Made by a program: the position numbers and the translations under genes. 64,000 nucleotides of DNA from an uncultured Cohaesibacter sp. (GTDB lineage Bacteria > Pseudomonadota > Alphaproteobacteria > Rhizobiales > Cohaesibacteraceae): assembly GCF_963676275.1 (NCBI RefSeq), contig NZ_OY781091.1, positions 496,001 to 560,000 of the forward strand. The letters are read 5' to 3'. The notes beneath the pieces were generated by a model, which worked only from the letters and a program-made list of their open reading frames with translations, made no database searches and was not told the origin of the DNA. Each line of letters opens with the position of its first letter. Within the stretch, counting starts at the first letter, position 1. Of the stretch, positions 1 through 64,000 are shown piece after piece.

Positions 1-1
1 C

Positions 2-502
2 CTCAAGGATCTGCCCAAACTGTTTGGCGAGGCGATCCTCAGCTCGGCCAATGTGATGATCATCATCGCCTTTTCCGGTGTCTTTACGTGGATTCTGGCG
101 CTTGAGCATGTCACGCAGATGATCGGTATGCTGTTTGTCCAGCTCCAGCTCGGGCCAACAACCGCGATGCTGGCGGTGGCCGTGGTCATTCTTCTGATCG
201 GCTTCTTTGTCGATGTCAGCCCGGCCATCCTGCTCTTGACGCCGGTCTTCCTGCCAGCGCTCAAGATGCTGGGAGTGTCGCCAATCCAGTTCGGCGCGGT
301 GCTGATTTCCGGACTTGCCGTTGGTCTGGTAACGCCGCCGGTTGGCATGTGCCTCAATGTTTGCGCCAGTGTTTCGGGCGAGAGCATCCTGTCGGTTTTC
401 CGCGGCGCGTTGCCCTTCCTGCTGGCAAATTTCCTTGTGGTGCTGCTGCTCTGCCTCTTCCCCATCTTGAGCACATGGCTGCCCGAGCTTCTGATGGGCT
501 AG
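2..502 (+). CDS. dctM: TRAP transporter large permease (DctM), C-terminal part
   Basis: The open frame enters from the left edge, so the gene is cut off upstream; about 166 residues of an expected ~425 remain. DctM is the large membrane subunit of TRAP transporters, which use an ion gradient to import organic acids handed over by a periplasmic binding protein. The visible part holds several hydrophobic helices and ends with the family's C-terminal pattern: a segment rich in ILLLTPVFLPALK, then GVSPIQFGAVL and GLVTPPVGMCLNVCA. The TPPVG stretch is a hallmark of DctM proteins. It closes an operon that begins outside the window. A strong hairpin follows the stop codon. The substrate cannot be inferred. 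Confidence 0.93.
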   Translation, partial: LKDLPKLFGEAILSSANVMIIIAFSGVFTWILALEHVTQMIGMLFVQLQLGPTTAMLAVAVVILLIGFFVDVSPAILLLTPVFLPALKMLGVSPIQFGAVLISGLAVGLVTPPVGMCLNVCASVSGESILSVFRGALPFLLANFLVVLLLCLFPILSTWLPELLMG

Positions 503-527
503 TGGGGACAAAGAGCCGCATCAACTG

Positions 528-568
528 AACAGCAAAACCCCGGAGCATTGCTTCGGGGTTTTGCTGTT
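528..568. terminator. Bidirectional rho-independent terminator
   Basis: An 18-bp nearly perfect stem (AACAGCAAAACCCC arm and its complement) closes a CATTG loop. It has A-rich and T-rich shoulders, so it can work on both strands. It lies between the convergent DctM and iron-type permease genes. Confidence 0.85.
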
Positions 569-583
569 CATCTGAAAGGGCAA

Positions 584-2284
584 CTAGTTGAGGCCCGCCA
601 CCCGTCCCCTTGAGATCCAGCGCAAGAGTGCAATCAACCCGAGCGGAATGAGCGTCGTGATCATGATCGCGCAAAAGGCCATTGCCATGCCAAGACCGGC
701 CGAGCCTTGATCAAACTGGGTCCAGATATAGACCGCGATGGTCTGGAAACCGATGGGGGCAACCAGCAGTGAGGCAACCAGCTCGCGCGAGGCGACGGCA
801 AAGACGAGGATCATCGAGGTCACCATGCTGGGCAGGATCAGTGGCAGGATGATGCGCGTAAAGGCCTTGAGCGGTCGGGAGCCGCAAACACGGGCCGCCG
901 ATTCCAGATTGTCCCCCAGTTGATGCAGCGATGCGGTGGCATAGCGCACAGGTTGCGGCAGCAGGATACAGATATAGGCCAGCAGCAGAATGAAGGGCGT
1001 GTTATAGGGTGTAACGGGAAGCCATGGCTGGTTCCAAGCCAGAATGATGCCCACCGCGACCACCACACCGGGCAGGGAATTGGGCGTGATCGACAGGGCA
1101 TCGAGAAAATGACGGAAGCGCCCCCGTCCCTTGACCACCGAATAGGCGGTGATTGCGCCGAGCAACCCGGCCAGAAGCGCGGTGGAGGTTCCAAGCGCCA
1201 GCGAATTGCCAAGCGCGACCAGCCCGTCGCTGCCCTTTCCGAGCAATTCGGTGAAATTGTCCAGCCCGAGATTGTCCGCTGCCAGGCCTCCGGAAATGGT
1301 GCGCGAGAGGGCGGTTGCCAGAATGGCCAGAATGGGCAGGCCCGTCGCCAGAAAGCTGATGAAGCCGAAATAGAGCGAGACCGGCACGGCCCAGAGACCT
1401 AGCGAGCGCTTGTCCGAGGTCTGCGGTTTGCCGCCAACGATGCGATAGTCGCGGCGCATCAGCAGCCAGCGCTGCAGCATGAAGGCGAGAAGAGCCATCG
1501 CCACCAGCAGCAGCGACAGGGTTGCCGAACCGGGCAGATCAATTGGCCATTCCGAAATCCGGTTCTCGATGCCGGTCACCAGCACCTCGAAGCCGATCCG
1601 TCGCCCCAGCGCCGCCGGGGTGCCATATTCCTCGATCGCCATGGCAAAGACCAGCAGCAGGCTGGCGGCCAGTCCGGGCATCGCCAACGGAAAGGTAATG
1701 CGCCAGAAAGAGCGCCATTGCCCCGCGCCGAACACCCGACCGACATCGCTATAGCGCGCGCCGATGGTCTCGAAGGTGCGCGAAAGGACAAAATAGACCA
1801 CCGAAAAGGTATTCAGCCCCATGATGATCATGATGCCGGGGATCGAGAAGATCAGGCCAGTCAGATTGAAGCCGGTCAATTGTTCCATATAGCCATGGGG
1901 CTGCAAGGTCATGATCCAGCCAAGGGCGGCAATATAGGGGGGGATCATGAAGGGGATCAGCAGCAGCGCGTCCCAGAGCAGCGCGCCGGGCACACGGAAG
2001 AGCGCACGCAGGGCCGCGAGGGGAACCGCAAGCAGTGCTGCGCAGACAACCGTGCCTATTCCGAGGATCAGCGTGTTGCCAGCAAGGCCGAACAGCGCTG
2101 CATCAGAAAGCGTCTTGAGAAAAAGTGAGAAGGGGGCAGCCAGCGAGCCGCGCCCGATCTCGGGGAAAATCGCCTGAATGACGATGAACAGGCAGGGAAT
2201 TGCAACGACGAGCAGCAAGCCGAAGGTGGCAATCCATCTCAATAGGGCGCTGCCCTCAGCGCCAGTCGCCGTTGCCTTTGCCAT
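584..2284 (-). CDS. Ferric-ion-type ABC transporter permease (FbpB-like, two fused modules)
   Basis: The 566-residue inner-membrane protein has about 12 hydrophobic helices in two homologous halves, as in FbpB/AfuB permeases. Each half has a cytoplasmic loop of the EAA type that docks the ATPase (around EEYGTPAALG in the first half and SRELVASLLVAP in the second). The first half ends near residue 280, followed by a charged linker (about MRRDYRIVGGKPQTSDKRS). It is the last gene of a minus-strand operon. Its ATG overlaps the stop codon of the binding-protein gene in a TGATG arrangement, implying translational coupling. The family moves Fe(III), but relatives carry 2-aminoethylphosphonate or other anions, so the substrate is inferred only. 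Confidence 0.9.
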   Translation of the reverse strand: MAKATATGAEGSALLRWIATFGLLLVVAIPCLFIVIQAIFPEIGRGSLAAPFSLFLKTLSDAALFGLAGNTLILGIGTVVCAALLAVPLAALRALFRVPGALLWDALLLIPFMIPPYIAALGWIMTLQPHGYMEQLTGFNLTGLIFSIPGIMIIMGLNTFSVVYFVLSRTFETIGARYSDVGRVFGAGQWRSFWRITFPLAMPGLAASLLLVFAMAIEEYGTPAALGRRIGFEVLVTGIENRISEWPIDLPGSATLSLLLVAMALLAFMLQRWLLMRRDYRIVGGKPQTSDKRSLGLWAVPVSLYFGFISFLATGLPILAILATALSRTISGGLAADNLGLDNFTELLGKGSDGLVALGNSLALGTSTALLAGLLGAITAYSVVKGRGRFRHFLDALSITPNSLPGVVVAVGIILAWNQPWLPVTPYNTPFILLLAYICILLPQPVRYATASLHQLGDNLESAARVCGSRPLKAFTRIILPLILPSMVTSMILVFAVASRELVASLLVAPIGFQTIAVYIWTQFDQGSAGLGMAMAFCAIMITTLIPLGLIALLRWISRGRVAGLN

Positions 2285-3216
2285 CAGTTGAAGATCGTCT
2301 TGAAGCCAGCCAGAACCTCTTCGCGCGAAGGGGCTCCATCGGTGGACAGCAATTTGAGATCACCGATCAGCGGACGGTCAACCTTGATATCCGTGCGCGA
2401 TGGCATCAGATAGACTTTGGCCACTTCATTCTGCCCTTCCGGTGACAGCACATAATCGATGAATTTCTTGGCATCATCCTGATTCTTGGAGGATTTGAGG
2501 ATCATCATCGGACGCGGAGCAACCACCGTGCCGCTCTTGGGGAAGATGGCCTCAATGCTCTCGCCCTTGGCGGCAGCCCCCATGGTGATATAGTCAACAC
2601 CGGCAAATACGGCAGCCTTGGCGCCCTGAAGCACCGGATTGAGAGCCGCCTTGTTGGCTCCGGCAACAATCGCGCCATTATCCTTGAGACCCTGCAAAAT
2701 GTCGGTCATGTCATTGGCGGTGAAGGCTTCCACCAGCGTATAGGTGCCGCCGGAGGCTGCCGGATCAGGCAGGGTGACCAGATCCTTGTATTCCGGCTTG
2801 GTCAGATCTGCCCAATCACCCGGTTTCGGCGTACCGGATTTGGTGTTCCAGCCGATGACCAGACCGGCAACGCCCTGAGCAACGGCGGTATCGGTTTTCA
2901 GAAAGCCCGGTACGGTCTCGGCATTGGCGCTGGTGTAAGGCAGCAGCAGGCCCTTTTCGGCAAAGTCGGTTGCCGTGCCCCAGCTGGCAGAGATCACCAC
3001 GTCGGCGACAGGATTGGCGCTTTCGGCTTCAAGCCGGGCCATGACCTTGCCGGTCGTGGCCTGAAAGACATTGGCCTTGATGCCGGTTTTGGCGGTGAAG
3101 CCCTTGGCCAGATTGTTGATGAGAGATCCCGGACCGGCCGAATAGACGGTCACGTCTGCATGAGCGGCTGTTGAGGCCATCAGGCCGAGGGCGAGGGCAA
3201 ATGTGATTGAACGCAT
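2284..3216 (-). CDS. Periplasmic binding protein of a ferric-ion-type ABC transporter (FbpA-like)
   Basis: The 310-residue protein starts with a Sec signal peptide (MRSITFALALGLMASTAAHA, cleavage before DVTVYS). It continues as a family 1 extracellular solute-binding protein (VTVYSAGPGSLINNLAKGF, ADVVISASWG, then YVLSPEGQNEVAK near the C-terminus). It would capture the solute in the periplasm and deliver it to the permease encoded directly downstream. Classical FbpA proteins hold Fe(III) with two adjacent tyrosines near residue 195. In the corresponding region here (AAVFAGVDYITMG) I see a single Tyr, so a ferric complex, phosphonate or other anion is possible. A GGAG-type site is not obvious before the start; the ATG was chosen because it begins the signal peptide. 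Confidence 0.88.
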   Translation of the reverse strand: MRSITFALALGLMASTAAHADVTVYSAGPGSLINNLAKGFTAKTGIKANVFQATTGKVMARLEAESANPVADVVISASWGTATDFAEKGLLLPYTSANAETVPGFLKTDTAVAQGVAGLVIGWNTKSGTPKPGDWADLTKPEYKDLVTLPDPAASGGTYTLVEAFTANDMTDILQGLKDNGAIVAGANKAALNPVLQGAKAAVFAGVDYITMGAAAKGESIEAIFPKSGTVVAPRPMMILKSSKNQDDAKKFIDYVLSPEGQNEVAKVYLMPSRTDIKVDRPLIGDLKLLSTDGAPSREEVLAGFKTIFN

Positions 3217-3242
3217 GAATTGGCTCCAATGGATTGGTCAGA

Positions 3243-4304
3243 CTACGCCGGAAACCAGCGCAGCTCGTCTGGTGAATAGGAAATGTCGAGGCTTTCTCCC
3301 ACCTTGGCGCGCATGTTGCTGACCAGGCGGATGAGGTGATCGGTTCCTTCAATACCCAGCGTAAGGGCATGTCCGATGCTTCTGGTTTGCACGCGCAGAA
3401 CACGCGCCTTGAGCTTTGCTGGCCCGTGATCACCAAGCTGTAATGCCCGTTCGGGCAAAAGAAGCTGCGCCCTGTCAAGCTGAATGGGGCCATCGGGCAG
3501 GGCAACGGAGGAATGCTCGATCTGCCAGCCGGTGCCATTGCGGCTGACAGGCAGCAGACAACCGAGCCGCAGAAAGTCGGCGACCGCCAGCGTGGCAGGC
3601 TCCCGGATCAAATCATCAGGGGCAGCCAGTTGTTCGATTCTTCCCTTGCGCATGACGGCGACATGATCGGCCAGCGTCAGCGCTTCGGCATGGTCGTGGG
3701 TGACATAGACCGCGCTGAGATGAAGCTCGGCCACAAGGTCGCTCAGTTCTTCCACCATGCTTTCGCGCAATTCGCGGTCCAGATTGGAAAGCGGCTCGTC
3801 AAACAGCACAAGCGGCGGTTCGGCGACAATGGCGCGGGCAATGGCCACGCGCTGCTGTTGCCCACCAGAGAGGTCGGAAGGCCGACGCTCTGCCATGGCG
3901 CCAAGCCCGACCCGGTCGAGCGCCTTCTGCACCCGTTCCCGGCATTCCGCGCCGGAGCATCGCTGCATTTCGAGCGGAAAGGCGACATTGCGGGCAACCG
4001 ACAGATGCGGCCAGAGGGCATAATCCTGAAACACCATGCCAAGGCCCCGCGCTTCAGGGGGCAGGGCGATCTTGCGAGCCGGAGCTGCAACAATGCGCCC
4101 GGCAATGCCTATTTCGCCTGAATCGGGCAGCAGCAATCCGGAAATGAGGCGCAGAAGCGTGGTCTTGCCGCAACCGGACGGACCCAGAAGCCCCAGCACC
4201 TTGCCCGCCTCCAGTGAGATATCGATCTTATCGAGAGTTTTCTCCGCTCCATAACTCATTGATATTGAATGCATGGACAGGGCGGGGGCGGAGGGGGATG
4301 TCAT
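3243..4304 (-). CDS. ABC transporter ATP-binding protein (FbpC/PotA type)
   Basis: The 353-residue cytoplasmic ATPase is the first gene of the operon. Walker A is GPSGCGKTT (residues 41-49), the Q-loop region is MVFQDYALWPHL, the signature is LSGGQQQRVAIARA, and Walker B with catalytic Glu is VLFDEPLSNLD. The switch His lies in YVTHDHAEAL. About 110 C-terminal residues after the nucleotide-binding domain form the regulatory/TOBE extension seen in FbpC, PotA and CysA proteins. It powers the permease encoded at 584-2284. The ribosome-binding site before the ATG is weak; a second in-frame ATG ten codons in also lacks one, so the longer form is kept. Confidence 0.9.
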   Translation of the reverse strand: MTSPSAPALSMHSISMSYGAEKTLDKIDISLEAGKVLGLLGPSGCGKTTLLRLISGLLLPDSGEIGIAGRIVAAPARKIALPPEARGLGMVFQDYALWPHLSVARNVAFPLEMQRCSGAECRERVQKALDRVGLGAMAERRPSDLSGGQQQRVAIARAIVAEPPLVLFDEPLSNLDRELRESMVEELSDLVAELHLSAVYVTHDHAEALTLADHVAVMRKGRIEQLAAPDDLIREPATLAVADFLRLGCLLPVSRNGTGWQIEHSSVALPDGPIQLDRAQLLLPERALQLGDHGPAKLKARVLRVQTRSIGHALTLGIEGTDHLIRLVSNMRAKVGESLDISYSPDELRWFPA

Positions 4305-4381
4305 GGAAGCTGCTTTTGTAAATTTATGAGCTGGCGGGGAATGCCGTAGGATTTGTCTGGGCTGGTCTATAAAATTTCTAT

Positions 4382-4417
4382 ATGACAGTTGTGTGAAGCT
4401 TTGATGTCACATGTCAT
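4382..4417. promoter_or_regulatory. Nested inverted repeats upstream of the iron-type operon
   Basis: An outer pair (ATGACA at 4382-4387 and TGTCAT at 4412-4417) encloses an inner pair (TGTGA at 4392-4396 and TCACA at 4407-4411). They sit in the divergent gap between the ABC operon and the phosphoesterase gene. Nested symmetry suggests an operator, but no regulator can be assigned and no Fur-box match was recognised. Confidence 0.35.
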
Positions 4418-4582
4418 GGTAGCAAGCGCAGGGCCGCATTTTTGACCGGAGACGGCAAAATCCCCCGAAACGCCTTTACGCTGACAGCATAAAAAGGCAT
4501 AGTCCGGCCAATATGATCGCAAGGTGGCCACCGGTCGCCTTTTGCGAAATGGTCGCTTTCATGCAAGGAATTCGCCTGCACA

Positions 4583-5371
4583 ATGGTCGCTTCAATTCTT
4601 TCCAAGGCCCAGAATATCATGGCCGATCCGCTCGCCCGGCCAAGGCTGGTGCTCGCGGAGCAGCCCGCTGATGTCTATGCGATCGGGGACATTCACGGCT
4701 GTATCGATCTTCTGTTGTCGCTTGAAGCCATGATCCTCAAGGACGCGGCCACCCGTTCCACTGCCACGCTGATTGTCTATGTCGGCGATCTGGTCGACAG
4801 AGGACCGGACTCCTGTGCGGTCATCGAGCATTGCCTCTCTTCATCGCTGCCCGCCAATGTGGAGCGCCTTGTGCTGTGCGGCAATCATGATTTGACATTC
4901 TGCGAGTTTCTTCTCCAGCCCAGCCTGTCCAGTCCATGGATCGGATGGGGTGGCGTCGCGACACTGGCGTCCTACGGCATCAATCTGGCAGATTTTGAAA
5001 AGACGGGCCTGCCCGAGGCTGCTCTTTCGGGCTGGCTGGCGGAAAGAATGCCGCGCAGCCACAGGAAATTCCTGAGGGAATTGCCCGCCGCCCTTTCCAT
5101 GCCGTCAGCCCATATCGTGCATGCTGGCATGCGCCATCATGTGCCCATGCAGGAGCAGACGGTTAGGGATTTGATGTGGAGCCGTGAGGCGTTTCTCGTC
5201 GAGGAACCCGCCTCGGACCGCCGGATCATTCACGGTCACACGCCTTTCCGCAAACCGGAAATAGGCCTTGGTCGGATCGGCATCGACACGGGCGCCGTTT
5301 ATGGCAATGCCCTGACTGCAATTCATCTTCAGGGTGAAGACTATCGCTTCCTCAGCGTCGCTGCGCAATGA
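4583..5371 (+). CDS. Metallophosphoesterase (PPP-type serine/threonine phosphatase-like)
   Basis: The 262-residue soluble protein has the full metal-ligand set of the calcineurin-like fold: GDIHG (about 35-39), GDLVDRG (68-74), GNHD (100-103), a later histidine in IVHAGM, and HGHTPF near the C-terminus. This pattern is shared by bacterial PrpA/PrpB protein phosphatases and by symmetrical Ap4A hydrolases; sequence alone does not separate them. It stands alone between divergent and convergent neighbours. An alternative start at 4619 (MADPLARP) has a comparable weak ribosome-binding site, so the N-terminus is uncertain by 12 residues. Confidence 0.87.
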   Translation: MVASILSKAQNIMADPLARPRLVLAEQPADVYAIGDIHGCIDLLLSLEAMILKDAATRSTATLIVYVGDLVDRGPDSCAVIEHCLSSSLPANVERLVLCGNHDLTFCEFLLQPSLSSPWIGWGGVATLASYGINLADFEKTGLPEAALSGWLAERMPRSHRKFLRELPAALSMPSAHIVHAGMRHHVPMQEQTVRDLMWSREAFLVEEPASDRRIIHGHTPFRKPEIGLGRIGIDTGAVYGNALTAIHLQGEDYRFLSVAAQ

Positions 5372-5455
5372 TTGGGTACTGACTTCACAACAACTGGCAA
5401 TGACTGGTCAATGTCTGGTGCGATCAGGGTGCTGTCAGAGCGCCGTCAGGGCGTT

Positions 5456-6700
5456 TCACTCATCATCGGTAATATCGCCATCGGCCAGAATGATGGTCTG
5501 CGGTGTGCGCGTGCGCATGGGAGCGATTGGCACAAACTGCCGCTTGTCATCTGTCGTCACCGCATTGCGCTGGGTCATGCGCCAGATGGTGAAGAAGAGA
5601 ATGCCGATATGGGCGATGGTCGTGGAAACAAACAGCCCGCGCGGCCCCTGTAGCGACATCAGCACGCCGCCAAGCAGCGGGCCGATCATCGTCCCGCAGC
5701 CCATCAGCAACAAAAGGCCACTGCTCGTCTGCAAGCCTTCGGATGGGTCGGCATGGTCATTGGCATGGGCCACGAGCACCGGATAGAAGGAATAGATGGC
5801 CGCACCGAAAACCGCCGAATAGATCACGGCAAGGTTGGTGTTGGTGGGGGCGTGAGTGACGAACATGCTGTCAGAGCCGATGGCGACCAGCGCCAGCAGA
5901 ATGACGACCATGCGCCTGTCGATCAGATCGGAGAGAAAACCGATGGGAATCTGGGCCGCCGCGCCGGCCAGAATCGAGGCGCTGACAAAGAAGGCAACGG
6001 CCGTCACCGACAGGCCGATATCATGGCCATAAACGGCCGAAAGCGTCCCGAAGCTGCCATTTGAAATGCCTGTCAGCAGAACGGCCACCACGGCAACAGG
6101 TGAATTCTTCCAGAGCCGGGAGATGTTAAGCTGCGCACGGGCCAGCGGTGCGGGGGCCTGGGATTTGGTCAGGGCAGTTGGCAGCAGGGCGATGACATAG
6201 AAAATGGAAGCCACCGTGAAGAGCTGGAAGGTCTCCGGCGTTCCGATGGCAATCATCATCTGTCCTGCCGTGCTGGCAAACAGGTTGACCATGGTATAGG
6301 TGCCGAAAATCATGCCGCGATTTTCCGCTTCTGAGCGCTCGACCAGCCAGCCCTCAACGATCATCGCCGCACCGGCAAAGGCAAAGCCTGCCAGCGCCCG
6401 CAGGATGATCCATGCATATGGCATCACCAGCAGCGAGGACATCAGCACCGAAATGCAGGCCATGGCCGCCATCACGCTGAAGGCGCGAATATGCCCCACC
6501 CGGGTGACCATCTGCGGCACCATCAGACAACCGGACACATAACCGACCGCCCATCCTGTACCCAGCAGGCCCAGATTGAAGCTCGAAAAACCTTCCATGC
6601 CCCCGCGCACGGGCAACAACATGCCGGTAAGCCCTCCGGCAAAGAACAGGAAGGCAGAGCCGAGCAGGAGCGAAGCAATGGAAAAAAGGCTGCGAGACAC
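5456..6700 (-). CDS. MFS transporter (YcaD-like)
   Basis: The 414-residue protein has about 12 transmembrane helices. Family landmarks are the LRALAGFAFAGAAMIVEGWLVER segment around helices 4-5 and a charged loop DLIDRRM between the halves (motif A-like). It resembles YcaD-type MFS proteins, which lack a proven substrate. The start is a GTG at 6700, preceded by AAGGAT at suitable spacing. It is a single-gene unit whose 3' end faces the phosphoesterase gene. The acidic tail (DGDITDDE) is distinctive but unexplained. Confidence 0.85.
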   Translation of the reverse strand: MSRSLFSIASLLLGSAFLFFAGGLTGMLLPVRGGMEGFSSFNLGLLGTGWAVGYVSGCLMVPQMVTRVGHIRAFSVMAAMACISVLMSSLLVMPYAWIILRALAGFAFAGAAMIVEGWLVERSEAENRGMIFGTYTMVNLFASTAGQMMIAIGTPETFQLFTVASIFYVIALLPTALTKSQAPAPLARAQLNISRLWKNSPVAVVAVLLTGISNGSFGTLSAVYGHDIGLSVTAVAFFVSASILAGAAAQIPIGFLSDLIDRRMVVILLALVAIGSDSMFVTHAPTNTNLAVIYSAVFGAAIYSFYPVLVAHANDHADPSEGLQTSSGLLLLMGCGTMIGPLLGGVLMSLQGPRGLFVSTTIAHIGILFFTIWRMTQRNAVTTDDKRQFVPIAPMRTRTPQTIILADGDITDDE

Positions 6701-6821
6701 GGGGGATCCTTCGAGAAATGAACTGGTTACGTCTGCTACAAGAAAAACACACTAGAATCCCATGATCAATATATCAATGATGCTGCGGCATTCCGTCATG
6801 TTAATTGGGCCTCTTGTGCAG

Positions 6822-6866
6822 AATAGAAAAGGGGCACCATCCATATCCATGAATGATGCCCCTTTC
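6822..6866 (-). terminator. Rho-independent terminator of the RND operon
   Basis: On the minus strand the arm GAAAGGGGCATCAT pairs with its complement across a 12-nt loop and is followed by TTTTCTATT. It lies 30 bp past the RND pump stop codon. Confidence 0.8.
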
Positions 6867-6897
6867 AGTTTCTTCTACAATCCGGCCTGTGGCCAGA

Positions 6898-9800
6898 TCA
6901 GGCTGTTGCAGCGTCGTCCTTCTTGTTTCGCTTGAACAGGTTGGCAACCCCAACCACGAAGACGAAGAAGGCCGGCACGAATATGAGGCCAAGGAATGTG
7001 GCCGTGATCATGCCGCCGAACACCCCGGTGCCGATGGCATGCTGGGTCTCGGCACTGGCCCCGCGGGACAGCATCAACGGCACAACACCCAGCGTAAAGG
7101 CAAGGGAGGTCATCAGGATCGGTCGCATACGCAACCGGGCAGCCTCGACCACCGCATCCATCAGGCTGCGGCCCTCGTCATGCAGGGCTCGGGCAAATTC
7201 CACGATCAGGATGGCGTTCTTTGCAGAAAGACCGATGATCGTGATCAGCCCGACCTTGAAGAATACGTCATTCTCCAATCCGCGCACATAGACCGACAGC
7301 ACGGCACCGATCACCCCGAGCGGAATGACAAGCAGAACCGAGAAGGGGATCGACCAGCTTTCATAGAGCGCAGCCAGCACGAGGAAGACCACCAGCATCG
7401 ACAGGGCCAGCAACATCGGCGTCTGTGCGTTGGTGTTTTTCTCCTGCAGCGACTGGCCGGTCCATTCGATGCCGAAACCTTCCGGCAACTGCGAGGCCAG
7501 ACGTTCCATTTCAGCCATGGCTTCACCGGCAGAGACGCCCGGAGCGGCACTGCCGCTGATGCGCTCTGCGGGCAGACCATTATAGCGAACCAGCTGCAAC
7601 GGGCTTTCTTCCCAGTTCGGCTTTACGATTTCAGAAAGCTCGACCATGGCTCCGGTGGAGCTTGGAACATTGAGTTTGAGCACATCCTCGATCTGCATGC
7701 GGAATGGCGCATCGGCCTGAACGGTCACACGGCGCAACTGGCCCTGATAACTATAGTCATTGACATAGTTGGATCCCATGGCCGACGACAGGGTCGAGGC
7801 GATGGAAGAGAAGGGCACACCAAGGAATTCCGCTTTCTGACGGTCGATAATCAGCCTGATGCTGGAGCCTTGCGGCAGACCATCAGGACGGACACCTGTC
7901 AGCAACGGACTCTGGGAAGCCATTCCCAACAGCTGGTTGCGTGCATTGAGCAATGCTTCATTGCCAAGACCGGCACGATCCTGCAGGCGCATGGCAAAGC
8001 CAGATGACGTACCCAGCGAAGGAATGGACGGCGGCAGGATACTGTAGATCTGGCCTTCCGGTGCTGCAAACATGGTTCGGTTTGCTGCGTTGGCCTCGTC
8101 TGATGCCGTCGAATCGCGTTCGGTCCAGTCCTTCAGGGTGGTGAAGGACAGGGCGGTGTTTGCGCCCTGACCACTGAAGCTGAAGCCCACGACCGCAAAG
8201 ACGTCCTTGGTTGCCGGACGGGTATGGGCGTGGTTTTCATACATGGAGACGATTTCTTTGGTTCGTTCCTGTGTTGCTTCCGATGGCAGGCTGAACAGGG
8301 TAATGAAGGATCCCTGATCTTCCACTGGCAGGAAGGAGGTTGGCAGCTTGATGAAGCTGTAACCAAGCCCGGAAACGATCACCAGATACAGTACCGCCAT
8401 GACGGCGATCCGGCGGGCAAAGACCGCAACCATCCGGACATAGACATTGGTCACGCCGTCAAGACCGCGGTTGAACCAGCCAAAGAAGCCACCCTTGGAG
8501 GCATGATGATCCGGATCGATCGGTTTGAGCAACGTGGCGCAAAGGGCCGGTGTCATGGAGAGCGCAAGGAAGGCCGAGAACAGAATCGACACGGCCATCG
8601 ACATGGTGAACTGACGATAGATCTCGCCAACCGCGCCGGACTGCATGCCCATGGGAATGAACACCGCCGTGAGCACCAGCGTGATGCCGATAACGGCGCT
8701 GGTGATCTGTTTCATGGCCTTGCGGGTTGCCTCCTTGGGCGGCAATCCCTCGGTCGCCATGATGCGCTCCACATTCTCGACCACCACGATGGCATCATCC
8801 ACGATGATACCGATGGCCAGCACCATGCCGAACATGGTCAGAACGTTGATGGAGAAGCCTGTGGCATACATCACCACAAGCGTGCCGGCCAAGGCAATCG
8901 GGGCGACAATCGCCGGGATGAGGGTATAGCGGATCTTCTGCAGGAACAGCAGCATCACCAGGAACACCAGCACCATGGCTTCAATCAGGGTGTGGACCAC
9001 CTTTTCAATCGAGACGGCAACAAACGGCGAGGTGTCATAAGGCACGGACCATTCCATGCCATTTGGCATGGCTGTTGCCAGATCCGCCATGCGATCCTTG
9101 ACCGCTTGCGATACGCGCATGGCGTTCGCACCCGGTGCCAGCTGAATGGCGGCGGCAGCCGATGGCGCACCGTTAATGCGCGAAACGAAGGCATAGGTCT
9201 GTGCGCCAACTTCCACACGGGCAACATCGCCCAGCGTCAGCTTGGAGCCATCCTGATCCGATTGGAGGACAATATTCTCGAATTCTTCTGGCGTGCTGAG
9301 CTGGCCTTCCACCGTCAGGGGAATGCCCACCCTCTGGCCTTCCACAGTTGGTTCGGCACCAACGCGGCCCGGCGAGATCTGCACATTCTGCGCTGAAATG
9401 GCGCTGGTGACATCAGACACCGAAAGGGAATAGGACAGCAGCTTGTGCGGGTCGATCCAGATGCGCATCGCCTTTTTCGAAACGAAAGACTGCACGCGAC
9501 CAACACCGGCTACACGGTTCAGCGGCTGGACCAGATTGCGCTCCATATAGTCGCCCAGATCAAGGGCGGACAGGGTGCCGTCCGGTGAAGTCAGGGCAAC
9601 GACCATCAGGAAGCTCGAAGAGGAGGATTCGATGGTCAGACCCGTCTGCTGAACGGAATCGGGCAATCTGGGTTCAATGGATTTGATCTTGTTCTGCACA
9701 TCGACCTGCGCCAGCTCCGGATCGGTACCCGATTCAAAGGTCGCCGTGATGGTGGCGGAACCGGAAGAGTTGGCTGTGGATTCGAAATAAAGCAGATGCT

Positions 9801-10017
9801 TCACGCCGGACAATTCCGGCTCGATGATACTGATCACGCTGTCATTGACCACCTCGGGCGAAGCGCCCGAATAGGTGGCACGAATGGACACGCTGGGAGG
9901 CGCGATATCCGGATAACGCGTGACAGGCAGAATGGACAGGGTCAACAGACCCCCGAGCACGATAAAGATCGCTATGACCCATGCAAAGACGGGTCTATCG
10001 ATGAAAAAACTGGGCAT
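6898..10017 (-). CDS. RND multidrug efflux pump (HAE-1 family, AcrB/MexB-like)
   Basis: The 1039-residue inner-membrane pump has the size and layout of AcrB: one N-terminal helix, a large periplasmic loop, six helices, a second loop, then the last helices. The proton-relay pair is present in helix 4 (GIIVDDAIVVVENVER), and the conserved start MPSFFIDRPVFAWVIAI is typical of HAE-1 pumps. It would form a trimer exporting hydrophobic or amphiphilic compounds through the adaptor encoded just upstream and an outer-membrane channel that is not encoded here. The gene follows the adaptor by 12 bp with a GGGATA ribosome-binding site. Control is likely by the divergent TetR regulator. Confidence 0.95.
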   Translation of the reverse strand: MPSFFIDRPVFAWVIAIFIVLGGLLTLSILPVTRYPDIAPPSVSIRATYSGASPEVVNDSVISIIEPELSGVKHLLYFESTANSSGSATITATFESGTDPELAQVDVQNKIKSIEPRLPDSVQQTGLTIESSSSSFLMVVALTSPDGTLSALDLGDYMERNLVQPLNRVAGVGRVQSFVSKKAMRIWIDPHKLLSYSLSVSDVTSAISAQNVQISPGRVGAEPTVEGQRVGIPLTVEGQLSTPEEFENIVLQSDQDGSKLTLGDVARVEVGAQTYAFVSRINGAPSAAAAIQLAPGANAMRVSQAVKDRMADLATAMPNGMEWSVPYDTSPFVAVSIEKVVHTLIEAMVLVFLVMLLFLQKIRYTLIPAIVAPIALAGTLVVMYATGFSINVLTMFGMVLAIGIIVDDAIVVVENVERIMATEGLPPKEATRKAMKQITSAVIGITLVLTAVFIPMGMQSGAVGEIYRQFTMSMAVSILFSAFLALSMTPALCATLLKPIDPDHHASKGGFFGWFNRGLDGVTNVYVRMVAVFARRIAVMAVLYLVIVSGLGYSFIKLPTSFLPVEDQGSFITLFSLPSEATQERTKEIVSMYENHAHTRPATKDVFAVVGFSFSGQGANTALSFTTLKDWTERDSTASDEANAANRTMFAAPEGQIYSILPPSIPSLGTSSGFAMRLQDRAGLGNEALLNARNQLLGMASQSPLLTGVRPDGLPQGSSIRLIIDRQKAEFLGVPFSSIASTLSSAMGSNYVNDYSYQGQLRRVTVQADAPFRMQIEDVLKLNVPSSTGAMVELSEIVKPNWEESPLQLVRYNGLPAERISGSAAPGVSAGEAMAEMERLASQLPEGFGIEWTGQSLQEKNTNAQTPMLLALSMLVVFLVLAALYESWSIPFSVLLVIPLGVIGAVLSVYVRGLENDVFFKVGLITIIGLSAKNAILIVEFARALHDEGRSLMDAVVEAARLRMRPILMTSLAFTLGVVPLMLSRGASAETQHAIGTGVFGGMITATFLGLIFVPAFFVFVVGVANLFKRNKKDDAATA

Positions 10018-10029
10018 CGGAATATCCCG

Positions 10030-11166
10030 TTACTGTTTGGACTGTTCTGCGGGGGTCGCAACCACTTGAGCGCCGTCCTGTGTAACCCGTGTCTGGCCGC
10101 GAATGACCACATTGGCGTTTGCTTCAAGGCCTTCGGCGATGATGTAGCTTCTGCCGACCAGTTCACCCAGAACCACATCCTTGAAATGGGCCTTGTTTTC
10201 GGCGTCAATCACAACGATGCGCGCACCACCGGTGGCATCACGAATGATGGCCTGCTGCGGAACAAGCAGAGCATTGTCAACGACCTTGCGAGGGACAAGG
10301 GCGCGGACAAACATGCCGGGCAGGAGATCCTGATCGGGATTGTCAACAAGAACGCGCATCGTCACATCGCCGGTTGCCTCATCCACTGTCACATCGGTGA
10401 ACAGCGGCGTGCCCTTTTGCTGATAAGCAGTGCCGTCCGCATCCAGAATCTCGACGGCGGAAGCGTCCGGTGCCTGATTTGCGATTTTCTGCATCTTGAC
10501 CAGATCCAGAGCGGATCTGCGCAGGTCCACATAAACCTTGTCCACCTGATGCACGGTTGCCAGAGCCTGTGATTGGCTGGCCGAAACAAGGGCTCCCTCG
10601 CTGACCTCAGCCGCACCGATGCGCCCATTGATCGGCGAACGCACCGTTGTGTAATTGAGGTTGATCTGTTGTGCTTTCAGCGTGGCCTTTGCTGCGGCGA
10701 CAGTCGCCTTGGCGCTCTTGGCCTCCGCTTGCGCGCTGTCATAGGTCTGCTGGCTGGCAGATTTTTTCTCGAACAGCTGTTTGGCGCGGTCAAGCTCGAT
10801 ATTGGCAAGGTCCAGTGCCGCTTCGGCACTCGTCAATGAGGCCTGAGCATTTTCGACCTGAGCCTTGTAGGTCTCGGATTCTATCTGAAAGAGCGGCTGA
10901 TTCTCAGTAACATCGGCCCCCTCTTCAAACAGGCGCTTCTCAAGGATGCCACCAACCTGAGGCCGGATGTCCACAGTCCGAAAAGCGGATACGCGGCCGG
11001 GCAACTCGGTATGGATCGTCACCTGCTGCGGCTTGATTTCCATTGTGGTGACCATCGCCGGGGGGAGGCCAGCACCCTGAGCCAGGCTCATTTTTGGTAC
11101 GAAGGCGAGACCAAGTGCAAGGCCCATCGCAACGGTTAAAACATATTTTCTGGAAGAATGGGTCAT
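10030..11166 (-). CDS. RND efflux periplasmic adaptor (membrane fusion protein)
   Basis: The 378-residue protein joins the RND pump to an outer-membrane channel. It begins with a signal peptide (MTHSSRKYVLTVAMGLALG, ending near SLAQ) without a lipobox cysteine. It then has a lipoyl/barrel-sandwich half, a long alpha-helical hairpin (about residues 95-170, rich in Ala/Glu/Lys) and beta-barrel domains containing TVRSPINGRIGAAEVSEG. The ATG at 11166 is chosen because GGAAGG precedes it and the signal peptide starts there; an upstream in-frame start at 11307 would run through the operator region. It is the first gene of the pump operon. Confidence 0.92.
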   Translation of the reverse strand: MTHSSRKYVLTVAMGLALGLAFVPKMSLAQGAGLPPAMVTTMEIKPQQVTIHTELPGRVSAFRTVDIRPQVGGILEKRLFEEGADVTENQPLFQIESETYKAQVENAQASLTSAEAALDLANIELDRAKQLFEKKSASQQTYDSAQAEAKSAKATVAAAKATLKAQQINLNYTTVRSPINGRIGAAEVSEGALVSASQSQALATVHQVDKVYVDLRRSALDLVKMQKIANQAPDASAVEILDADGTAYQQKGTPLFTDVTVDEATGDVTMRVLVDNPDQDLLPGMFVRALVPRKVVDNALLVPQQAIIRDATGGARIVVIDAENKAHFKDVVLGELVGRSYIIAEGLEANANVVIRGQTRVTQDGAQVVATPAEQSKQ

Positions 11167-11284
11167 ATTGCCTTCCACTATTTTTTGAAAAAAGATCCGA
11201 CTGCTGACAAGATGCAATCCCGCAACATGTAGGAATGGTGGTGACACTCTGCAAGAGCGCTCGAAGAACCGGGCCATGCAGCAC

Positions 11285-11317
11285 TTGTACATATGTCCAA
11301 ATTGCACTCATGTCCAG
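11285..11317. promoter_or_regulatory. Two tandem operator-like near-palindromes between the pump operon and tetR
   Basis: TTGTACATATGTCCAA at 11285-11300 is palindromic except for one base pair. A related copy, TTGCACTCATGTCCAG, lies at 11302-11317, offset by 17 bp. The placement between divergent genes fits autorepression and pump control by the TetR protein at 11406. Confidence 0.6.
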
Positions 11318-11405
11318 TTTGATTTTATTCCTATAGGGAATTATTTAACAAATGCCTTGATTCTCGGCTAGGGAATTTGGGCAATGTGTCGCTTTGGAAA
11401 ATATA

Positions 11406-11990
11406 ATGTCCTATCTACCAAAAGAACAGAGGCGCTCGGAAATCATCGAGGCAGCCATTGAGGTTATCCAGCAACAAGGGCTGGCGGCAGCGACCGTCAG
11501 GAATGTCGCAAAGGCAACGGAGTCTTCTCCGGGGCAGATTCATCATCATTTTGAATCGGCCGATGCCTTGCGTGCAGAGGCACTTCTTTGCCTTTGGCAA
11601 CGCATGAAGATCGAATTTGTCAGCCAGATCCAGACAACGTCACCGGTTGAAACCCTGATGGCCTATCTGGGCGGCTCCGCTCAGCGGGAAATCAAGGAGA
11701 CCTTTGCCCAGCTCTACAAGGATCTTCTGGAAGCATCGCGGATGAGTGAAACCATGCATGCGGTCCTGATCCAGATCATGAATAACAGCAAGAATAAATA
11801 TGTCGAACTGTTGCAGGAAGCCCAGCAGGTTGGCGAATTGAACGAGAAGGCCAACACCGAGCAATTAGCCTTGACGATCCTTGCGCTCGCCTTTGGTTTC
11901 GGTTTCTTCCGGGATATCGGCTTCTGCTCCTATGAGCTGCATGATCTCGTCCTTCACGAGATCAATCTGATTAACAAGGCTTTTGCCTAG
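11406..11990 (+). CDS. TetR-family transcriptional regulator of the RND pump
   Basis: The 194-residue protein carries an N-terminal TetR DNA-binding domain (RRSEIIEAAIEVIQQQGLAA, then TVRNVAKATESSPGQIHHHF as the helix-turn-helix). The C-terminal ligand-binding domain is all-helical. It is divergent from the adaptor-pump operon, the usual arrangement for a local repressor that releases DNA when it binds pump substrates. The ATG at 11406 is preferred over an in-frame TTG four codons upstream because GGA lies at good distance from it. Confidence 0.9.
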   Translation: MSYLPKEQRRSEIIEAAIEVIQQQGLAAATVRNVAKATESSPGQIHHHFESADALRAEALLCLWQRMKIEFVSQIQTTSPVETLMAYLGGSAQREIKETFAQLYKDLLEASRMSETMHAVLIQIMNNSKNKYVELLQEAQQVGELNEKANTEQLALTILALAFGFGFFRDIGFCSYELHDLVLHEINLINKAFA

Positions 11991-11991
11991 C

Positions 11992-12014
11992 CGCTTTGTC
12001 AAAGCGTGTTTTTT
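11992..12014 (+). terminator. Rho-independent terminator of tetR
   Basis: A short stem CGCTTT-gtc-AAAGCG is followed by GTGTTTTTT, directly after the stop codon. Confidence 0.7.
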
Positions 12015-12226
12015 ATCATCAGCTGTTGCTCCAAAGTCCGGCTTTCTCTGGACAAGGCCGGAGCAGGGCTATAGATCTGCTGATATCCTGCCGCCTCTTC
12101 CCCTCCGGTTCGGCTTGTTTTCGTTTGGCAGGAGGCCTGCCCGGGCCGAAGATGCAACAGAATTCAAAAAGCCAGAGGCCAGCACGCGCCGGTCCTCAGA
12201 AATGAATTTGGCTCCAGAAAAAGAGA

Positions 12227-12787
12227 ATGCCCGCAATGTCTTTCCCGTCCCTGCCGCAACGAAGCTTCTGCATGATCCGTCATGGCCAGACCACAGCCAA
12301 CCGCGATTCCATCGTCGCTGGAGCAACCGATGTGCCCCTGTCCGATCTTGGACGCGAACAGGCCAGCGCGCTGTCATCACGAAGCTGGGACCAGACGATT
12401 GCCCTTTATGTCAGCCCCAAGTCGCGCGCCATCGATACTTGCCGCCTTGCCTTCCCCGGCAGGAATTTCGCGCTTCATGGCGATTTGCGTGAGAGAAACT
12501 GGGGCGAGTTCGAGGGGCAGCAGGTGCAGGATTTGCCTTCCCGTCACGCCGAGCCGAAAGATGGCGAGACATGGCCGGAGCTGGTTTTGAGAGTACACAA
12601 GGCCATTGCTGAATGCTGCGCGAAAACGGACGGTGACACCCTGCCCATTTTTGTCTGCCATGCTGGCGTCATCCGCGCGACAATGGTGCTGGCCGAAATC
12701 AGTGGCGATGCGCCCTCGGCACCGAATGCGACGCCACTTTTCTTCCTCTGGAATGGCGCAGGCCATGACATGGTCGAAGCGCTCTGA
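12227..12787 (+). CDS. Histidine phosphatase family protein (phosphoglycerate-mutase-like)
   Basis: The 186-residue protein has the catalytic RHG motif (CMIRHGQTTANR, residues 15-26), the acid residue region RERNWGEFEG, and the second histidine in FVCHAGVIRATM. These are the phosphohistidine nucleophile and partners of the histidine phosphatase superfamily, whose small members dephosphorylate sugar phosphates, cobalamin intermediates or others; the substrate is unknown. A second ATG at 12236 is an equally possible start. The 236-bp gap upstream holds only the tetR terminator and a GC-rich inverted repeat. Confidence 0.85.
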   Translation: MPAMSFPSLPQRSFCMIRHGQTTANRDSIVAGATDVPLSDLGREQASALSSRSWDQTIALYVSPKSRAIDTCRLAFPGRNFALHGDLRERNWGEFEGQQVQDLPSRHAEPKDGETWPELVLRVHKAIAECCAKTDGDTLPIFVCHAGVIRATMVLAEISGDAPSAPNATPLFFLWNGAGHDMVEAL

Positions 12788-12837
12788 ACAGGCCGATAGG
12801 ACATATCACCTGATATCTGAGCTTGCTCGCATACCAT

Positions 12838-12865
12838 GAAAAACGGCCCGGACGCATCCGGGCCG
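12838..12865 (-). terminator. Rho-independent terminator of the uxuB/TRAP operon
   Basis: The perfect 9-bp stem CGGCCCGGA/TCCGGGCCG has a 4-nt loop. Read on the minus strand it is followed by TTTTTC, 39 bp beyond the uxuB stop codon. Confidence 0.85.
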
Positions 12866-12903
12866 ACATCTTGGCGTGCGGTTGCCAGCGATTGGCTCCC
12901 CGC

Positions 12904-14364
12904 CTATTTAAGGGCCTTCACGGCTTCCTTGACGCCCTTTTCCCGGATGGTTCTGTAGGCCTCTTCCAGAGCGGCTTTCAACTCGGGATTTTCTGCCAGC
13001 TCCGGCGTAAAGACGCCTGATTGCTGCATCAGGTTGCTGACGATGACACCGATCTGATCGCCGCTGGCCAGCGCGCGAAGCTTGTCTGCGAGCGGATCGC
13101 GCACATCGATCGGCTGCCCTTGCAGATCAACACCGCTGACATAGATCATCCAGCCCGCGACCAGCAGCGCAAGGCGTCGATAGGATGTTCCGGCCTTGAG
13201 GTGATGGGCGATGGATTCCAGTGCCCGTTGCGGCAACTTCTGGCTGCCATCCATGGCAATCTGCCAGGTGCGATGGCGGATATTCGGATTGCAATAGCGC
13301 CCGATCAGCGCGTCGGCATAGTCATCCAGATTGACGCCTTGGGGCGCCTCCAGCGTCGGGGCCTGTTCCAGAACCATCAGATCGCGGGCTGCCTTCTTGT
13401 AGGCCGCATCGCCCATGGTGTCGGCAATGGTTTCATAGCCTGCCAGATACCCCAGATAGGCAAGGAAAGAGTGGGAGCCGTTGAGCATGCGCAGCTTCAT
13501 ATTCTCATAGGGCATGACATCCTTGGTAAAGGTTGCCCCTGCCAGATCCCAGTCCGGCCGACCGGAGACGAAATCATCCTCGATGACCCATTGCCGGAAG
13601 GGCTCGCAAAGGATACCCGCCGGATCGGCATAGCCAATGCAGTCAGCCAGAATCTTATGGCTGTCCTCGGTCATGGCCGGAACGATGCGGTCCACCATGG
13701 TGGAGGGGAAGCGGGCCTCCGCCTCGATCCATGCGGCCAGATCGGCATCCACCGCACGGGCAAAGTCCAGCACGGCCCGTCTGGTCATATGGCCATTGGC
13801 AGGCAGATTGTCACAGGAGAGAATGGTGAAAGGCTTCTTGCCCTCGGCCTTGCGTCTGGCAAGACCGGCAACCAGCGTACCGATCACTGTTTTGGGCGCT
13901 TGCGGATTGGCCAGATCGGCCTTGACCATCGGATTGTCAAAATCGAGCCCACCATTGGCCGCCAGCGTGTAGCCCTTCTCTGTCACCGTGATGGAGACCA
14001 GCGCGATAGCATCCTCGCTGATGGCGTCGATGATGCCTTCCGGCCCGGCATCGGCCATATGCCGGTGATCGATCACCGAACCGACGATGCGGGCGTCCTG
14101 CGCATCGGCTCCATTCTCGACCACTGTATAAAGATAGCTGCGCCCGGCAAGACCGTCGAGCAGCTCGGTCGGCCCCATCATCTCGATTTCCCGATAGGCC
14201 CAGTCGCTCTTGCCCATGCCGAGCAACTGGTCGGTATAGATGGCCTGATGGGCGCGATGAAAGGCGCCAAAACCGATATGGCACATCCGCACCTTGAGCG
14301 CGGAACGATCATAGGCGGGGCGTTTGACGCTGTCTTTCGCAGCCTCGAAAATCTCTGAAGTCAT
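12904..14364 (-). CDS. uxuB: D-mannonate oxidoreductase / mannitol dehydrogenase family
   Basis: The 486-residue protein matches UxuB in length and pattern. UxuB interconverts D-fructuronate and D-mannonate with NAD(H) in hexuronate breakdown. The N-terminus has the nucleotide-binding start CHIGFGAFHRAHQAIYTD. The polyol dehydrogenase signature region is KLRMLNGSHSFLAYLGYLAG, with lysine and histidine in the active-site helix. It ends the minus-strand operon regulator-dctP-dctQ-dctM-uxuB and is paired with uxuA across the regulator, which strongly supports mannonate/fructuronate chemistry. Uronate isomerase (UxaC), the preceding step, is not in the window. The start ATG has only a weak purine tract before it. 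Confidence 0.9.
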   Translation of the reverse strand: MTSEIFEAAKDSVKRPAYDRSALKVRMCHIGFGAFHRAHQAIYTDQLLGMGKSDWAYREIEMMGPTELLDGLAGRSYLYTVVENGADAQDARIVGSVIDHRHMADAGPEGIIDAISEDAIALVSITVTEKGYTLAANGGLDFDNPMVKADLANPQAPKTVIGTLVAGLARRKAEGKKPFTILSCDNLPANGHMTRRAVLDFARAVDADLAAWIEAEARFPSTMVDRIVPAMTEDSHKILADCIGYADPAGILCEPFRQWVIEDDFVSGRPDWDLAGATFTKDVMPYENMKLRMLNGSHSFLAYLGYLAGYETIADTMGDAAYKKAARDLMVLEQAPTLEAPQGVNLDDYADALIGRYCNPNIRHRTWQIAMDGSQKLPQRALESIAHHLKAGTSYRRLALLVAGWMIYVSGVDLQGQPIDVRDPLADKLRALASGDQIGVIVSNLMQQSGVFTPELAENPELKAALEEAYRTIREKGVKEAVKALK

Positions 14365-14510
14365 GGCAATGTCTCTTATATTGAATGGCCCGGCAGACGG
14401 GGCGGGACGGTCTCAGCAGTGGGATCGACAGGGGGAGACCGGAATAGACATGAGCCGCCATCACGTCTCGCTTCGGCGGCTCAAGATATTCAATGGGGGC
14501 TGTTATGGTG

Positions 14511-15791
14511 CTAGCCAAAGGCCCAGTTGGGCAGGAAAAGCACCAGTTCCGGCACAAACAGAAGCAACAGCACCAGACACAGGATTGCCAGCATGAAAGG
14601 CAGGCTTTCCTTCACATATTCATCAATCGGCGTATCCAGCAGGCTGCAAACAGTGAACATGGCAACACCGACCGGAGGCGTCATGGAGCCGAAGGTGACG
14701 ATGGTCATCATCAGGATGCCGAAATGCACCGGATCCACTCCGGCGCTCTTGATCACCGGCACGAAGATCGGCGTGAGCAGCAGCACCAGAATCGTGCTCT
14801 CGAAAAAGAGCCCCGAAATCAGCAGGAAGATAAGGATGACGCCGACCACCAGATGCGGTTCCGAAAGTGAACTGAGCAGAAAACCGGCAACATTCTGCGG
14901 CACTTGCATGAAGATGATGGCAAAGCCGATCATGCCGCTCATCAGGATGATGAGCATGATCATGCCGATATCCGAGAGGGCATAGCCGAAGGCCCGCTTG
15001 ATGGAGTCAAATGTCATGACCCTGTGGGCAAAGCTGCCGATCAGGATGGCATAGACCACGGCAAAGGCTCCCACCTCGGAAGGGGTGAAGATGCCGCCGC
15101 GAATGGAGACGATCAGCAGAACGGGGAACAGCAGCGCCCATTTGGCATCCCATGCAGCCTGCCCGACTTCGCCAAGGGTCGGTTTTTGCGCCGCTTCAAT
15201 GATATAGTTGCGCCGTTTGGCGATGACATAGGCCGCCACCATCAGGAACAGCATCATCAGCAGGCCCGGAACCACACCGGCCAGAAACAGCCTGCCGATG
15301 GAAACCTGCCCGACATAACCATAGAGAATGAGCCCGATGGAGGGGGGAATGGTTGCGGTGATCAGCGAGGAGAGGGCGATGACCGAAGCGGTGTAACCCT
15401 TCGAATAGCGATTGGCCAGCATCTGCGGGCCGAGCACACGGGCTTCCATGGCCGCATCGGCCACAGCCGAGCCCGACACACCGCCCATCAGGGTGGAGAG
15501 GAAAATGGAAACCAGCGCCAGCCCTCCCGACATCCAGCCAAGGGTCGCCTTGGAGAAGCGGAACAGGCGGTCGGTGATATCGCTTTCATTCATCAGGTGA
15601 CCGGCCAGAACGAAGAAGGGCACCGCCAGCAGCGGAAAGCTCTGCGAGGTGGTGGCGATCTTCTGCACGCCGATGGAAACGGGCATGACGTCGGACGTCA
15701 GGAAGAAGACAAAGCCGGAAATGCCGATGGCAAAGGCTACCGGTGCGCCCAGCACCATGAGAATGGCAAATATGAGGATAATCAGTCCCAT
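14511..15791 (-). CDS. dctM: TRAP transporter large permease (hexuronate-type)
   Basis: The 426-residue integral membrane protein has about 12 helices. It forms the translocation channel of the TRAP system with the small permease whose stop codon lies 3 bp upstream. Landmarks are MGLIILIFAILMVLGAPVAF at the N-terminus, GGVSGSAVADAAMEARVLGP, PSIGLILYGYVGQVSIGRLF and the late FGSMTPPVGVAMFTVCSLL. The operon context with mannonate enzymes suggests that it imports glucuronate, galacturonate or related hexuronates. Confidence 0.93.
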   Translation of the reverse strand: MGLIILIFAILMVLGAPVAFAIGISGFVFFLTSDVMPVSIGVQKIATTSQSFPLLAVPFFVLAGHLMNESDITDRLFRFSKATLGWMSGGLALVSIFLSTLMGGVSGSAVADAAMEARVLGPQMLANRYSKGYTASVIALSSLITATIPPSIGLILYGYVGQVSIGRLFLAGVVPGLLMMLFLMVAAYVIAKRRNYIIEAAQKPTLGEVGQAAWDAKWALLFPVLLIVSIRGGIFTPSEVGAFAVVYAILIGSFAHRVMTFDSIKRAFGYALSDIGMIMLIILMSGMIGFAIIFMQVPQNVAGFLLSSLSEPHLVVGVILIFLLISGLFFESTILVLLLTPIFVPVIKSAGVDPVHFGILMMTIVTFGSMTPPVGVAMFTVCSLLDTPIDEYVKESLPFMLAILCLVLLLLFVPELVLFLPNWAFG

Positions 15792-15793
15792 GA

Positions 15794-16324
15794 TCAGGCC
15801 TCCGCATCTTGCTGTTGACCGGCATCTGCGCCAGCACCGCCTTGTCGTGTGAAGACCAGCGGTTTCTCCTCACCGGCAGGCCGCCAGGAGAAAATCATGT
15901 TGGAAAGGATGGAAATGGACAGCAGGATCGAGCCGATCGGTACCGAGATCGTCACCCATGCATAGGATAGTCCGGAATCGCCATAAACCCGCTGCCAGTT
16001 GAGCATCGTCAGCTTGTAGCCTTCATAGGCCAGCACCAGCAGAAAGGCGATGAAGATCAGCGCCATGGCGCTTTCAATGAGGCGTCGCGCAGCATAGGGA
16101 AACAGCCGGACCAGAAAGTCGACCCCCAGATGCACCCGCTCGCGCATGGCGCGCGTCGCCCCCAGAAAGCAGAGCCAGATAAACAGCATCTGGGCCAGAT
16201 CAACCGACCAGATCAGCGGATGGCCGAAAAAGCGCATCACCGCCGCGATGAAGACAAGAAATGTAACCACGGCCAGCAGGATCGCTCCCACAGCAAATTC
16301 TATTTTTCCTAGAAACCCCGGCAT
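15794..16324 (-). CDS. dctQ: TRAP transporter small permease
   Basis: The 176-residue membrane protein has four predicted helices and the DctQ core (FFGHPLIWSVDLAQMLFIWLC, FLGATRAMRERVHLGVDFL). The family partners DctM in ion-driven import. The ATG at 16324 (MPGFLGKIEF) is chosen because the open frame upstream of it has no DctQ similarity and crosses the intergenic stem-loop. The C-terminal tail after the last helix is Gly/Gln/Ala rich. Confidence 0.9.
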   Translation of the reverse strand: MPGFLGKIEFAVGAILLAVVTFLVFIAAVMRFFGHPLIWSVDLAQMLFIWLCFLGATRAMRERVHLGVDFLVRLFPYAARRLIESAMALIFIAFLLVLAYEGYKLTMLNWQRVYGDSGLSYAWVTISVPIGSILLSISILSNMIFSWRPAGEEKPLVFTRQGGAGADAGQQQDAEA

Positions 16325-16441
16325 GTCTGCCTCGCTTGTTGATGCCTTGCTCCAGAACGGGGAGAGGAGAAAGGGTGCGGATTGTCGTTGAGTATCGGTT
16401 TCAAGCGGCAAGGGTGCGCTTGAAAATTGGGCCGCAAAAGC

Positions 16442-16495
16442 GGACTGCCGCGAGGAAATCCCGAAGAGTTGGGAGGGAGATCCCGGCGGCAGTCC
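16442..16495 (-). terminator. Stem-loop between dctP and dctQ (attenuator-like)
   Basis: The arms GGACTGCCGC (16442-16451) and GCGGCAGTCC (16486-16495) are exact complements around a 34-nt interior. There is no long T-run, so it may be an RNA-stabilising hairpin or partial terminator. That would let the binding-protein mRNA outnumber the permease mRNA. Confidence 0.55.
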
Positions 16496-16508
16496 TAAAA
16501 CGCTGGGC

Positions 16509-17489
16509 TTATTCGGCAGCCATGGCGCGCAATTTGTCGCGCAGGTCGCCATAGCCCAGATCGTCATAAACCTTGGCGGTGGCTTCCTTGAATGGCGTGA
16601 TGTCGATCTCGCGAACCTCGACACCTTTCTCCTTCAGCTCTTTCTCGATGCTGGCAAAGGAATCCAGCGTGCCATAAGAGGCAATGTCACCGGCCTTGAG
16701 GGCTTCATCGCGCAGGATCTTCTGCAGATCGGCAGGCAGGCTGTCGAACCACATGGCCGAGGTCACCATACCGGTGATCAGGTTGATATGGCCCGTCTTG
16801 GTGACATATTTGATCACTTCATCAAGCTTGGCGCCAACAATGGCGGGCAACTGGGCTTCGGCGGCATCGATTACATTTGCTGACAAGGCGGAATAAACCT
16901 CACCCCATGGCATCGGGGTCGGGGTTGCGCCCATGGCGGCGATGGTGCCGGTCCAGACAGGTGCGCCCGGTGTACGCATGCGGATGCCATTGAGGTCTGC
17001 GGGGACGTTGATTTCCTTGTTGGTCAGCAGGTGACGTTCGCCCTGCCACCAGTTGAAGGACAGGATCTGATGGCCGGAAGTGTCATGCAGTTTCTTGACC
17101 CATTCCTCAAACAGGTCCGAGGTCACGACCTTGCGGATGCCTTCATAACCGGAGGCAAGGAAGGGAGCGCCCAGAACGCCCAGTTCCTTTTCAAATACGG
17201 CGAGACGACCACCATCGACGATGACGGCAACCGGCGCACCGGCGCGGGCCTGCTCAAGCACGTCTTCATCCGGGCCGAGCTGGGAGTTGGGGAACAATTT
17301 GACTTCCATGCGACCATCGGAGGCTTTGGCGATATTTTCCTGAAAGGCCTCAAGACCCTTGTAAAGCGGGTCAGTGGTTGCGAGCGCTGTGTTGATGCTC
17401 AGGGTGTAATCTGCGGCCATGGCAGCAGACCCCAGAAGGCTGGCGATGGCTCCCGCCAGGATGGTTTTGCCAATTGTCGAAAATGTCAT
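16509..17489 (-). CDS. dctP: TRAP transporter substrate-binding protein (hexuronate-type)
   Basis: The 326-residue periplasmic protein starts with a signal peptide (MTFSTIGKTILAGAIASLLG, cleavage near AMAADY). It has the DctP fold signature: LFPNSQLGPDEDVLEQARAG, then IRMRTPGAPVWTGTIAAMGA, whose arginine grips the ligand carboxylate, and PMPWGEVYSALSANVIDAAE. GGGAGGA precedes the ATG by 7 bp. With UxuA/UxuB encoded alongside, the ligand is probably a hexuronate, as known for many DctP proteins next to uxu genes. Confidence 0.93.
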   Translation of the reverse strand: MTFSTIGKTILAGAIASLLGSAAMAADYTLSINTALATTDPLYKGLEAFQENIAKASDGRMEVKLFPNSQLGPDEDVLEQARAGAPVAVIVDGGRLAVFEKELGVLGAPFLASGYEGIRKVVTSDLFEEWVKKLHDTSGHQILSFNWWQGERHLLTNKEINVPADLNGIRMRTPGAPVWTGTIAAMGATPTPMPWGEVYSALSANVIDAAEAQLPAIVGAKLDEVIKYVTKTGHINLITGMVTSAMWFDSLPADLQKILRDEALKAGDIASYGTLDSFASIEKELKEKGVEVREIDITPFKEATAKVYDDLGYGDLRDKLRAMAAE

Positions 17490-17521
17490 CTGTTCGTCCT
17501 CCCAGACGGATTTGTAAGGGG

Positions 17522-18226
17522 TCAGGTGTCCCCGGGTTCAAAGAGTTCAGGTTTTTCTTGTGCGATTTGAGGAAGATCCTTGAGGATGCGCCTCAGGTGA
17601 GACCGCATGGCGGCCTCTGCCGCATCGGCATCGTTGGCAGCGATCGCCGAGACGATGGCGATGTGCTGCTCCAACAATTTCTCGGTATTATGTTCAACCA
17701 GCGAGAGATAGCGCACCCGGTCCATCTGGGCTTTCTGGCTTTGCACCACGGCCCAGGCGCCCATTTTGTGCGCCGCTTCTGCCAATGTCTGGTGGAACAA
17801 TTCGTCAAGGACGATGAAAGCATCCGGGTCATCTGATTCGACGGCCTTTCTTTGATGCTCCATCTGGCTGGAAAGCTCGCGATCAACCGCATCATCATGG
17901 GCCTGGGCAACCAGCCGCACGATGTCGGCCTCGATTGCCTCGCGTACGAAGCGGGCATCCATGACAGCAGGGGGAGAGATTTTCTTCACGAAGCTGCCGC
18001 GGTTGGGCAGGATGTCGAGCAGGCCGTCATTGGCCAGCTTGATGAAGGCTTCCCGCACCGGCTGACGCGAAACGGCAAAGGCCGCGGCCCATTCCGCTTC
18101 CGACATGCGGCTCCCCGGTGCCAATTGATTGCGGATGATCTGCTGGCGCAAAATGGCATGAATCTGCGGCGCTACCGGCAAACGCAGATCAATTTCCTGT
18201 TGCTCCAACCCATCAAGCAGTGACAT
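17522..18226 (-). CDS. GntR-family (FCD) regulator of the hexuronate module
   Basis: The 234-residue protein has a winged helix-turn-helix (MSEAEWAAAFAVSRQPVREA, about residues 43-62, followed by FIKLANDGLLDILPNRGSFV) and a helical FCD effector domain. It contains the metal-ligand pattern of FCD proteins (ARFVREAIEADIV, DELFHQTLAEAAH, late EQHIAIVSAI and RSHLRRIL). It is the first gene of the TRAP/uxuB operon and divergent from uxuA, so it probably senses a hexuronate or mannonate-pathway intermediate, like UxuR/ExuR. GGGAGGA before 18226 fixes the start; an in-frame extension up to 18334 would overlap the promoter. Confidence 0.9.
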   Translation of the reverse strand: MSLLDGLEQQEIDLRLPVAPQIHAILRQQIIRNQLAPGSRMSEAEWAAAFAVSRQPVREAFIKLANDGLLDILPNRGSFVKKISPPAVMDARFVREAIEADIVRLVAQAHDDAVDRELSSQMEHQRKAVESDDPDAFIVLDELFHQTLAEAAHKMGAWAVVQSQKAQMDRVRYLSLVEHNTEKLLEQHIAIVSAIAANDADAAEAAMRSHLRRILKDLPQIAQEKPELFEPGDT

Positions 18227-18249
18227 AAGCTTTCCTCCCGTTGCAAACC

Positions 18250-18279
18250 ACCATACCGGCATACTGCCATACTTGTCAA
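18250..18279 (-). promoter_or_regulatory. Promoter of the regulator-TRAP-uxuB operon
   Basis: On the minus strand TTGACA (18274-18279) is separated by 18 bp from TATGGT (18250-18255), placing initiation about 17 bp before the gene start. Three CATAC pentamers at 18252, 18260 and 18268, exactly 8 bp apart, overlap this promoter and may belong to an operator. Confidence 0.55.
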
Positions 18280-18385
18280 CCAGTCTTGGCTGTGATAGAG
18301 ATTGATATAACGCGGCAACCCGGCGCAGAGGCATTGAACCATATGGGCATTGCAGACGTCTCTAAAACGTCCGGTTACGCCAGCC

Positions 18386-18450
18386 ACATGTTCCAGACAC
18401 ATGTTTCAGTCATGTGTTTCCATCACATGTTTCTGGCCCGTGTTTCTGGT
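18386..18450. repeat. Five-unit 13-bp tandem repeat upstream of uxuA
   Basis: Units start at 18386, 18399, 18412, 18425 and 18438: ACATGTTCCAGAC, ACATGTTTCAGTC, ATGTGTTTCCATC, ACATGTTTCTGGC, CCGTGTTTCTGGT. The conserved part is ACATGTTTC. The array ends 53 bp before the uxuA start, inside the divergent control region. Confidence 0.85.
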
Positions 18451-18503
18451 TTCCAGTCTCTGGAGGCGAGGTACCAAGAGAATCATAATACGGGAGACAG
18501 CGA

Positions 18504-19712
18504 ATGCGTCAGACATGGCGGTGGTTCGGTCCACAGGATCGAGTAGGGATTGAGGATATGCTGCAAGCCGGAGTGGAAGGGGTCGTCAGTGCCCTGCATC
18601 ATATCCCCACCGGCGATGTCTGGAGCCCGGAGGAAATTGCTGCGCGCCAGCAGCTTATCGCCCACAAGCGGGACGGCTCACCTTCCGGTCTGGCCTGGGA
18701 GGTTGTCGAGAGCCTGCCCGTGTCCGAAGATATCAAGAAGCAGAAGGGCAACTGGCGCACCCATATCGAGAACTACAAGCGCAGCATGCACAATCTGGCA
18801 GCGGCCGGTATCGAGGTCATTTGCTACAATTTCATGCCGGTGCTGGACTGGACGCGGACCGATCTCACCTATCGCCTGCCGACCGGTGCCACCTGCATGC
18901 GCTTTGACTTGATCGACTTTGCCGCCTTTGATCTCTTCATTCTGAAACGCAAGGGGGCCAGCGAGGACTTCCCGCCAGAGGTGATCGAAGAGGCTAGGGC
19001 GCGCTTTGACCGTCTCGATGAAGCCGGACGTGACCTGCTGGCCGGATCGATCATCTATGGCCTGCCCGGAGATGCTGAAACGCCTTCGATGGATCGGGTC
19101 CGGGCCAATCTGGCCGAATATGACAATATCTCGCAGGATCAACTGCGCCGCCATTTCGTTGCCTTTCTTGAGGAAGTAGCCCCAGTTGCCCAGACCCTCG
19201 GTCTGCGTCTTTGCTGTCACCCCGATGATCCACCCTTCGGCCTGCTTGGCCTGCCGCGGATCATGTCCACCGAGGCCGACTATAAATATCTCATGGATGC
19301 GGTCGATATTCCGGCCAATGGCATCACCCTGTGTTCGGGCTCTCTGGGCGCGCGGCCGGACAATGATCTGCCCGGCATGATGAAACGGTTTGGTGACCGG
19401 GTCCATTTCCTGCATTTGCGCAATGTCGCCCTTGAAAGCGATGCGATCAAGGGCTCTTTCTACGAGTCCGAGCATCTGGGCGGGCATGTCGATATGGTTG
19501 CCCTGATGCAGGCCGCCCTTGATGAGGAAGCCAGACGCAAGCTGGAAGGCCGCAGTGACTGGTCGATACCGATGCGCCCTGATCATGGTCTTGATATTCT
19601 GGATGACCAGAAGCGCAAGGCCCAGCCCGGCTATCCGGCCATCGGGCGCCTCAAGGGGCTTGCCGAATTGCGCGGCATCATGGTGGCCCTGCAACATGGT
19701 CAGCATGCCTGA
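18504..19712 (+). CDS. uxuA: D-mannonate dehydratase
   Basis: The 402-residue enzyme converts D-mannonate to 2-keto-3-deoxy-D-gluconate. The N-terminal MRQTWRWFGPQDRVGIEDM and GVVSALHHIPTGDVWSPEEI are diagnostic of UxuA, as are the metal-binding stretch LRLCCHPDDPPFGLLGLPRI, the CSGSLGARPDNDL loop and the C-terminal IPMRPDHGLDILDDQ. The length equals that of the family. The ATG has CGGGAG in front. It is divergent from the regulator operon and precedes a terminator, so it is probably monocistronic. Confidence 0.96.
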   Translation: MRQTWRWFGPQDRVGIEDMLQAGVEGVVSALHHIPTGDVWSPEEIAARQQLIAHKRDGSPSGLAWEVVESLPVSEDIKKQKGNWRTHIENYKRSMHNLAAAGIEVICYNFMPVLDWTRTDLTYRLPTGATCMRFDLIDFAAFDLFILKRKGASEDFPPEVIEEARARFDRLDEAGRDLLAGSIIYGLPGDAETPSMDRVRANLAEYDNISQDQLRRHFVAFLEEVAPVAQTLGLRLCCHPDDPPFGLLGLPRIMSTEADYKYLMDAVDIPANGITLCSGSLGARPDNDLPGMMKRFGDRVHFLHLRNVALESDAIKGSFYESEHLGGHVDMVALMQAALDEEARRKLEGRSDWSIPMRPDHGLDILDDQKRKAQPGYPAIGRLKGLAELRGIMVALQHGQHA

Positions 19713-19783
19713 AGGCATATGGCAGATGCGCCAATGCAGATGCGCCAAAAAGGCTGCATCCACAAGGATAATGGAAGCAAACT

Positions 19784-19810
19784 GGGTCGCCTCTTGGCGG
19801 CCCTTCTTTT
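19784..19810 (+). terminator. Rho-independent terminator of uxuA
   Basis: The stem GGGTCGCC/GGCGGCCC has a TCTT loop followed by TTCTTTT. Just upstream is a 13-bp direct duplication (GCAGATGCGCCAA at 19722 and 19736). Confidence 0.75.
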
Positions 19811-19948
19811 ATGCGGGCGAGCCTATTTCCTTTCTCTCCTCATATTATCGTGAGAATCTCTGGTCCCTGTTGACTCTGCCCCCCGCGATACGCTCTTGTG
19901 CGGGCAAAAAAAGCGAGTGAAAACAAACCAGCAAGAAGGAAAACAATC

Positions 19949-21127
19949 GTGCCCCCGGTCGATAGCATGGAACATCACGCGTTAGGACATCTGGAGGTCG
20001 GATTTGACATTCCCGCCCGCCCCGGCATGAAAGAGTCTGAAATCCAGACCCCTTGCCTCATTCTTGACCTTGATGCCCTGGAAAATAACATCCGGAAAAT
20101 GGGAGCCTTCATCAAGGCTCATGGCATGCGCCACCGGCTGCATGCCAAGATGCACAAGTCCGTTGATATTGCACTGTTGCAGATGGAACTGGGCGGCGCT
20201 TGCGGCATTTGCTGCCAGAAGGTGTCCGAGGCGGAAGTCTTTGCCCGTGCTGGCTTTACCGATCTGCTGATCTCCAATCAGGTGCGCGATCCGCACAAGA
20301 TAGACCGCCTCGCCAGTCTGCCAAAGCTGGGCGCACGCACCATCGTCTGCCTTGATGCTCTGGACAATGTCGCCGAGCTGTCCGCAGCAGCCTACAGCCA
20401 TGAAACAGAGATTGAATGTCTTATCGAGATTGATTGCGGCGCAGGGCGTTGCGGTGTGAGCGAGCCGCAACAGGTGCTCGAACTGGCCCACGCAATCAAG
20501 GGCGCGCAGGGGCTCAGATTTACCGGGCTTCAGGCCTATCAGGGCTCGATGCAGCATCTGCCTGACTATGAACAGCGCAAGGCAAAAATCGATGCCGCTG
20601 TTGCCATGGTCCGGCAATGTCTGGCGCTGCTGCAAAGGGAAGAATTCGAATGCGACATTGTCGGTGGCGGAGGCACCGGCTCCTATTATTTTGAATCCGC
20701 CTCCGGGGTTTATAACGAGCTGCAATGCGGCTCCTATGCCTTCATGGATGCCGACTATGGCCGCATTCTGGATGAAAATGGCAGGCGCATTGATGAGGGC
20801 GAGTGGCAGAATGCACTATTCCTGCTCACATCGGTGATGAGCCATGTCAAGGCGGACCGGGCAATAGTCGATGCGGGCCTGAAGGTGCAATCGGTCGATA
20901 GCGGCCTGCCTGTCGTCTTTGGCCGTGATGATGTCACCTATCTGGAATGCTCGGACGAGCATGGCACGATTGCCGATCCGGCAGGTGTCCTGAAAATCAA
21001 TGAAAGGCTCCGCCTCGTGCCGGGGCATTGCGACCCGACCTGCAATATCCATGACTGGTATGTGGGCGTGCGTCAGGGCATCGTCGAATGCCTCTGGCCG
21101 GTCTCCGCCCGTGGCAAGGCCTTCTAG
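19949..21127 (+). CDS. D-threonine aldolase-like PLP enzyme (DSD1 family)
   Basis: The 392-residue enzyme belongs to the alanine-racemase-fold group that includes metal-dependent D-threonine aldolase, 3-hydroxy-D-aspartate aldolase and D-serine dehydratase. The PLP lysine is in HRLHAKMHKS. The glycine-rich phosphate loop is VGGGGTGSYYFE, and the metal site is PGHCDPTCNIHDWY. These enzymes cleave beta-hydroxy-D-amino acids to glycine and an aldehyde, or dehydrate them. The start is the GTG at 19949, because AAGAAGGA sits 8 bp upstream; an earlier in-frame GTG at 19898 lacks such a site. It converges on the sigma-54 activator gene with 22 bp between them. Whether it serves the neighbouring pathway is unknown. 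Confidence 0.87.
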   Translation: MPPVDSMEHHALGHLEVGFDIPARPGMKESEIQTPCLILDLDALENNIRKMGAFIKAHGMRHRLHAKMHKSVDIALLQMELGGACGICCQKVSEAEVFARAGFTDLLISNQVRDPHKIDRLASLPKLGARTIVCLDALDNVAELSAAAYSHETEIECLIEIDCGAGRCGVSEPQQVLELAHAIKGAQGLRFTGLQAYQGSMQHLPDYEQRKAKIDAAVAMVRQCLALLQREEFECDIVGGGGTGSYYFESASGVYNELQCGSYAFMDADYGRILDENGRRIDEGEWQNALFLLTSVMSHVKADRAIVDAGLKVQSVDSGLPVVFGRDDVTYLECSDEHGTIADPAGVLKINERLRLVPGHCDPTCNIHDWYVGVRQGIVECLWPVSARGKAF

Positions 21128-21149
21128 GAGCGGCTCTGGCCAGCCTTGA

Positions 21150-23063
21150 TTAATGCGGCAAGGTGCCTTGCGCCTTGCTGTCCTTGCCCAGCCAGCGTTT
21201 GACCGTGTTGCGATCAATCGAAAGTCGCTGCGCGGTTTTGGTGATGTTGCAATTTTCCTGCTTGAAAATCTGGTTGACCTTGGCTGCGATCATCTCGTCA
21301 AGGCTTCCCCCTTCCAGAAGGCTGTCCATTTCATCCGGACTGCCCGATATCCGCCCCATATGATGGCTTTGCGATGACAGCAGCGGCGTGTCGAAATCAT
21401 GCAGGCTTTGCAGGGTGGCAAATTTCTCGGCGCAATTCTCCAGCTCGCGCACATTGCCCGGCCAGCTATGCTGCCGCAATTCCCGCCGCAGCTTTCCCGA
21501 CAGGGGCGGAACGGGAATGGACTGCATCTTGCACGCTTTCTCCAGAAACCGGCTGAACAGAAGCTCCGGATCCCCCTTGCGTTCGCGCAAGGGCGGAATG
21601 GTCAGGTCAAGTACATTGAGGCGATAGAACAGGTCCGCTCGCAGTCTCCCGGCCCTGATGGCCTGTAGCGGATTTTTGTTGGTAGCGGCTATGATGCGCA
21701 CCTTGATCGGAATGACCTTGTTGTCACCGATCCGCATGATCTCCCCCGTTTGCAGCGCCCGCAACAGCTTGGCCTGCAAAAAGACATCCATCTCTGTCAG
21801 TTCATCAAGGAACAATGTGCCTTCATGGGCCAGTTCGAACAGGCCGATCTTGCCAGACCGCGAGGCCCCTGTAAAAGCCCCCGGCGCATAGCCGAACAAC
21901 TCGCTTTCGAGAAGATTGCCCGGCAGCGCGGCACAGTTGACCGCCACAAACGGGCCGTTGGAAAGCTTTCCCGCATTATGGATCGACTGGGCGAACAGCT
22001 CCTTGCCGGTGCCGGTTTCTCCCTCGATCATGATGTTGCTGGCCGTATGGCTGTAGAGCTGCGCCATCTCCACCAGCCGCTTCATCTCCTGACAGTGATA
22101 AAGGATATTGCTGAAGGTATATTTGGCATAAAAGCCGCTTTCGCTGAGCTTCTTGCGGATGAGATTTCCCGCATCCTGAATCTTCTGGATCGGTTGGAAG
22201 AGAATGACGGCGGCATTGTCGGAAAATTTCTCCGATGAGACAGGGATATGATCCAGCGCCAGCTTGTCGTCATGACAGGTGACCAGCATGTTGCGCACAT
22301 GGCTTTTCTTGCGGAAGGCCTTGCTGAGTTCGGGGCTGTCGAAGAAACTGGCGATCTGCGCGCCGAGCAGGTCATCTCTGGACTGGGCCAGTATCGTGCA
22401 ACCCTGCTTGTTGATTTCCTCTATCCGCCCCTCGCCATTGACCAGAACCGCACCGTCCCGCGTGCAGTCCAGAACGGTTTCGAGCTTTTTCTCGGCCATG
22501 AAATAGCGATTGAGATTCTTGTAGACCAGCATCGCGCGCTCAAAGGCGTCAACGATGGTTTCCATGCTGGATTCGATGAGATAGGCGTTAAGGCCCTTGG
22601 ATTTTGCCCATTGAAAGGCCACCGCATCGCCAATGACCACATCCGGCTTCCATTGCACCAGAGTGTCCATGCTTTCCTGAAAGCTTTCCTTCTCGCGCAA
22701 TTCGAAGCTGCGATAATTGCGCGACAGGATGGTGCAGATCGGCGAGACCAGATTGATCAGCGGCGCAAAGCCGACAATGCCGATCCGCGTTGTCTCCGTC
22801 GTCTCCTTATAGACAAAGGCGAGGGTGCGCTGAACGGAGGCTTCGACCTCGATCACCTCGACATTGAGCGCCTTGCGGATAAGGCGGGCCGTTCCACCGC
22901 GGCTGATGATGATCTTGGCCCCTTCATCCAGCGCCTGCTTGGCCGCCTTCACCCCCTGATGCAAATCGCCCAGATAGGCTTTGGCCGGATAGTTGGATGT
23001 GTCGATGATGCTCTGCGCCTTGATGCGGATCTGCTCGAACGGCGCGATAAACGCGATAACCAT
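21150..23063 (-). CDS. Sigma-54-dependent activator with PrpR-type sensor domain
   Basis: The 637-residue regulator has four parts. An N-terminal PrpR_N sensor (about 1-180) is followed by a PAS domain (about 190-300, [20 protein letters not shown]). An AAA+ ATPase then has Walker A GETGTGKE near 345, GAFTGA near 394 and Walker B GTLFLDE. A C-terminal Fis-type helix-turn-helix ([20 protein letters not shown]) ends the protein. The intact GAFTGA loop means that it can remodel sigma-54 polymerase. PrpR_N domains bind small organic acids (2-methylcitrate in PrpR). The ATG at 23063 has GGGAGAT before it; 19 extra in-frame codons upstream are unlikely to be used. It faces the sigma-54 promoter of the ABC operon. 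Confidence 0.93.
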
Positions 23064-23128
23064 GACCTGATCTCCCCCCTGGTCGGGCAGGAGTATGCGG
23101 ACCGATGAGAGGAAATGCAACGAACGGG

Positions 23129-23145
23129 TGATGCGTTATGCATCA
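23129..23145. promoter_or_regulatory. Candidate upstream activating site for the sigma-54 activator
   Basis: TGATGC-GTTAT-GCATCA is a perfect 6-5-6 inverted repeat about 90 bp upstream of the -24 element, the usual distance for an enhancer-binding-protein site. Confidence 0.5.
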
Positions 23146-23232
23146 ACAATTAGTGCAAATCAACACAGCGCCCTCTCAGGTGAATTTCTTACACCAAAAA
23201 ATAAATATCTATATTTCAATTACTTATTTCGG

Positions 23233-23248
23233 TGGCATGCGAATTGCA
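23233..23248 (+). promoter_or_regulatory. Sigma-54 (-24/-12) promoter of the Dpp-type operon
   Basis: TGGCATG-CGAA-TTGCA matches the sigma-54 consensus TGGCAYR-N4-TTGCW at every defined position. Initiation would be near 23258, giving a leader of about 59 nt before the binding-protein gene. The divergent gene encodes a sigma-54 activator. Confidence 0.85.
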
Positions 23249-23316
23249 AAATTTTCGTTAAGGCGCACCAAGAACGCCATTGCATAGAGAAAGTTGAAAT
23301 GAGAGGAGACAACTAC

Positions 23317-24936
23317 ATGAAAAAGGATCTTTTCAAAGTCCTTTTGCTCGGGCTCGCAGTGCTCGGGCTGACACCGCTGCAAGGCGGTCCGGCATCGGCC
23401 GAAGGTGGTCAGGTGCTCAACATCGCCCATCCCGTTCTGCAGCAGAACTGGTCGCCCCTTCAGGGAGGAGGACACGCAGCGCGCTGGCAATCTCTTAGCT
23501 GGGCTGCACCAATGTATTTCGACAAGGACGGCAAGCTGACCCCTTACGTTCTTTCAAGCGTCGAGTCCGATGACAGCTATGTCAACTGGATCCTGCATGT
23601 GAATCCGGATGCCGTCTGGTCTGATGGCTCCAAGATTACCGCTGAAGACGTGGTTGGCACATGGAATCTGTCCGCCCGTCCGGCAACCAAACATGCCCGC
23701 GTCAATCTGTTTCTGGGTGGCGTGGAAGGCTTCAACGATGTTGTCGTCGGCAACGCAAAGGACATGACCGGTCTGAGTATTGCGGATGAAGCAACCGTGA
23801 CCGTCAAGCTGGCCAGTGCCGATCCGATCTTTGATCAGAAAATCGCCACAGCCCTGATCGCTCCGGTCAAGATTTCTCAGGCTCAGGACGAGAATGGCAA
23901 TGAAAAATCCGACTGGTGGATGCCGCAGAATGGTGTCGTCGTTTCCGGTCCCTTCATGCCTGAAACCATGGATCTTGACCAAGGCATCCTGACCCTTGTT
24001 CCAAACCCGAATTTCTTCGGCCCGAAACCGAAACTGGAAAAAATCGTCCTGACGACGGTTGCTGATGCCAGCACTGCAACGCTGATGCTCAAGCGCGGCA
24101 CGATGGATGCCCATACCGAGCTCATCACACCAACCATCATTCAGGATCTTGGCGCAGATTTCCTTGGCGGCCCGGCACTGGCCAAAGGTCAGCAATTCTG
24201 GATCAACGCCAAGAAACCTCCAATGGATGACATCAATGTCCGCAAGGCTTTGATCATGTCGGTCAATCCTGAAGAGCTGGCTCTCGCCGCTTTCCCGGAT
24301 GGCCCCTTCACGGCAGCAAGCCAGATCCTCAACAAGGTACCCGGCGTCGATCCGGATTTTGAAAAATATCCATATGATCCCGAAGCTGCCAAGGCTGCAC
24401 TGGCCGCATCCAAATACAAGGATGCCAACCGCCTGCCGAAAATCATGTTTGTCGGTATTTCCACCCCGACCCATGAAGCCGCTGCCCAGTATATAGCTGA
24501 ACAATGGCGCAAGATCCTCGGCATTCAGGGCATCGAAATGAAACCTGCCATCGAAACCTATTCCGGCCCGGACCAGAAGAGCGTTCAGATCTTCCGTGAC
24601 GATGTCGGCACACGCGTTCCCGATGCGGTTTCCTACCTGATGGGCTCGATCCATTCGCAGTCCGGTAACGCCCGCAACAAACTGGGCGGTTACGAAAATG
24701 CCAAGATTGATGCCATGTTGGATGAAGCATCCGTCAAGGGTGTGAAGGACCCTGACCGCATCAAGCTTGCGCAGGAAGCACAGCGTCTCTTCCGTGAAGA
24801 CTGGACCTACATTCCTTACTATTACGACGTGATGTCGAAATGGGCCATGCCTTGGGTCCTCAATTTCGACAAGAATGATGACTGGCAAGTCATCGAGCCA
24901 TGGAATGTAACAATCGACGAAGCAAAACGTCCGTAA
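23317..24936 (+). CDS. Periplasmic binding protein of a peptide/opine/sugar ABC importer (SBP_bac_5)
   Basis: The 539-residue protein has a signal peptide (MKKDLFKVLLLGLAVLGL, cleavage near ASA-EG, residue 29). It shows the cluster C fold of DppA/OppA proteins (AVWSDGSKITAEDVVGTWNL, DDINVRKALIMSVNPEELAL, FREDWTYIPYYYDV). Members carry di- and oligopeptides, nickel, opines, cello-oligosaccharides or sialic acid (Haemophilus ducreyi SatA is of this family). GAGAGGAG precedes the ATG. It heads the sigma-54-driven operon and is separated from the permease genes by a hairpin. Confidence 0.92.
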   Translation: MKKDLFKVLLLGLAVLGLTPLQGGPASAEGGQVLNIAHPVLQQNWSPLQGGGHAARWQSLSWAAPMYFDKDGKLTPYVLSSVESDDSYVNWILHVNPDAVWSDGSKITAEDVVGTWNLSARPATKHARVNLFLGGVEGFNDVVVGNAKDMTGLSIADEATVTVKLASADPIFDQKIATALIAPVKISQAQDENGNEKSDWWMPQNGVVVSGPFMPETMDLDQGILTLVPNPNFFGPKPKLEKIVLTTVADASTATLMLKRGTMDAHTELITPTIIQDLGADFLGGPALAKGQQFWINAKKPPMDDINVRKALIMSVNPEELALAAFPDGPFTAASQILNKVPGVDPDFEKYPYDPEAAKAALAASKYKDANRLPKIMFVGISTPTHEAAAQYIAEQWRKILGIQGIEMKPAIETYSGPDQKSVQIFRDDVGTRVPDAVSYLMGSIHSQSGNARNKLGGYENAKIDAMLDEASVKGVKDPDRIKLAQEAQRLFREDWTYIPYYYDVMSKWAMPWVLNFDKNDDWQVIEPWNVTIDEAKRP

Positions 24937-24950
24937 AGGACGGCGAACCT

Positions 24951-24987
24951 GGACGGGTCGTGGTGGTCTCACTTCCCGTCCCTTTTT
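24951..24987 (+). terminator. Attenuator-like terminator after the binding-protein gene
   Basis: GGACGGG (24951-24957) pairs with CCCGTCC (24975-24981), followed by CTTTTT. The permease genes follow at 25013, so it probably trims rather than stops transcription. Confidence 0.65.
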
Positions 24988-25012
24988 CCCGAATTCGCAA
25001 GGATGACTTGAT

Positions 25013-25969
25013 ATGGGACGCTACATCTTATTCCGACTTCTGAAGTGGATTCCCTCGGTTTTTATTCTTCTTCTGTTGATCTACGCTCTCGTGTTCTTTG
25101 GGGCAGGCGATCCGATCAAGCTTATCTTCCTGCAGGCACCGGGCGATGTCGCCTATGATCCGGACAGAGTGGAAGCCATCAGGGATGCCGCGGGCCTGAA
25201 CCGGCCGTTTCTGGTTCAGTTCATGGATTATCTGGTCAATATCATGCACGGAAATTTCGGCAACTCGCTGGTTTCCGGTCGCTCGGTCAACTCGATGATC
25301 AGCGCAGCGCTTCCGGTAACCCTCAAACTGGGCCTTACCGCGATTTTCCTGCTCTCGGTCGTCGGCATCATTCTGGGCGTGATTGCCGCGCTCAACCAGA
25401 ACAAGCTGCTGGACAATCTCATCGTCGGCTTTGCCCTGATCGTCTGGGGCATTCCGGTCTTTGTTGCCGGTCCGCTGATCATCGTCTTTCTGGTGCTGGT
25501 CATGGATATGGACGTGCCCTATGGCTGGAGCGGTCTGCTCAGTTTCAAGGTGATCGTGCCGCTGCTGGTGCTGGGGCTCAATCCCATGGCCCTGATCATT
25601 CGTCAGGCCCGCGCCGGTGTGCTTGAAGTGCTCAGCGAAGATTATGTACGCACGGCCCGCGCCAAGGGCATTCCGCACTATCAGGTGGTGGTCAAGCATA
25701 TCATGCGGCCAGTGCTGACCCCGGTGGTCAGCCAGATCGGCCTGCTGATCATCGCCACGCTCAACAATTCCATTCTCATCGAAAAGGTCTTCGGGCTGCC
25801 CGGCCTTGGCCGTCTCACCGAAACCGCGATCAAATCCTCCGACTATCCGGTCATTCTGGCGATCGTGCTGATTTTCTCGACGGTGGTCATGGCTTCCAAC
25901 CTGCTGGTTGATATTTCCTATCCGCTGCTTGACCCCCGCGCCGCAGCCAAAAAGACAGGAGACGAATAA
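25013..25969 (+). CDS. ABC transporter permease, DppB type
   Basis: The 318-residue protein has six helices. It begins MGRYILFRLLKWIPSVFILL, the standard DppB/OppB N-terminus, and has the ATPase-docking loop DYVRTARAKGIPHYQVVVKH. It pairs with the DppC-type subunit, whose start overlaps its stop codon (TAATG). AAGGA precedes the ATG at good spacing. Confidence 0.94.
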   Translation: MGRYILFRLLKWIPSVFILLLLIYALVFFGAGDPIKLIFLQAPGDVAYDPDRVEAIRDAAGLNRPFLVQFMDYLVNIMHGNFGNSLVSGRSVNSMISAALPVTLKLGLTAIFLLSVVGIILGVIAALNQNKLLDNLIVGFALIVWGIPVFVAGPLIIVFLVLVMDMDVPYGWSGLLSFKVIVPLLVLGLNPMALIIRQARAGVLEVLSEDYVRTARAKGIPHYQVVVKHIMRPVLTPVVSQIGLLIIATLNNSILIEKVFGLPGLGRLTETAIKSSDYPVILAIVLIFSTVVMASNLLVDISYPLLDPRAAAKKTGDE

Positions 25970-26922
25970 TGACGGACAACACGCTTGATCTCCAACAGGA
26001 AGAAAAGCAATTCAGTCTGGCCAAGGATGCCTTTGACCGGCTGGTTGCCAACAAGCTCGCCTTGCTGGGCATGTTGCTGGTGCTGTTCCTGTTTTTCATC
26101 GCCATTTTCGGCCCCTATATCACGCCCTATGACTTTCTCTCGCAGGATCTCATGGCGCGCAATCAGGCGCCATCCTGGACACATTGGTTTGGCACCGATG
26201 ATCTGGGGCGCGACATCATGAGCCGGGTGATCTATGGCGCACGAACCGCCGTCATCGTGGCTTTCTCGACCACCTTGCTGAGCCTGATCATCGGCATCTT
26301 CATGGGCTCGCTGGGCGGCTATTTCGGTGGCAAGATCGACGCCTTCATCGTCTGGCTGATCGATATCACCATGTCTGTGCCATCTCTGCTGCTGGTGATC
26401 GTCATCAACGTCTCCATGAAGCCACGGCTGGTCAACTGGATGGACGAGCAGTTTCTGCTGACCGGCAATGCCTTCTACCGCAACACCATTCTGGTGGATT
26501 TCGTGCTGGTCTTCGGTTCTCTGGCGCTGATCAAATGGCCCAAGGCTGCCCGCATCATCCGCGGTCAGATCATGTCGGTGCGCAACAAGAATTATGTGCT
26601 CGCCGCCGAGGCCATTGGCGTGCCAACAGCCAAGATCGTCTGGAAATATGTCATTCCCAATTCCATCGGCCCGATCATCGTCTATATCAGCGCCGCTCTT
26701 GGGGAAGCCATGGTCTTTGAATCCTCCTTCTCCTTCCTTGGTGTCGGCGTGCGTCCTCCAATCCCCAGTTGGGGCAACATGATCTCGGACGGATTGCGCG
26801 TCTGGCAGCTCTATCCGCACATTCTTGCAGCGCCTGCCGCAGTGCTTGCGTTGGTCACCATAGCCTTCAGTTTCCTTGGCGACGGCCTCAACGATGCGCT
26901 CAACCCGCGGCAATGGAAATAG
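25969..26922 (+). CDS. ABC transporter permease, DppC type
   Basis: The 317-residue protein has a cytosolic N-terminal arm and six helices. Family features are HWFGTDDLGRDIMSRVIYGA, the docking loop NKNYVLAAEAIGVPTAKIVW, and the C-terminal SFLGDGLNDALNPRQWK. An unusually long loop between helices (about residues 143-180, MKPRLVNWMDEQFLLTGNAF) exceeds that of typical DppC and may reflect the substrate. Coupled by overlap to the preceding gene. Confidence 0.93.
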   Translation: MTDNTLDLQQEEKQFSLAKDAFDRLVANKLALLGMLLVLFLFFIAIFGPYITPYDFLSQDLMARNQAPSWTHWFGTDDLGRDIMSRVIYGARTAVIVAFSTTLLSLIIGIFMGSLGGYFGGKIDAFIVWLIDITMSVPSLLLVIVINVSMKPRLVNWMDEQFLLTGNAFYRNTILVDFVLVFGSLALIKWPKAARIIRGQIMSVRNKNYVLAAEAIGVPTAKIVWKYVIPNSIGPIIVYISAALGEAMVFESSFSFLGVGVRPPIPSWGNMISDGLRVWQLYPHILAAPAAVLALVTIAFSFLGDGLNDALNPRQWK

Positions 26923-26953
26923 AGAAACAACGAACAGCTAAAGGGAGGGCGCT

Positions 26954-27969
<1,016 letters not shown>

Positions 27970-27973
<4 letters not shown>

Positions 27974-28995
27974 CCATTGATGCCAAACAGCCTCTGGTCA
28001 AGGTGAAGAACCTTGTCAAATATTTCCCTATCAAGATCGGCGCTTTCGGAAGTGAAAAAGCGATTGTTCATGCGATCGATGATGTCAGTTTCGATATCTT
28101 CAAGGGTGAAACCCTGGGGCTCGTGGGTGAGTCCGGATGCGGCAAATCGACAACCGGCTTCACGATCCTGCAAATCTATCGCTCCACTTCCGGAAGTGTC
28201 GAATTCGAGGGGGTGGATCTGGCCTCGCTCTCCAAGGAAGAGCTACGCACCATGCGCAAGCGGGCCCAGATCGTCTTTCAGGATCCCTATTCGACCCTCA
28301 ATCCGCGCATGACCATCGGCGAGGCTCTGGCCGAACCGATGAAAGTGCATAAAATCTGCCCGGAAAAGGAAATTCCGGGCCGGATCGCCCATCTCATTCG
28401 CGATGTGGGGCTCAGCCCGAGCGTCGCCAACCGCTATCCGCATGAATTTTCCGGCGGCCAGCGCCAGAGAATCTGCATCGCAAGGGCGCTGGCCTGTGAT
28501 CCCGAATTCATCGTCTGCGATGAGCCGATCTCGGCGCTGGATGTGTCCATTCAGGCCCAGATCATCAACCTGCTGATGGATATTCAGGAGAAATACAGCC
28601 TCACCTATCTGTTCATCGCCCATGATCTGGCCGTTGTGCGCCATATCAGCGACCGGATCGCGGTGATGTATCTGGGCAAGATCATGGAGATTGCCGACAA
28701 GAAGGAGCTGTTCCAGCGTCCGCTGCATCCCTATACCAAGGCCCTGCTTTCCGCTGTGCCCGAGGCCGATCCGGACGTTGAACGCCAGCGGCAACGGGTC
28801 ATTCTCAAGGGGGATGTTTCCAACGCCATCGATCCGCCATCTGGCTGCCGGTTCCATCCGCGTTGTGCCTATGCTGCCGAGGCCTGCGCACAAGCGGTGC
28901 CCGAGCTGGAAGATCATGGCGATGGCCATCTGGTGGCCTGCCTGCGTCTGCAAGAGATCGCGCAGCAGACCAGCAAGGAACTGGAAGAGGCCTGA
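27970..28995 (+). CDS. ABC transporter ATP-binding protein, DppF type
   Basis: The 341-residue ATPase is the second of the importer. Walker A is GESGCGKST, the signature FSGGQRQRICIARAL, Walker B FIVCDEPISALD and the switch FIAHDLAVVRH. It ends with the C-terminal PSGCRFHPRCAYAAEAC motif, also cysteine-rich. Its first four bases overlap the DppD gene. It completes a five-gene importer; the sialidase-like gene follows 148 bp later on the same strand, across a hairpin-forming gap. Confidence 0.94.
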
Positions 28996-29040
28996 CCAGG
29001 CATCGGTTTCTTCCAATAGGACCAGTGAAAACAGGATGCT

Positions 29041-29071
29041 ACAGGCGCTGGCTTAGGCAGCTCTCGCCTGT
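29041..29071 (+). other. Hairpin in the gap between dppF-type and sialidase-like genes
   Basis: ACAGGCG (29041-29047) and CGCCTGT (29065-29071) are exact complements around a 17-nt loop. A T-containing stretch follows some distance later (ATCTTTATGCATTTTTG), so weak termination or mRNA processing is possible. Confidence 0.4.
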
Positions 29072-29143
29072 GCGCAAGATATCTTTATGCATTTTTGTCT
29101 GAAGCCTTGGTGACAAGGACCGATGAGCAAGTCAGGAAAAGCC

Positions 29144-30223
29144 ATGAAAATAGTTGCGAGCAGAGCGATTCCAACCCCGTGCCTGAGCAATCATGCGTCC
29201 AATCTTCTGGCGCTGGATAATGGCGATCTCCTTTGCTGCTGGTTTGGCGGCAGCATGGAAGGGTCATCGGATATCAGCATCTATCTCTCCCGCTTTGATC
29301 ATGCCGCAGGGGTCTGGAGCGAGGCGGTCAGGATGAGCGATGATGCCCAGCGCTCGGAGCAGAATCCGGCGCTCTTTCGCCATCCCTCCGGCCAGATCTG
29401 GCTGCTTTATACCGCCCAGCTGAAAACCGATCAGGGCACGGCCATCGTCCGCATGCGCCGTTCTGATGACGAGGGCAAGAGCTGGGCACCGATTGAAACC
29501 CTGTTCGACAGCGAAGGCACCTTCATCCGCCATCCACCCGTGGTCAATCCGCAAGGGCAGATCCTGTTGCCTGTCTGGTTTTCCAGCATGAAGAATGCCT
29601 TTGGCAATGACCGCTCGCTGGTGCAGATTTCCGATGATGGCGGCAATTGCTGGCACCTGCAGGAGGTTCCCGGCAGCGAGGGCTGTGTTCACATGAATAT
29701 CCTGCCCGATTGCCGCGTGGCTTTCTATCGCCGCCGCAAGGCAGACCACATTTTCCGGTCTGTCTCGGACGATGGCGGGCTGACATGGGCCCGGCCCGAA
29801 GCGACATCGCTGCCCAACAACAATTCATCCATTCAGGCAATCGGGCTTTGCGATGGGCGGCTGCTGATCATCTATAACCATATCGGTGCGGCAGGGCGCG
29901 ACTGCGAGAGCGCCGTGCCACCATGGATACAGGACAAAGAGGCCTTTCTCGCCCAGTGCGAGGTGACCGAAAATAGTGCCATCTGGGGCGTGCCGCGCAA
30001 TCCGCTGATCATTGCCAGCTCCAGAGATCTGGGCAAGAGCTGGCAGCCGGAGCTGGTGGTCGAAGACGACCCGCATCTGCTCTCGGCCCATGACAGCAAG
30101 GGCGCATTCCGTGGCGACTATTCCTATCCGTCTATCATCCAAACCTCCGATGGGCATTTGCAGATCAGCTACTCCTATCTGCGCGACTATATCAAGCATG
30201 TCACCTTGTCTATCGAGGACTAG
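29144..30223 (+). CDS. Sialidase-like (BNR-repeat) protein, cytoplasmic
   Basis: The 359-residue six-bladed propeller protein has four Asp-box-like repeats: SDDEGKSWAP, SDDGGNCWHL, SDDGGLTWAR and SSRDLGKSWQP. It belongs to the BNR_2/sialidase-like superfamily. There is no signal peptide, so it would act inside the cell on imported material, unlike secreted sialidases. The near N-terminal RAIPTPCLSNHASNLL replaces the classical RIP motif. Whether the arginine triad needed for sialic acid binding is complete cannot be settled by eye, and glycosidase or lyase activity on another acidic sugar is possible. The ATG at 29144 has AGGA six bases upstream; an in-frame ATG at 29123 is the alternative. 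It follows the importer genes and precedes a sugar-acid kinase. Confidence 0.8.
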   Translation: MKIVASRAIPTPCLSNHASNLLALDNGDLLCCWFGGSMEGSSDISIYLSRFDHAAGVWSEAVRMSDDAQRSEQNPALFRHPSGQIWLLYTAQLKTDQGTAIVRMRRSDDEGKSWAPIETLFDSEGTFIRHPPVVNPQGQILLPVWFSSMKNAFGNDRSLVQISDDGGNCWHLQEVPGSEGCVHMNILPDCRVAFYRRRKADHIFRSVSDDGGLTWARPEATSLPNNNSSIQAIGLCDGRLLIIYNHIGAAGRDCESAVPPWIQDKEAFLAQCEVTENSAIWGVPRNPLIIASSRDLGKSWQPELVVEDDPHLLSAHDSKGAFRGDYSYPSIIQTSDGHLQISYSYLRDYIKHVTLSIED

Positions 30224-30332
30224 AAAAGAGCGATCTGCCCAAGCTTCAGGAAGAGAGCAGGGGGCAGATTCGGAGAAATGGCAAAGAACCGCAGAAAACA
30301 GCAGAGAACGGCAAGGAATGTGAGGGGCAACC

Positions 30333-31595
30333 GTGAAAGAGGATCAGAAACTGGCCATCATTGCGGACGATTTTACAGGAGCGGGCGATTCCGGCGTCCA
30401 CTTCTCCCGTCTTGGCAAGCAGATCAAACTGCTTCTGCATCGCCAGTCCCTTTCTGACGCCCATCTGGTGGCGGGCAATATCTCGATCAACAGCGAAACC
30501 CGCTTTCTTCCTCCCGAGGCGGCCGCAAGGCTTGTCACAGATGTCATCGGACTGTGCCGCAGCAAGGGCTATGAACGCTTCTACAAGAAGATCGACTCCA
30601 CCATGCGCGGCAATCCCGGAGCGGAAACAGAAGCCGCTCTTGCAGCAACCGGCAAGGCGGCGGCCCTCATCTGTACCGCCATGCCCGAGACCGGGCGCAC
30701 ATGCCGGGATGGCCAGATCTATCTTTTCGGCACCCCTCTGCATCAAACCGACATCGGGCAGGATCCCTTTCACCCGCTTGCCAGATCCGACATTGCAGGC
30801 ATGATTGGCGAACAGACTGCGCTGGCAACCTGCGTCATAACGATTGATCAAATCGAAGCCGGTGAGGCGGCGCTCGACCAAATCATCGCCGACCATATCT
30901 CGGCGGGCATTCGCCTGATCATCGCAGATGCCACTTGCGAGGCGCATCTCTCCTCTCTTGCCCGGGCGGCACTGCAAAGCGATTGTCTGCCGGTCGGGGC
31001 GGGAGGATTTGCCCGCGCTCTGGCGCTTGTTTTGGCAGGCGAGGCAAAGGGCGTGCCCATTGCGAGCAGCAAAGCGCCCGAAGGCCCGTTGCTTGCCATC
31101 GTCGGCAGCCTTGCCAGACCCTCTCTCATTCAGGCTGACAGGGCAGAAGAAAGGGGCGACTATCTCAGCGTCATCCTGCCGCCCGACGCAAGGGTGGATG
31201 AGCTTGCTGCCCTGTGCCATTCACAATTGGCAGACAGGGACACAAAGGGCGGCGATATTCTGCTTCGCATGGACAACAGCTCGGTTGCGCCCCGCATCAG
31301 CAACGAGGAAGGCGCGCGCATAGCAGCACTCGTGGGGGCTGCGGCCTTCATCCTTTGCCGTGATTATCATTGCCAGACGGTGTTCAGCACGGGGGGCGAA
31401 ACGGCCATCGCAGTGGCCAATGCGCTTGGCATTCCGGCCATCGACCTTGCCGACGAACTGATGCCCGGCGTCGTGCTCGGGGCCTGTCAGGCGGGGGAAC
31501 TGGATGTCAAATGGTTCATCTCCAAGGCCGGCGGTTTCGGCAATGAAGAGGTGCTCCTCGATATCCAGTCGCACATCCGCAACCATCATCAGTAA
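30333..31595 (+). CDS. Four-carbon acid sugar kinase family protein (DUF1537/OtnK-like)
   Basis: The 420-residue kinase has the N-terminal substrate domain motif IIADDFTGAGDSGVHF and the C-terminal nucleotide-binding motifs FSTGGETAIAVANALGI and KAGGFGNEEVL. Characterised members phosphorylate D-threonate, L-threonate, D-erythronate or 3-oxo-tetronates. No tetronate dehydrogenase (PdxA2 or LtnD type) or partner aldolase is nearby, so the substrate may differ. The start is a GTG with GAGGGG upstream. It lies 109 bp behind the sialidase-like gene and 11 bp before the aldolase-family gene, so the three are probably co-transcribed. Confidence 0.88.
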   Translation: MKEDQKLAIIADDFTGAGDSGVHFSRLGKQIKLLLHRQSLSDAHLVAGNISINSETRFLPPEAAARLVTDVIGLCRSKGYERFYKKIDSTMRGNPGAETEAALAATGKAAALICTAMPETGRTCRDGQIYLFGTPLHQTDIGQDPFHPLARSDIAGMIGEQTALATCVITIDQIEAGEAALDQIIADHISAGIRLIIADATCEAHLSSLARAALQSDCLPVGAGGFARALALVLAGEAKGVPIASSKAPEGPLLAIVGSLARPSLIQADRAEERGDYLSVILPPDARVDELAALCHSQLADRDTKGGDILLRMDNSSVAPRISNEEGARIAALVGAAAFILCRDYHCQTVFSTGGETAIAVANALGIPAIDLADELMPGVVLGACQAGELDVKWFISKAGGFGNEEVLLDIQSHIRNHHQ

Positions 31596-31606
31596 AGAAG
31601 AAAGAG

Positions 31607-32581
31607 ATGGAAAATCTTCGCTCAAACAGACAGGAAAGCCCGGCCCAGCCCTCCCGGACATCTCAGATGCTCCGGACGTCGAGGATGAGCCCTCAGCCCG
31701 TCGACGGGGAGACTTTTGTTGCCCTCGTTACCTGTTTCAACAGCGATGATACGATCAACTATTCCGCACTGAGAAATCAGGTCAGGCGGCAGGTCACCTT
31801 CGGCAACAATATCCTTGTCTGCGACCTATTGGGCGATTTCACCTGCCTCACCCATGCCGAAAAGGTGCGCATCTGTGCCGAGGTGGTCGAGGAAGCCGAT
31901 GGACGGGTCAAGGTGCTGGCCAATATCGGCATGCCGTCGACCTACCAATCCATCCTGCTCGGGCGAGACATATCCGGCCTTGGGCTGAATGGTGCCACGG
32001 TGCTGGCTCCCTTTTTTGCCGATTGCGACGATGGTGATCTGCTGCTCCATTATTCCCGCGTCGCCGATGGGCTTCAGATCCCGGTCTATCTCTACAATGC
32101 GCCAGCCATAGCCCCTCGCGCGCTCGCCCCTGAAATGGTGTCCCAACTGGCCAGACATGGCAATATCAGGGGGATCAAGGATAATGGCGTCGACAGGGAA
32201 CGGGCACTTGCCTATCTGGCCATCGCCAGTGAGAGCGACGACTTTGTCTATTATACCGGTGTGGACGGGATGATATGTGAAGCGCTCGCCCATGGGGCGG
32301 CGGGATGCATGTCTGATCTGGGCAATATATTGCCCCGCACGCTGAACAATGTCTGCCTGACTTATTCAAATGGCAGTCGCGGCGAGGCGCAAAAATGGCA
32401 GTCCCTGCTCTGCGAGCTGCACACCGACCTGTCCGCACTTGGTTCCGTTGCAATGGGGGTCAAGCAACTGCTCTATCTCATGGACAACAGCGTCGGGCTC
32501 GGGCGGCACCCTTATCCGCATCTGAGCGAAGAACAACGGGCCGCCTTCTATGCGATTGTCGAGAAATACCAGATTGTCTGA
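31607..32581 (+). CDS. DHDPS/N-acetylneuraminate-lyase family protein with altered pyruvate-binding motif
   Basis: The 324-residue class I aldolase-fold protein has the Schiff-base lysine K191 (IKDNG) and the catalytic tyrosine Y163 (YLYNAP), spaced by 28 residues exactly as in E. coli DapA. However, the normally invariant GTTGE or GSTGE segment is CDLLGDF (residues 72-78): both pyruvate-binding hydroxyl residues are leucine. A pyruvate-dependent lyase may therefore have a changed donor or reaction. An N-terminal extension of about 27 residues, rich in Ser, Arg and Gln, precedes the family core; an internal ATG at 31685 would remove it but has no good ribosome-binding site. It is the last gene of the cluster and could release pyruvate or another oxo acid from a 2-keto-3-deoxy sugar acid. 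Confidence 0.83.
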   Translation: MENLRSNRQESPAQPSRTSQMLRTSRMSPQPVDGETFVALVTCFNSDDTINYSALRNQVRRQVTFGNNILVCDLLGDFTCLTHAEKVRICAEVVEEADGRVKVLANIGMPSTYQSILLGRDISGLGLNGATVLAPFFADCDDGDLLLHYSRVADGLQIPVYLYNAPAIAPRALAPEMVSQLARHGNIRGIKDNGVDRERALAYLAIASESDDFVYYTGVDGMICEALAHGAAGCMSDLGNILPRTLNNVCLTYSNGSRGEAQKWQSLLCELHTDLSALGSVAMGVKQLLYLMDNSVGLGRHPYPHLSEEQRAAFYAIVEKYQIV

Positions 32582-32587
32582 GGGAGG

Positions 32588-32686
32588 GCCTGCCAGAAGC
32601 CTGCCAGAAGCCTGCCAGAAGCCTGCCAGAAGCCTGTCAGAAGCCTGTCAGAGAATTGCCAGCAAGCTCCCAGAGAATTGCCTGAT
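32588..32686. repeat. 11-bp tandem repeat array after the aldolase-family gene
   Basis: Six well-conserved units start at 32588, 32599, 32610, 32621, 32632 and 32643 (GCCTGCCAGAA four times, then GCCTGTCAGAA and GCCTGTCAGAG). About three degenerate units continue in phase: CAGAGAATTGCC recurs at 32649 and 32671, 22 bp apart. The array begins 7 bp after the stop codon and ends just before the terminator. Confidence 0.9.
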
Positions 32687-32690
32687 ACAC

Positions 32691-32725
32691 AAAGGGGCCA
32701 GCGCGTTTGCGCCAGCCCCTTTTTG
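32691..32725. terminator. Bidirectional rho-independent terminator
   Basis: AAAGGGGC (32691-32698) pairs with GCCCCTTT (32715-32722), with an inner GCGC/GCGC pairing and a T-run on the plus strand. It ends the aldolase-family gene and probably also the convergent GNAT/ATP-grasp gene. Confidence 0.8.
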
Positions 32726-32748
32726 CATTGTCTGATGCCTGACGCCGA

Positions 32749-34695
32749 TCAGGATCCGGCCCGACCGATCCGGCTGACCAGAACGGCCATCAGACGCTGA
32801 TAGAGATCCGGTCCCAACACATCATCCTCAATGCCATAATCCACGCTGGGATTGTCATTGATCTCGATGATGCAAGGCCCCTTCGGAGTCTCCTTGATAT
32901 CCACGCCGTAAAAACCGTTGCCGATCAGACGGGTGCCGCGAATGGCGGTTTCGACCACGGCGGGCGGAACCGCCGAGATCGGCATGGTTTCGGAATCGCC
33001 GGACTGGATCGAGCCGTCATTCTCATATTCGTAGATTTTCCAGTTGCCGCTGACCATGTAATATTTGCAGGCATACAGCGCTTCGCCATCGAGCACGCCA
33101 ATGCGCCAGTCGAAGTCGGTCGGCATGAATTCCTGAATCATCAAGAGGTCGGTCTTGCGGAACAGCGCCTTGCTCAGATCATTCAATTCATCGCGGCTGG
33201 AAACCTTGTGTACCCCTTTGGAAAAGCAGCCATCGGGAATTTTCAGAATACCGGGAAATTCGAAATTGTCCGCCAGATCCTTGAGGCGCGGCTTGTCGAA
33301 AATGGTCGTGCGCGGTGTCAGGATCCTGTTCGATTTCAGAAGTTCGGCCAGATAGATCTTGTTGGTGCAGCACAGGATCGAATGCGGATCGTCAATGACC
33401 GGCATCCCCTCGCGCTGCGCCCTCTTGGCAAAACGGTAGGTGTGATGGTTGAGCGCTGTCGTCTCGCGGATGAACAGCGCGTCGAATTCCAGAAGGCGTC
33501 CGAAATCCTTGGCCGTGATGAATTCAGCGCGGGCATCGACTTTTTCGGCCGCCGCCGCAAAGGATTCCAGCGCCTTCTCGTCACTGGGAGGGCTTTCCTC
33601 TTCGGGATTGGCCAGAATGGCAACCACGGCAGATGGAAGCTTCTTGATGGACGGCTTGGGCAGGCTGCCCTTCAGGAAAGCCTTGAGGGCAGAAAGAAAG
33701 CGCGGCTGCTCTTCCTCGGTCAGCTTGTGAATGGCAACCGCCTCGATTTCCTTGATCTTGAATTTCGGCTCCGATTGCAGATTGATCCGGATGATCGGGC
33801 AACGGAAGAGATCGAAAGCCTTTTTGCCGACCTCGCGAAAACGCCGGTCGGCGGTGCGCCCGAAATAGACGTCGATGGCCGCAGGGAAGGTCTTGTCCAC
33901 CATGCTGTCCAGCATATGGTCAAGGCGCAGCAGGGCCTGACGGTGAATCCGCTTCCAGTTGATGTCAAGCAGGGCATCGGCCTCGGGCAGGCAGCGTTCC
34001 TTGCGCGCGTCGGCCAGAAGACTGCAATAATAACCCAGCGACAGCGGCTCATAGGAGCGCGACAGGTTGATGACGCGCCGACCGGGAACCCCGTGCTCCA
34101 GCGCCAGATATTGACGCACGGTCATGACCAGAGAACCGTTCGGTGCGGTTTCCAGATCCGTCAGGCGATCCACCAGAATGATCGGCAGGCGGGTGCGGTT
34201 GGCTGGCTTGGAGCCCTGCGGCAGATGATCGAGCATGCGGATGAGGCGGACTCCATCTGCACCATCTTCATAATAGTTGGGCAATTCGTCTTCAGGCAAA
34301 AAGCCATAATGGCGGTAGAGGCTGATCGCCTTTTCATTGTCGGCCCGTACCTCAAGCGACAGCCGGTCGCATTCCAGTTCCTTGGCAATCGCCTCCGAAC
34401 CACCCAGAAGCTGGGAACCGACGCCGCGCCCGCGGGCTTCCTCTACGACTGCGATTGAATAAAGCCGGGCAACAGACGTGCTTTCCCTGAACAGGATCAG
34501 GGCATAGCCCAGCAGGGCGCCTTCCTCGCCGATGGCGACAAGCAGGCGGGCGGAATCCGTCTTGATAAAGGAGGTAAAGGACCGGCGGCTGATCTGATCG
34601 GAGGTAAAACAGCGATCTTCCAGCGCAACAAGCTGGTCCAGATCGTCCATGTTCGCCGGGCGTATGAGAATTTGGGAGAGAGAATGAGATGACAT
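32749..34695 (-). CDS. GNAT acetyltransferase - RimK-type ATP-grasp ligase fusion
   Basis: The 648-residue protein joins three parts. Residues about 9-155 form a GNAT acetyltransferase with the acetyl-CoA loop VEEARGRGVGSQLL. Residues about 170-370 resemble the RLAN domain that precedes RimK-like ATP-grasps. Residues about 400-640 form an ATP-grasp ligase (TYRFAKRAQREGMPVIDDPH, then GCFSKGVHKVSS, the late metal site CIIEINDNPSVDYG). Such proteins ligate an amino acid or amine to a carboxylate, and the GNAT part may acetylate the substrate or product. The product is unknown. The gene stands alone; GAGG lies 7 bp before the ATG. Confidence 0.85.
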   Translation of the reverse strand: MSSHSLSQILIRPANMDDLDQLVALEDRCFTSDQISRRSFTSFIKTDSARLLVAIGEEGALLGYALILFRESTSVARLYSIAVVEEARGRGVGSQLLGGSEAIAKELECDRLSLEVRADNEKAISLYRHYGFLPEDELPNYYEDGADGVRLIRMLDHLPQGSKPANRTRLPIILVDRLTDLETAPNGSLVMTVRQYLALEHGVPGRRVINLSRSYEPLSLGYYCSLLADARKERCLPEADALLDINWKRIHRQALLRLDHMLDSMVDKTFPAAIDVYFGRTADRRFREVGKKAFDLFRCPIIRINLQSEPKFKIKEIEAVAIHKLTEEEQPRFLSALKAFLKGSLPKPSIKKLPSAVVAILANPEEESPPSDEKALESFAAAAEKVDARAEFITAKDFGRLLEFDALFIRETTALNHHTYRFAKRAQREGMPVIDDPHSILCCTNKIYLAELLKSNRILTPRTTIFDKPRLKDLADNFEFPGILKIPDGCFSKGVHKVSSRDELNDLSKALFRKTDLLMIQEFMPTDFDWRIGVLDGEALYACKYYMVSGNWKIYEYENDGSIQSGDSETMPISAVPPAVVETAIRGTRLIGNGFYGVDIKETPKGPCIIEINDNPSVDYGIEDDVLGPDLYQRLMAVLVSRIGRAGS

Positions 34696-35213
34696 GGAAT
34701 GTCCTCAAAAATACAGTTGTGACAAGCTCTCTTCCGCTGAATTCCGGGCCGAGCGTGAAAGCTCATATATACCGCTAAAAACTGTTTGGATACCGAAAAA
34801 TATGCCCGCCAAACGAATTTTTCCAACGTCATAATACAGACTTTGCCAAGGATCTCAAAGAGGACGAATGACTTAAAATCAACGTCGGGTTGGTGCCTTC
34901 CGGCAGCGGGGCAAGAAGCTGTCTCTATTGCTGCCTTGAGCTGTTGCAGGCAGCCCGTTCTGCTAGTTTGCGGGGCGCGATTCTTGCAGACCTGCTGTCG
35001 ATGGCACCACTTTATGGGAGAGGAAAAGGCGAGCGGTATGAGAGGGGAAAAGGCGAGCGGTGCGCGCATAAAAGAAATGCACGCCCCCATTATTCGACTT
35101 TCGCATTGGCAATTTGTCGCATCTCGGCCTGCTATTGGCCTGCCCGATCTTGGCAGATCTCACAGGAGTGGCGACCTTGCAGCGCGCATTTTGCCGGTGC
35201 CGCGCGGGCTGTC
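34696..35213. other. Intergenic region without recognised gene
   Basis: These 518 bp separate the divergently read ATP-grasp gene from the 3' end of tetR. Open frames here show no recognisable protein pattern. A 16-bp exact direct repeat (GGAAAAGGCGAGCGGT at 35022 and 35046, period 24) and a 7-bp stem (GCTGCCT at 34930, AGGCAGC at 34948) are the only structures seen. Confidence 0.6.
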
Positions 35214-35873
35214 TCACTCCGCTTTGACAGACGATATGATGCAATTGACCACATAATCCTTGAGGGTATTCTGCCCCTCTTCGGAGAAAAGGTCATTGCC
35301 GAAATTGTTCGAAAAGGTGGCTCTGTTGGAAACGTTGAAAAAGGACAGGGCGCTGATTTGCCAGTGCAGTTCCAGCGGCGAAATACCCGCCTTGAAGACC
35401 CCCGCCTTCTCGCCCGCCTCGCAGATCCGGCTGAGCTGATTGATCACCTTGGTGTTGGTCAGATGCAGCGATTCGATCTGCTCCATATAATGCCCGTTAT
35501 GGATATTCTCGCTCATGACAAGGCGAATGAAATCCTCGTTTCTGCGATGGTGATCGAATGTGAATTCTACCAGTTTTACAAGAGCTTCCATCGGAGGAAG
35601 ACCGTCCAGCCGGAGGTCCTCCTCGGCCTTTCGGATATTGATATAGGCCTCTTCGAGAACCGTGCGGTAAAGCCCTTCCTTGTCGCCGAAATAATAGAAG
35701 ATCATCCGTCGGGACGTCTGGATCCGGTCCGCTATATCCTTCACCCGCGTGCCTGCCAGACCATTCTTGGCAAATTCCGATGTTGCTTCGCGCAGGATGT
35801 CAGCCCGAACAGCTTCAGGGTCCTGTTTCCAGGAACGGATGCGCTTTGGCGTGGATTCCGCTTTGTCTGCCAT
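35214..35873 (-). CDS. TetR-family regulator, probably of the shikimate/quinate genes
   Basis: The 219-residue protein has an N-terminal TetR domain (RADILREATSEFAKNGLAGT, RVKDIADRIQTSRRMIFYYF) and a C-terminal domain with the NEDFIRLVMSENIHNGHYM pattern. That pattern is common in TetR proteins next to aromatic-acid or quinate genes. It is divergent from the shikimate dehydrogenase-like gene. The ATG at 35873 follows GAAGG; an upstream in-frame start at 35951 is less likely. Candidate operators are noted at 36017 and 46145. Confidence 0.87.
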   Translation of the reverse strand: MADKAESTPKRIRSWKQDPEAVRADILREATSEFAKNGLAGTRVKDIADRIQTSRRMIFYYFGDKEGLYRTVLEEAYINIRKAEEDLRLDGLPPMEALVKLVEFTFDHHRRNEDFIRLVMSENIHNGHYMEQIESLHLTNTKVINQLSRICEAGEKAGVFKAGISPLELHWQISALSFFNVSNRATFSNNFGNDLFSEEGQNTLKDYVVNCIISSVKAE

Positions 35874-36016
35874 GGCCTTCTTCAGTCTGGGCTTTCCGGT
35901 TTGATCGCTAACTATTGTCGAAATGGAGGCAAAAGTCCAGCCGTGGGGCAATCAACTAAAGGGGGGTTGACGAAATTATCCGCTTGGAACAAAGTGAGGT
36001 AATAATTAACCGAATG

Positions 36017-36030
36017 GTACAATGCAGTGT
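36017..36030. promoter_or_regulatory. Possible TetR half-operator before the shikimate dehydrogenase gene
   Basis: GTACAATGCAGTGT resembles the core GTACTAAACAGTAC of the perfect palindrome before the 3-dehydroshikimate dehydratase gene (shared pattern GTACnAnnCAGT). It lies about 40 bp upstream of the 36069 start. The match is partial. Confidence 0.35.
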
Positions 36031-36068
36031 TGTTTCGCATTGCGGAGCAACGAAGGAGGAACTGCACG

Positions 36069-36959
36069 ATGCAAGGCGCTCACGCAGCGGTCATTCCGGA
36101 CCATATCGATATCGGGTTGATCGGTTGTGGTATTGGCAAGTCTCGCACACCGGCCATGCATATGGCAGAAGCAAAGGCTCAGGGTTTTGATTGCGACTAT
36201 CATCTGCTCGATATGGAAGATGACAGCCGCGCGGACTTGTCTCTTTCAAATATCCTCGATGAGGTCGAAAAGGCAGGCTATGCCGGTGTGAATGTCACAT
36301 ATCCATATAAAATGGAGGTTATATCTTATCTTGACGACCTGTCTGACAATGCCAGAATGGTTGGTGCGGTCAATACGGTGGTCTTCAGGCATGGCAAGAG
36401 GATCGGGCACAATACGGATCTTTGGGGCTTTGCAGAAAGTTTTCGTCGTGGGCTAGTGGGGGCCAATTGGCAAGATACGCTTCTGATAGGCGCTGGCGGG
36501 GCAGGGGTTGCCGTCGCTCATGCGCTGGTTCAATGCGGTGTAAAGAGCCTGTCGATCCATGACATGGATCTTGGCAGAGCCGATGATTTGGTAGATCATC
36601 TGAAAAGGACATGGCCGGATCTGAACGCCCATGCCATTGGCTCTCTTGCAGGTCTCTTTTCTTCCAAACGTCCCGATGGTGTGGTCAATGCCACACCGAT
36701 GGGAATGGCCAAATTGCCAGGCTCCGCATTGCCGCCGGATTATCTGAACGACCAGATGTGGGTCGCCGACATCGTTTATTTTCCGCTGGAAACCCAGCTG
36801 CTCAAGGATGCGCGTGCCTGTGGTTGCCGCACATTGCCCGGATCGGGAATGGCCGTATATCAGGCGGTTCGCGCATTTGAACTCTTCACGGGCCTGCCCG
36901 CGAATCCCAATCGAATGAAGGAGACTTTCGATAAGTTTGATATTGTAACAAGTCACTGA
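36069..36959 (+). CDS. Shikimate/quinate 5-dehydrogenase family protein
   Basis: The 296-residue enzyme has the AroE/YdiB layout. The catalytic lysine lies in NVTYPYKMEV, the catalytic aspartate region is HNTDLWGF, and the dinucleotide loop is GAGGAGVAVAHAL. The second strand ends with an acidic residue (SIHDMDLGRA), which favours NAD over NADP and thus catabolic use. It would oxidise shikimate to 3-dehydroshikimate, or quinate to 3-dehydroquinate. AAGGAGGA before 36069 fixes the start. A TRAP transporter follows 30 bp later, and a 3-dehydroshikimate dehydratase gene lies further down. Confidence 0.9.
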   Translation: MQGAHAAVIPDHIDIGLIGCGIGKSRTPAMHMAEAKAQGFDCDYHLLDMEDDSRADLSLSNILDEVEKAGYAGVNVTYPYKMEVISYLDDLSDNARMVGAVNTVVFRHGKRIGHNTDLWGFAESFRRGLVGANWQDTLLIGAGGAGVAVAHALVQCGVKSLSIHDMDLGRADDLVDHLKRTWPDLNAHAIGSLAGLFSSKRPDGVVNATPMGMAKLPGSALPPDYLNDQMWVADIVYFPLETQLLKDARACGCRTLPGSGMAVYQAVRAFELFTGLPANPNRMKETFDKFDIVTSH

Positions 36960-36989
36960 AACTGAACGCTTATTAGGGAGGAGAATGAT

Positions 36990-38000
36990 ATGACGTTCAA
37001 AATTGGAAGGAAACTTGCAGTAGCTGCCGCGATCACAATCGGTCTGGCATCCTATGCAAGTGCTCAGACAATCCGTCTGGCCCATGTGGATCCTGATGAA
37101 TGGACTGCCTCGAAAAAAGGGGCTGCAGCTCACATTTTCAAAAATATAGTAGAAGGCGAATCCAGCCTCAAGGTTGAGCTTTTCCCCGCAGGATCTCTGG
37201 GCAATGAAACCGAACTGGTCGGGCAGGCTCAGGAAAACCTCACTCAGGTTGTTCTTGTGTCCGGTGCGATGTCCAAAATCTGCCCGGCGGCAGGTGTTCT
37301 GGACATTCCCTACACCTTCGCTTCAGCCCCCATCGCCTGGGCCGTGCTGGATGGCGAGTTCGGCAAGGCTCTGGGCGAGCATTGCCTTGAGAAGACCGGC
37401 CTTCGCACATTGGCCTATGGCGAAACCGGCTTCCGCAACTTCACCAACGGGACACGTGAAATTCGCAAGCCTGAAGACATGGCTGGCTTGAAATTCCGCG
37501 TGCAGCCAATTCCTCTCTATGTCGAAATGGTCAAGGGCCTTGGCGGCGAGCCAACCCCGATCGCATGGACCGAACTGCCCAACGCCTTGTCGCTTGGTGT
37601 GGTTGACGGACAGGAAAACCCCGTCGGCGTGATCTATAACAACGGCCTGCACAAGCTGCAGAAATACATGACCCTTGATGGACATGTCTATGGTGCCGAT
37701 TTCATCCTGGTCTCTGACGAATTCTATCAGAGCCTGACCCCCGCCGAGCAGCAGGTTGTGACCAAGGCTGCTCAGGTTGCTGGCACCATGGGGCGTGCCA
37801 TTCAGCAGTGGGGCACGGCAGAAGGCGTCAAGAAAGTGCAGGAAGAAGGCATGCAGGTCTATTCGCCAACCGCGGAAGAGATTGCTGCATTTGCCGCCAA
37901 GGCACAGCCAGCCGTTGTCGATTATCTCCGTCAGGAACTCGGTGCTGATGCCGAGTGGATTGATCGCCTCCAGAAGGCGGTCGCAGATGCGTCCAAATAG
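36990..38000 (+). CDS. dctP: TRAP transporter substrate-binding protein (shikimate/quinate-type)
   Basis: The 336-residue periplasmic protein has a signal peptide ending in ASAQT near residue 26. DctP signatures are VELFPAGSLGNETELVGQAQ, the ligand-binding arginine region AGLKFRVQPIPLYVEMVKGL, and IAWTELPNALSLGVVDGQEN. GGGAGGAG precedes the ATG. Co-transcription with the shikimate dehydrogenase-like gene suggests a cyclic polyol acid such as shikimate or quinate as ligand; this is inference. Confidence 0.93.
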   Translation: MTFKIGRKLAVAAAITIGLASYASAQTIRLAHVDPDEWTASKKGAAAHIFKNIVEGESSLKVELFPAGSLGNETELVGQAQENLTQVVLVSGAMSKICPAAGVLDIPYTFASAPIAWAVLDGEFGKALGEHCLEKTGLRTLAYGETGFRNFTNGTREIRKPEDMAGLKFRVQPIPLYVEMVKGLGGEPTPIAWTELPNALSLGVVDGQENPVGVIYNNGLHKLQKYMTLDGHVYGADFILVSDEFYQSLTPAEQQVVTKAAQVAGTMGRAIQQWGTAEGVKKVQEEGMQVYSPTAEEIAAFAAKAQPAVVDYLRQELGADAEWIDRLQKAVADASK

Positions 38001-38016
38001 GTAGCTTCCAGGTTGT

Positions 38017-38045
38017 CGGAGGTGGGGAAATCCCGCCTCCGGCCT
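38017..38045 (+). terminator. Attenuator-like hairpin between dctP and dctQ
   Basis: CGGAGGTGGG (38017-38026) pairs with CCCGCCTCCG (38032-38041) around a GAAAT loop, followed by GCCTTTTG. It is a third hairpin placed right after a binding-protein gene in this window. Confidence 0.65.
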
Positions 38046-38076
38046 TTTGTCTCAATACAAATAAGGAATGCCTGTT

Positions 38077-38646
38077 ATGGATAAGATAAGCCGTTTCGCG
38101 CGCCGTTTTTTTGCGTTTGGCGCGGGGAGTTCTATGGCGCTCGTATTTCTGGTAATTTTTGTGAATTCTCTTCGCCGATACACAATCGGCAAATCCATCG
38201 CCTGGGGTGAAGAGCTCCCCATCTATCTGACAATCTATGGCGTCATGTTCGGTCTGGCCTATGCCTATATGACCGACAGCCACATTCGCTTTGCCATCTT
38301 CCTCGATATGCTGGAAGCAAGGATCAAGCGATATGTGCTCATGCTGTGCGATCTGCTGACTGCGGCGACGGGCTTCAGTCTGATCTTCGCCGGCCATGCC
38401 TTCGCGCTGAGACGCGGTCATGTTGACAGCTCTGGCCTGAAAACCACGGGAGACTGGCTGGCTCAGGTGACGGGCATCCCGCTGCTCGAATGGGTCGGCA
38501 AGGTGGGCACCTGGCAATATGCCATCGTATTGGGCGGCGCGATGCTGACCATCGCAGCCCTGCTCAGACTGTTCGAACGTTTCAAGGAAGCGCCCCCGGC
38601 GCCTGCAGTGCCATCCGCACCTGCCAAAGGAGAGGCCGTATCATGA
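38077..38646 (+). CDS. dctQ: TRAP transporter small permease
   Basis: The 189-residue, four-helix protein begins MDKISRFARRFFAFGAGSSM and has the DctQ core SIAWGEELPIYLTIYGVMFG. The C-terminal tail is Pro/Ala rich (APPAPAVPSAPAK). The ATG at 38077 is preferred because AAGGAA lies 9 bp upstream; the ATG at 38068 is too close to that site. It overlaps dctM by ATGA. Confidence 0.9.
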   Translation: MDKISRFARRFFAFGAGSSMALVFLVIFVNSLRRYTIGKSIAWGEELPIYLTIYGVMFGLAYAYMTDSHIRFAIFLDMLEARIKRYVLMLCDLLTAATGFSLIFAGHAFALRRGHVDSSGLKTTGDWLAQVTGIPLLEWVGKVGTWQYAIVLGGAMLTIAALLRLFERFKEAPPAPAVPSAPAKGEAVS

Positions 38647-39917
38647 TCTATGCCATTTTTATTGCCGGGCTGATGATCGGGCTTCCCATCGCGATCACGA
38701 TTTTGGGCACATTGCTGGTCTTCATGGCCATCAATGACGCCCCTTTCACCATTCGCATTGTCGCCACGGAAATGTTTCGCGGCATCAATTCCTTTCCCCT
38801 GCTGGCCATTCCTCTTTTTGTGCTGGCCGGTGAGGTGATGAATGAAAGCGGCATTACCGGACGCATCATCGCCTTTGCCAATGTTCTGGTCGGGCGATTG
38901 CGCGCCGGTCTCGCCCTCGTCAATATTTGGGCTTCGGTGATCTTTGCCGGGCTGTCCGGCTCGGCGGTTGCTGATACTTCGGCAATCGGGCGTGTCTTCA
39001 TTCCGGAAATGGAAAAGAATGGCTATAGCCGCGAATTTGCGGCCGCCGTTACGGCCGCTTCCTCGGTTATCGGTCCGATCATTCCCCCCTCGATCCCGGT
39101 CATCATCTATGCCCTGATCGTATCGGGCGTTTCTGTTCCGGCGCTGTTCCTTGGCGGCATCGTGCCGGGTGTTCTGCTGGCAATCTTCCTTTCCATCTAT
39201 GTGATGGCGACCGTCAAGAATGACCGGGGCCAGAATGCTATTGATATACTGCATGTCTCCGCGCTCAATGCATTGCTGGGAGGCATTCTGCCCCTCCTGA
39301 TGCCGGTTTTCGTGGTCGGCTCCATCCTGATGGGCATCGTGACGCCAACCGAAGCGGCCTCCTTCGCCGTGGCTTACGCCCTGTTTCTGGGTGTCTTCGT
39401 CTATCGCAACATTCCCGTCGCAGCCTTGCCCCGCATCTTCACGCGGGCCATGAAAGACAGCTCGGTGATCATGATCATCATCGCCGCCGTCAGTGCTGCC
39501 AACTGGTTGCTGACCTATAACAGGGTGCCGAACACGCTCACCGACTGGGTTCTGTCCAGCGTTGACGGCAAGGTTACTTTCCTGATTGCCATCAACTTTC
39601 TGCTGCTGTTTGTCGGTCTGTTTCTGGAAGGCACGGCAGCCATGCTGGTGCTGGTCCCGATCATTCACCCGATCGCCGTTTCGCTTGGGGTAGACCCGAC
39701 CCATTTCGGCATCGTGGTGATCTTCAACTTGATGATCGGCCTGATCACCCCGCCACTTGGCCTTTGCCTGTTTGTTGCCGAGGCGATAGCCAAGGTCGGG
39801 ATGGTCAAGATAACGCGGGCCATATTGCCGCTGTTCCTTGTCGAGGTGGTGGTGCTCTTCATCATCACATTCGTGCCGGAAACGGTGATAACCCTGCCGC
39901 GCTTTTTCGGCTTCTGA
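38643..39917 (+). CDS. dctM: TRAP transporter large permease
   Basis: The 424-residue channel subunit has about 12 helices. Landmarks are FPLLAIPLFVLAGEVMNESG, GLSGSAVADTSAIGRVFIPE, PPSIPVIIYALIVSGVSVPA, and the late FNLMIGLITPPLGLCLFVAE. It is translationally coupled to dctQ by a 4-bp overlap, which also selects the ATG at 38643 over longer in-frame reading. Confidence 0.94.
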   Translation: MIYAIFIAGLMIGLPIAITILGTLLVFMAINDAPFTIRIVATEMFRGINSFPLLAIPLFVLAGEVMNESGITGRIIAFANVLVGRLRAGLALVNIWASVIFAGLSGSAVADTSAIGRVFIPEMEKNGYSREFAAAVTAASSVIGPIIPPSIPVIIYALIVSGVSVPALFLGGIVPGVLLAIFLSIYVMATVKNDRGQNAIDILHVSALNALLGGILPLLMPVFVVGSILMGIVTPTEAASFAVAYALFLGVFVYRNIPVAALPRIFTRAMKDSSVIMIIIAAVSAANWLLTYNRVPNTLTDWVLSSVDGKVTFLIAINFLLLFVGLFLEGTAAMLVLVPIIHPIAVSLGVDPTHFGIVVIFNLMIGLITPPLGLCLFVAEAIAKVGMVKITRAILPLFLVEVVVLFIITFVPETVITLPRFFGF

Positions 39918-39939
39918 CAGGGGTCGCAAACCGGAGAAA

Positions 39940-40860
39940 TCAAAAGGGAGAAAGCCGCCTGCGTTCCGCTGCGGCTTTTCTCATTTCCGCAATCAGGCAT
40001 TTGACCATGGCGTCGGCAAAAATCGAGCGAGGCTTGTCGGCACCGAACACCGCATAGGTTCTGAAATTGGTCGGCTCGGCCAGACAGCGCACCACGATGC
40101 TGGGATGTTGCTGCGGACCGGCAAGGGAAAGCTCGTCCATGATGGCCACGCCCAGTCCCTGCGCCACCAGCGTCGAGACGGTCTGCCCGGTGCGGGCAAC
40201 AATCGAATAGGAGACATCCAGTCCCGCTTCGGTGAAGGGAGCCAGCAGCAACTGGCCGTAAGGGTCGGTTGGCTCGATCCCGACCAGTCGCTCCTTGGCG
40301 AGATCATGCACCGACAGATGCTCCTTGTTCACCAGCGGATGATCGGCGGGCAGAATGGCAAAGAGCTGGCCGTTATAGAGTGGCTGCACCGCAAGACCGG
40401 GATGATCAAGGCGATAGCTCATCGCCACCAGCTCGCCCTTGTGCAGCAACAGATAGTCGATCGCTTCCTCGATCTTGATGATGTTGAGATGAAGCTCAAG
40501 GTCGGGAAACTGGTCATGCAGGGCCCGCACCGCGCTTGGCAGCACATGATGGGCAATGGAGGGCACCGCACCGAAGGAAACCCGCCGGTTCTCTCCCTGC
40601 TTGAGGCCCTCGATTGCCTGATGCAGATTCTCTACCGACTGAAAGACCGAGGCCACCTGCTCGAAAATGTCGCGCGCTTCCTCTGTCGGTGAATAGCGCC
40701 CGTGAATGCGCGAAAACAGCCGGATACCAAGCTGGTCCTCGGTATATTTCATCACCCGGCTGATGCCCGGCGCCGACACATTGAGCAGTTCGGCGGCTCC
40801 CTTGACCGTTCCGGCCACCATGATTGCACGTATGACTTCAATCTGTCTCAGGGTCAGCAT
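39940..40860 (-). CDS. LysR-family transcriptional regulator
   Basis: The 306-residue protein has the LysR winged helix at residues 1-60 (MLTLRQIEVIRAIMVAGTVK, ELLNVSAPGISRVMKYTEDQLGIR in two segments) and a periplasmic-binding-like effector domain. The dimer helix and effector domain are of normal size. It is divergent from the HMG-CoA-lyase-like operon, which it probably activates. GGGAGC precedes the ATG at 40860. Its 3' end converges on dctM. Confidence 0.92.
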   Translation of the reverse strand: MLTLRQIEVIRAIMVAGTVKGAAELLNVSAPGISRVMKYTEDQLGIRLFSRIHGRYSPTEEARDIFEQVASVFQSVENLHQAIEGLKQGENRRVSFGAVPSIAHHVLPSAVRALHDQFPDLELHLNIIKIEEAIDYLLLHKGELVAMSYRLDHPGLAVQPLYNGQLFAILPADHPLVNKEHLSVHDLAKERLVGIEPTDPYGQLLLAPFTEAGLDVSYSIVARTGQTVSTLVAQGLGVAIMDELSLAGPQQHPSIVVRCLAEPTNFRTYAVFGADKPRSIFADAMVKCLIAEMRKAAAERRRLSPF

Positions 40861-41011
40861 GGCTGAAGCTCCCGCAAAAATTAACATCATGTTTGCTGGT
40901 ATAGCAAAATAGATATTTTTATTTAATTATCCAAACGGTTAAATTGGGAGCAAGGCCGGTGAATCTGGCCAGATGCCAACGGGGAGGCCAAACCCCACCG
41001 GGAGGAAAGGC

Positions 41012-41941
41012 ATGTTTGCGTTCGACGGAACTGTTCTGATCGAAGACGAATTCCTGCGCGACGGCTTGCAGAATGAAAAGCGCTTGTTTTCATTGGAAGA
41101 AAAGCTTGGATTTCTGGCCCAGCTGGAAGCGGCTGGAGTGAAGCGGATCCAGATCGGCTCTTTCGTGCATCCCAAATGGGTGCCACAAATGGCCAATACC
41201 GACGAGTTGTTTACGCGCTTGAAGCCCAGAGAAGGCGTAACCTACACAGCCCTTGTGCTCAATGGCGCAGGGCTGGAGCGGGCGCTCGCCGTCGGGGTCA
41301 AACATCTTTCCATTTCCGTTTCGGCATCCGAAACCCACTCGCAGAAGAATACCAATCGCTCGGTAGATGAGGGCCGCGCCAAGATAAAGCCGGTCATCGA
41401 GAAGGCCCTGAGCGAGGGTATTCTGGTCCGGGCTGGCATCCAGTCCGCGCTTGGCTGCGGTTTCGAGGGGCATATTGATCCCGATCGCGTCAGCGATATC
41501 GCCCGCGATTTTGCCGCCATGGGTGTGCAGGAAATCAATATTGCCGATTCAGCCGGATTGTCCAACCCGCGCGCCGTCTATGAGTTGTGCCGGCGCTTGC
41601 GGGATGAAACGCCTGCCAACGTCGCGCTGTCCCTGCATCTGCATGATACGCGCGGCCTTGGCATCGCCAATTTCGTTGCCGGTCTTCAGGCCGGTGTGCG
41701 CATCTTTGATGCGGCGGTGGGCGGCCTTGGTGGATGTCCTTTCATCCCCAAGGCTACCGGCAATGTCGCAACCGAGGATGTGGCTTTTGCATGCGAGGAA
41801 ATGGGGATCGAGACAGGAATCAACTGGCAGATGCTCAGGGAGCCGGTTGAACGGGCCGAAGCCCTGCTGGAGCGCAAGCTTCCGGGGCGTATGTCCCATA
41901 TGCCACCACCACCATGGGCCCAACATTCGGAGGACAAGTGA
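41012..41941 (+). CDS. HMG-CoA lyase-like enzyme (HMGL family)
   Basis: The 309-residue TIM-barrel enzyme has the start LIEDEFLRDGLQNE with the catalytic Arg and Asp, the metal-ligand HxH in LSLHLHDTRGLG, and the active-site cysteine loop GGLGGCPFIPKATGN. In true HMG-CoA lyases this loop reads GGCPYAxGASGN, so cleavage chemistry is intact although the acyl-CoA substrate may differ. The family cleaves 3-hydroxy-3-methyl(or related)-acyl-CoA to acetyl-CoA and a keto compound. GGGAGG precedes the ATG. It begins a four-gene operon and overlaps the next gene by TGATG. Confidence 0.88.
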   Translation: MFAFDGTVLIEDEFLRDGLQNEKRLFSLEEKLGFLAQLEAAGVKRIQIGSFVHPKWVPQMANTDELFTRLKPREGVTYTALVLNGAGLERALAVGVKHLSISVSASETHSQKNTNRSVDEGRAKIKPVIEKALSEGILVRAGIQSALGCGFEGHIDPDRVSDIARDFAAMGVQEINIADSAGLSNPRAVYELCRRLRDETPANVALSLHLHDTRGLGIANFVAGLQAGVRIFDAAVGGLGGCPFIPKATGNVATEDVAFACEEMGIETGINWQMLREPVERAEALLERKLPGRMSHMPPPPWAQHSEDK

Positions 41942-42786
41942 TGCGTGACTATTCTCTAGCCTATTTGACAGTACCCGGCGTTACACCGCCCGAACAGGTT
42001 GAAATTGCGGCCAGAGCAGGCTTCAGCCATGCCAGCTTCCGCCTCATCCATCTCGGTGTTGCTGGCGAGCCGGACATCAACCCGACAGATCCGGCGATCA
42101 TCTCGTCCACGAAGAAGGCGATGCAGGATACCGGCATCCGCTGCATCGATGTGGAACTGGCCAAGATCCATCGTGATATCGATCCGGAAAGCTTCCTGCC
42201 AGCCTTTGAGGCCGGAGCCGAACTCGGGGCAACGCAGGTCATCTGTTCGGCCTGGACCGACGTGCGCAACGACCGCGGCTATATTGTCGAGCAATTTACC
42301 CGTATCTGTTCGCTCGCCGAGCCATTCGGCTTGACGATCAATCTTGAGTTCCCCGCTTTCTCGCGTCTGGCCACGCTCGATGAATGCGTCGAAATTCTCG
42401 AGCTGGCCGGTTGTTCCAATCAGGGGCTGCTGGTGGATACGCTCTATATGCATTTCAACAAATGCCCGCTCTTTGCGCTGGAACGTGTGCCCAGCGAATG
42501 GATCAATTTCCTGCATGTCTGCGACGCGGATGATGTCGCCTATACCAAGGATGAAATGATCCGTATCGCGCGGGATGCCCGCCTTTATCCCGGCGAGGGC
42601 GCGATTGATTTTTCCGTCATCAATTATCTGTTCCCGGACCTTCCCCTGTCGATCGAGCTTCCCAATGCGGAACGCTCGGCCAAGCTGGGTCACGAACAGC
42701 ATGCCCGCAATTGTCTGGAGGCCGCCAAGACGGTCTTTGAAGGCGGCGCACAATTTGCCGATCAGCAGAACGGCCTGGCGGGCTGA
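41941..42786 (+). CDS. Sugar phosphate isomerase/epimerase family protein (AP endonuclease 2 TIM barrel)
   Basis: The 281-residue TIM-barrel protein has metal-ligand residues in INLEFPAFS, LLVDTLYMHFNK, FLHVCDAD and LPLSIELPNAE, as in xylose-isomerase-like enzymes. This superfamily includes isomerases, epimerases and 3-dehydroshikimate dehydratases. No phosphate-binding motif is evident. Translational coupling to the lyase gene suggests that it acts on a precursor or product of the same pathway. Confidence 0.82.
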   Translation: MRDYSLAYLTVPGVTPPEQVEIAARAGFSHASFRLIHLGVAGEPDINPTDPAIISSTKKAMQDTGIRCIDVELAKIHRDIDPESFLPAFEAGAELGATQVICSAWTDVRNDRGYIVEQFTRICSLAEPFGLTINLEFPAFSRLATLDECVEILELAGCSNQGLLVDTLYMHFNKCPLFALERVPSEWINFLHVCDADDVAYTKDEMIRIARDARLYPGEGAIDFSVINYLFPDLPLSIELPNAERSAKLGHEQHARNCLEAAKTVFEGGAQFADQQNGLAG

Positions 42787-42821
42787 AGCCTGCTGCATAT
42801 TGATTTTTAGGGAGAGAAGAT

Positions 42822-44228
42822 ATGGCACGAGATATAACGGAACAGGAAAAACAGACGGTCGCCGACATGATTGCGCGCGCCCGTGCGGCCATGGAAGAAA
42901 TCAAGGATTATGATCAGGCGCAGGTGGATCGTCTGGCTCAGGCTCTTGGCTGGAACTGCGGCAATGAAAAGACCTTTGTCCGCATCGCCCAGATGGGCGT
43001 GGATGAAAGCGGCATCGGCGATCGCGCCGGGCGCGCTGGCAAGCGCTTCAAGATTCTGGGCGTGCTGCGCGATGCGCTGCGTCAGAAATCCGTAGGCGTC
43101 ATCGAGGTGGATGAAGCCAAGGGATTGACCAAGATTGCCAAACCGGCAGGTGTCATCGCCTCGCTCATTCCAACCACCAACCCAGAGCTTACCCCGCCGG
43201 TGACCGGCATCTATGCCATCAAATGCAAGAATGCGGTGATTTTCTCACCCCATCCACGCGCCAAGAAAACCACGGCCGAGATGGTGCGCGTGATGCGCGA
43301 GACCTGCAAGAAGTTGGGCGCTCCGGCGGATCTGTTCCAGTGCGTGGAAGAGCCCTCCATTCCCATGACCAACGAGTTGATGGCCGAATGTGACGTCACC
43401 TTTGCCACCGGCGGCAAGCCGATGGTGCAAGCGGCCTATTCCTCGGGCAAACCGGCCTATGGCGTTGGCGCGGGCAACTCCACCATGGTGATCGACGAGA
43501 CCGCCGATGTGGAGATCGCGGCCATGAACAGCCGTATTTCCAAGACCTCGGACTATGGTTCGGGCTGTTCTGCCGATGGCAATCTGGTCATTGCCGAGCA
43601 GATTTACGACGACATGAAAGCAGCCCTCATCAAGGAAGGCGGCTATCTTTGCAATGCCGAGGAAAAGGCAAAAATTCAAGAAGCCCTATGGAAGGAAGAT
43701 GGTTCCCGCAGAGTTGAAACCGTGGCGATTTCTGCCCAGCGTATCGCAGAATTCGCCGGTTTCGAAATCCCTCAAGACCGCAAATTCATCATGGTTGAGC
43801 AGGAAGAAATCGGCAAGGCGCACAAATTCTCCGGCGAGAAGCTCTGTGTCGTCATGGCGCTGTACAAATTCAAGGATTTCGATGAAGCCATGGCCAAGAT
43901 CCGCGCCATTTATGAGGTCGGAGGCAAGGGCCATTCCTGCGGTATCTATTCCAATGATGATGACCGCATTCTCGCCCATGCGATGAATGCACCGGTCAGC
44001 CGCGTCATGGTTCGTCAGCCGCAATCCAAGGCCAATGCCGGCAGCTTTGAAAATGGCATGCCGATGACCAGCTCCCTTGGCTGCGGCATCTGGGGTGGCA
44101 ACATCACCAACGAGAATGTTTCCCTCAAGCATTACATGAATGTCACATGGGTCGCGCGCCCAATTCCGGCGGATCGCCCCTCTGATGAAGAATTGTTCGG
44201 CGAATTCTATAATACGGAGACCATGTGA
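42822..44228 (+). CDS. CoA-acylating aldehyde dehydrogenase (SauS-like)
   Basis: The 468-residue enzyme belongs to the acylating branch of the aldehyde dehydrogenase superfamily, which includes sulfoacetaldehyde dehydrogenase SauS and the aldehyde dehydrogenase part of AdhE. Features are LIPTTNPELTPPVTGIYAIK, the cofactor region FATGGKPMVQAAYSSGKPAY with GVGAGNSTMVIDE, and the catalytic cysteine C249 in YGSGCSADG. It would convert an aldehyde plus CoA and NAD(P)+ to an acyl-CoA. The other sulfoacetate genes (SauT ligase, SauU carrier) are absent and no sulfoacetaldehyde acetyltransferase is present, so the natural aldehyde is likely different. Its stop codon overlaps the next start. Confidence 0.86.
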   Translation: MARDITEQEKQTVADMIARARAAMEEIKDYDQAQVDRLAQALGWNCGNEKTFVRIAQMGVDESGIGDRAGRAGKRFKILGVLRDALRQKSVGVIEVDEAKGLTKIAKPAGVIASLIPTTNPELTPPVTGIYAIKCKNAVIFSPHPRAKKTTAEMVRVMRETCKKLGAPADLFQCVEEPSIPMTNELMAECDVTFATGGKPMVQAAYSSGKPAYGVGAGNSTMVIDETADVEIAAMNSRISKTSDYGSGCSADGNLVIAEQIYDDMKAALIKEGGYLCNAEEKAKIQEALWKEDGSRRVETVAISAQRIAEFAGFEIPQDRKFIMVEQEEIGKAHKFSGEKLCVVMALYKFKDFDEAMAKIRAIYEVGGKGHSCGIYSNDDDRILAHAMNAPVSRVMVRQPQSKANAGSFENGMPMTSSLGCGIWGGNITNENVSLKHYMNVTWVARPIPADRPSDEELFGEFYNTETM

Positions 44229-46024
44229 TGAACGAGCATAGCGTCCCCAACAAGGAAAAGACCATCGCCGCCCATCTCGTGAAATATCTCGAAGCACGCG
44301 GCGTCGAGCATATCTTTGGCCTTTGTGGCCACACCAACATTGCAGTCCTCGCAGCTCTGGCCGACTCTGACATCAAGTTCGTGACGGTTCGCCACGAACA
44401 GATCAGCGCGCATGCTGCTGACGGCTATGCCCGCGTGACGGGCAAGGCGTCGGTGGTTCTGGCTCATTTGTCCCCCGGCCTGACCAATGCGACAACCGGG
44501 GTCGCCAACGCGGCGCTGGACTGCACTCCGATGGTGGTGATTGCCGGTGACATTCCCAGTTACTATTACGGCAAGCACCCCCATCAGGAAGTCAACATGC
44601 ATGCCGATGGCGCGCAATATGAAATCTATCGCCCCTTCGTGAAACGGGCATGGCGCGTCGATACGCCGGAGCTGTTCCCCGAGATCATGGAAAAGGCCTT
44701 TGCGTTGGCAGAAAGCGGCCAGCCCGGACCGGTTCTGGTCAATGTGCCGATGGATTTCTTCTCCGCCGAAATCGATCCTGCCCTCTGGCAGCGCCAGATT
44801 GCCAATACCAAGACCCTGATCAAGCCTTCGCTGGATGATGAAACCGCCCGTGCGATCATCGAGCGTCTGATCAGCGCCAAACATCCGGTTATCTATGCCG
44901 GTGGCGGTGTCATGCTGTCTCGCGCCTTTGATGAATTGCGCGCATTGGTCGATCATCTCGATCTACCGGTTGCCTATTCCCTTATGGGCAAGGGCGCCAT
45001 GCCGGACAATCACCCGCTGGTGCTGGGCATGACCGGTTTCTGGGGCACGCCGCTGACCAACCAGACAACGCTCAATGCCGACTGGATCCTCGGTCTTGGC
45101 ACCCGCTTCAAGGAGGCTGACTGCTCTTCCTGGTATCCAGAATATACCTTCAATATCGGCGAGGGGGCATCCAAACTCATCCATATCGATATCGAGCCGC
45201 AGGAAATCGGCCGCAACTATCCCACCGAAATCGGCGCTGTTGCAGATCTCAAATCGGCACTCAAGGTTCTGGTCAGGGTGGCAAGGGAAATGAAACCGGA
45301 AGGGATCGACCGGCCCGAATTGCGCAAGGTGATCGCGGATTTCCGCGCCGACTTCGTCAAGTCCAATCAGGAAATGCAGCAGTCCGATGCCTTCCCGATG
45401 ATGCCGGAGCGTATTCTTGCCGATCTGCGCGATGTCATGCCCGATGATGCCATCCTGACATCCGATGTCGGCTGGAACAAGAATGGCGTCGCCCAGCAGT
45501 TCGATATTCGCACGCCGGGTACGGCGCTCATTCCGGGCGGCTTCGCCACCATGGGCTTTGGCCCTCCGGCAGCCGTCGGTGCCAAGATTGCAGCGCCCGA
45601 CAAGGTCGTCATCAGTCTCGTGGGTGATGGTGGCTTTGGTCAGAATCCGTCGGTACTGGCAACGGCTGCCGAAATGCAGCTGCCTGTCATCTGGGTTGTC
45701 ATGAACAACAATGCCTTTGGCACCATCGCAGGATTGCAGTTGGCCCATTATGGTCTCAACTATGGCACCCTGTTCCCCAAGGCTGTCAGCCCGGTTGACC
45801 AGTTGCCCGACTATGCCGCAATCGCCCGCGCCTATGGCTGCGACGGGGTGCGCGTCAAGTCCGCCGCAGATTTCAAGCCAGCCCTTGAAGCGGCCATTGC
45901 GAGCGGTCGCCCCACTGTGCTGGATGTGGCCATGATCAACAATCCGACCCCGACTTCGGGACACTGGAATATCCTCGACATCTACTCGCCACAAGGCGGT
46001 GTCGGGCATGTAGCAACCAATTAG
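44228..46024 (+). CDS. Thiamine-diphosphate-dependent enzyme (acetolactate synthase-like)
   Basis: The 598-residue enzyme has the full three-domain ThDP fold. The cofactor-activating glutamate is in TVRHEQISAHAADGYAR, and the diphosphate/Mg motif GDGGFGQNPSVL runs to MNNNAFG. It is related to acetolactate synthase, oxo-acid decarboxylases and the ring-opening IolD hydrolase; it does not match sulfoacetaldehyde acetyltransferase. Next to an acylating aldehyde dehydrogenase, a 2-oxo-acid decarboxylase or C-C hydrolase supplying an aldehyde is the simplest role. The ATG at 44228 (TGATG overlap) is chosen over a GTG one codon earlier. A strong terminator follows. Confidence 0.87.
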   Translation: MNEHSVPNKEKTIAAHLVKYLEARGVEHIFGLCGHTNIAVLAALADSDIKFVTVRHEQISAHAADGYARVTGKASVVLAHLSPGLTNATTGVANAALDCTPMVVIAGDIPSYYYGKHPHQEVNMHADGAQYEIYRPFVKRAWRVDTPELFPEIMEKAFALAESGQPGPVLVNVPMDFFSAEIDPALWQRQIANTKTLIKPSLDDETARAIIERLISAKHPVIYAGGGVMLSRAFDELRALVDHLDLPVAYSLMGKGAMPDNHPLVLGMTGFWGTPLTNQTTLNADWILGLGTRFKEADCSSWYPEYTFNIGEGASKLIHIDIEPQEIGRNYPTEIGAVADLKSALKVLVRVAREMKPEGIDRPELRKVIADFRADFVKSNQEMQQSDAFPMMPERILADLRDVMPDDAILTSDVGWNKNGVAQQFDIRTPGTALIPGGFATMGFGPPAAVGAKIAAPDKVVISLVGDGGFGQNPSVLATAAEMQLPVIWVVMNNNAFGTIAGLQLAHYGLNYGTLFPKAVSPVDQLPDYAAIARAYGCDGVRVKSAADFKPALEAAIASGRPTVLDVAMINNPTPTSGHWNILDIYSPQGGVGHVATN

Positions 46025-46040
46025 GAGAATCCACCCACTG

Positions 46041-46082
46041 GAGTGTTTTGCGTCGAGCGATCGGCGTAAAACACTCTTTTTT
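46041..46082 (+). terminator. Rho-independent terminator of the four-enzyme operon
   Basis: GAGTGTTTTGCG pairs with CGTAAAACACTC (about 11 bp) and is followed by TTTTTT. It separates the ThDP gene from the 3-dehydroshikimate dehydratase gene. Confidence 0.88.
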
Positions 46083-46144
46083 AGTCCATTAGGCTGGTTC
46101 ACGCTTTTAGGCTGTGCATCGGCAAAGGGCCTGTGTTAGGTTCA

Positions 46145-46162
46145 ATGTACTAAACAGTACAT
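46145..46162. promoter_or_regulatory. Perfect palindromic operator before the 3-dehydroshikimate dehydratase gene
   Basis: ATGTACT-AAAC-AGTACAT is a perfect 7-4-7 inverted repeat 38 bp upstream of the ATG. The architecture fits a TetR operator, and the regulator at 35214 is the obvious candidate. Confidence 0.65.
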
Positions 46163-46199
46163 TTATGAATATGGTTGCAACAAGCTTGGGAGGGCTGCC

Positions 46200-48092
46200 A
46201 TGAAAACATCGATTTCGACCGTCTCCATTGCCGGAGATCTCGGTGAGAAGCTGACGGCCATCGCCGCAGCCGGTTTTAACGGGATCGAAATTTTCGAGCA
46301 GGATTTCATCACCTTTGATGGATCTCCTGAAACGGTCGGCAAAATGGTGCGTGACCACGGTCTGACCATTGATCTGTTGCAGCCCATGCGCGATTTCGAA
46401 GGCTTTACCGGTCAGGCCCGTATCCGCGCCTTTGATCGCGCCGAACGCAAATTCGATCTGATGGAGCAATTGGGCACCGATCTGCTGCTGGTCAGTTCGT
46501 CCGATCATCCCGAAGCGCTGGGCGGCATCGAACAGATTGCTGAGGATTTTCGCGAGCTGGGCGAGCGGGCTGCCAAGCGCGGCTTGAGAATCGGCTATGA
46601 GGCCCGCGCCTGGGGACGGGTCATCTCGGATTATCGCGACGCATGGGAAGTGATCCGCATGGCCGATCACGAGGCCGTTGGCCTCATTCTCGACAGCTTT
46701 CACATTCTGGCACGCAACAATCCGCTCAACGCCATTCGTTCCATTCCCGGCCAGCGCATCTTCCATGTGCAACTGGCCGACGCTCCCAAGATCGAAATGA
46801 ATCTGGAATATTGGTCCCGTCACTTCCGCACCATGCCCGGCGAGGGAGAACTGGATCTTCTCTCCTTCATGTCCAGCGTCGCGGCCACCGGCTACAAGGG
46901 ACCGATTGCGCTGGAAATTCTCAATGACCAGTTCCGCAGCGGCAGACCGCGCGCCATCGCCGTCGATGGCCAGCGCTCCCTGCTCAACCTGATGGACAAG
47001 GTGCGTCAGGCCGAGCCGCATCTGGCGCTCAATGTGCCGAAAATGCCGGCGCGTGAACCGATCCGCGGCGTGGAATTCGTCGAATTCGCCGCCAGCGACA
47101 AGGATGCCGGCAATCTGGCCGGAATGCTCTCGGCGTTGGGATTTGTCAAGACAGCCAAACATATCGCCCGCGATGTCACGCTCTGGCAACAGGGCGATAT
47201 CAAGCTTGTGATCAATACCTCCAAGGAGGGTTTTGCCCATTCCGCCTATGTCATGCATGGCCTTTCGGTCTGCGATATCGGCCTGCTGGTCGATGATGCA
47301 TCGGCCGCCGCCGAACGGGCAAGAATATTGGGTGCAAGTCCCTTCATGCAGAAGCGTCTGGTTGGTGAATTGAATATTCCCGCCGTGCGTGGCGTTGGTG
47401 GCTCGGTGCTGCATCTGCTTGATCGCACCAGCCCGCTGGCCAAGGTCTGGACGGTGGAATTTGAGCCTTTGGGCGAGGATGTTGATATTGCCGGAGCAGG
47501 GCTGACAGCAATCGATCACGTGGCTCAGGTCGTCAATGACGAGGATATGCAGACCTGGACCCTGTTTTATGAATCCATCTTCGCTCTCGACAAGACACCG
47601 CTGGTCGATGTGTCTGATCCAAGCGGCTTTGTTCATAGCCGGGCAATCCAGAGTTCCGATGGTGCCTTCCGCCTGACCATGAATGGTGTGCAGACCCATC
47701 GCACCTTTGCGGGCCGGTTCGTTGCCGACAGCTCGGGATCATCGGTTCAGCATCTGGCCTTCCGCACCGACGATCTGTTGGCAACCGCTGCCAAACTGAA
47801 AGAGCGTGGCTTCGAACCATTGCCGATTTCCGAGAATTACTATGCGGATCTGGCAACACGCTTTGATCTTGAGGAAGCCTTCCTCAAGCAGCTTAGCGAG
47901 GCCAATATCTTCTATGATGAAGATGAAAATGGCTCCTATATGCAGCTCTATAGCCGCCCCTATGGCGATGGCTTCTTCTTCGAGATAGTCGAGCGGCGCG
48001 ACAATTATCACAAATATGGGGCACCCAATGCGGCCTATCGGACCGCAGCCCTGAAGCGTCTGTCGCGCCCTTCCGGCATTCCCAGAAAATAG
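46200..48092 (+). CDS. quiC1: 3-dehydroshikimate dehydratase, QuiC1 type (isomerase-HPPD fusion)
   Basis: The 630-residue two-domain enzyme has an N-terminal sugar-phosphate-isomerase-like TIM barrel (about 1-280, MKTSISTVSIAGDLGEKLTA, IGYEARAWGRV, GLILDSFHIL, IALEILNDQF). A C-terminal vicinal-oxygen-chelate half like 4-hydroxyphenylpyruvate dioxygenase follows (about 295-620, LTAIDHVAQVV, SVQHLAFRTDD, FFFEIVERRDNY). This is the QuiC1 architecture known from Pseudomonas, which dehydrates 3-dehydroshikimate to protocatechuate. Together with the shikimate dehydrogenase-like gene it would feed shikimate or quinate into the protocatechuate pathway, whose ring-cleavage genes are not in the window. 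Transcribed alone, with its own operator and terminator. Confidence 0.9.
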   Translation: MKTSISTVSIAGDLGEKLTAIAAAGFNGIEIFEQDFITFDGSPETVGKMVRDHGLTIDLLQPMRDFEGFTGQARIRAFDRAERKFDLMEQLGTDLLLVSSSDHPEALGGIEQIAEDFRELGERAAKRGLRIGYEARAWGRVISDYRDAWEVIRMADHEAVGLILDSFHILARNNPLNAIRSIPGQRIFHVQLADAPKIEMNLEYWSRHFRTMPGEGELDLLSFMSSVAATGYKGPIALEILNDQFRSGRPRAIAVDGQRSLLNLMDKVRQAEPHLALNVPKMPAREPIRGVEFVEFAASDKDAGNLAGMLSALGFVKTAKHIARDVTLWQQGDIKLVINTSKEGFAHSAYVMHGLSVCDIGLLVDDASAAAERARILGASPFMQKRLVGELNIPAVRGVGGSVLHLLDRTSPLAKVWTVEFEPLGEDVDIAGAGLTAIDHVAQVVNDEDMQTWTLFYESIFALDKTPLVDVSDPSGFVHSRAIQSSDGAFRLTMNGVQTHRTFAGRFVADSSGSSVQHLAFRTDDLLATAAKLKERGFEPLPISENYYADLATRFDLEEAFLKQLSEANIFYDEDENGSYMQLYSRPYGDGFFFEIVERRDNYHKYGAPNAAYRTAALKRLSRPSGIPRK

Positions 48093-48114
48093 AAATTACC
48101 CTCCGCCCTAATAG

Positions 48115-48147
48115 CCCTCTTTTCTTTCGGGAAAAGAGGGTTTTTTT
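48115..48147 (+). terminator. Rho-independent terminator of quiC1
   Basis: The perfect 10-bp stem CCCTCTTTTC/GAAAAGAGGG has a 6-nt loop and is followed by seven T residues. Confidence 0.92.
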
Positions 48148-48264
48148 GTCTCTGCGGCTTGGTTCCTTTAGCCCGTTGAAGGCATTTAAGAATTTCGTTT
48201 CGCGAATCCTGTACCTTAATTCCGGCTACAATGGAGCTATGCAAAAAAAGCGGATTGAATCTCG

Positions 48265-48308
48265 TTGACTTTGCAATTTCCCACATCATATATGCGCCTT
48301 ATAATAAG
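48265..48308 (+). promoter_or_regulatory. Promoter and MarR-type operator of the emr operon
   Basis: TTGACT (48265-48270) and TATATG (48289-48294) are 18 bp apart. CTTATAATAAG, a perfect palindrome at 48298-48308, lies over the expected start site, where a MarR repressor would block transcription. Confidence 0.5.
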
Positions 48309-48340
48309 TACACATATGAATTGGTGCAAAGAGGTGGGAA

Positions 48341-48799
48341 ATGGACGAGAAAGAAGCCGAACAGCATGTTGGCTATCTGCTTTTTGAAGTGTCTCGCCTG
48401 TTCAAGAGACGATATGAGGAGATGTCGAAATCCTTCAACATCACTCTGCAACAGGCCCGGGTGATCGTATTTCTCGCCCACCAGCCAGATGGTCTCTCCC
48501 AGGCCACATTGGCCCAGGCCGTAGATAGCGATCCGATGACCATTAGCGGAATATTGGACCGGCTGGAGAAACGCGACTTGGTGAAGCGCGTTCAGGACCC
48601 CTCTGACAGCCGCGCCAAACTGGTCACGCTGACCCCGGATGGCCATGAGCTTTTCATACATGTACGCAACATCAAGAATGATCTTTTTGATCAGATCATG
48701 AGCAATCTGGAGCCGGGCCATGGCGATATTTTGAAGGCCAGTTTGAGAAATATCCGTGCCCAGCTCATAGAAATGTCTCCCGAGAACAAGGAATTATAA
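48341..48799 (+). CDS. MarR-family transcriptional regulator
   Basis: The 152-residue winged-helix protein has YLLFEVSRLFKRRYEEMSK at the N-terminus, the recognition region LAQAVDSDPMTISGILDRLE and the wing KRDLVKRVQDPSDSRAKLVTL (wing arginine-aspartate motif DSRAK). MarR proteins repress nearby efflux genes and release DNA on binding phenolic or lipophilic ligands. It is the first gene of an operon with emrA and emrB, with GAGGTGGG before the ATG. Confidence 0.92.
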   Translation: MDEKEAEQHVGYLLFEVSRLFKRRYEEMSKSFNITLQQARVIVFLAHQPDGLSQATLAQAVDSDPMTISGILDRLEKRDLVKRVQDPSDSRAKLVTLTPDGHELFIHVRNIKNDLFDQIMSNLEPGHGDILKASLRNIRAQLIEMSPENKEL

Positions 48800-48800
48800 C

Positions 48801-49976
48801 ATGAGTGCTCGCAGCTCAACGGTTGCCGATAATGTGACCGAATTGGAAGTCGAAGGTGATGCGTCCACTCCGCAGAGTGAAGACAACAAACCCGCTGCGG
48901 CTCCAATGCCTCAGGCCGATCCGGACGGAGCCGGTGAAACAAAGGGCAAGCGCAAGACCGGCCGTTTGATCCTGATGGTTTCCGTGCCCCTGCTGATCAT
49001 TCTGGGCGGACTTTGGGTATGGTTGACCGGTGGACGATTTGCCGAAACCGACAATGCCTATGCCCATCAGACCAAGATTGCCATATCCGCTGATGTATCT
49101 GGCCGGATAGCCTCGGTCAGTGTCGAGGATAACCAGCATGTTTTAGCCGGTGATGTGCTCTTCACGCTTGATCCGGAGCCCTTCCGGATCGCGGTGGACG
49201 AAGACAAGGCCGCCTTGGGAAAAGCCCGCCTTGATGTCGAACAGCTCAAGGTCAGCTTCCATACGGCAGTGGCCTCTCTGGCCTCGGCAAAGGACACGCT
49301 GGTTGTGCAGCAGGAATTGTATGATCGTCGCGCCATTCTGGCCGAGAAGGGGGTTGCCTCCAATTCGACGCTGGATGAACTCAAGCTTTCGCTTCTGTCT
49401 GCCAAGAATGCCGTGACCACGGCTGAAAAGCAGGTTGAAAGCGCAAGGGCCGCGCTAGGGGGAGATCCCGTCAAGCCGACCGATGAGCATCCTCTGGTCC
49501 GTTCGGCCATCGCACAGCTGGAACAGGCCGAGCGTAATCTTTCCAAAACCACGGTTCTGGCCCCCAGCGCTGGTGTTATCACTCAGGTCGAGGACATGAA
49601 TGTCGGCCAATATGTGACCGCAGGCAGCTCCATGGCGAGCCTGTTTGAAGCAGATGACACATGGGTGGAAGCCAATTTCAAGGAAACCCAGCTGGAAGGA
49701 ATTGAAGTCGGCATGCCGGTTGAAGTGACCTTCGATGCTTATCCCAGCACGTCCTTTGAGGGCAAGGTGACCAGCATCAGCGCCGGTACGGGAGCTGAAT
49801 TTGCCCTGATCCCGGCCCAGAATGCCACCGGCAACTGGGTCAAGGTCGTGCAGCGCGTCCCGGTCCGTATCGAACTGGAACCGGTGTCCGAAACCGCAAA
49901 TCTGCGCGCAGGCATGAGCGCTCTGGTGAGCGTTGATAAAGGAAAATCGACCCTTGATAAGCTCAAGGGCATCTAA
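48801..49976 (+). CDS. emrA: EmrA-type membrane fusion protein
   Basis: The 391-residue protein has a cytosolic acidic N-terminus, one helix (about 55-76), a lipoyl half starting RFAETDNAYAHQTKIAISAD, a coiled-coil hairpin (about 135-225) and a beta-barrel part with VLAPSAGVITQVEDMNVGQY. It links the EmrB-type exporter to the outer membrane. It starts 1 bp after the marR stop codon. Confidence 0.93.
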   Translation: MSARSSTVADNVTELEVEGDASTPQSEDNKPAAAPMPQADPDGAGETKGKRKTGRLILMVSVPLLIILGGLWVWLTGGRFAETDNAYAHQTKIAISADVSGRIASVSVEDNQHVLAGDVLFTLDPEPFRIAVDEDKAALGKARLDVEQLKVSFHTAVASLASAKDTLVVQQELYDRRAILAEKGVASNSTLDELKLSLLSAKNAVTTAEKQVESARAALGGDPVKPTDEHPLVRSAIAQLEQAERNLSKTTVLAPSAGVITQVEDMNVGQYVTAGSSMASLFEADDTWVEANFKETQLEGIEVGMPVEVTFDAYPSTSFEGKVTSISAGTGAEFALIPAQNATGNWVKVVQRVPVRIELEPVSETANLRAGMSALVSVDKGKSTLDKLKGI

Positions 49977-50032
49977 AGGACCAATGCATCGGACGCGAAA
50001 TCCTTCGCGTTCGCTGCCCAAGAGGAACAGGC

Positions 50033-51553
50033 ATGTCTCATTCCGTTTCGGATTCCCAACCCGCAGTCATTGTCGCTCATAGGGGGCTGCTGACCTTCGG
50101 CCTCATGCTGGCAACGATCATGCAGGTGCTCGATACGACCATCGCCAATGTGGCGCTGCCGCATATGTCTGCCTCTTTGGGCGCGGCCCAGCATGAAATC
50201 AACTGGGTGCTGACCTCCTATATCGTCGCCTCGGCCATCGCAACGCCCCTCACGGGCTGGCTTAGTGACAGGATTGGCCAGAAGCCTCTGTTTCTGGCTG
50301 CCGTCTTTGGCTTTACCGTGGCTTCTGCCCTGTGCGGAATTGCCACCAGCCTAGGCGAAATGGTCGCATTCCGGATATTGCAGGGGCTGTGTGGTGCCAT
50401 GATCGCGCCTCTGGCCCAGATGGTGATCCTCAATATCAACCCCAAGGAGCGCCTTGCGCAGGCGATGGCCATCTATGGCATGGGCATCATGGTGGCACCG
50501 ATCATCGGCCCCACGCTTGGCGGCTGGCTGACCGAAAGCGTCAACTGGCGCTGGGTCTTTCTGGTCAATGTGCCGGTCGGGATCCTGTGCATTCTGATGC
50601 TGATGGTCTATATGCCCAATTCCGACATCCGCAAGCGCAATTTCGACTTTTTCGGCTTTGCCATGCTGGCCCTCGGGGTTGGTGCCCTCCAACTCATGCT
50701 GGATCGTGGGTCGGACAATAACTGGTTTGAAAGCACTGAAACCTGGGTTGAACTGGGGCTGGTGATTTCCGGTCTCTGGGTCTATATGGTTCATTCGGTA
50801 ACCGCTAGAAACCCCTTTGTCGATTTGCGCATCTTCAAGGATACGAATTTTGCGCTGGCTTCCATTGTCATGTTCCTGATTGGCCTGTCGCTCTTTTCCG
50901 GCCTCGCCCTCTTGCCCCCTCTGTTGCAGAATTTCCTTGGCTACTCGGTGCTTGAATCGGGCGAGTTGATGGCCCCCAGAGGCGTTGCCTCGATGGTGGC
51001 TATGATGATTGTCGGCAAGGTGAGCCACCGTGTTGACGCCCGTGTGATGATGGTCTTTGGTGCGCTGGTCATGACCGGTTCGCTATGGATGATGACTGGC
51101 TTCAATCTTCAGATGGATTCCTGGCTGGTTATCCTCTCCGGTGCCTTGCAGGGATTTGGCATGGGCTTCATCTTTGTACCGCTTTCGACCATGGCCTTCC
51201 TGACGCTCTCGCCCAATTTGCGAGGCGATGCCACGGCCATGTATGCGCTGGTGCGCAATATGGGGCAGGGGATCGGCGTGTCCGTAGTCTCGGCAGTGCT
51301 GACCAACATGATGCAGGTGAACCATGCCGAGCTGGCAACGCGCATCACCATCACCTCGGATGCTGTCCATGCGCATGTGCCGGGGCTGCTGTCCGGCGTT
51401 GCAACAACCATTTACAACGTCAACGCCCTTGTCACGCAACAATCGGCCATGTTGAGCTATATCGACGATTTCTGGCTGATGGCCGTATTGAGCTTGGCAT
51501 CCATACCCTTGCTGCTCATGCTGCGCAAACCGAAGAAGAAGCCCGTATCCTGA
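50033..51553 (+). CDS. emrB: DHA2-family MFS drug exporter (EmrB type)
   Basis: The 506-residue exporter has 14 predicted helices. DHA2 landmarks are MQVLDTTIANVALPHMSASL, the loop GWLSDRIGQKPLF (motif A) and GPTLGGWLTESVNWRWVFLV (motif C region). It forms a proton-driven tripartite pump with EmrA. AGAGGAACAGG precedes the ATG 57 bp after emrA. The substrate is unknown, but MarR control suggests aromatic or phenolic compounds, which suits the neighbouring aromatic-acid genes. Confidence 0.94.
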   Translation: MSHSVSDSQPAVIVAHRGLLTFGLMLATIMQVLDTTIANVALPHMSASLGAAQHEINWVLTSYIVASAIATPLTGWLSDRIGQKPLFLAAVFGFTVASALCGIATSLGEMVAFRILQGLCGAMIAPLAQMVILNINPKERLAQAMAIYGMGIMVAPIIGPTLGGWLTESVNWRWVFLVNVPVGILCILMLMVYMPNSDIRKRNFDFFGFAMLALGVGALQLMLDRGSDNNWFESTETWVELGLVISGLWVYMVHSVTARNPFVDLRIFKDTNFALASIVMFLIGLSLFSGLALLPPLLQNFLGYSVLESGELMAPRGVASMVAMMIVGKVSHRVDARVMMVFGALVMTGSLWMMTGFNLQMDSWLVILSGALQGFGMGFIFVPLSTMAFLTLSPNLRGDATAMYALVRNMGQGIGVSVVSAVLTNMMQVNHAELATRITITSDAVHAHVPGLLSGVATTIYNVNALVTQQSAMLSYIDDFWLMAVLSLASIPLLLMLRKPKKKPVS

Positions 51554-51600
51554 TCTCTTTGGCATGCGGCAAGACATTCGGCAACGGATCGGCAGGCTCT

Positions 51601-51783
51601 GCCCGCCACCCCGTTGCCGTGGTGCGCTCTCCGCGCGGTCTGGGAACAACCAATTGTGCCTTTGGTGGAGCGGGCAACCGCACGCTCTTTATCACCGAGT
51701 CGGACACGGGGGCCATTCTGAAGGCAGAATTTCCTGAAGAAATGAATATTGCCGGCGCATCTATGTTTGCCCATGCGTCCTGA
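51601..51783 (+). pseudogene. C-terminal remnant of an SMP-30/gluconolactonase gene
   Basis: About 60 codons in a frame different from emrB end in a stop at 51783. They read as the last propeller blade of an SMP-30/gluconolactonase protein: VAVVRSPRGLGTTNCAFGG, then NRTLFITESDTGAILKAEFP. No start codon or upstream domain remains before the emrB end. It is best explained as a decayed sugar-lactonase gene that once belonged to the neighbouring catabolic locus. Confidence 0.75.
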
Positions 51784-51830
51784 GCCCGCCCATGGGCCGC
51801 ATCAGGGAACGGCATCAAGCAGCCGCCGGA

Positions 51831-52502
51831 TCAGGATTTGGACATGGTCTTGAGCAGGCTGATGCGCTGCATCCGTCCACGCCGGATATGGCGTCGGGCG
51901 GCATCTTCCGCCGCAGTGGTGTTGCCATCCTCGATGGCTTGATAGATTTCCTCATGATCCTGTTGCGACCATGTGTTGTAATCATAGCGTCCCTGCGTCG
52001 TGCCGCGGATCATGCCTGCCGAGACCAGCAGGATCTCGGCGCTGCGGAGCAAATAGCGATTACCGGCAATTTTGTATACACAACGGTGAAAGCGGTCATT
52101 GATGTCAAGAAAATCGGTTTCATCGGTTGCGCCGCGCTGTTGTTCGTCCAGAATGCTGCGCAATTCGATCAGATCTTTCGTGTTGGCCTTCTTGGCTGCT
52201 AGCTTGGCTGCAAGGCATTCCACTGCCTCGCGCATATCGTAGATTTCCTCTGCCCGCTCGATATCGATTTCGGCAACGACAATCCTGCCGCTTTCCACCG
52301 TGGTCAGAAATCCCTCATTCAGCAGCCGCCGGATGGCTTCCCTTGCGGGTGTTCGGCTCACCTGAAACCGATCACATATATCAGCTTCGCTGACGCGCTG
52401 ACCGGATGTGAAGGCACCATCACGCAGCAATTCACGCATTTTTGCATACACTTGGTCGCTTAGTGGCAGATCTGTGTTGTCTTGCTGGACTGGCATGAGC
52501 AA
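51831..52502 (-). CDS. GntR-family (FCD) regulator
   Basis: The 223-residue protein has a winged helix (VYAKMRELLRDGAFTSGQRV, SEADICDRFQVSRTPAREAI) and a helical FCD effector domain with ligand-site pattern DINDRFHRCVYK and the late DHEEIYQAIEDG. It is divergent from the 2-hydroxyacid dehydrogenase/TctCBA operon, which it probably represses. Two starts compete: a TTG at 52502 has AGGAG six bases upstream, while the ATG at 52496 is 12 bases from it; the TTG is favoured. Confidence 0.9.
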   Translation of the reverse strand: MLMPVQQDNTDLPLSDQVYAKMRELLRDGAFTSGQRVSEADICDRFQVSRTPAREAIRRLLNEGFLTTVESGRIVVAEIDIERAEEIYDMREAVECLAAKLAAKKANTKDLIELRSILDEQQRGATDETDFLDINDRFHRCVYKIAGNRYLLRSAEILLVSAGMIRGTTQGRYDYNTWSQQDHEEIYQAIEDGNTTAAEDAARRHIRRGRMQRISLLKTMSKS

Positions 52503-52588
52503 AAAAAACTCCTACAATTTCATATGGATAAAAGATATAGCCTGACCGACGCGGATTGTAAATGTATTTAATGTTTGACTTTTGACTA

Positions 52589-52631
52589 TTAAATGTATAC
52601 GAAAAAGACAATTGAAGCATTAAATGGATAC
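52589..52631. promoter_or_regulatory. Repeated operator-like motif before the dehydrogenase gene
   Basis: TTAAATGTATAC (52589-52600) recurs as TTAAATGGATAC (52620-52631), and a third TAAATGTAT lies at 52559. TTGACT at 52575-52580 and TATACG at 52597-52602 could be the promoter. If so, initiation near 52609 would favour the second ATG (52639) as the dehydrogenase start. Confidence 0.4.
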
Positions 52632-53643
52632 AATATCGATGGGCGCTGAAAAGCAAAAAATTTTGGTTACGCGTAGCCGCATTGACAGTTCAGCTGTGGA
52701 TCTGCTGAAGGAAAATGGTTTTGAGTGCGTCTTCTCGCCGCCTTACGCCACGCCGGATGAAGTGGTGGAAACGGCCAAAAGCAATAATGTTTGTGCAATC
52801 ATGGTTTCTCAGGGCAAGATCACCGACGCTGTGATCCGTGCCTCCGGATCGGTCAAGGTGATCGCCAAGCATGGTAGCGGGGTCAATAACATCAATCTGG
52901 CTGCCGCCGAGAAGCTTGGAATTCCTGTATACAGGGCGGCAGGCGCCAATGCCCGTGCGGTGGCCGAGCATGCCATTGCCCTCATCATCGCGCTGCGCAA
53001 GTCGCTTCCCTATCTTGATGAAGCCACCAAGGCAGGCAACTGGCTTAAGGGTTCCTTTGTCGGCAAGGATTTTGCCGATACCAGACTCGGCCTGATCGGC
53101 TTTGGCGCTATCGGGCGCGAAGTGGCCGCCATGGCGATGGGGCTGGGCATGAAAGTATCGGCTTTCGACCCCGCATTGCTGGCCGCAGGAAGCGCTTCAT
53201 GCCCTGCAGGGGTCGATGCGGTCGAGAATATGGATGACATCATCACTCATTGTGATGTCATCTCCCTGCATTGCCCGCTTGTTGCGGCCACCAGACATCT
53301 GGTCAATCGCAGTTTCCTTGAAAAGATGCCGTCCCATGCGGCCATCGTCAATACGGCCCGGGGCGGCATGATTGATGAAGATGCGCTCGCCGATGCCTTG
53401 CAGGAAGGCCTGATCGCAGGCGCCGGTGTCGACAGCTTCGAGCAGGAGCCGCCCGCCGCTGAAGGCAAGCTTTTCAAGGCACCCAATCTCATCGTAACGC
53501 CTCATGCCGCAGGGCTGACGCCCGGTGCCGAACGCAACATGGCGACCATGGCTGCCCGTTTCATCATTGATCATCTTGAAGGTCGGGAAATAGATCCCGC
53601 CTTTCTGGCAACTTCCGCCGCGCTTGGCGGTCTGCAAGAATAG
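52624..53643 (+). CDS. D-isomer-specific 2-hydroxyacid dehydrogenase
   Basis: The 339-residue NAD-dependent enzyme is of the phosphoglycerate/hydroxypyruvate reductase type. The NAD loop is LGLIGFGAIGREVA, the catalytic arginine is in NTARGGMIDE, the glutamate in SFEQEPP and the histidine in TPHAAGLTPGAE. It oxidises a 2-hydroxy acid to the 2-oxo acid or the reverse. Five codons after the first ATG a second one at 52639 (MGAEKQK) may be the true start. It is followed 8 bp later by the RraA-type aldolase gene, suggesting oxidation followed by aldol or decarboxylation chemistry on an imported hydroxy acid. Confidence 0.9.
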   Translation: MDTISMGAEKQKILVTRSRIDSSAVDLLKENGFECVFSPPYATPDEVVETAKSNNVCAIMVSQGKITDAVIRASGSVKVIAKHGSGVNNINLAAAEKLGIPVYRAAGANARAVAEHAIALIIALRKSLPYLDEATKAGNWLKGSFVGKDFADTRLGLIGFGAIGREVAAMAMGLGMKVSAFDPALLAAGSASCPAGVDAVENMDDIITHCDVISLHCPLVAATRHLVNRSFLEKMPSHAAIVNTARGGMIDEDALADALQEGLIAGAGVDSFEQEPPAAEGKLFKAPNLIVTPHAAGLTPGAERNMATMAARFIIDHLEGREIDPAFLATSAALGGLQE

Positions 53644-53651
53644 GAGAAAAC

Positions 53652-54329
53652 ATGGCTGAAGGTTTTAGAATCAAGGAAAGTTGGGACCGGGTCAATCCGG
53701 ACCAGATCGCCCGCGCTGCAAAACTGCCAGTATCCAATATCAGCGACGTCATGAACCGCCACACAGGGGCCCCCGCAAGCATGCGCCCCCGTCATCGGCG
53801 AGGCGTACTCGCTGGTCCTGCCCTGACTGTCAGCGTTCGCCCAGGAGACAATCTGATGCTGCACAAGGCCCTCATCATGGCTCAGCCGGGGGATGTCATC
53901 GTCGTGGATGCCGGTGGCGCGCTCGATAATGCCATCATGGGAGAATTGATGCTGGCACGCGGTGCCATGTCCAAGATCGCCGGTGTCGCCATCTGGGGTG
54001 CCATCCGGGATCTGGAGAGCATCAGCAAACAGGATCTGCCCGTCTTTTCCAGCGGCATCAGTCACCGTGGCCCCTACAAGGATGGTCCGGGCGAGATCGG
54101 CTTTCCCATTGCGCTTGGAAACATGACCGTCAATCCCGGCGACCTTATCGTCGGCGACTGGGACGGTCTGGTCTGCCTGCCCAAGGAAAGCGCATCGACA
54201 ATTCTCGACCGTGCTGAAAAGAAGCACGCAGCCGAAGAGCGTCAATATCAGACAACCATTGAAGGCAAATATGATGGCAGCTGGATTGACAAGAATCTGA
54301 AGGAACTCGGATGCGAATTCATCGCATGA
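53652..54329 (+). CDS. RraA-family aldolase/decarboxylase
   Basis: The 225-residue protein resembles 4-hydroxy-4-methyl-2-oxoglutarate/4-carboxy-4-hydroxy-2-oxoadipate aldolases, which release pyruvate and also decarboxylate oxaloacetate. The core GDVIVVDAGGALDNAIMGEL and the Arg-Asp pair in IWGAIRDLESI (binding carboxylate and Mg) are present, so catalysis is likely. The residue before the Gly is Trp instead of the common Asp, as in other divergent members. TAGGAG precedes the ATG. It may cleave or decarboxylate the oxo acid made by the preceding dehydrogenase. Confidence 0.87.
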   Translation: MAEGFRIKESWDRVNPDQIARAAKLPVSNISDVMNRHTGAPASMRPRHRRGVLAGPALTVSVRPGDNLMLHKALIMAQPGDVIVVDAGGALDNAIMGELMLARGAMSKIAGVAIWGAIRDLESISKQDLPVFSSGISHRGPYKDGPGEIGFPIALGNMTVNPGDLIVGDWDGLVCLPKESASTILDRAEKKHAAEERQYQTTIEGKYDGSWIDKNLKELGCEFIA

Positions 54330-54394
54330 AAAACTGAGACTTCACCAAGGAACAAAGAATATCCATCGTTATTCACTAGGGAGGAATAGAAACG

Positions 54395-55360
54395 ATGTTT
54401 TTCAAACCCCTCAAGACGGCCGTTCTTTTCTCGGCTCTTGCAGCACTTGCGATATTGCCCGTAAAAGCGGCTGATTTTCCAAGCCGTGGCATCGAATTTG
54501 TGGCGGGCTATGGTCCCGGCGGTGGACATGACACCATGCTGCGCTCCATGGCCAAGATTATCCGCGAAACCAAGCTTGTCGATGCATCCATCAATGTCGT
54601 CAACAAGCCCGGTGGAGCGGGGGCTACCTCGCTGGGCTATCTGAACAGCCACAAGGGAGATGGTCATTATCTGATGGCGGCCACGTCATCCTTCATCACC
54701 ACGCCTCTGACGGCTGATGTCGGGCTCAACTACAAGGATTTCACCCCGATTGCCCGTCTGGGCATCGACCCGACCTTGCTGGTCGTTCCCACCTCATCAC
54801 CGCTCAAGAGCCTCGATGATGTCAAGAATGCCAGCCGCGTGCTCAATGTTGCCGGTGGTGGTCGTGGTCAGATCGAGCATATTGCCACGATCATGGTGTC
54901 TGATGCCCTTGGCGTGAAACTCAACTTCATTCCCTTCCAGGGCGATGGCGAAGTGGCCAGTGCGCTGCTGGGTCGGCAGGTTGATTTTGCCATGATCAAT
55001 CCGGGTGCCGTTTCCGAATTCATCAAGAGCGGACGCATGCGGGCAATCGCCATCTCCACCGAGGAACGCACCGAGATGTTCCCTGACGTTCCGACCTTCA
55101 AGGAAAATGGCTATGACGTGGTCGCGTCTGTCTTCCGCGGGGTTGTGGCTGCCAAGGATATTCCTGCCGAGGCAAAGGACTATCTCTCCGACATGGTTGA
55201 GCGTTTGCAGGCCTTGCCTGAATGGAAAAGCCAGTATCTGGAGCCAAACGGCATCATCCCCGGCTATCTTGATGCGGATGCTTTTGCCGCATATCTGGAA
55301 CAGACCAACACCATTTATGAAACCAACCTGTCCAATCTTGGTCTCCTCAAGAAGAACTGA
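54395..55360 (+). CDS. tctC: Tripartite tricarboxylate transporter binding protein
   Basis: The 321-residue periplasmic protein has a signal peptide ending near VKAAD (residue 25). TctC/Bug features are IEFVAGYGPGGGHDTMLRSM, NVVNKPGGAGATSLGYLNS and GDGEVASALLGRQVDFAMIN. The glycine-rich loops hold a carboxylate through water bridges. The ligand is likely a di- or tricarboxylate or hydroxy acid processed by the two upstream enzymes. GAGGAATAG precedes the ATG. The stop overlaps tctB (TGATG). Confidence 0.93.
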   Translation: MFFKPLKTAVLFSALAALAILPVKAADFPSRGIEFVAGYGPGGGHDTMLRSMAKIIRETKLVDASINVVNKPGGAGATSLGYLNSHKGDGHYLMAATSSFITTPLTADVGLNYKDFTPIARLGIDPTLLVVPTSSPLKSLDDVKNASRVLNVAGGGRGQIEHIATIMVSDALGVKLNFIPFQGDGEVASALLGRQVDFAMINPGAVSEFIKSGRMRAIAISTEERTEMFPDVPTFKENGYDVVASVFRGVVAAKDIPAEAKDYLSDMVERLQALPEWKSQYLEPNGIIPGYLDADAFAAYLEQTNTIYETNLSNLGLLKKN

Positions 55361-55818
55361 TGGGTATCATGAAAACCGCAGAAATCGCATTTCTGGCAAT
55401 TCTGGCGGCATTTGCCGCCAGCCTTGCGATCGGCTCGCTAGATCTCAAATATGCAGACGAATTCTCGTTTGGTCCGGGTTTCATCCCGTTGAATGTGGGC
55501 GTGCTGATCCTCATCTGCTGTGCTTTGCAGGTGATCAGAGGCATCTTGAAGCACCGCAAGGCAAACACCAGGGGTAATGCCGCAACCGAACAGCACCCCC
55601 CCAATATTGCCGGTCTGCTGATCACCACCGCCATTCTGGTTCTCGGCATCGCTGCGATGGCCTTCGGCTCCGTGCTTGCCCCCATCTTTGCTATGATCGT
55701 GCTTCTATCCTGGCGCGTTGCAAATCACCCGATCACGAACTCACTGTTCGTCGGAGCAGCAACGACCGCCGCCATCTATGTCATCTTTGCCGTTTGGCTG
55801 AATCTGCCGGTGCTTTGA
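55360..55818 (+). CDS. tctB: Tripartite tricarboxylate transporter small membrane subunit
   Basis: The 152-residue, four-helix protein has the TctB pattern (KYADEFSFGPGFIPLNVGVL, ILVLGIAAMAFGSVLAPIFA). It partners TctA. Translational coupling to tctC through the TGATG overlap fixes the start; an alternative ATG lies three codons later. Confidence 0.9.
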   Translation: MGIMKTAEIAFLAILAAFAASLAIGSLDLKYADEFSFGPGFIPLNVGVLILICCALQVIRGILKHRKANTRGNAATEQHPPNIAGLLITTAILVLGIAAMAFGSVLAPIFAMIVLLSWRVANHPITNSLFVGAATTAAIYVIFAVWLNLPVL

Positions 55819-55849
55819 GCCGCAGTAATCTATTCACGGGACGAAACAC

Positions 55850-57364
55850 ATGCTGGATTCGTTATCAAACCTGATGCTGGCCTTCAATACTGTCGCCACA
55901 CCGGAAAATCTGGTGCTAATTTTCGTGGCAGGACTGATTGGCACGCTTGTTGGGGCATTGCCCGGGCTGGGGCCATCAGCCGGCATCGCTCTGATGATGC
56001 CTCTTACCTTCGGGATGAGCCCGATCTCCGGTCTGTCTCTGCTGACCGGGGTCTATATGGGCACCATGTATGGTGGCCGACTGACCGCCATTCTGATCAA
56101 CACACCGGGGGATGCCCCGGCCATCGTGACGGCCATGGAAGGCTATCCGATGATGCAGCGGGGCCGGGGCGGGCAGGCGCTCGGCATCTCGGCGATAGCC
56201 TCCTTTGTCGGTGGTATATTCGGCCTTCTGATGCTGATCTTCTTTGCGCCGATCATTGCCGAATATGCCATCTTTCTTGGCCCTCCGGAATATTTCATGC
56301 TGATGCTTCTGGGCTTGAGCATGATCATCGTGCTGGCCGGTTCCGATCCGCTCAAGGCCCTGATCGCCACGCTTTTCGGCGTCTTGCTCAGCACCATCGG
56401 CAGCGACTATGTCTCGGGCAATGTGCGCTTTGCAATCATGCCTGAACTGATCGAAGGGGTGGATTTCGTCGCCGTCATCATCGGCCTGTTCGGCATTGGC
56501 GAAGTGCTGGTCAATGTGGAAGAACGCATTCGCCTCAATATGGGCAAACCCAAATTCAAATTCAGCGAATTCATCCCCGACTTGGCTGAACTGCGACATA
56601 TATCCCTGCCCACTTTGCGCGGTTCGATGATTGGTACCGGCATAGGCGTGCTCCCCGGCGCAGGCGCAACGATAGCCACCTTCATTGCCTATATCACGGA
56701 AAAGAAGCTCTCCAGACATCCCGAGAATTTCGGCAAGGGCGCGTCAGAAGGGCTTGCCAGCCCGGAGGCTGCCAACAATGCCGCAGTTCCCGGTTCCCTC
56801 ATCCCCCTGTTGACGCTGGGTATTCCCGGTTCTGGTGGAACCGCCATCATGCTCGGTGCGCTCATCATGTTCGGCCTCAATCCCGGTCCGATGCTGATGA
56901 TCCAGTCTGCAGATATCGTCTGGGGCACCATCGCCGGCCTGACCATTGCCAACCTGTTTCTGCTGGGATCGAATATCCTGCTCATTCCGGTCTTCGTAAA
57001 TGCCTTGCGGCTGATCCAGAACCACCTCAATGCAATTGTGGTTGCTTTCTGTCTGGTGGGGGCCTTCTCCATCAACTATGGCACTTTCGATGTCTGGATT
57101 ACTGCGATTTTCGGTATTCTCGGCTATCTGATGAAACGGGCAAACTATCCCACCGGTCCCTTCATTCTGGCGCTGGTTCTGGCTCCGTTGGCCGAGAATT
57201 ATTTGCGTCAGTCGATCATGCTGGGGCAGGGATCCTGGGGTATATTCGTCGATAAGCCCCTGACCCTGACCTTTACGATACTGGTTCTGGGCGTGGTGCT
57301 GTTTGGTCTCGCCAAGGCACCCATTACCGGATATTTGCGCAAAAGACGCATGCAAGCCGCATAA
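55850..57364 (+). CDS. tctA: Tripartite tricarboxylate transporter large membrane subunit
   Basis: The 504-residue channel subunit has about 12 helices. TctA hallmarks are GTLVGALPGLGPSAGIALMM near the N-terminus, GVYMGTMYGGRLTAILINTP, and in the second half GIGVLPGAGATIATFIAY and SLIPLLTLGIPGSGGTAIML. The last gene of the operon, followed by a strong terminator. Confidence 0.95.
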   Translation: MLDSLSNLMLAFNTVATPENLVLIFVAGLIGTLVGALPGLGPSAGIALMMPLTFGMSPISGLSLLTGVYMGTMYGGRLTAILINTPGDAPAIVTAMEGYPMMQRGRGGQALGISAIASFVGGIFGLLMLIFFAPIIAEYAIFLGPPEYFMLMLLGLSMIIVLAGSDPLKALIATLFGVLLSTIGSDYVSGNVRFAIMPELIEGVDFVAVIIGLFGIGEVLVNVEERIRLNMGKPKFKFSEFIPDLAELRHISLPTLRGSMIGTGIGVLPGAGATIATFIAYITEKKLSRHPENFGKGASEGLASPEAANNAAVPGSLIPLLTLGIPGSGGTAIMLGALIMFGLNPGPMLMIQSADIVWGTIAGLTIANLFLLGSNILLIPVFVNALRLIQNHLNAIVVAFCLVGAFSINYGTFDVWITAIFGILGYLMKRANYPTGPFILALVLAPLAENYLRQSIMLGQGSWGIFVDKPLTLTFTILVLGVVLFGLAKAPITGYLRKRRMQAA

Positions 57365-57389
57365 AATTAACAGTCCCCTGAGAGCCTCC

Positions 57390-57439
57390 AATCCTCCTGA
57401 GGGTCCTCACGTCAAGTGAGGGCCCGGGAGGATTTTTTT
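57390..57439 (+). terminator. Rho-independent terminator of the tct operon
   Basis: A long stem of about 19 bp (AATCCTCC plus CCTCAC arms, loop GTCAA, returning GTGAGG and GGAGGATT) is followed by a run of seven T residues. Confidence 0.93.
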
Positions 57440-57773
57440 GCCTCAATGATCGCCTGGCGCCAAATAACAACCGGCAGAGATGGTGTTGATACTGCCATCG
57501 CATTCAGGGCCGAATTCAGGTTGCTTTTACTGCCCTCTGGGAAAACATGTATAGCTCATACTCATGCATGCGGTAATAAGGATGGAGATCGTCTGCAAAT
57601 ATTATTGGCTATTGTATTTGATTGATATTGGTAGGTCTGTGTAATTTGGAAATTTTAGCTCAATAAACATGATTGTCTTTTGTATTAGTGGGCGATTACT
57701 TGAGATTAATTGTTTGTTATGTACACAAATATATAGCTAAAACTAGTATTGACCAGTTTTGCCGGTGACGCTG
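57440..57773. other. AT-rich intergenic region before the phosphorelay genes
   Basis: About 330 bp with no recognisable gene. Base composition turns AT-rich toward the sensor kinase start. No clear ribosome-binding site precedes the kinase ATG and no confident promoter was picked. Confidence 0.5.
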
Positions 57774-60242
<2,469 letters not shown>

Positions 60243-60251
60243 GAGACCGTC

Positions 60252-60671
60252 ATGACCATGCCTTTGCAACGGATTACCTATGTGGAAGACGATCACGACA
60301 TTCGCGCCATTGCCGAACTGGCTCTTGGCGCGTTGGGTGGCTATGAGCTTGATCTCTGCGAGAATGGACAGCAGGCCATCGAACGGATTCCCCGGTTTCG
60401 CCCTGATATGGTGCTGCTTGATGTCATGATGCCGGTGATGGATGGTGTCGAGACCCTCAAGACGCTCAAGAGCATGCCGGAGGTGGCAGCCATACCGGTC
60501 ATTTTCATGACTGCCAAGGCGCAGCGCCACGAAGTCCAAAGCTACAAGGCAATGGGCGCGCTTGATGTCATTACCAAGCCTTTCGACCCCATCGAGCTGC
60601 CTGCCCGAATTGCGGAAATCTGGATCCGGTTCGTTGCAGAGTGTGGTGATATCCGCAGGGAGGCGTCATGA
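60252..60671 (+). CDS. Single-domain response regulator (CheY-like)
   Basis: The 139-residue protein is a receiver domain only. Acidic pocket EDD is at 12-14, phospho-acceptor D57 (VLLDVMMPVMDG), switch T87 and lysine K109 (ITKPFDP). No output domain is attached, so it acts as a phosphate shuttle or by protein contact. AGGAGACC precedes the ATG 9 bp after the kinase. It overlaps the Hpt gene by ATGA. Confidence 0.93.
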   Translation: MTMPLQRITYVEDDHDIRAIAELALGALGGYELDLCENGQQAIERIPRFRPDMVLLDVMMPVMDGVETLKTLKSMPEVAAIPVIFMTAKAQRHEVQSYKAMGALDVITKPFDPIELPARIAEIWIRFVAECGDIRREAS

Positions 60672-61111
60672 TCGATCAATTAAGAAGCCTTGTTGCCCGA
60701 CATTGCGAAAGCCTGAAAAGAGACATGGCAGGGCTTGAGAAGGATATTGACGCGATCGGGTCCGAACCGGAACTCTCTGCCGCGCAGATCGAATGCGCCA
60801 TCGCCAAGACGCACAAAGTCAAGGGCAGCAGCGGTACGATCGGCTTTCAGGATGTCAGCGAAAGCGCGGCAGCCCTTGAACAGGCCCTGAAGGGATTGCT
60901 GCCGCTCTCTGCTGCGCTGCCCGATGAAGAGAGGCTGGGCCAGATATCGGACACATTCGCCAGACTTGCCGATCTCGTGGCATCTCTGAAGCCCGAGCAA
61001 TCCAGACTTTACGATATGCAATTCCCGGCTGATATACCCGCCAGACCGGAACGCAATGAAGAGGATTTCTGCCAGCGCCAGATAGGGAGTGCATCATCAT
61101 GCCAAATCTGA
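60668..61111 (+). CDS. Histidine phosphotransfer (Hpt) domain protein
   Basis: The 147-residue helical protein has the Hpt motif THKVKGSSGTIGF; H49 is the expected phosphorylated residue. It would move phosphate between the two receiver proteins encoded on either side. The C-terminal 40 residues show no domain. It is coupled to the receiver gene by a 4-bp overlap, and its own end overlaps the next gene by 13 bp. Confidence 0.88.
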   Translation: MIDQLRSLVARHCESLKRDMAGLEKDIDAIGSEPELSAAQIECAIAKTHKVKGSSGTIGFQDVSESAAALEQALKGLLPLSAALPDEERLGQISDTFARLADLVASLKPEQSRLYDMQFPADIPARPERNEEDFCQRQIGSASSCQI

Positions 61112-62352
61112 CTGCCCATGAACCGGATCATAGCAATCATATGATGCAAACACGCAGCAAACCGAAGGTGCTGATCGTTGACGATGACCGCGATTTGCTG
61201 GACTTGATTGGCCTGTTTGTTGAAGTCGAGGGCTATGAAACCGAGCTGGTGACCGACGGCGAGGCCGCGTTGCAAGCAATCCGCAAGGATGCGCCCGATC
61301 TCATGATACTTGATCTTGTGATGCCCGGCATGAGCGGTTTTGACGTGCTCGCAAAGCTTCACTCTCTCTTGCCGCATCTCAATCTGCCCGTTGTCATGGT
61401 AACGGCCAATGAGGAACGGGCAATGCATGTGCAGGCCTTGCAGAATGGCGTGGTCGACTATATTCACAAACCGATTGATTTTGCCGTCCTGAGCGCCCGC
61501 ATTCGCGCAGCGCTGCTGGAGCGTCGCATTCAGGACAAGCTCGCCGAGGCGAATGCAAGGCTGGAAGCCATCCTCGCAACAAGAACAAGGCAGCTGGAGG
61601 TGCAGAATAACTATCTGAGCGCAGTTCTCGATATGGCGCAGGATGGTGTCATCGGTTGCGATGCAGAGGGTTTTCCCGCCATCTGCAATGAAAAGGCCAG
61701 CGAGATGCTCGGTATTGAGGATTCACTCCGAATGTTCATCCCCGCTTTGGCCTGCAACGAAAATGAGCCGGACGATGGCGAAGGGCCGATCCGCGCCAAA
61801 GTGCATCCGCTTAAAATGGCCTATGAGAATGGCACGCTGGAAGAGACTGACTTCATCTTCGGGCAAGATAGGGAGACAGAGAAAGTTGTCAATGCCACCG
61901 GCGGAGCCGTGCATGACAAGGACGGCTCCAGAATTGGCGCGGTCATCTCCCTGCGTGATGTTACCGAGCAGCGCAGGTTGGAGCAAGCTGCCGAAAATGG
62001 CCGTCAGCGTTATGAAAAGCTGCTGGTCAGTGTTCCCATGCCCCTGCATGTAACCGATCGCAATGGTATTGTCCTTGAGGCCAATGATCTCTGGCTCAGG
62101 GCCTTTGGCTACGACCGTCAGCAGGTTCTGGGGGCGAGTCTGGGGGCTTTTCTGACAACGGAATTTCGGCATCTGGCGTCAGAACCTGCGCGGGTTTCCC
62201 TGATCAATATGGGCCATGCGCAGGATGTCAAATGCCGGATCCGGCATGCGGACGGCCATGAAGTCGCGGTGAAGTTGGTCAGTCAGGCCATCTATGACGA
62301 GAAGGGTGACCTGAGCCAGATCCTTGAATATATCACCCAAATGGATGAATGA
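61099..62352 (+). CDS. Response regulator with two PAS domains
   Basis: The 417-residue protein has an N-terminal receiver (DDD at 28-30, phospho-acceptor D72 in LDLVMPGMSG, T102, K124). A coiled-coil linker (about 140-175, rich in Glu, Ala and Arg) and two PAS domains follow (about 175-300 and 305-415; NGIVLEANDLWLRAFGYDRQ in the second). There is no DNA-binding, GGDEF, EAL or kinase domain, so output must be by protein interaction or through an unrecognised partner. A second ATG at 61141 (MMQTRSK) may be used instead, which would remove the overlap with the Hpt gene. Confidence 0.88.
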   Translation: MPNLTAHEPDHSNHMMQTRSKPKVLIVDDDRDLLDLIGLFVEVEGYETELVTDGEAALQAIRKDAPDLMILDLVMPGMSGFDVLAKLHSLLPHLNLPVVMVTANEERAMHVQALQNGVVDYIHKPIDFAVLSARIRAALLERRIQDKLAEANARLEAILATRTRQLEVQNNYLSAVLDMAQDGVIGCDAEGFPAICNEKASEMLGIEDSLRMFIPALACNENEPDDGEGPIRAKVHPLKMAYENGTLEETDFIFGQDRETEKVVNATGGAVHDKDGSRIGAVISLRDVTEQRRLEQAAENGRQRYEKLLVSVPMPLHVTDRNGIVLEANDLWLRAFGYDRQQVLGASLGAFLTTEFRHLASEPARVSLINMGHAQDVKCRIRHADGHEVAVKLVSQAIYDEKGDLSQILEYITQMDE

Positions 62353-62399
62353 AGCCACCGGCCACTCTGGCACATTTGGCCCATCGTTGGGGCAATTGA

Positions 62400-63614
62400 T
62401 CAGGCCTGATTGAAGAGCATATTCTGATCGAGCAGATAGCGGATGAAGAGCGGCAGGCTCGCCCCGCCCATGGCGCGCGCCGGACTGCCCAGCGTTCCCT
62501 CCAGAACAACGGGCAGCTCAATGCCCTTCCAGCTCTGGTGCGCGATGGCATCCCGGATCTTTTCAACCAGCGTCTCTCGCACCGCTGGCGGCATGGTTCC
62601 GTCCAGAATGGCAACCTCGAAATCGATGATCGAAGTTGCTGATGCGATGGCCAGTGCAATGTGAGACGCCGCACTATCCAGCCATTCTTCCAATATGTCG
62701 CCAAGCGCAGTCCAGTCATAGGAAGGCTGTTGCAGCAGGCTTGGATCCATGCCCTTTTCCTTCAGCATTTCCTCCAGAAAGAACAGCGAGGCAAAATCCA
62801 GAAGCTGCTTTTGAGCCCCGTCCGGGCCGGGCATCGGCATCGAGGCAAGGGCACCGGCATTGCGCGTCCGCCCGGCATAAATGGAATTGTTGAGGGCAAC
62901 CCCGCCGCCAACGAATGTGCCAACGAAGATATAGAGGGAATCGCTGAAAGCCATGCCGCGCCCGAAGGCGACCTCTGCGCAACAGGCAGCCGTGCAATCA
63001 TTCTGGGTGAAGGCATTGAGCCCCGTTGCCGCCTCCAACTGCTGGGCAATGTCGAATGTCTTCCAGACATCCATTGTCCCTGTTGCCACTCCCACCTTTT
63101 CTTCCCAGTCCCAAAGGTGAAAGGGCAGGGCAACTCCGATACCGGCAATCTTGTCCTGCTGCTCAGGCCCGATTTTCTGGCTCATCTCGCGAATGCCCTG
63201 ACAGGCAAAGGCCATGACCAGTTCCGGCATCGGGTAGGAATAGGTGATCCGTGAAGCGCTGCGCGTCTGCCCTGCAAAATCGATCAGGATGAGATCGGCG
63301 CTGCGTCGACCAATCTTGAGGCCAAAAGAGAAGACGCCATCCGGATTGAGCCGCATTGGCACGGAGGGCTGGCCCACACGTCCCCTTATCGGCTCGCCGC
63401 GCAACAACAGTCCGTCCTTTTCCAACTCGCCGATGATCACCGAGACCGCCTGCGCCGACAGGCCTGATTTGCGCGTGATGTCGGATTTGGCCAGAGCGCC
63501 ATGCCGCTGGATCAGCGAAAGCACGAGGCGTTCATTATAGGCGCGCACCTTTTTCTGATTGAAGCCGATGGAAGCATCGCCGCCATTTCCGGAGCGCGTA
63601 GCCTTTCTTGCCAT
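62400..63614 (-). CDS. ROK-family transcriptional regulator
   Basis: The 404-residue protein has an N-terminal winged helix (LVLSLIQRHGALAKSDITRK, SGLSAQAVSVIIGELEKDGL) followed by a sugar-kinase-like ROK domain (KIAGIGVALPFHLWDW, then VGTFVGGGVALNNSIYAG). The usual ROK zinc motif CxCGxxGC is not seen, so it is an atypical ROK member; the effector is probably a sugar or sugar derivative. Its target is likely beyond the right edge, since the AT-rich divergent region lies there. Its 3' end converges on the phosphorelay gene with no clear terminator. Confidence 0.88.
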   Translation of the reverse strand: MARKATRSGNGGDASIGFNQKKVRAYNERLVLSLIQRHGALAKSDITRKSGLSAQAVSVIIGELEKDGLLLRGEPIRGRVGQPSVPMRLNPDGVFSFGLKIGRRSADLILIDFAGQTRSASRITYSYPMPELVMAFACQGIREMSQKIGPEQQDKIAGIGVALPFHLWDWEEKVGVATGTMDVWKTFDIAQQLEAATGLNAFTQNDCTAACCAEVAFGRGMAFSDSLYIFVGTFVGGGVALNNSIYAGRTRNAGALASMPMPGPDGAQKQLLDFASLFFLEEMLKEKGMDPSLLQQPSYDWTALGDILEEWLDSAASHIALAIASATSIIDFEVAILDGTMPPAVRETLVEKIRDAIAHQSWKGIELPVVLEGTLGSPARAMGGASLPLFIRYLLDQNMLFNQA

Positions 63615-64000
63615 TCCATCGGTTCCTTCCCGTGTCCTTGATCCTCAGCCCGGACACTATCGCGATGCGACTCGCCAGAGCCATGAAACAGATCAAATAG
63701 TAATTTTGATGGAATTAATCCGTTTGCCCGGCCCTAAATCAACAGATTTATGACATCCTCCAAAGCCAATTCGTCTCGATTTCGTCCGTTTCTCGGCTGG
63801 AGCGGAAAAAATAATAGCAATTTCTGTAATTTAATTAATACATCAAATAGAAGTAATAATTCGGAAACGGGCGTTTATTGGCGCGAAATTTGAGAATCTT
63901 GCAGAAAATAATCCGCAGAATTGCCAATTCAGCGGATTGCTGTTGATGTGAATCAAATATTTTTCTTTAATAATTCACTTAAATGGATTTATTGTCACGC
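63615..64000. other. AT-rich upstream region at the right edge
   Basis: 386 bp with no recognisable gene. It is clearly more AT-rich than the coding DNA and contains TTAATTAA (63831-63838) and a strong inverted repeat (63910-63938). It is probably the control region between the ROK regulator and a gene beyond the window. Confidence 0.55.
63910..63938. promoter_or_regulatory. 29-bp inverted repeat in the ROK upstream region
   Basis: AATCCGCAGAATT (63910-63922) and AATTCAGCGGATT (63926-63938) are complementary except for one A/A pair, around GCC. No T-run follows, so an operator, possibly for the ROK regulator, is more likely than a terminator. Confidence 0.6.

What the first reader, a model, noticed from the sequence alone, without database searches (positions are those of the whole stretch)
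21150..32581. Sigma-54-controlled import and catabolic cluster with a cytoplasmic sialidase-like protein, DUF1537 kinase and atypical DHDPS-family protein
The sequence shows a PrpR-type sigma-54 activator facing a consensus -24/-12 promoter, then a full Dpp-type importer, a signal-less BNR-repeat protein, an acid-sugar kinase and a class I aldolase-fold protein, all on one strand. Dpp-family importers of sialic acid exist (SatABCD of Haemophilus ducreyi), and NAL belongs to the DHDPS family. The set therefore looks like uptake of an intact acidic-sugar conjugate, cleavage inside the cell, lysis and phosphorylation. The known Nan genes (ManNAc kinase, epimerase) and the known tetronate pathway partners are missing, so the substrate is probably new.
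Basis: partly seen in the sequence, partly recalled or inferred. Interest (0 to 1): 0.72.

Follow-up and report, generated by a model that had tools for sequence, protein, structure and literature searches.

The report
Predicted rare plant-sugar acid breakdown operon
This gene cluster, from a bacterium related to Cohaesibacter, appears to import an unusual sialic-acid-like sugar acid and start breaking it down to pyruvate and a common glycolysis intermediate; the most likely substrate is Dha, a rare sugar of plant and algal cell walls whose use as food by bacteria we did not find described in the papers we searched.

Summary
The cluster is real, conserved and under selection. Sigma-54 regulator, -24/-12 promoter, Dpp-type importer, BNR protein, DUF1537 kinase and DHDPS-family protein occur together in 10 of 10 BNR-bearing congeners examined. 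The "missing" tetronate partners exist: in Pleomorphomonas the same cluster adjoins DHDPS, Fe-alcohol dehydrogenase and PdxA genes, and the window's own genome carries these at a second locus (2.4 Mb). Of 80 named loci around BNR relatives, 60 hold at least three of DHDPS, Fe-ADH, PdxA and DUF1537 kinase, beside differing transporters. In Pectobacterium the kinase and PdxA score as curated D-threonate kinase and D-threonate-4-phosphate dehydrogenase. Best reading: a one-carbon-longer analogue of the galactarate/glucarate route, splitting a 2-keto-3-deoxy-heptulosaric acid to pyruvate plus a C4 uronate, which is reduced to D-threonate, phosphorylated and turned into dihydroxyacetone phosphate. 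[quoted passage not shown] rhamnogalacturonan II, green-algal scales). Substrate and BNR reaction are inferred. BNR has the sialidase fold but perhaps not its full catalytic set; the window's aldolase is a diverged paralogue with an altered loop.

The parts
21150..23120 (-). PrpR_N-PAS-sigma-54 activator, divergent; true start probably at the internal Met of MVIAFIAP
   Evidence: Pfam PF06506 and PF00158 over cut-off, PF13426 just under it (26.1 of 27 bits); adjacent in 10 of 10 congeners and in Pleomorphomonas; a gene of the same blastp family is next to BNR in 4 Bacillus loci (not scanned with Pfam)
23233..23248 (+). -24/-12 (sigma-54) promoter TGGCATGCGAATTGCA
   Evidence: single match, 0.12 expected; present in 10 of 10 congener clusters and, as TGGCAC-N5-TTGC, in 2 of 2 Pleomorphomonas loci read
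23317..24936 (+). family-5 solute-binding protein with Sec-like leader (longest ORF starts 23095)
   Evidence: Pfam PF00496; start from ribosome site; 53-56% identical to rhizobial proteins next to BNR, then about 25% or less in the evenly spaced rows shown
25013..25969 (+). Dpp/Opp-type permease B
   Evidence: Pfam PF00528, PF19300
25969..26922 (+). Dpp/Opp-type permease C
   Evidence: Pfam PF00528, PF12911
26954..27973 (+). ABC ATPase (DppD/OppD type)
   Evidence: Pfam PF00005, PF08352
27970..28995 (+). ABC ATPase (DppF/OppF type)
   Evidence: Pfam PF00005, PF08352
29123..30223 (+). BNR_2 protein with sialidase fold, no leader by eye; proposed first enzyme acting on the imported ulosaric acid or its conjugate
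30333..31595 (+). DUF1537-family kinase, counterpart of the DUF1537 kinase of the Pleomorphomonas cluster; proposed tetronate 4-kinase
   Evidence: PF07005/PF17042; best NCBIfam D-threonate kinase 224 bits, below cut-off 450; 47-48% to Pleomorphomonas
31607..32581 (+). DHDPS-family protein, diverged paralogue of the one at the 2.4-Mb locus
   Evidence: PF00701; 42% to the paralogue, altered GTxGE loop, Lys and Tyr kept; dN/dS 0.07-0.16

Best explanation
[quoted passage not shown] Proposed steps: (1) a ligand sensed by the PrpR_N-type activator switches on a sigma-54 promoter; (2) the Dpp-type importer brings the acid in; (3) the sialidase-fold BNR protein releases or opens it (ketoside hydrolysis, or lactone/anhydro opening); (4) a DHDPS-family aldolase cleaves it to pyruvate and a C4 uronate; (5) an iron alcohol dehydrogenase reduces the aldehyde to D-threonate; (6) a DUF1537 kinase makes D-threonate 4-phosphate; (7) a PdxA homologue oxidises and decarboxylates it to dihydroxyacetone phosphate. 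Steps 5 and 7, and probably a second copy of steps 4 and 6, are encoded at 2.4 Mb in the same genome. Shown here: gene content, conservation, genomic linkage, fold, and curated D-threonate assignments in Pectobacterium. Inferred: the substrate, the BNR reaction, and that the window's kinase and DHDPS paralogue do steps 6 and 4.
For: 10 of 10 BNR-bearing congeners (of 17 searched) have the whole cluster. In Pleomorphomonas diazotrophica DHDPS-FeADH-pdxA sits directly beside the same regulator-importer-BNR-kinase cluster; in P. carboxyditropha it lies about 5 kb past the regulator. The own genome has FeADH, TctA, DHDPS, 2-hydroxyacid dehydrogenase, PdxA, GntR and DUF1537 kinase at 2.4 Mb; FeADH, DHDPS, PdxA and kinase there are 50-83% identical to genes neighbouring BNR in Tropicimonas. 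The FeADH gene (E 1e-80) is in 12 of 12 BNR-bearing and 3 of 29 BNR-lacking genomes of 41. Of 80 named loci: DHDPS 63, FeADH 63, PdxA 62, separate DUF1537 52, at least 3 of these 4 in 60, none in 7. The only other genome with BNR at E 1e-70 in a class-wide draw of 289 has the full set. Pectobacterium: PdxA scores as D-threonate-4-phosphate dehydrogenase (683.8 over 583) and the kinase as D-threonate kinase (609 over 450); the kinase matches PDB 4xfm almost end to end. A YhcH-family gene directly follows BNR in 20 of 94 loci, Enterobacterales only (Pfam DUF386 checked in one). BNR has the sialidase fold. [quoted passage not shown] Fischer projection (own derivation): retro-aldol of D-lyxo-heptulosarate followed by reduction gives D-threonate. 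Dha occurs in plant RG-II (PMC12168206, passages) and, as deoxy-lyxo-2-heptulosaric acid, in green-algal scales (PMC10762512, passages).
Against: No ligand or enzyme data exist here. At E-values set near the curated cut-offs, 45 of 60 PdxA and 36 of 46 kinases scanned fall short of the D-threonate families, and the window kinase (224 of 450 bits) and 2.4-Mb PdxA and kinase (294 of 583, 115 of 450) do too. The window DHDPS has lost the GTxG loop, so it may not be an aldolase. The DHDPS genes of different clades are not close relatives (21-23% between the rhizobial and the window or 2.4-Mb types). The BNR protein may lack the sialidase first Arg and Glu. Core clusters without BNR but with a 2-hydroxyacid dehydrogenase exist, so the core may serve another precursor; two Comamonas genomes with BNR gave no FeADH match. 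RG-II glycosidases were not searched for. The 80 loci are the best 80 of 567 BNR relatives, not a random sample, and many are closely related; the genus comparison is confounded by ancestry.
Confidence: 0.55

Rival explanations
1. Same module, different substrate: another 2-keto-3-deoxy-heptulosaric acid, a lactone, or an unknown conjugate that also yields a tetruronate and then a tetronate (D-threonate in some clades, another tetronate in others).
For: Only 15 of 60 PdxA and 10 of 46 kinases scanned reach the D-threonate families at E-values near their cut-offs; transporter types vary among SSS, Dpp ABC, TctA and others, which fits free small acids.
Against: In Pectobacterium both enzymes pass; D-threonate requires the lyxo or xylo configuration (own derivation), and the only natural acid of that kind known to me is Dha.
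Confidence: 0.25
2. One reading: import of a sialoconjugate, cleavage by a cytoplasmic sialidase, NanA-like lysis.
For: Sialidase fold, DHDPS-superfamily enzyme, YhcH family beside BNR in Enterobacterales.
Against: DHDPS protein far below NanA cut-offs (101 of 281 and 76 of 382 bits); kinase and PdxA are of tetronate type in relatives; BNR may lack residues thought essential (alignment not certain).
Confidence: 0.05
3. The window cluster has diverged from the module: in this genus the DHDPS paralogue with the lost GTxG loop and the kinase act on a different acid imported by the same transporter family, and the 2.4-Mb locus alone runs the ancestral pathway.
For: The loop is changed in all 10 congeners (D-T-x-G-D) and in the window (D-L-L-G-D); fast but constrained evolution; the 2.4-Mb locus has its own transporter, aldolase and kinase.
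Against: The regulator, importer, BNR and kinase are the counterparts of those in the Pleomorphomonas cluster that adjoins the core genes, and BNR has one match in the genome, at the window locus.
Confidence: 0.15

Closest known systems
D-threonate pathway (DtnK, a DUF1537 kinase, plus PdxA2; Zhang et al. 2016, recalled, paper not held)
   Same: Kinase plus PdxA homologue giving dihydroxyacetone phosphate; curated-family matches in Pectobacterium
   Different: Here it is accompanied by BNR, a DHDPS-family enzyme and Fe-ADH, which would supply D-threonate from a larger acid
Galactarate/glucarate (gar) pathway: GarL aldolase, GarR reductase, GarK kinase (recalled)
   Same: Aldolase releases pyruvate, the remaining uronate semialdehyde is reduced and then phosphorylated
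   Different: One carbon longer; different enzyme families; needs a PdxA-type step after the kinase
Sialic acid (nan) catabolism
   Different: Products appear to enter the tetronate route; NanA scores not met; BNR may lack the first Arg and Glu. ManNAc kinase and epimerase genes were not searched for
GH143 Dha hydrolase of Bacteroides thetaiotaomicron (BT1020, PDB 5mqr: both recalled; activity per PMC6811678 passage)
   Same: BNR-type repeats; Dha as proposed substrate
   Different: Bi-modular polysaccharide-degrading enzyme; only a weak match here (E 0.0022, best stretch 47 positions)

Membership tests
GH33 sialidase | six-bladed sialidase propeller | tested here: met
GH33 sialidase | catalytic Arg triad, Glu, Tyr and Asp | tested here: inconclusive
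   Profile alignment puts invariant His190 at the Glu and Arg203 at an Arg of sialidases B and C (residue roles recalled), but the alignment to another sialidase is shifted by about two residues there; His24 stands where the RIP Arg is expected from the offsets; Asp50, Arg292 and Tyr335 plausible; no coordinates compared
GH143 Dha hydrolase | full-length homology to the GH143 domain | tested here: inconclusive
   5mqr E 0.0022, best stretch 47 positions; not among the 50 entries shown
N-acetylneuraminate lyase (NanA) | score over curated cut-off | tested here: not met
   101 of 281 and 76 of 382 bits
DHDPS superfamily | Pfam PF00701, Schiff-base Lys, Tyr, GTxGE loop | tested here: inconclusive
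   PF00701 152.8 bits; Lys and Tyr kept, loop replaced by DLLGD
D-threonate kinase (NF047819) | score over curated cut-off | tested here: not met
   window kinase 224 of 450 bits; Pectobacterium relative 609
D-threonate 4-phosphate dehydrogenase (NF002891) | score over curated cut-off | tested here: not met
   2.4-Mb PdxA 294 of 583 bits; Pectobacterium 683.8; 15 of 60 scanned reach E 1e-175
sigma-54 activator regulon | activator domains plus -24/-12 element | tested here: met
   binding or expression not tested
Dpp/Opp ABC importer | SBP family 5, two permeases, two ATPases with oligo_HPY | tested here: met
Dha catabolism | turnover of Dha | not testable with these tools
   needs biochemistry

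The most novel reading that the evidence does not exclude
An undescribed, widespread, patchily distributed pathway for the rare cell-wall sugar Dha: importer, cytoplasmic sialidase-fold enzyme with a His in place of the catalytic Glu (new reaction), heptulosarate aldolase, D-threuronate reductase, D-threonate kinase and D-threonate-4-phosphate dehydrogenase. It would explain where bacterial D-threonate comes from, and in the Cohaesibacter group it is split over two loci with a second, altered aldolase.
Probability: 0.45. Interest if true: 0.8.

Novelty: new variant of a known kind. Interest (0 to 1): 0.66.

Why it matters
Dha is one of the least understood plant sugars: its synthesis enzyme and compartment are marked unidentified/unknown in a 2025 review (PMC12168206, passages), and I saw no report of its use by bacteria beyond release from RG-II in the listings of the held library (20 of 37 papers listed; 40 of 70 listed; 5 of 5). 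If right, this gives a physiological source for D-threonate in bacteria whose kinase and dehydrogenase families are already curated, a function for BNR proteins found on 311 plasmid records, mostly of rhizobia, many of which in the rows shown are annotated exo-alpha-sialidase, and named enzymes to test. If the substrate is wrong, the conserved linkage still points these proteins away from sialic acid and towards a tetronate-yielding pathway.

Tried and rejected
Sialic acid as substrate: set aside on NanA scores and the tetronate partners. KDO: aldol cleavage would give D-arabinose, which needs no acid-sugar kinase (own reasoning). Ascorbate-derived L-threonate: wrong enantiomer for the D-threonate enzymes and no need for an aldolase (own reasoning). 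Inclusion of the neighbouring BhcC-like gene: no match in the 1.0-1.3 kb fetched beyond the regulator in G006 and G016, so it is left out. Decay of kinase and DHDPS: not supported by dN/dS (one binding-protein value, window against L025, came from a wrong tblastn hit and is dropped; dS is above 1 in several pairs). GH143 kinship could not be shown: 5mqr is not among the 50 entries displayed by the structure comparison, which proves nothing. A search for BNR_3 sialidases as references gave one match over the cut-off in 299 genomes and was not used; alignment A5 was not used further. Neighbourhood counts rest on Louvain families of blastp hits; one DHDPS family lumps distant types, and Pfam or NCBIfam was run on a few members only. 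The scans took 58 of the 63 PdxA frames of the named loci plus two others; one search took 41 of the 52 separate kinases plus five others. Literature: searches are listings (titles, abstract starts), not always complete (20 of 37; 40 of 70); passages only were seen in PMC6811678, PMC10762512, PMC12168206, PMC12540250 and PMC6353982. Zhang et al. 2016 is not held and is cited from recall.


Full report
What is there. The window lies in a single-contig 5.03-Mb genome whose nearest named relatives found are Cohaesibacter (BNR proteins 84% identical). The binding protein most likely starts at 23317, downstream of the -24/-12 element at 23233-23248. Of 17 congeners searched, 10 carry the BNR gene, and all 10 carry the whole cluster and the promoter element. 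The permeases and ATPases are among the most conserved parts; kinase and DHDPS change faster, but dN/dS of 0.07-0.21 over 8 pairs shows constraint.

The missing partners. Around 80 named BNR loci (the best 80 kept of 567 relatives), genes were clustered by blastp. Of the 80, 63 have a DHDPS-family gene, 63 an iron alcohol dehydrogenase, 62 a PdxA homologue, 52 a separate DUF1537 kinase, and 60 at least three of the four; 7 have none. In 14 further loci without a separate kinase the PdxA reading frame is over 700 residues; the one examined is a DUF1537-PdxA fusion. Transport differs: a sodium-symporter family in 41 of 80, the window's binding-protein family in 16 of 80, others in the rest. Six of the seven empty loci are at least 19 kb long, and the genomes of these six were searched with the Pectobacterium FeADH at E 1e-45: three Pantoea and Bacillus glycinifermentans hold DHDPS, FeADH, kinase and PdxA together elsewhere, while two Comamonas gave no match; B. 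paralicheniformis (L049), whose locus has only DHDPS and FeADH, also holds a separate core. In an even draw of 289 genomes of the class, two have a BNR relative at E 1e-70, the window's own and one other, and the other has BNR, PdxA, DHDPS, FeADH, GntR and kinase in one stretch.

Link to the window. In Pleomorphomonas diazotrophica (L143) DHDPS, FeADH and pdxA lie directly beside the same sigma-54 regulator, importer and BNR, with the kinase beyond (L035); in P. carboxyditropha (L144) they lie about 5 kb past the regulator. Both have a TGGCAC-N5-TTGC element before the importer. In the window's own genome FeADH, TctA, DHDPS, a 2-hydroxyacid dehydrogenase, PdxA, GntR and a DUF1537 kinase lie at about 2.406-2.415 Mb. 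FeADH, DHDPS, PdxA and kinase there are 71, 83, 74 and 50% identical to genes of Tropicimonas that neighbour its BNR gene, itself 69% identical to the window's. The FeADH gene is in 12 of 12 BNR-bearing and 3 of 29 BNR-lacking genomes of 41. The binding protein is 53-56% identical to rhizobial proteins and then drops to about 25% or less in the 40 evenly spaced rows shown of 1603. In 4 of 4 of those rhizobial loci fetched, BNR, DHDPS, FeADH, PdxA, kinase and GntR adjoin it. Agrobacterium fabrum C58 and a Sinorhizobium meliloti strain have the same enzyme set beside another ABC importer.

Chemistry. Pectobacterium PdxA and kinase pass the curated cut-offs for D-threonate 4-phosphate dehydrogenase and D-threonate kinase, and the kinase matches PDB 4xfm over nearly its whole length. 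Across clades 15 of 60 PdxA and 10 of 46 kinases scanned reach E-values set near those cut-offs, so other tetronates are possible elsewhere. If the final acid is D-threonate, the enzyme before it an alcohol dehydrogenase and the one before that an aldolase of the NanA superfamily, then the parent is a 2-keto-3-deoxy-heptulosaric acid. By Fischer projection only the lyxo and xylo forms give D-threonate, and D-lyxo is Dha (own derivation). The sequence of reactions parallels GarL-GarR-GarK, one carbon longer (recalled). Redox would balance if the reductase uses one NADH and PdxA returns one (own reasoning). [quoted passage not shown]

What is unsettled. The BNR protein is not shown to be a hydrolase. 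A profile alignment puts His190, invariant in 63 of 63 sequences, where sialidases B and C have what I recall as the catalytic Glu, and keeps Arg203; the alignment to another sialidase is shifted there, so this is not settled. The window DHDPS is a paralogue (42%) of the 2.4-Mb enzyme, whose GTNGD loop is DTxGD in congeners and DLLGD here, so its reaction may differ. Six core clusters without BNR carry a 2-hydroxyacid dehydrogenase, a possible second entry to the same core that I cannot explain; homologues also sit near BNR in Erwinia rhapontici (78%) and two Comamonas loci (35-39%). Neither ligand binding nor catalysis could be tested.

Verdict. The linkage is very well supported, the tetronate branch well supported, and Dha the best single candidate (about even odds or a little better). 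The searches of the held papers listed no description of Dha catabolism or of this gene set; two of the lists were incomplete and subscription literature was not searched.

Noticed in passing
19898-21127: Alanine-racemase-fold protein over the curated cut-off for 3-hydroxy-D-aspartate aldolase BhcC (724.5 of 690 bits), next to the regulator; no match beside the cluster in the stretches fetched from G006 and G016. Whether other beta-hydroxyaspartate-cycle genes exist was not checked.
   Followed up: no
12904-19712: By eye, a hexuronate set: mannitol-dehydrogenase-type oxidoreductase, TRAP transporter, GntR regulator and UxuA-like mannonate dehydratase, just upstream; not scanned.
   Followed up: no
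32749-34695: Two-part protein: N-terminal GNAT acetyltransferase and C-terminal RimK-like ATP-grasp with RLAN domain, adjacent to the cluster in 8 of 10 congeners.
   Followed up: partly
L070:5861-8335, long PdxA frames in 13 other of the 80 loci: DUF1537 kinase fused to PdxA in one reading frame; only L070 was checked by Pfam.
   Followed up: partly
L122:11333-12292; L169, L170, L171, L172, L173: DHDPS-FeADH-kinase-PdxA clusters without BNR carry a D-2-hydroxyacid dehydrogenase; Erwinia rhapontici L086 has both.
   Followed up: partly
6898-11990: By eye, an RND efflux pump with membrane-fusion protein and a divergent TetR regulator.
   Followed up: no
L155 (Haladaptatus plasmid): A distant BNR relative (28% to the Pectobacterium protein) in a haloarchaeon, near mandelate racemase-family genes and MFS transporters, without the module in the annotated stretch.
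   Followed up: no
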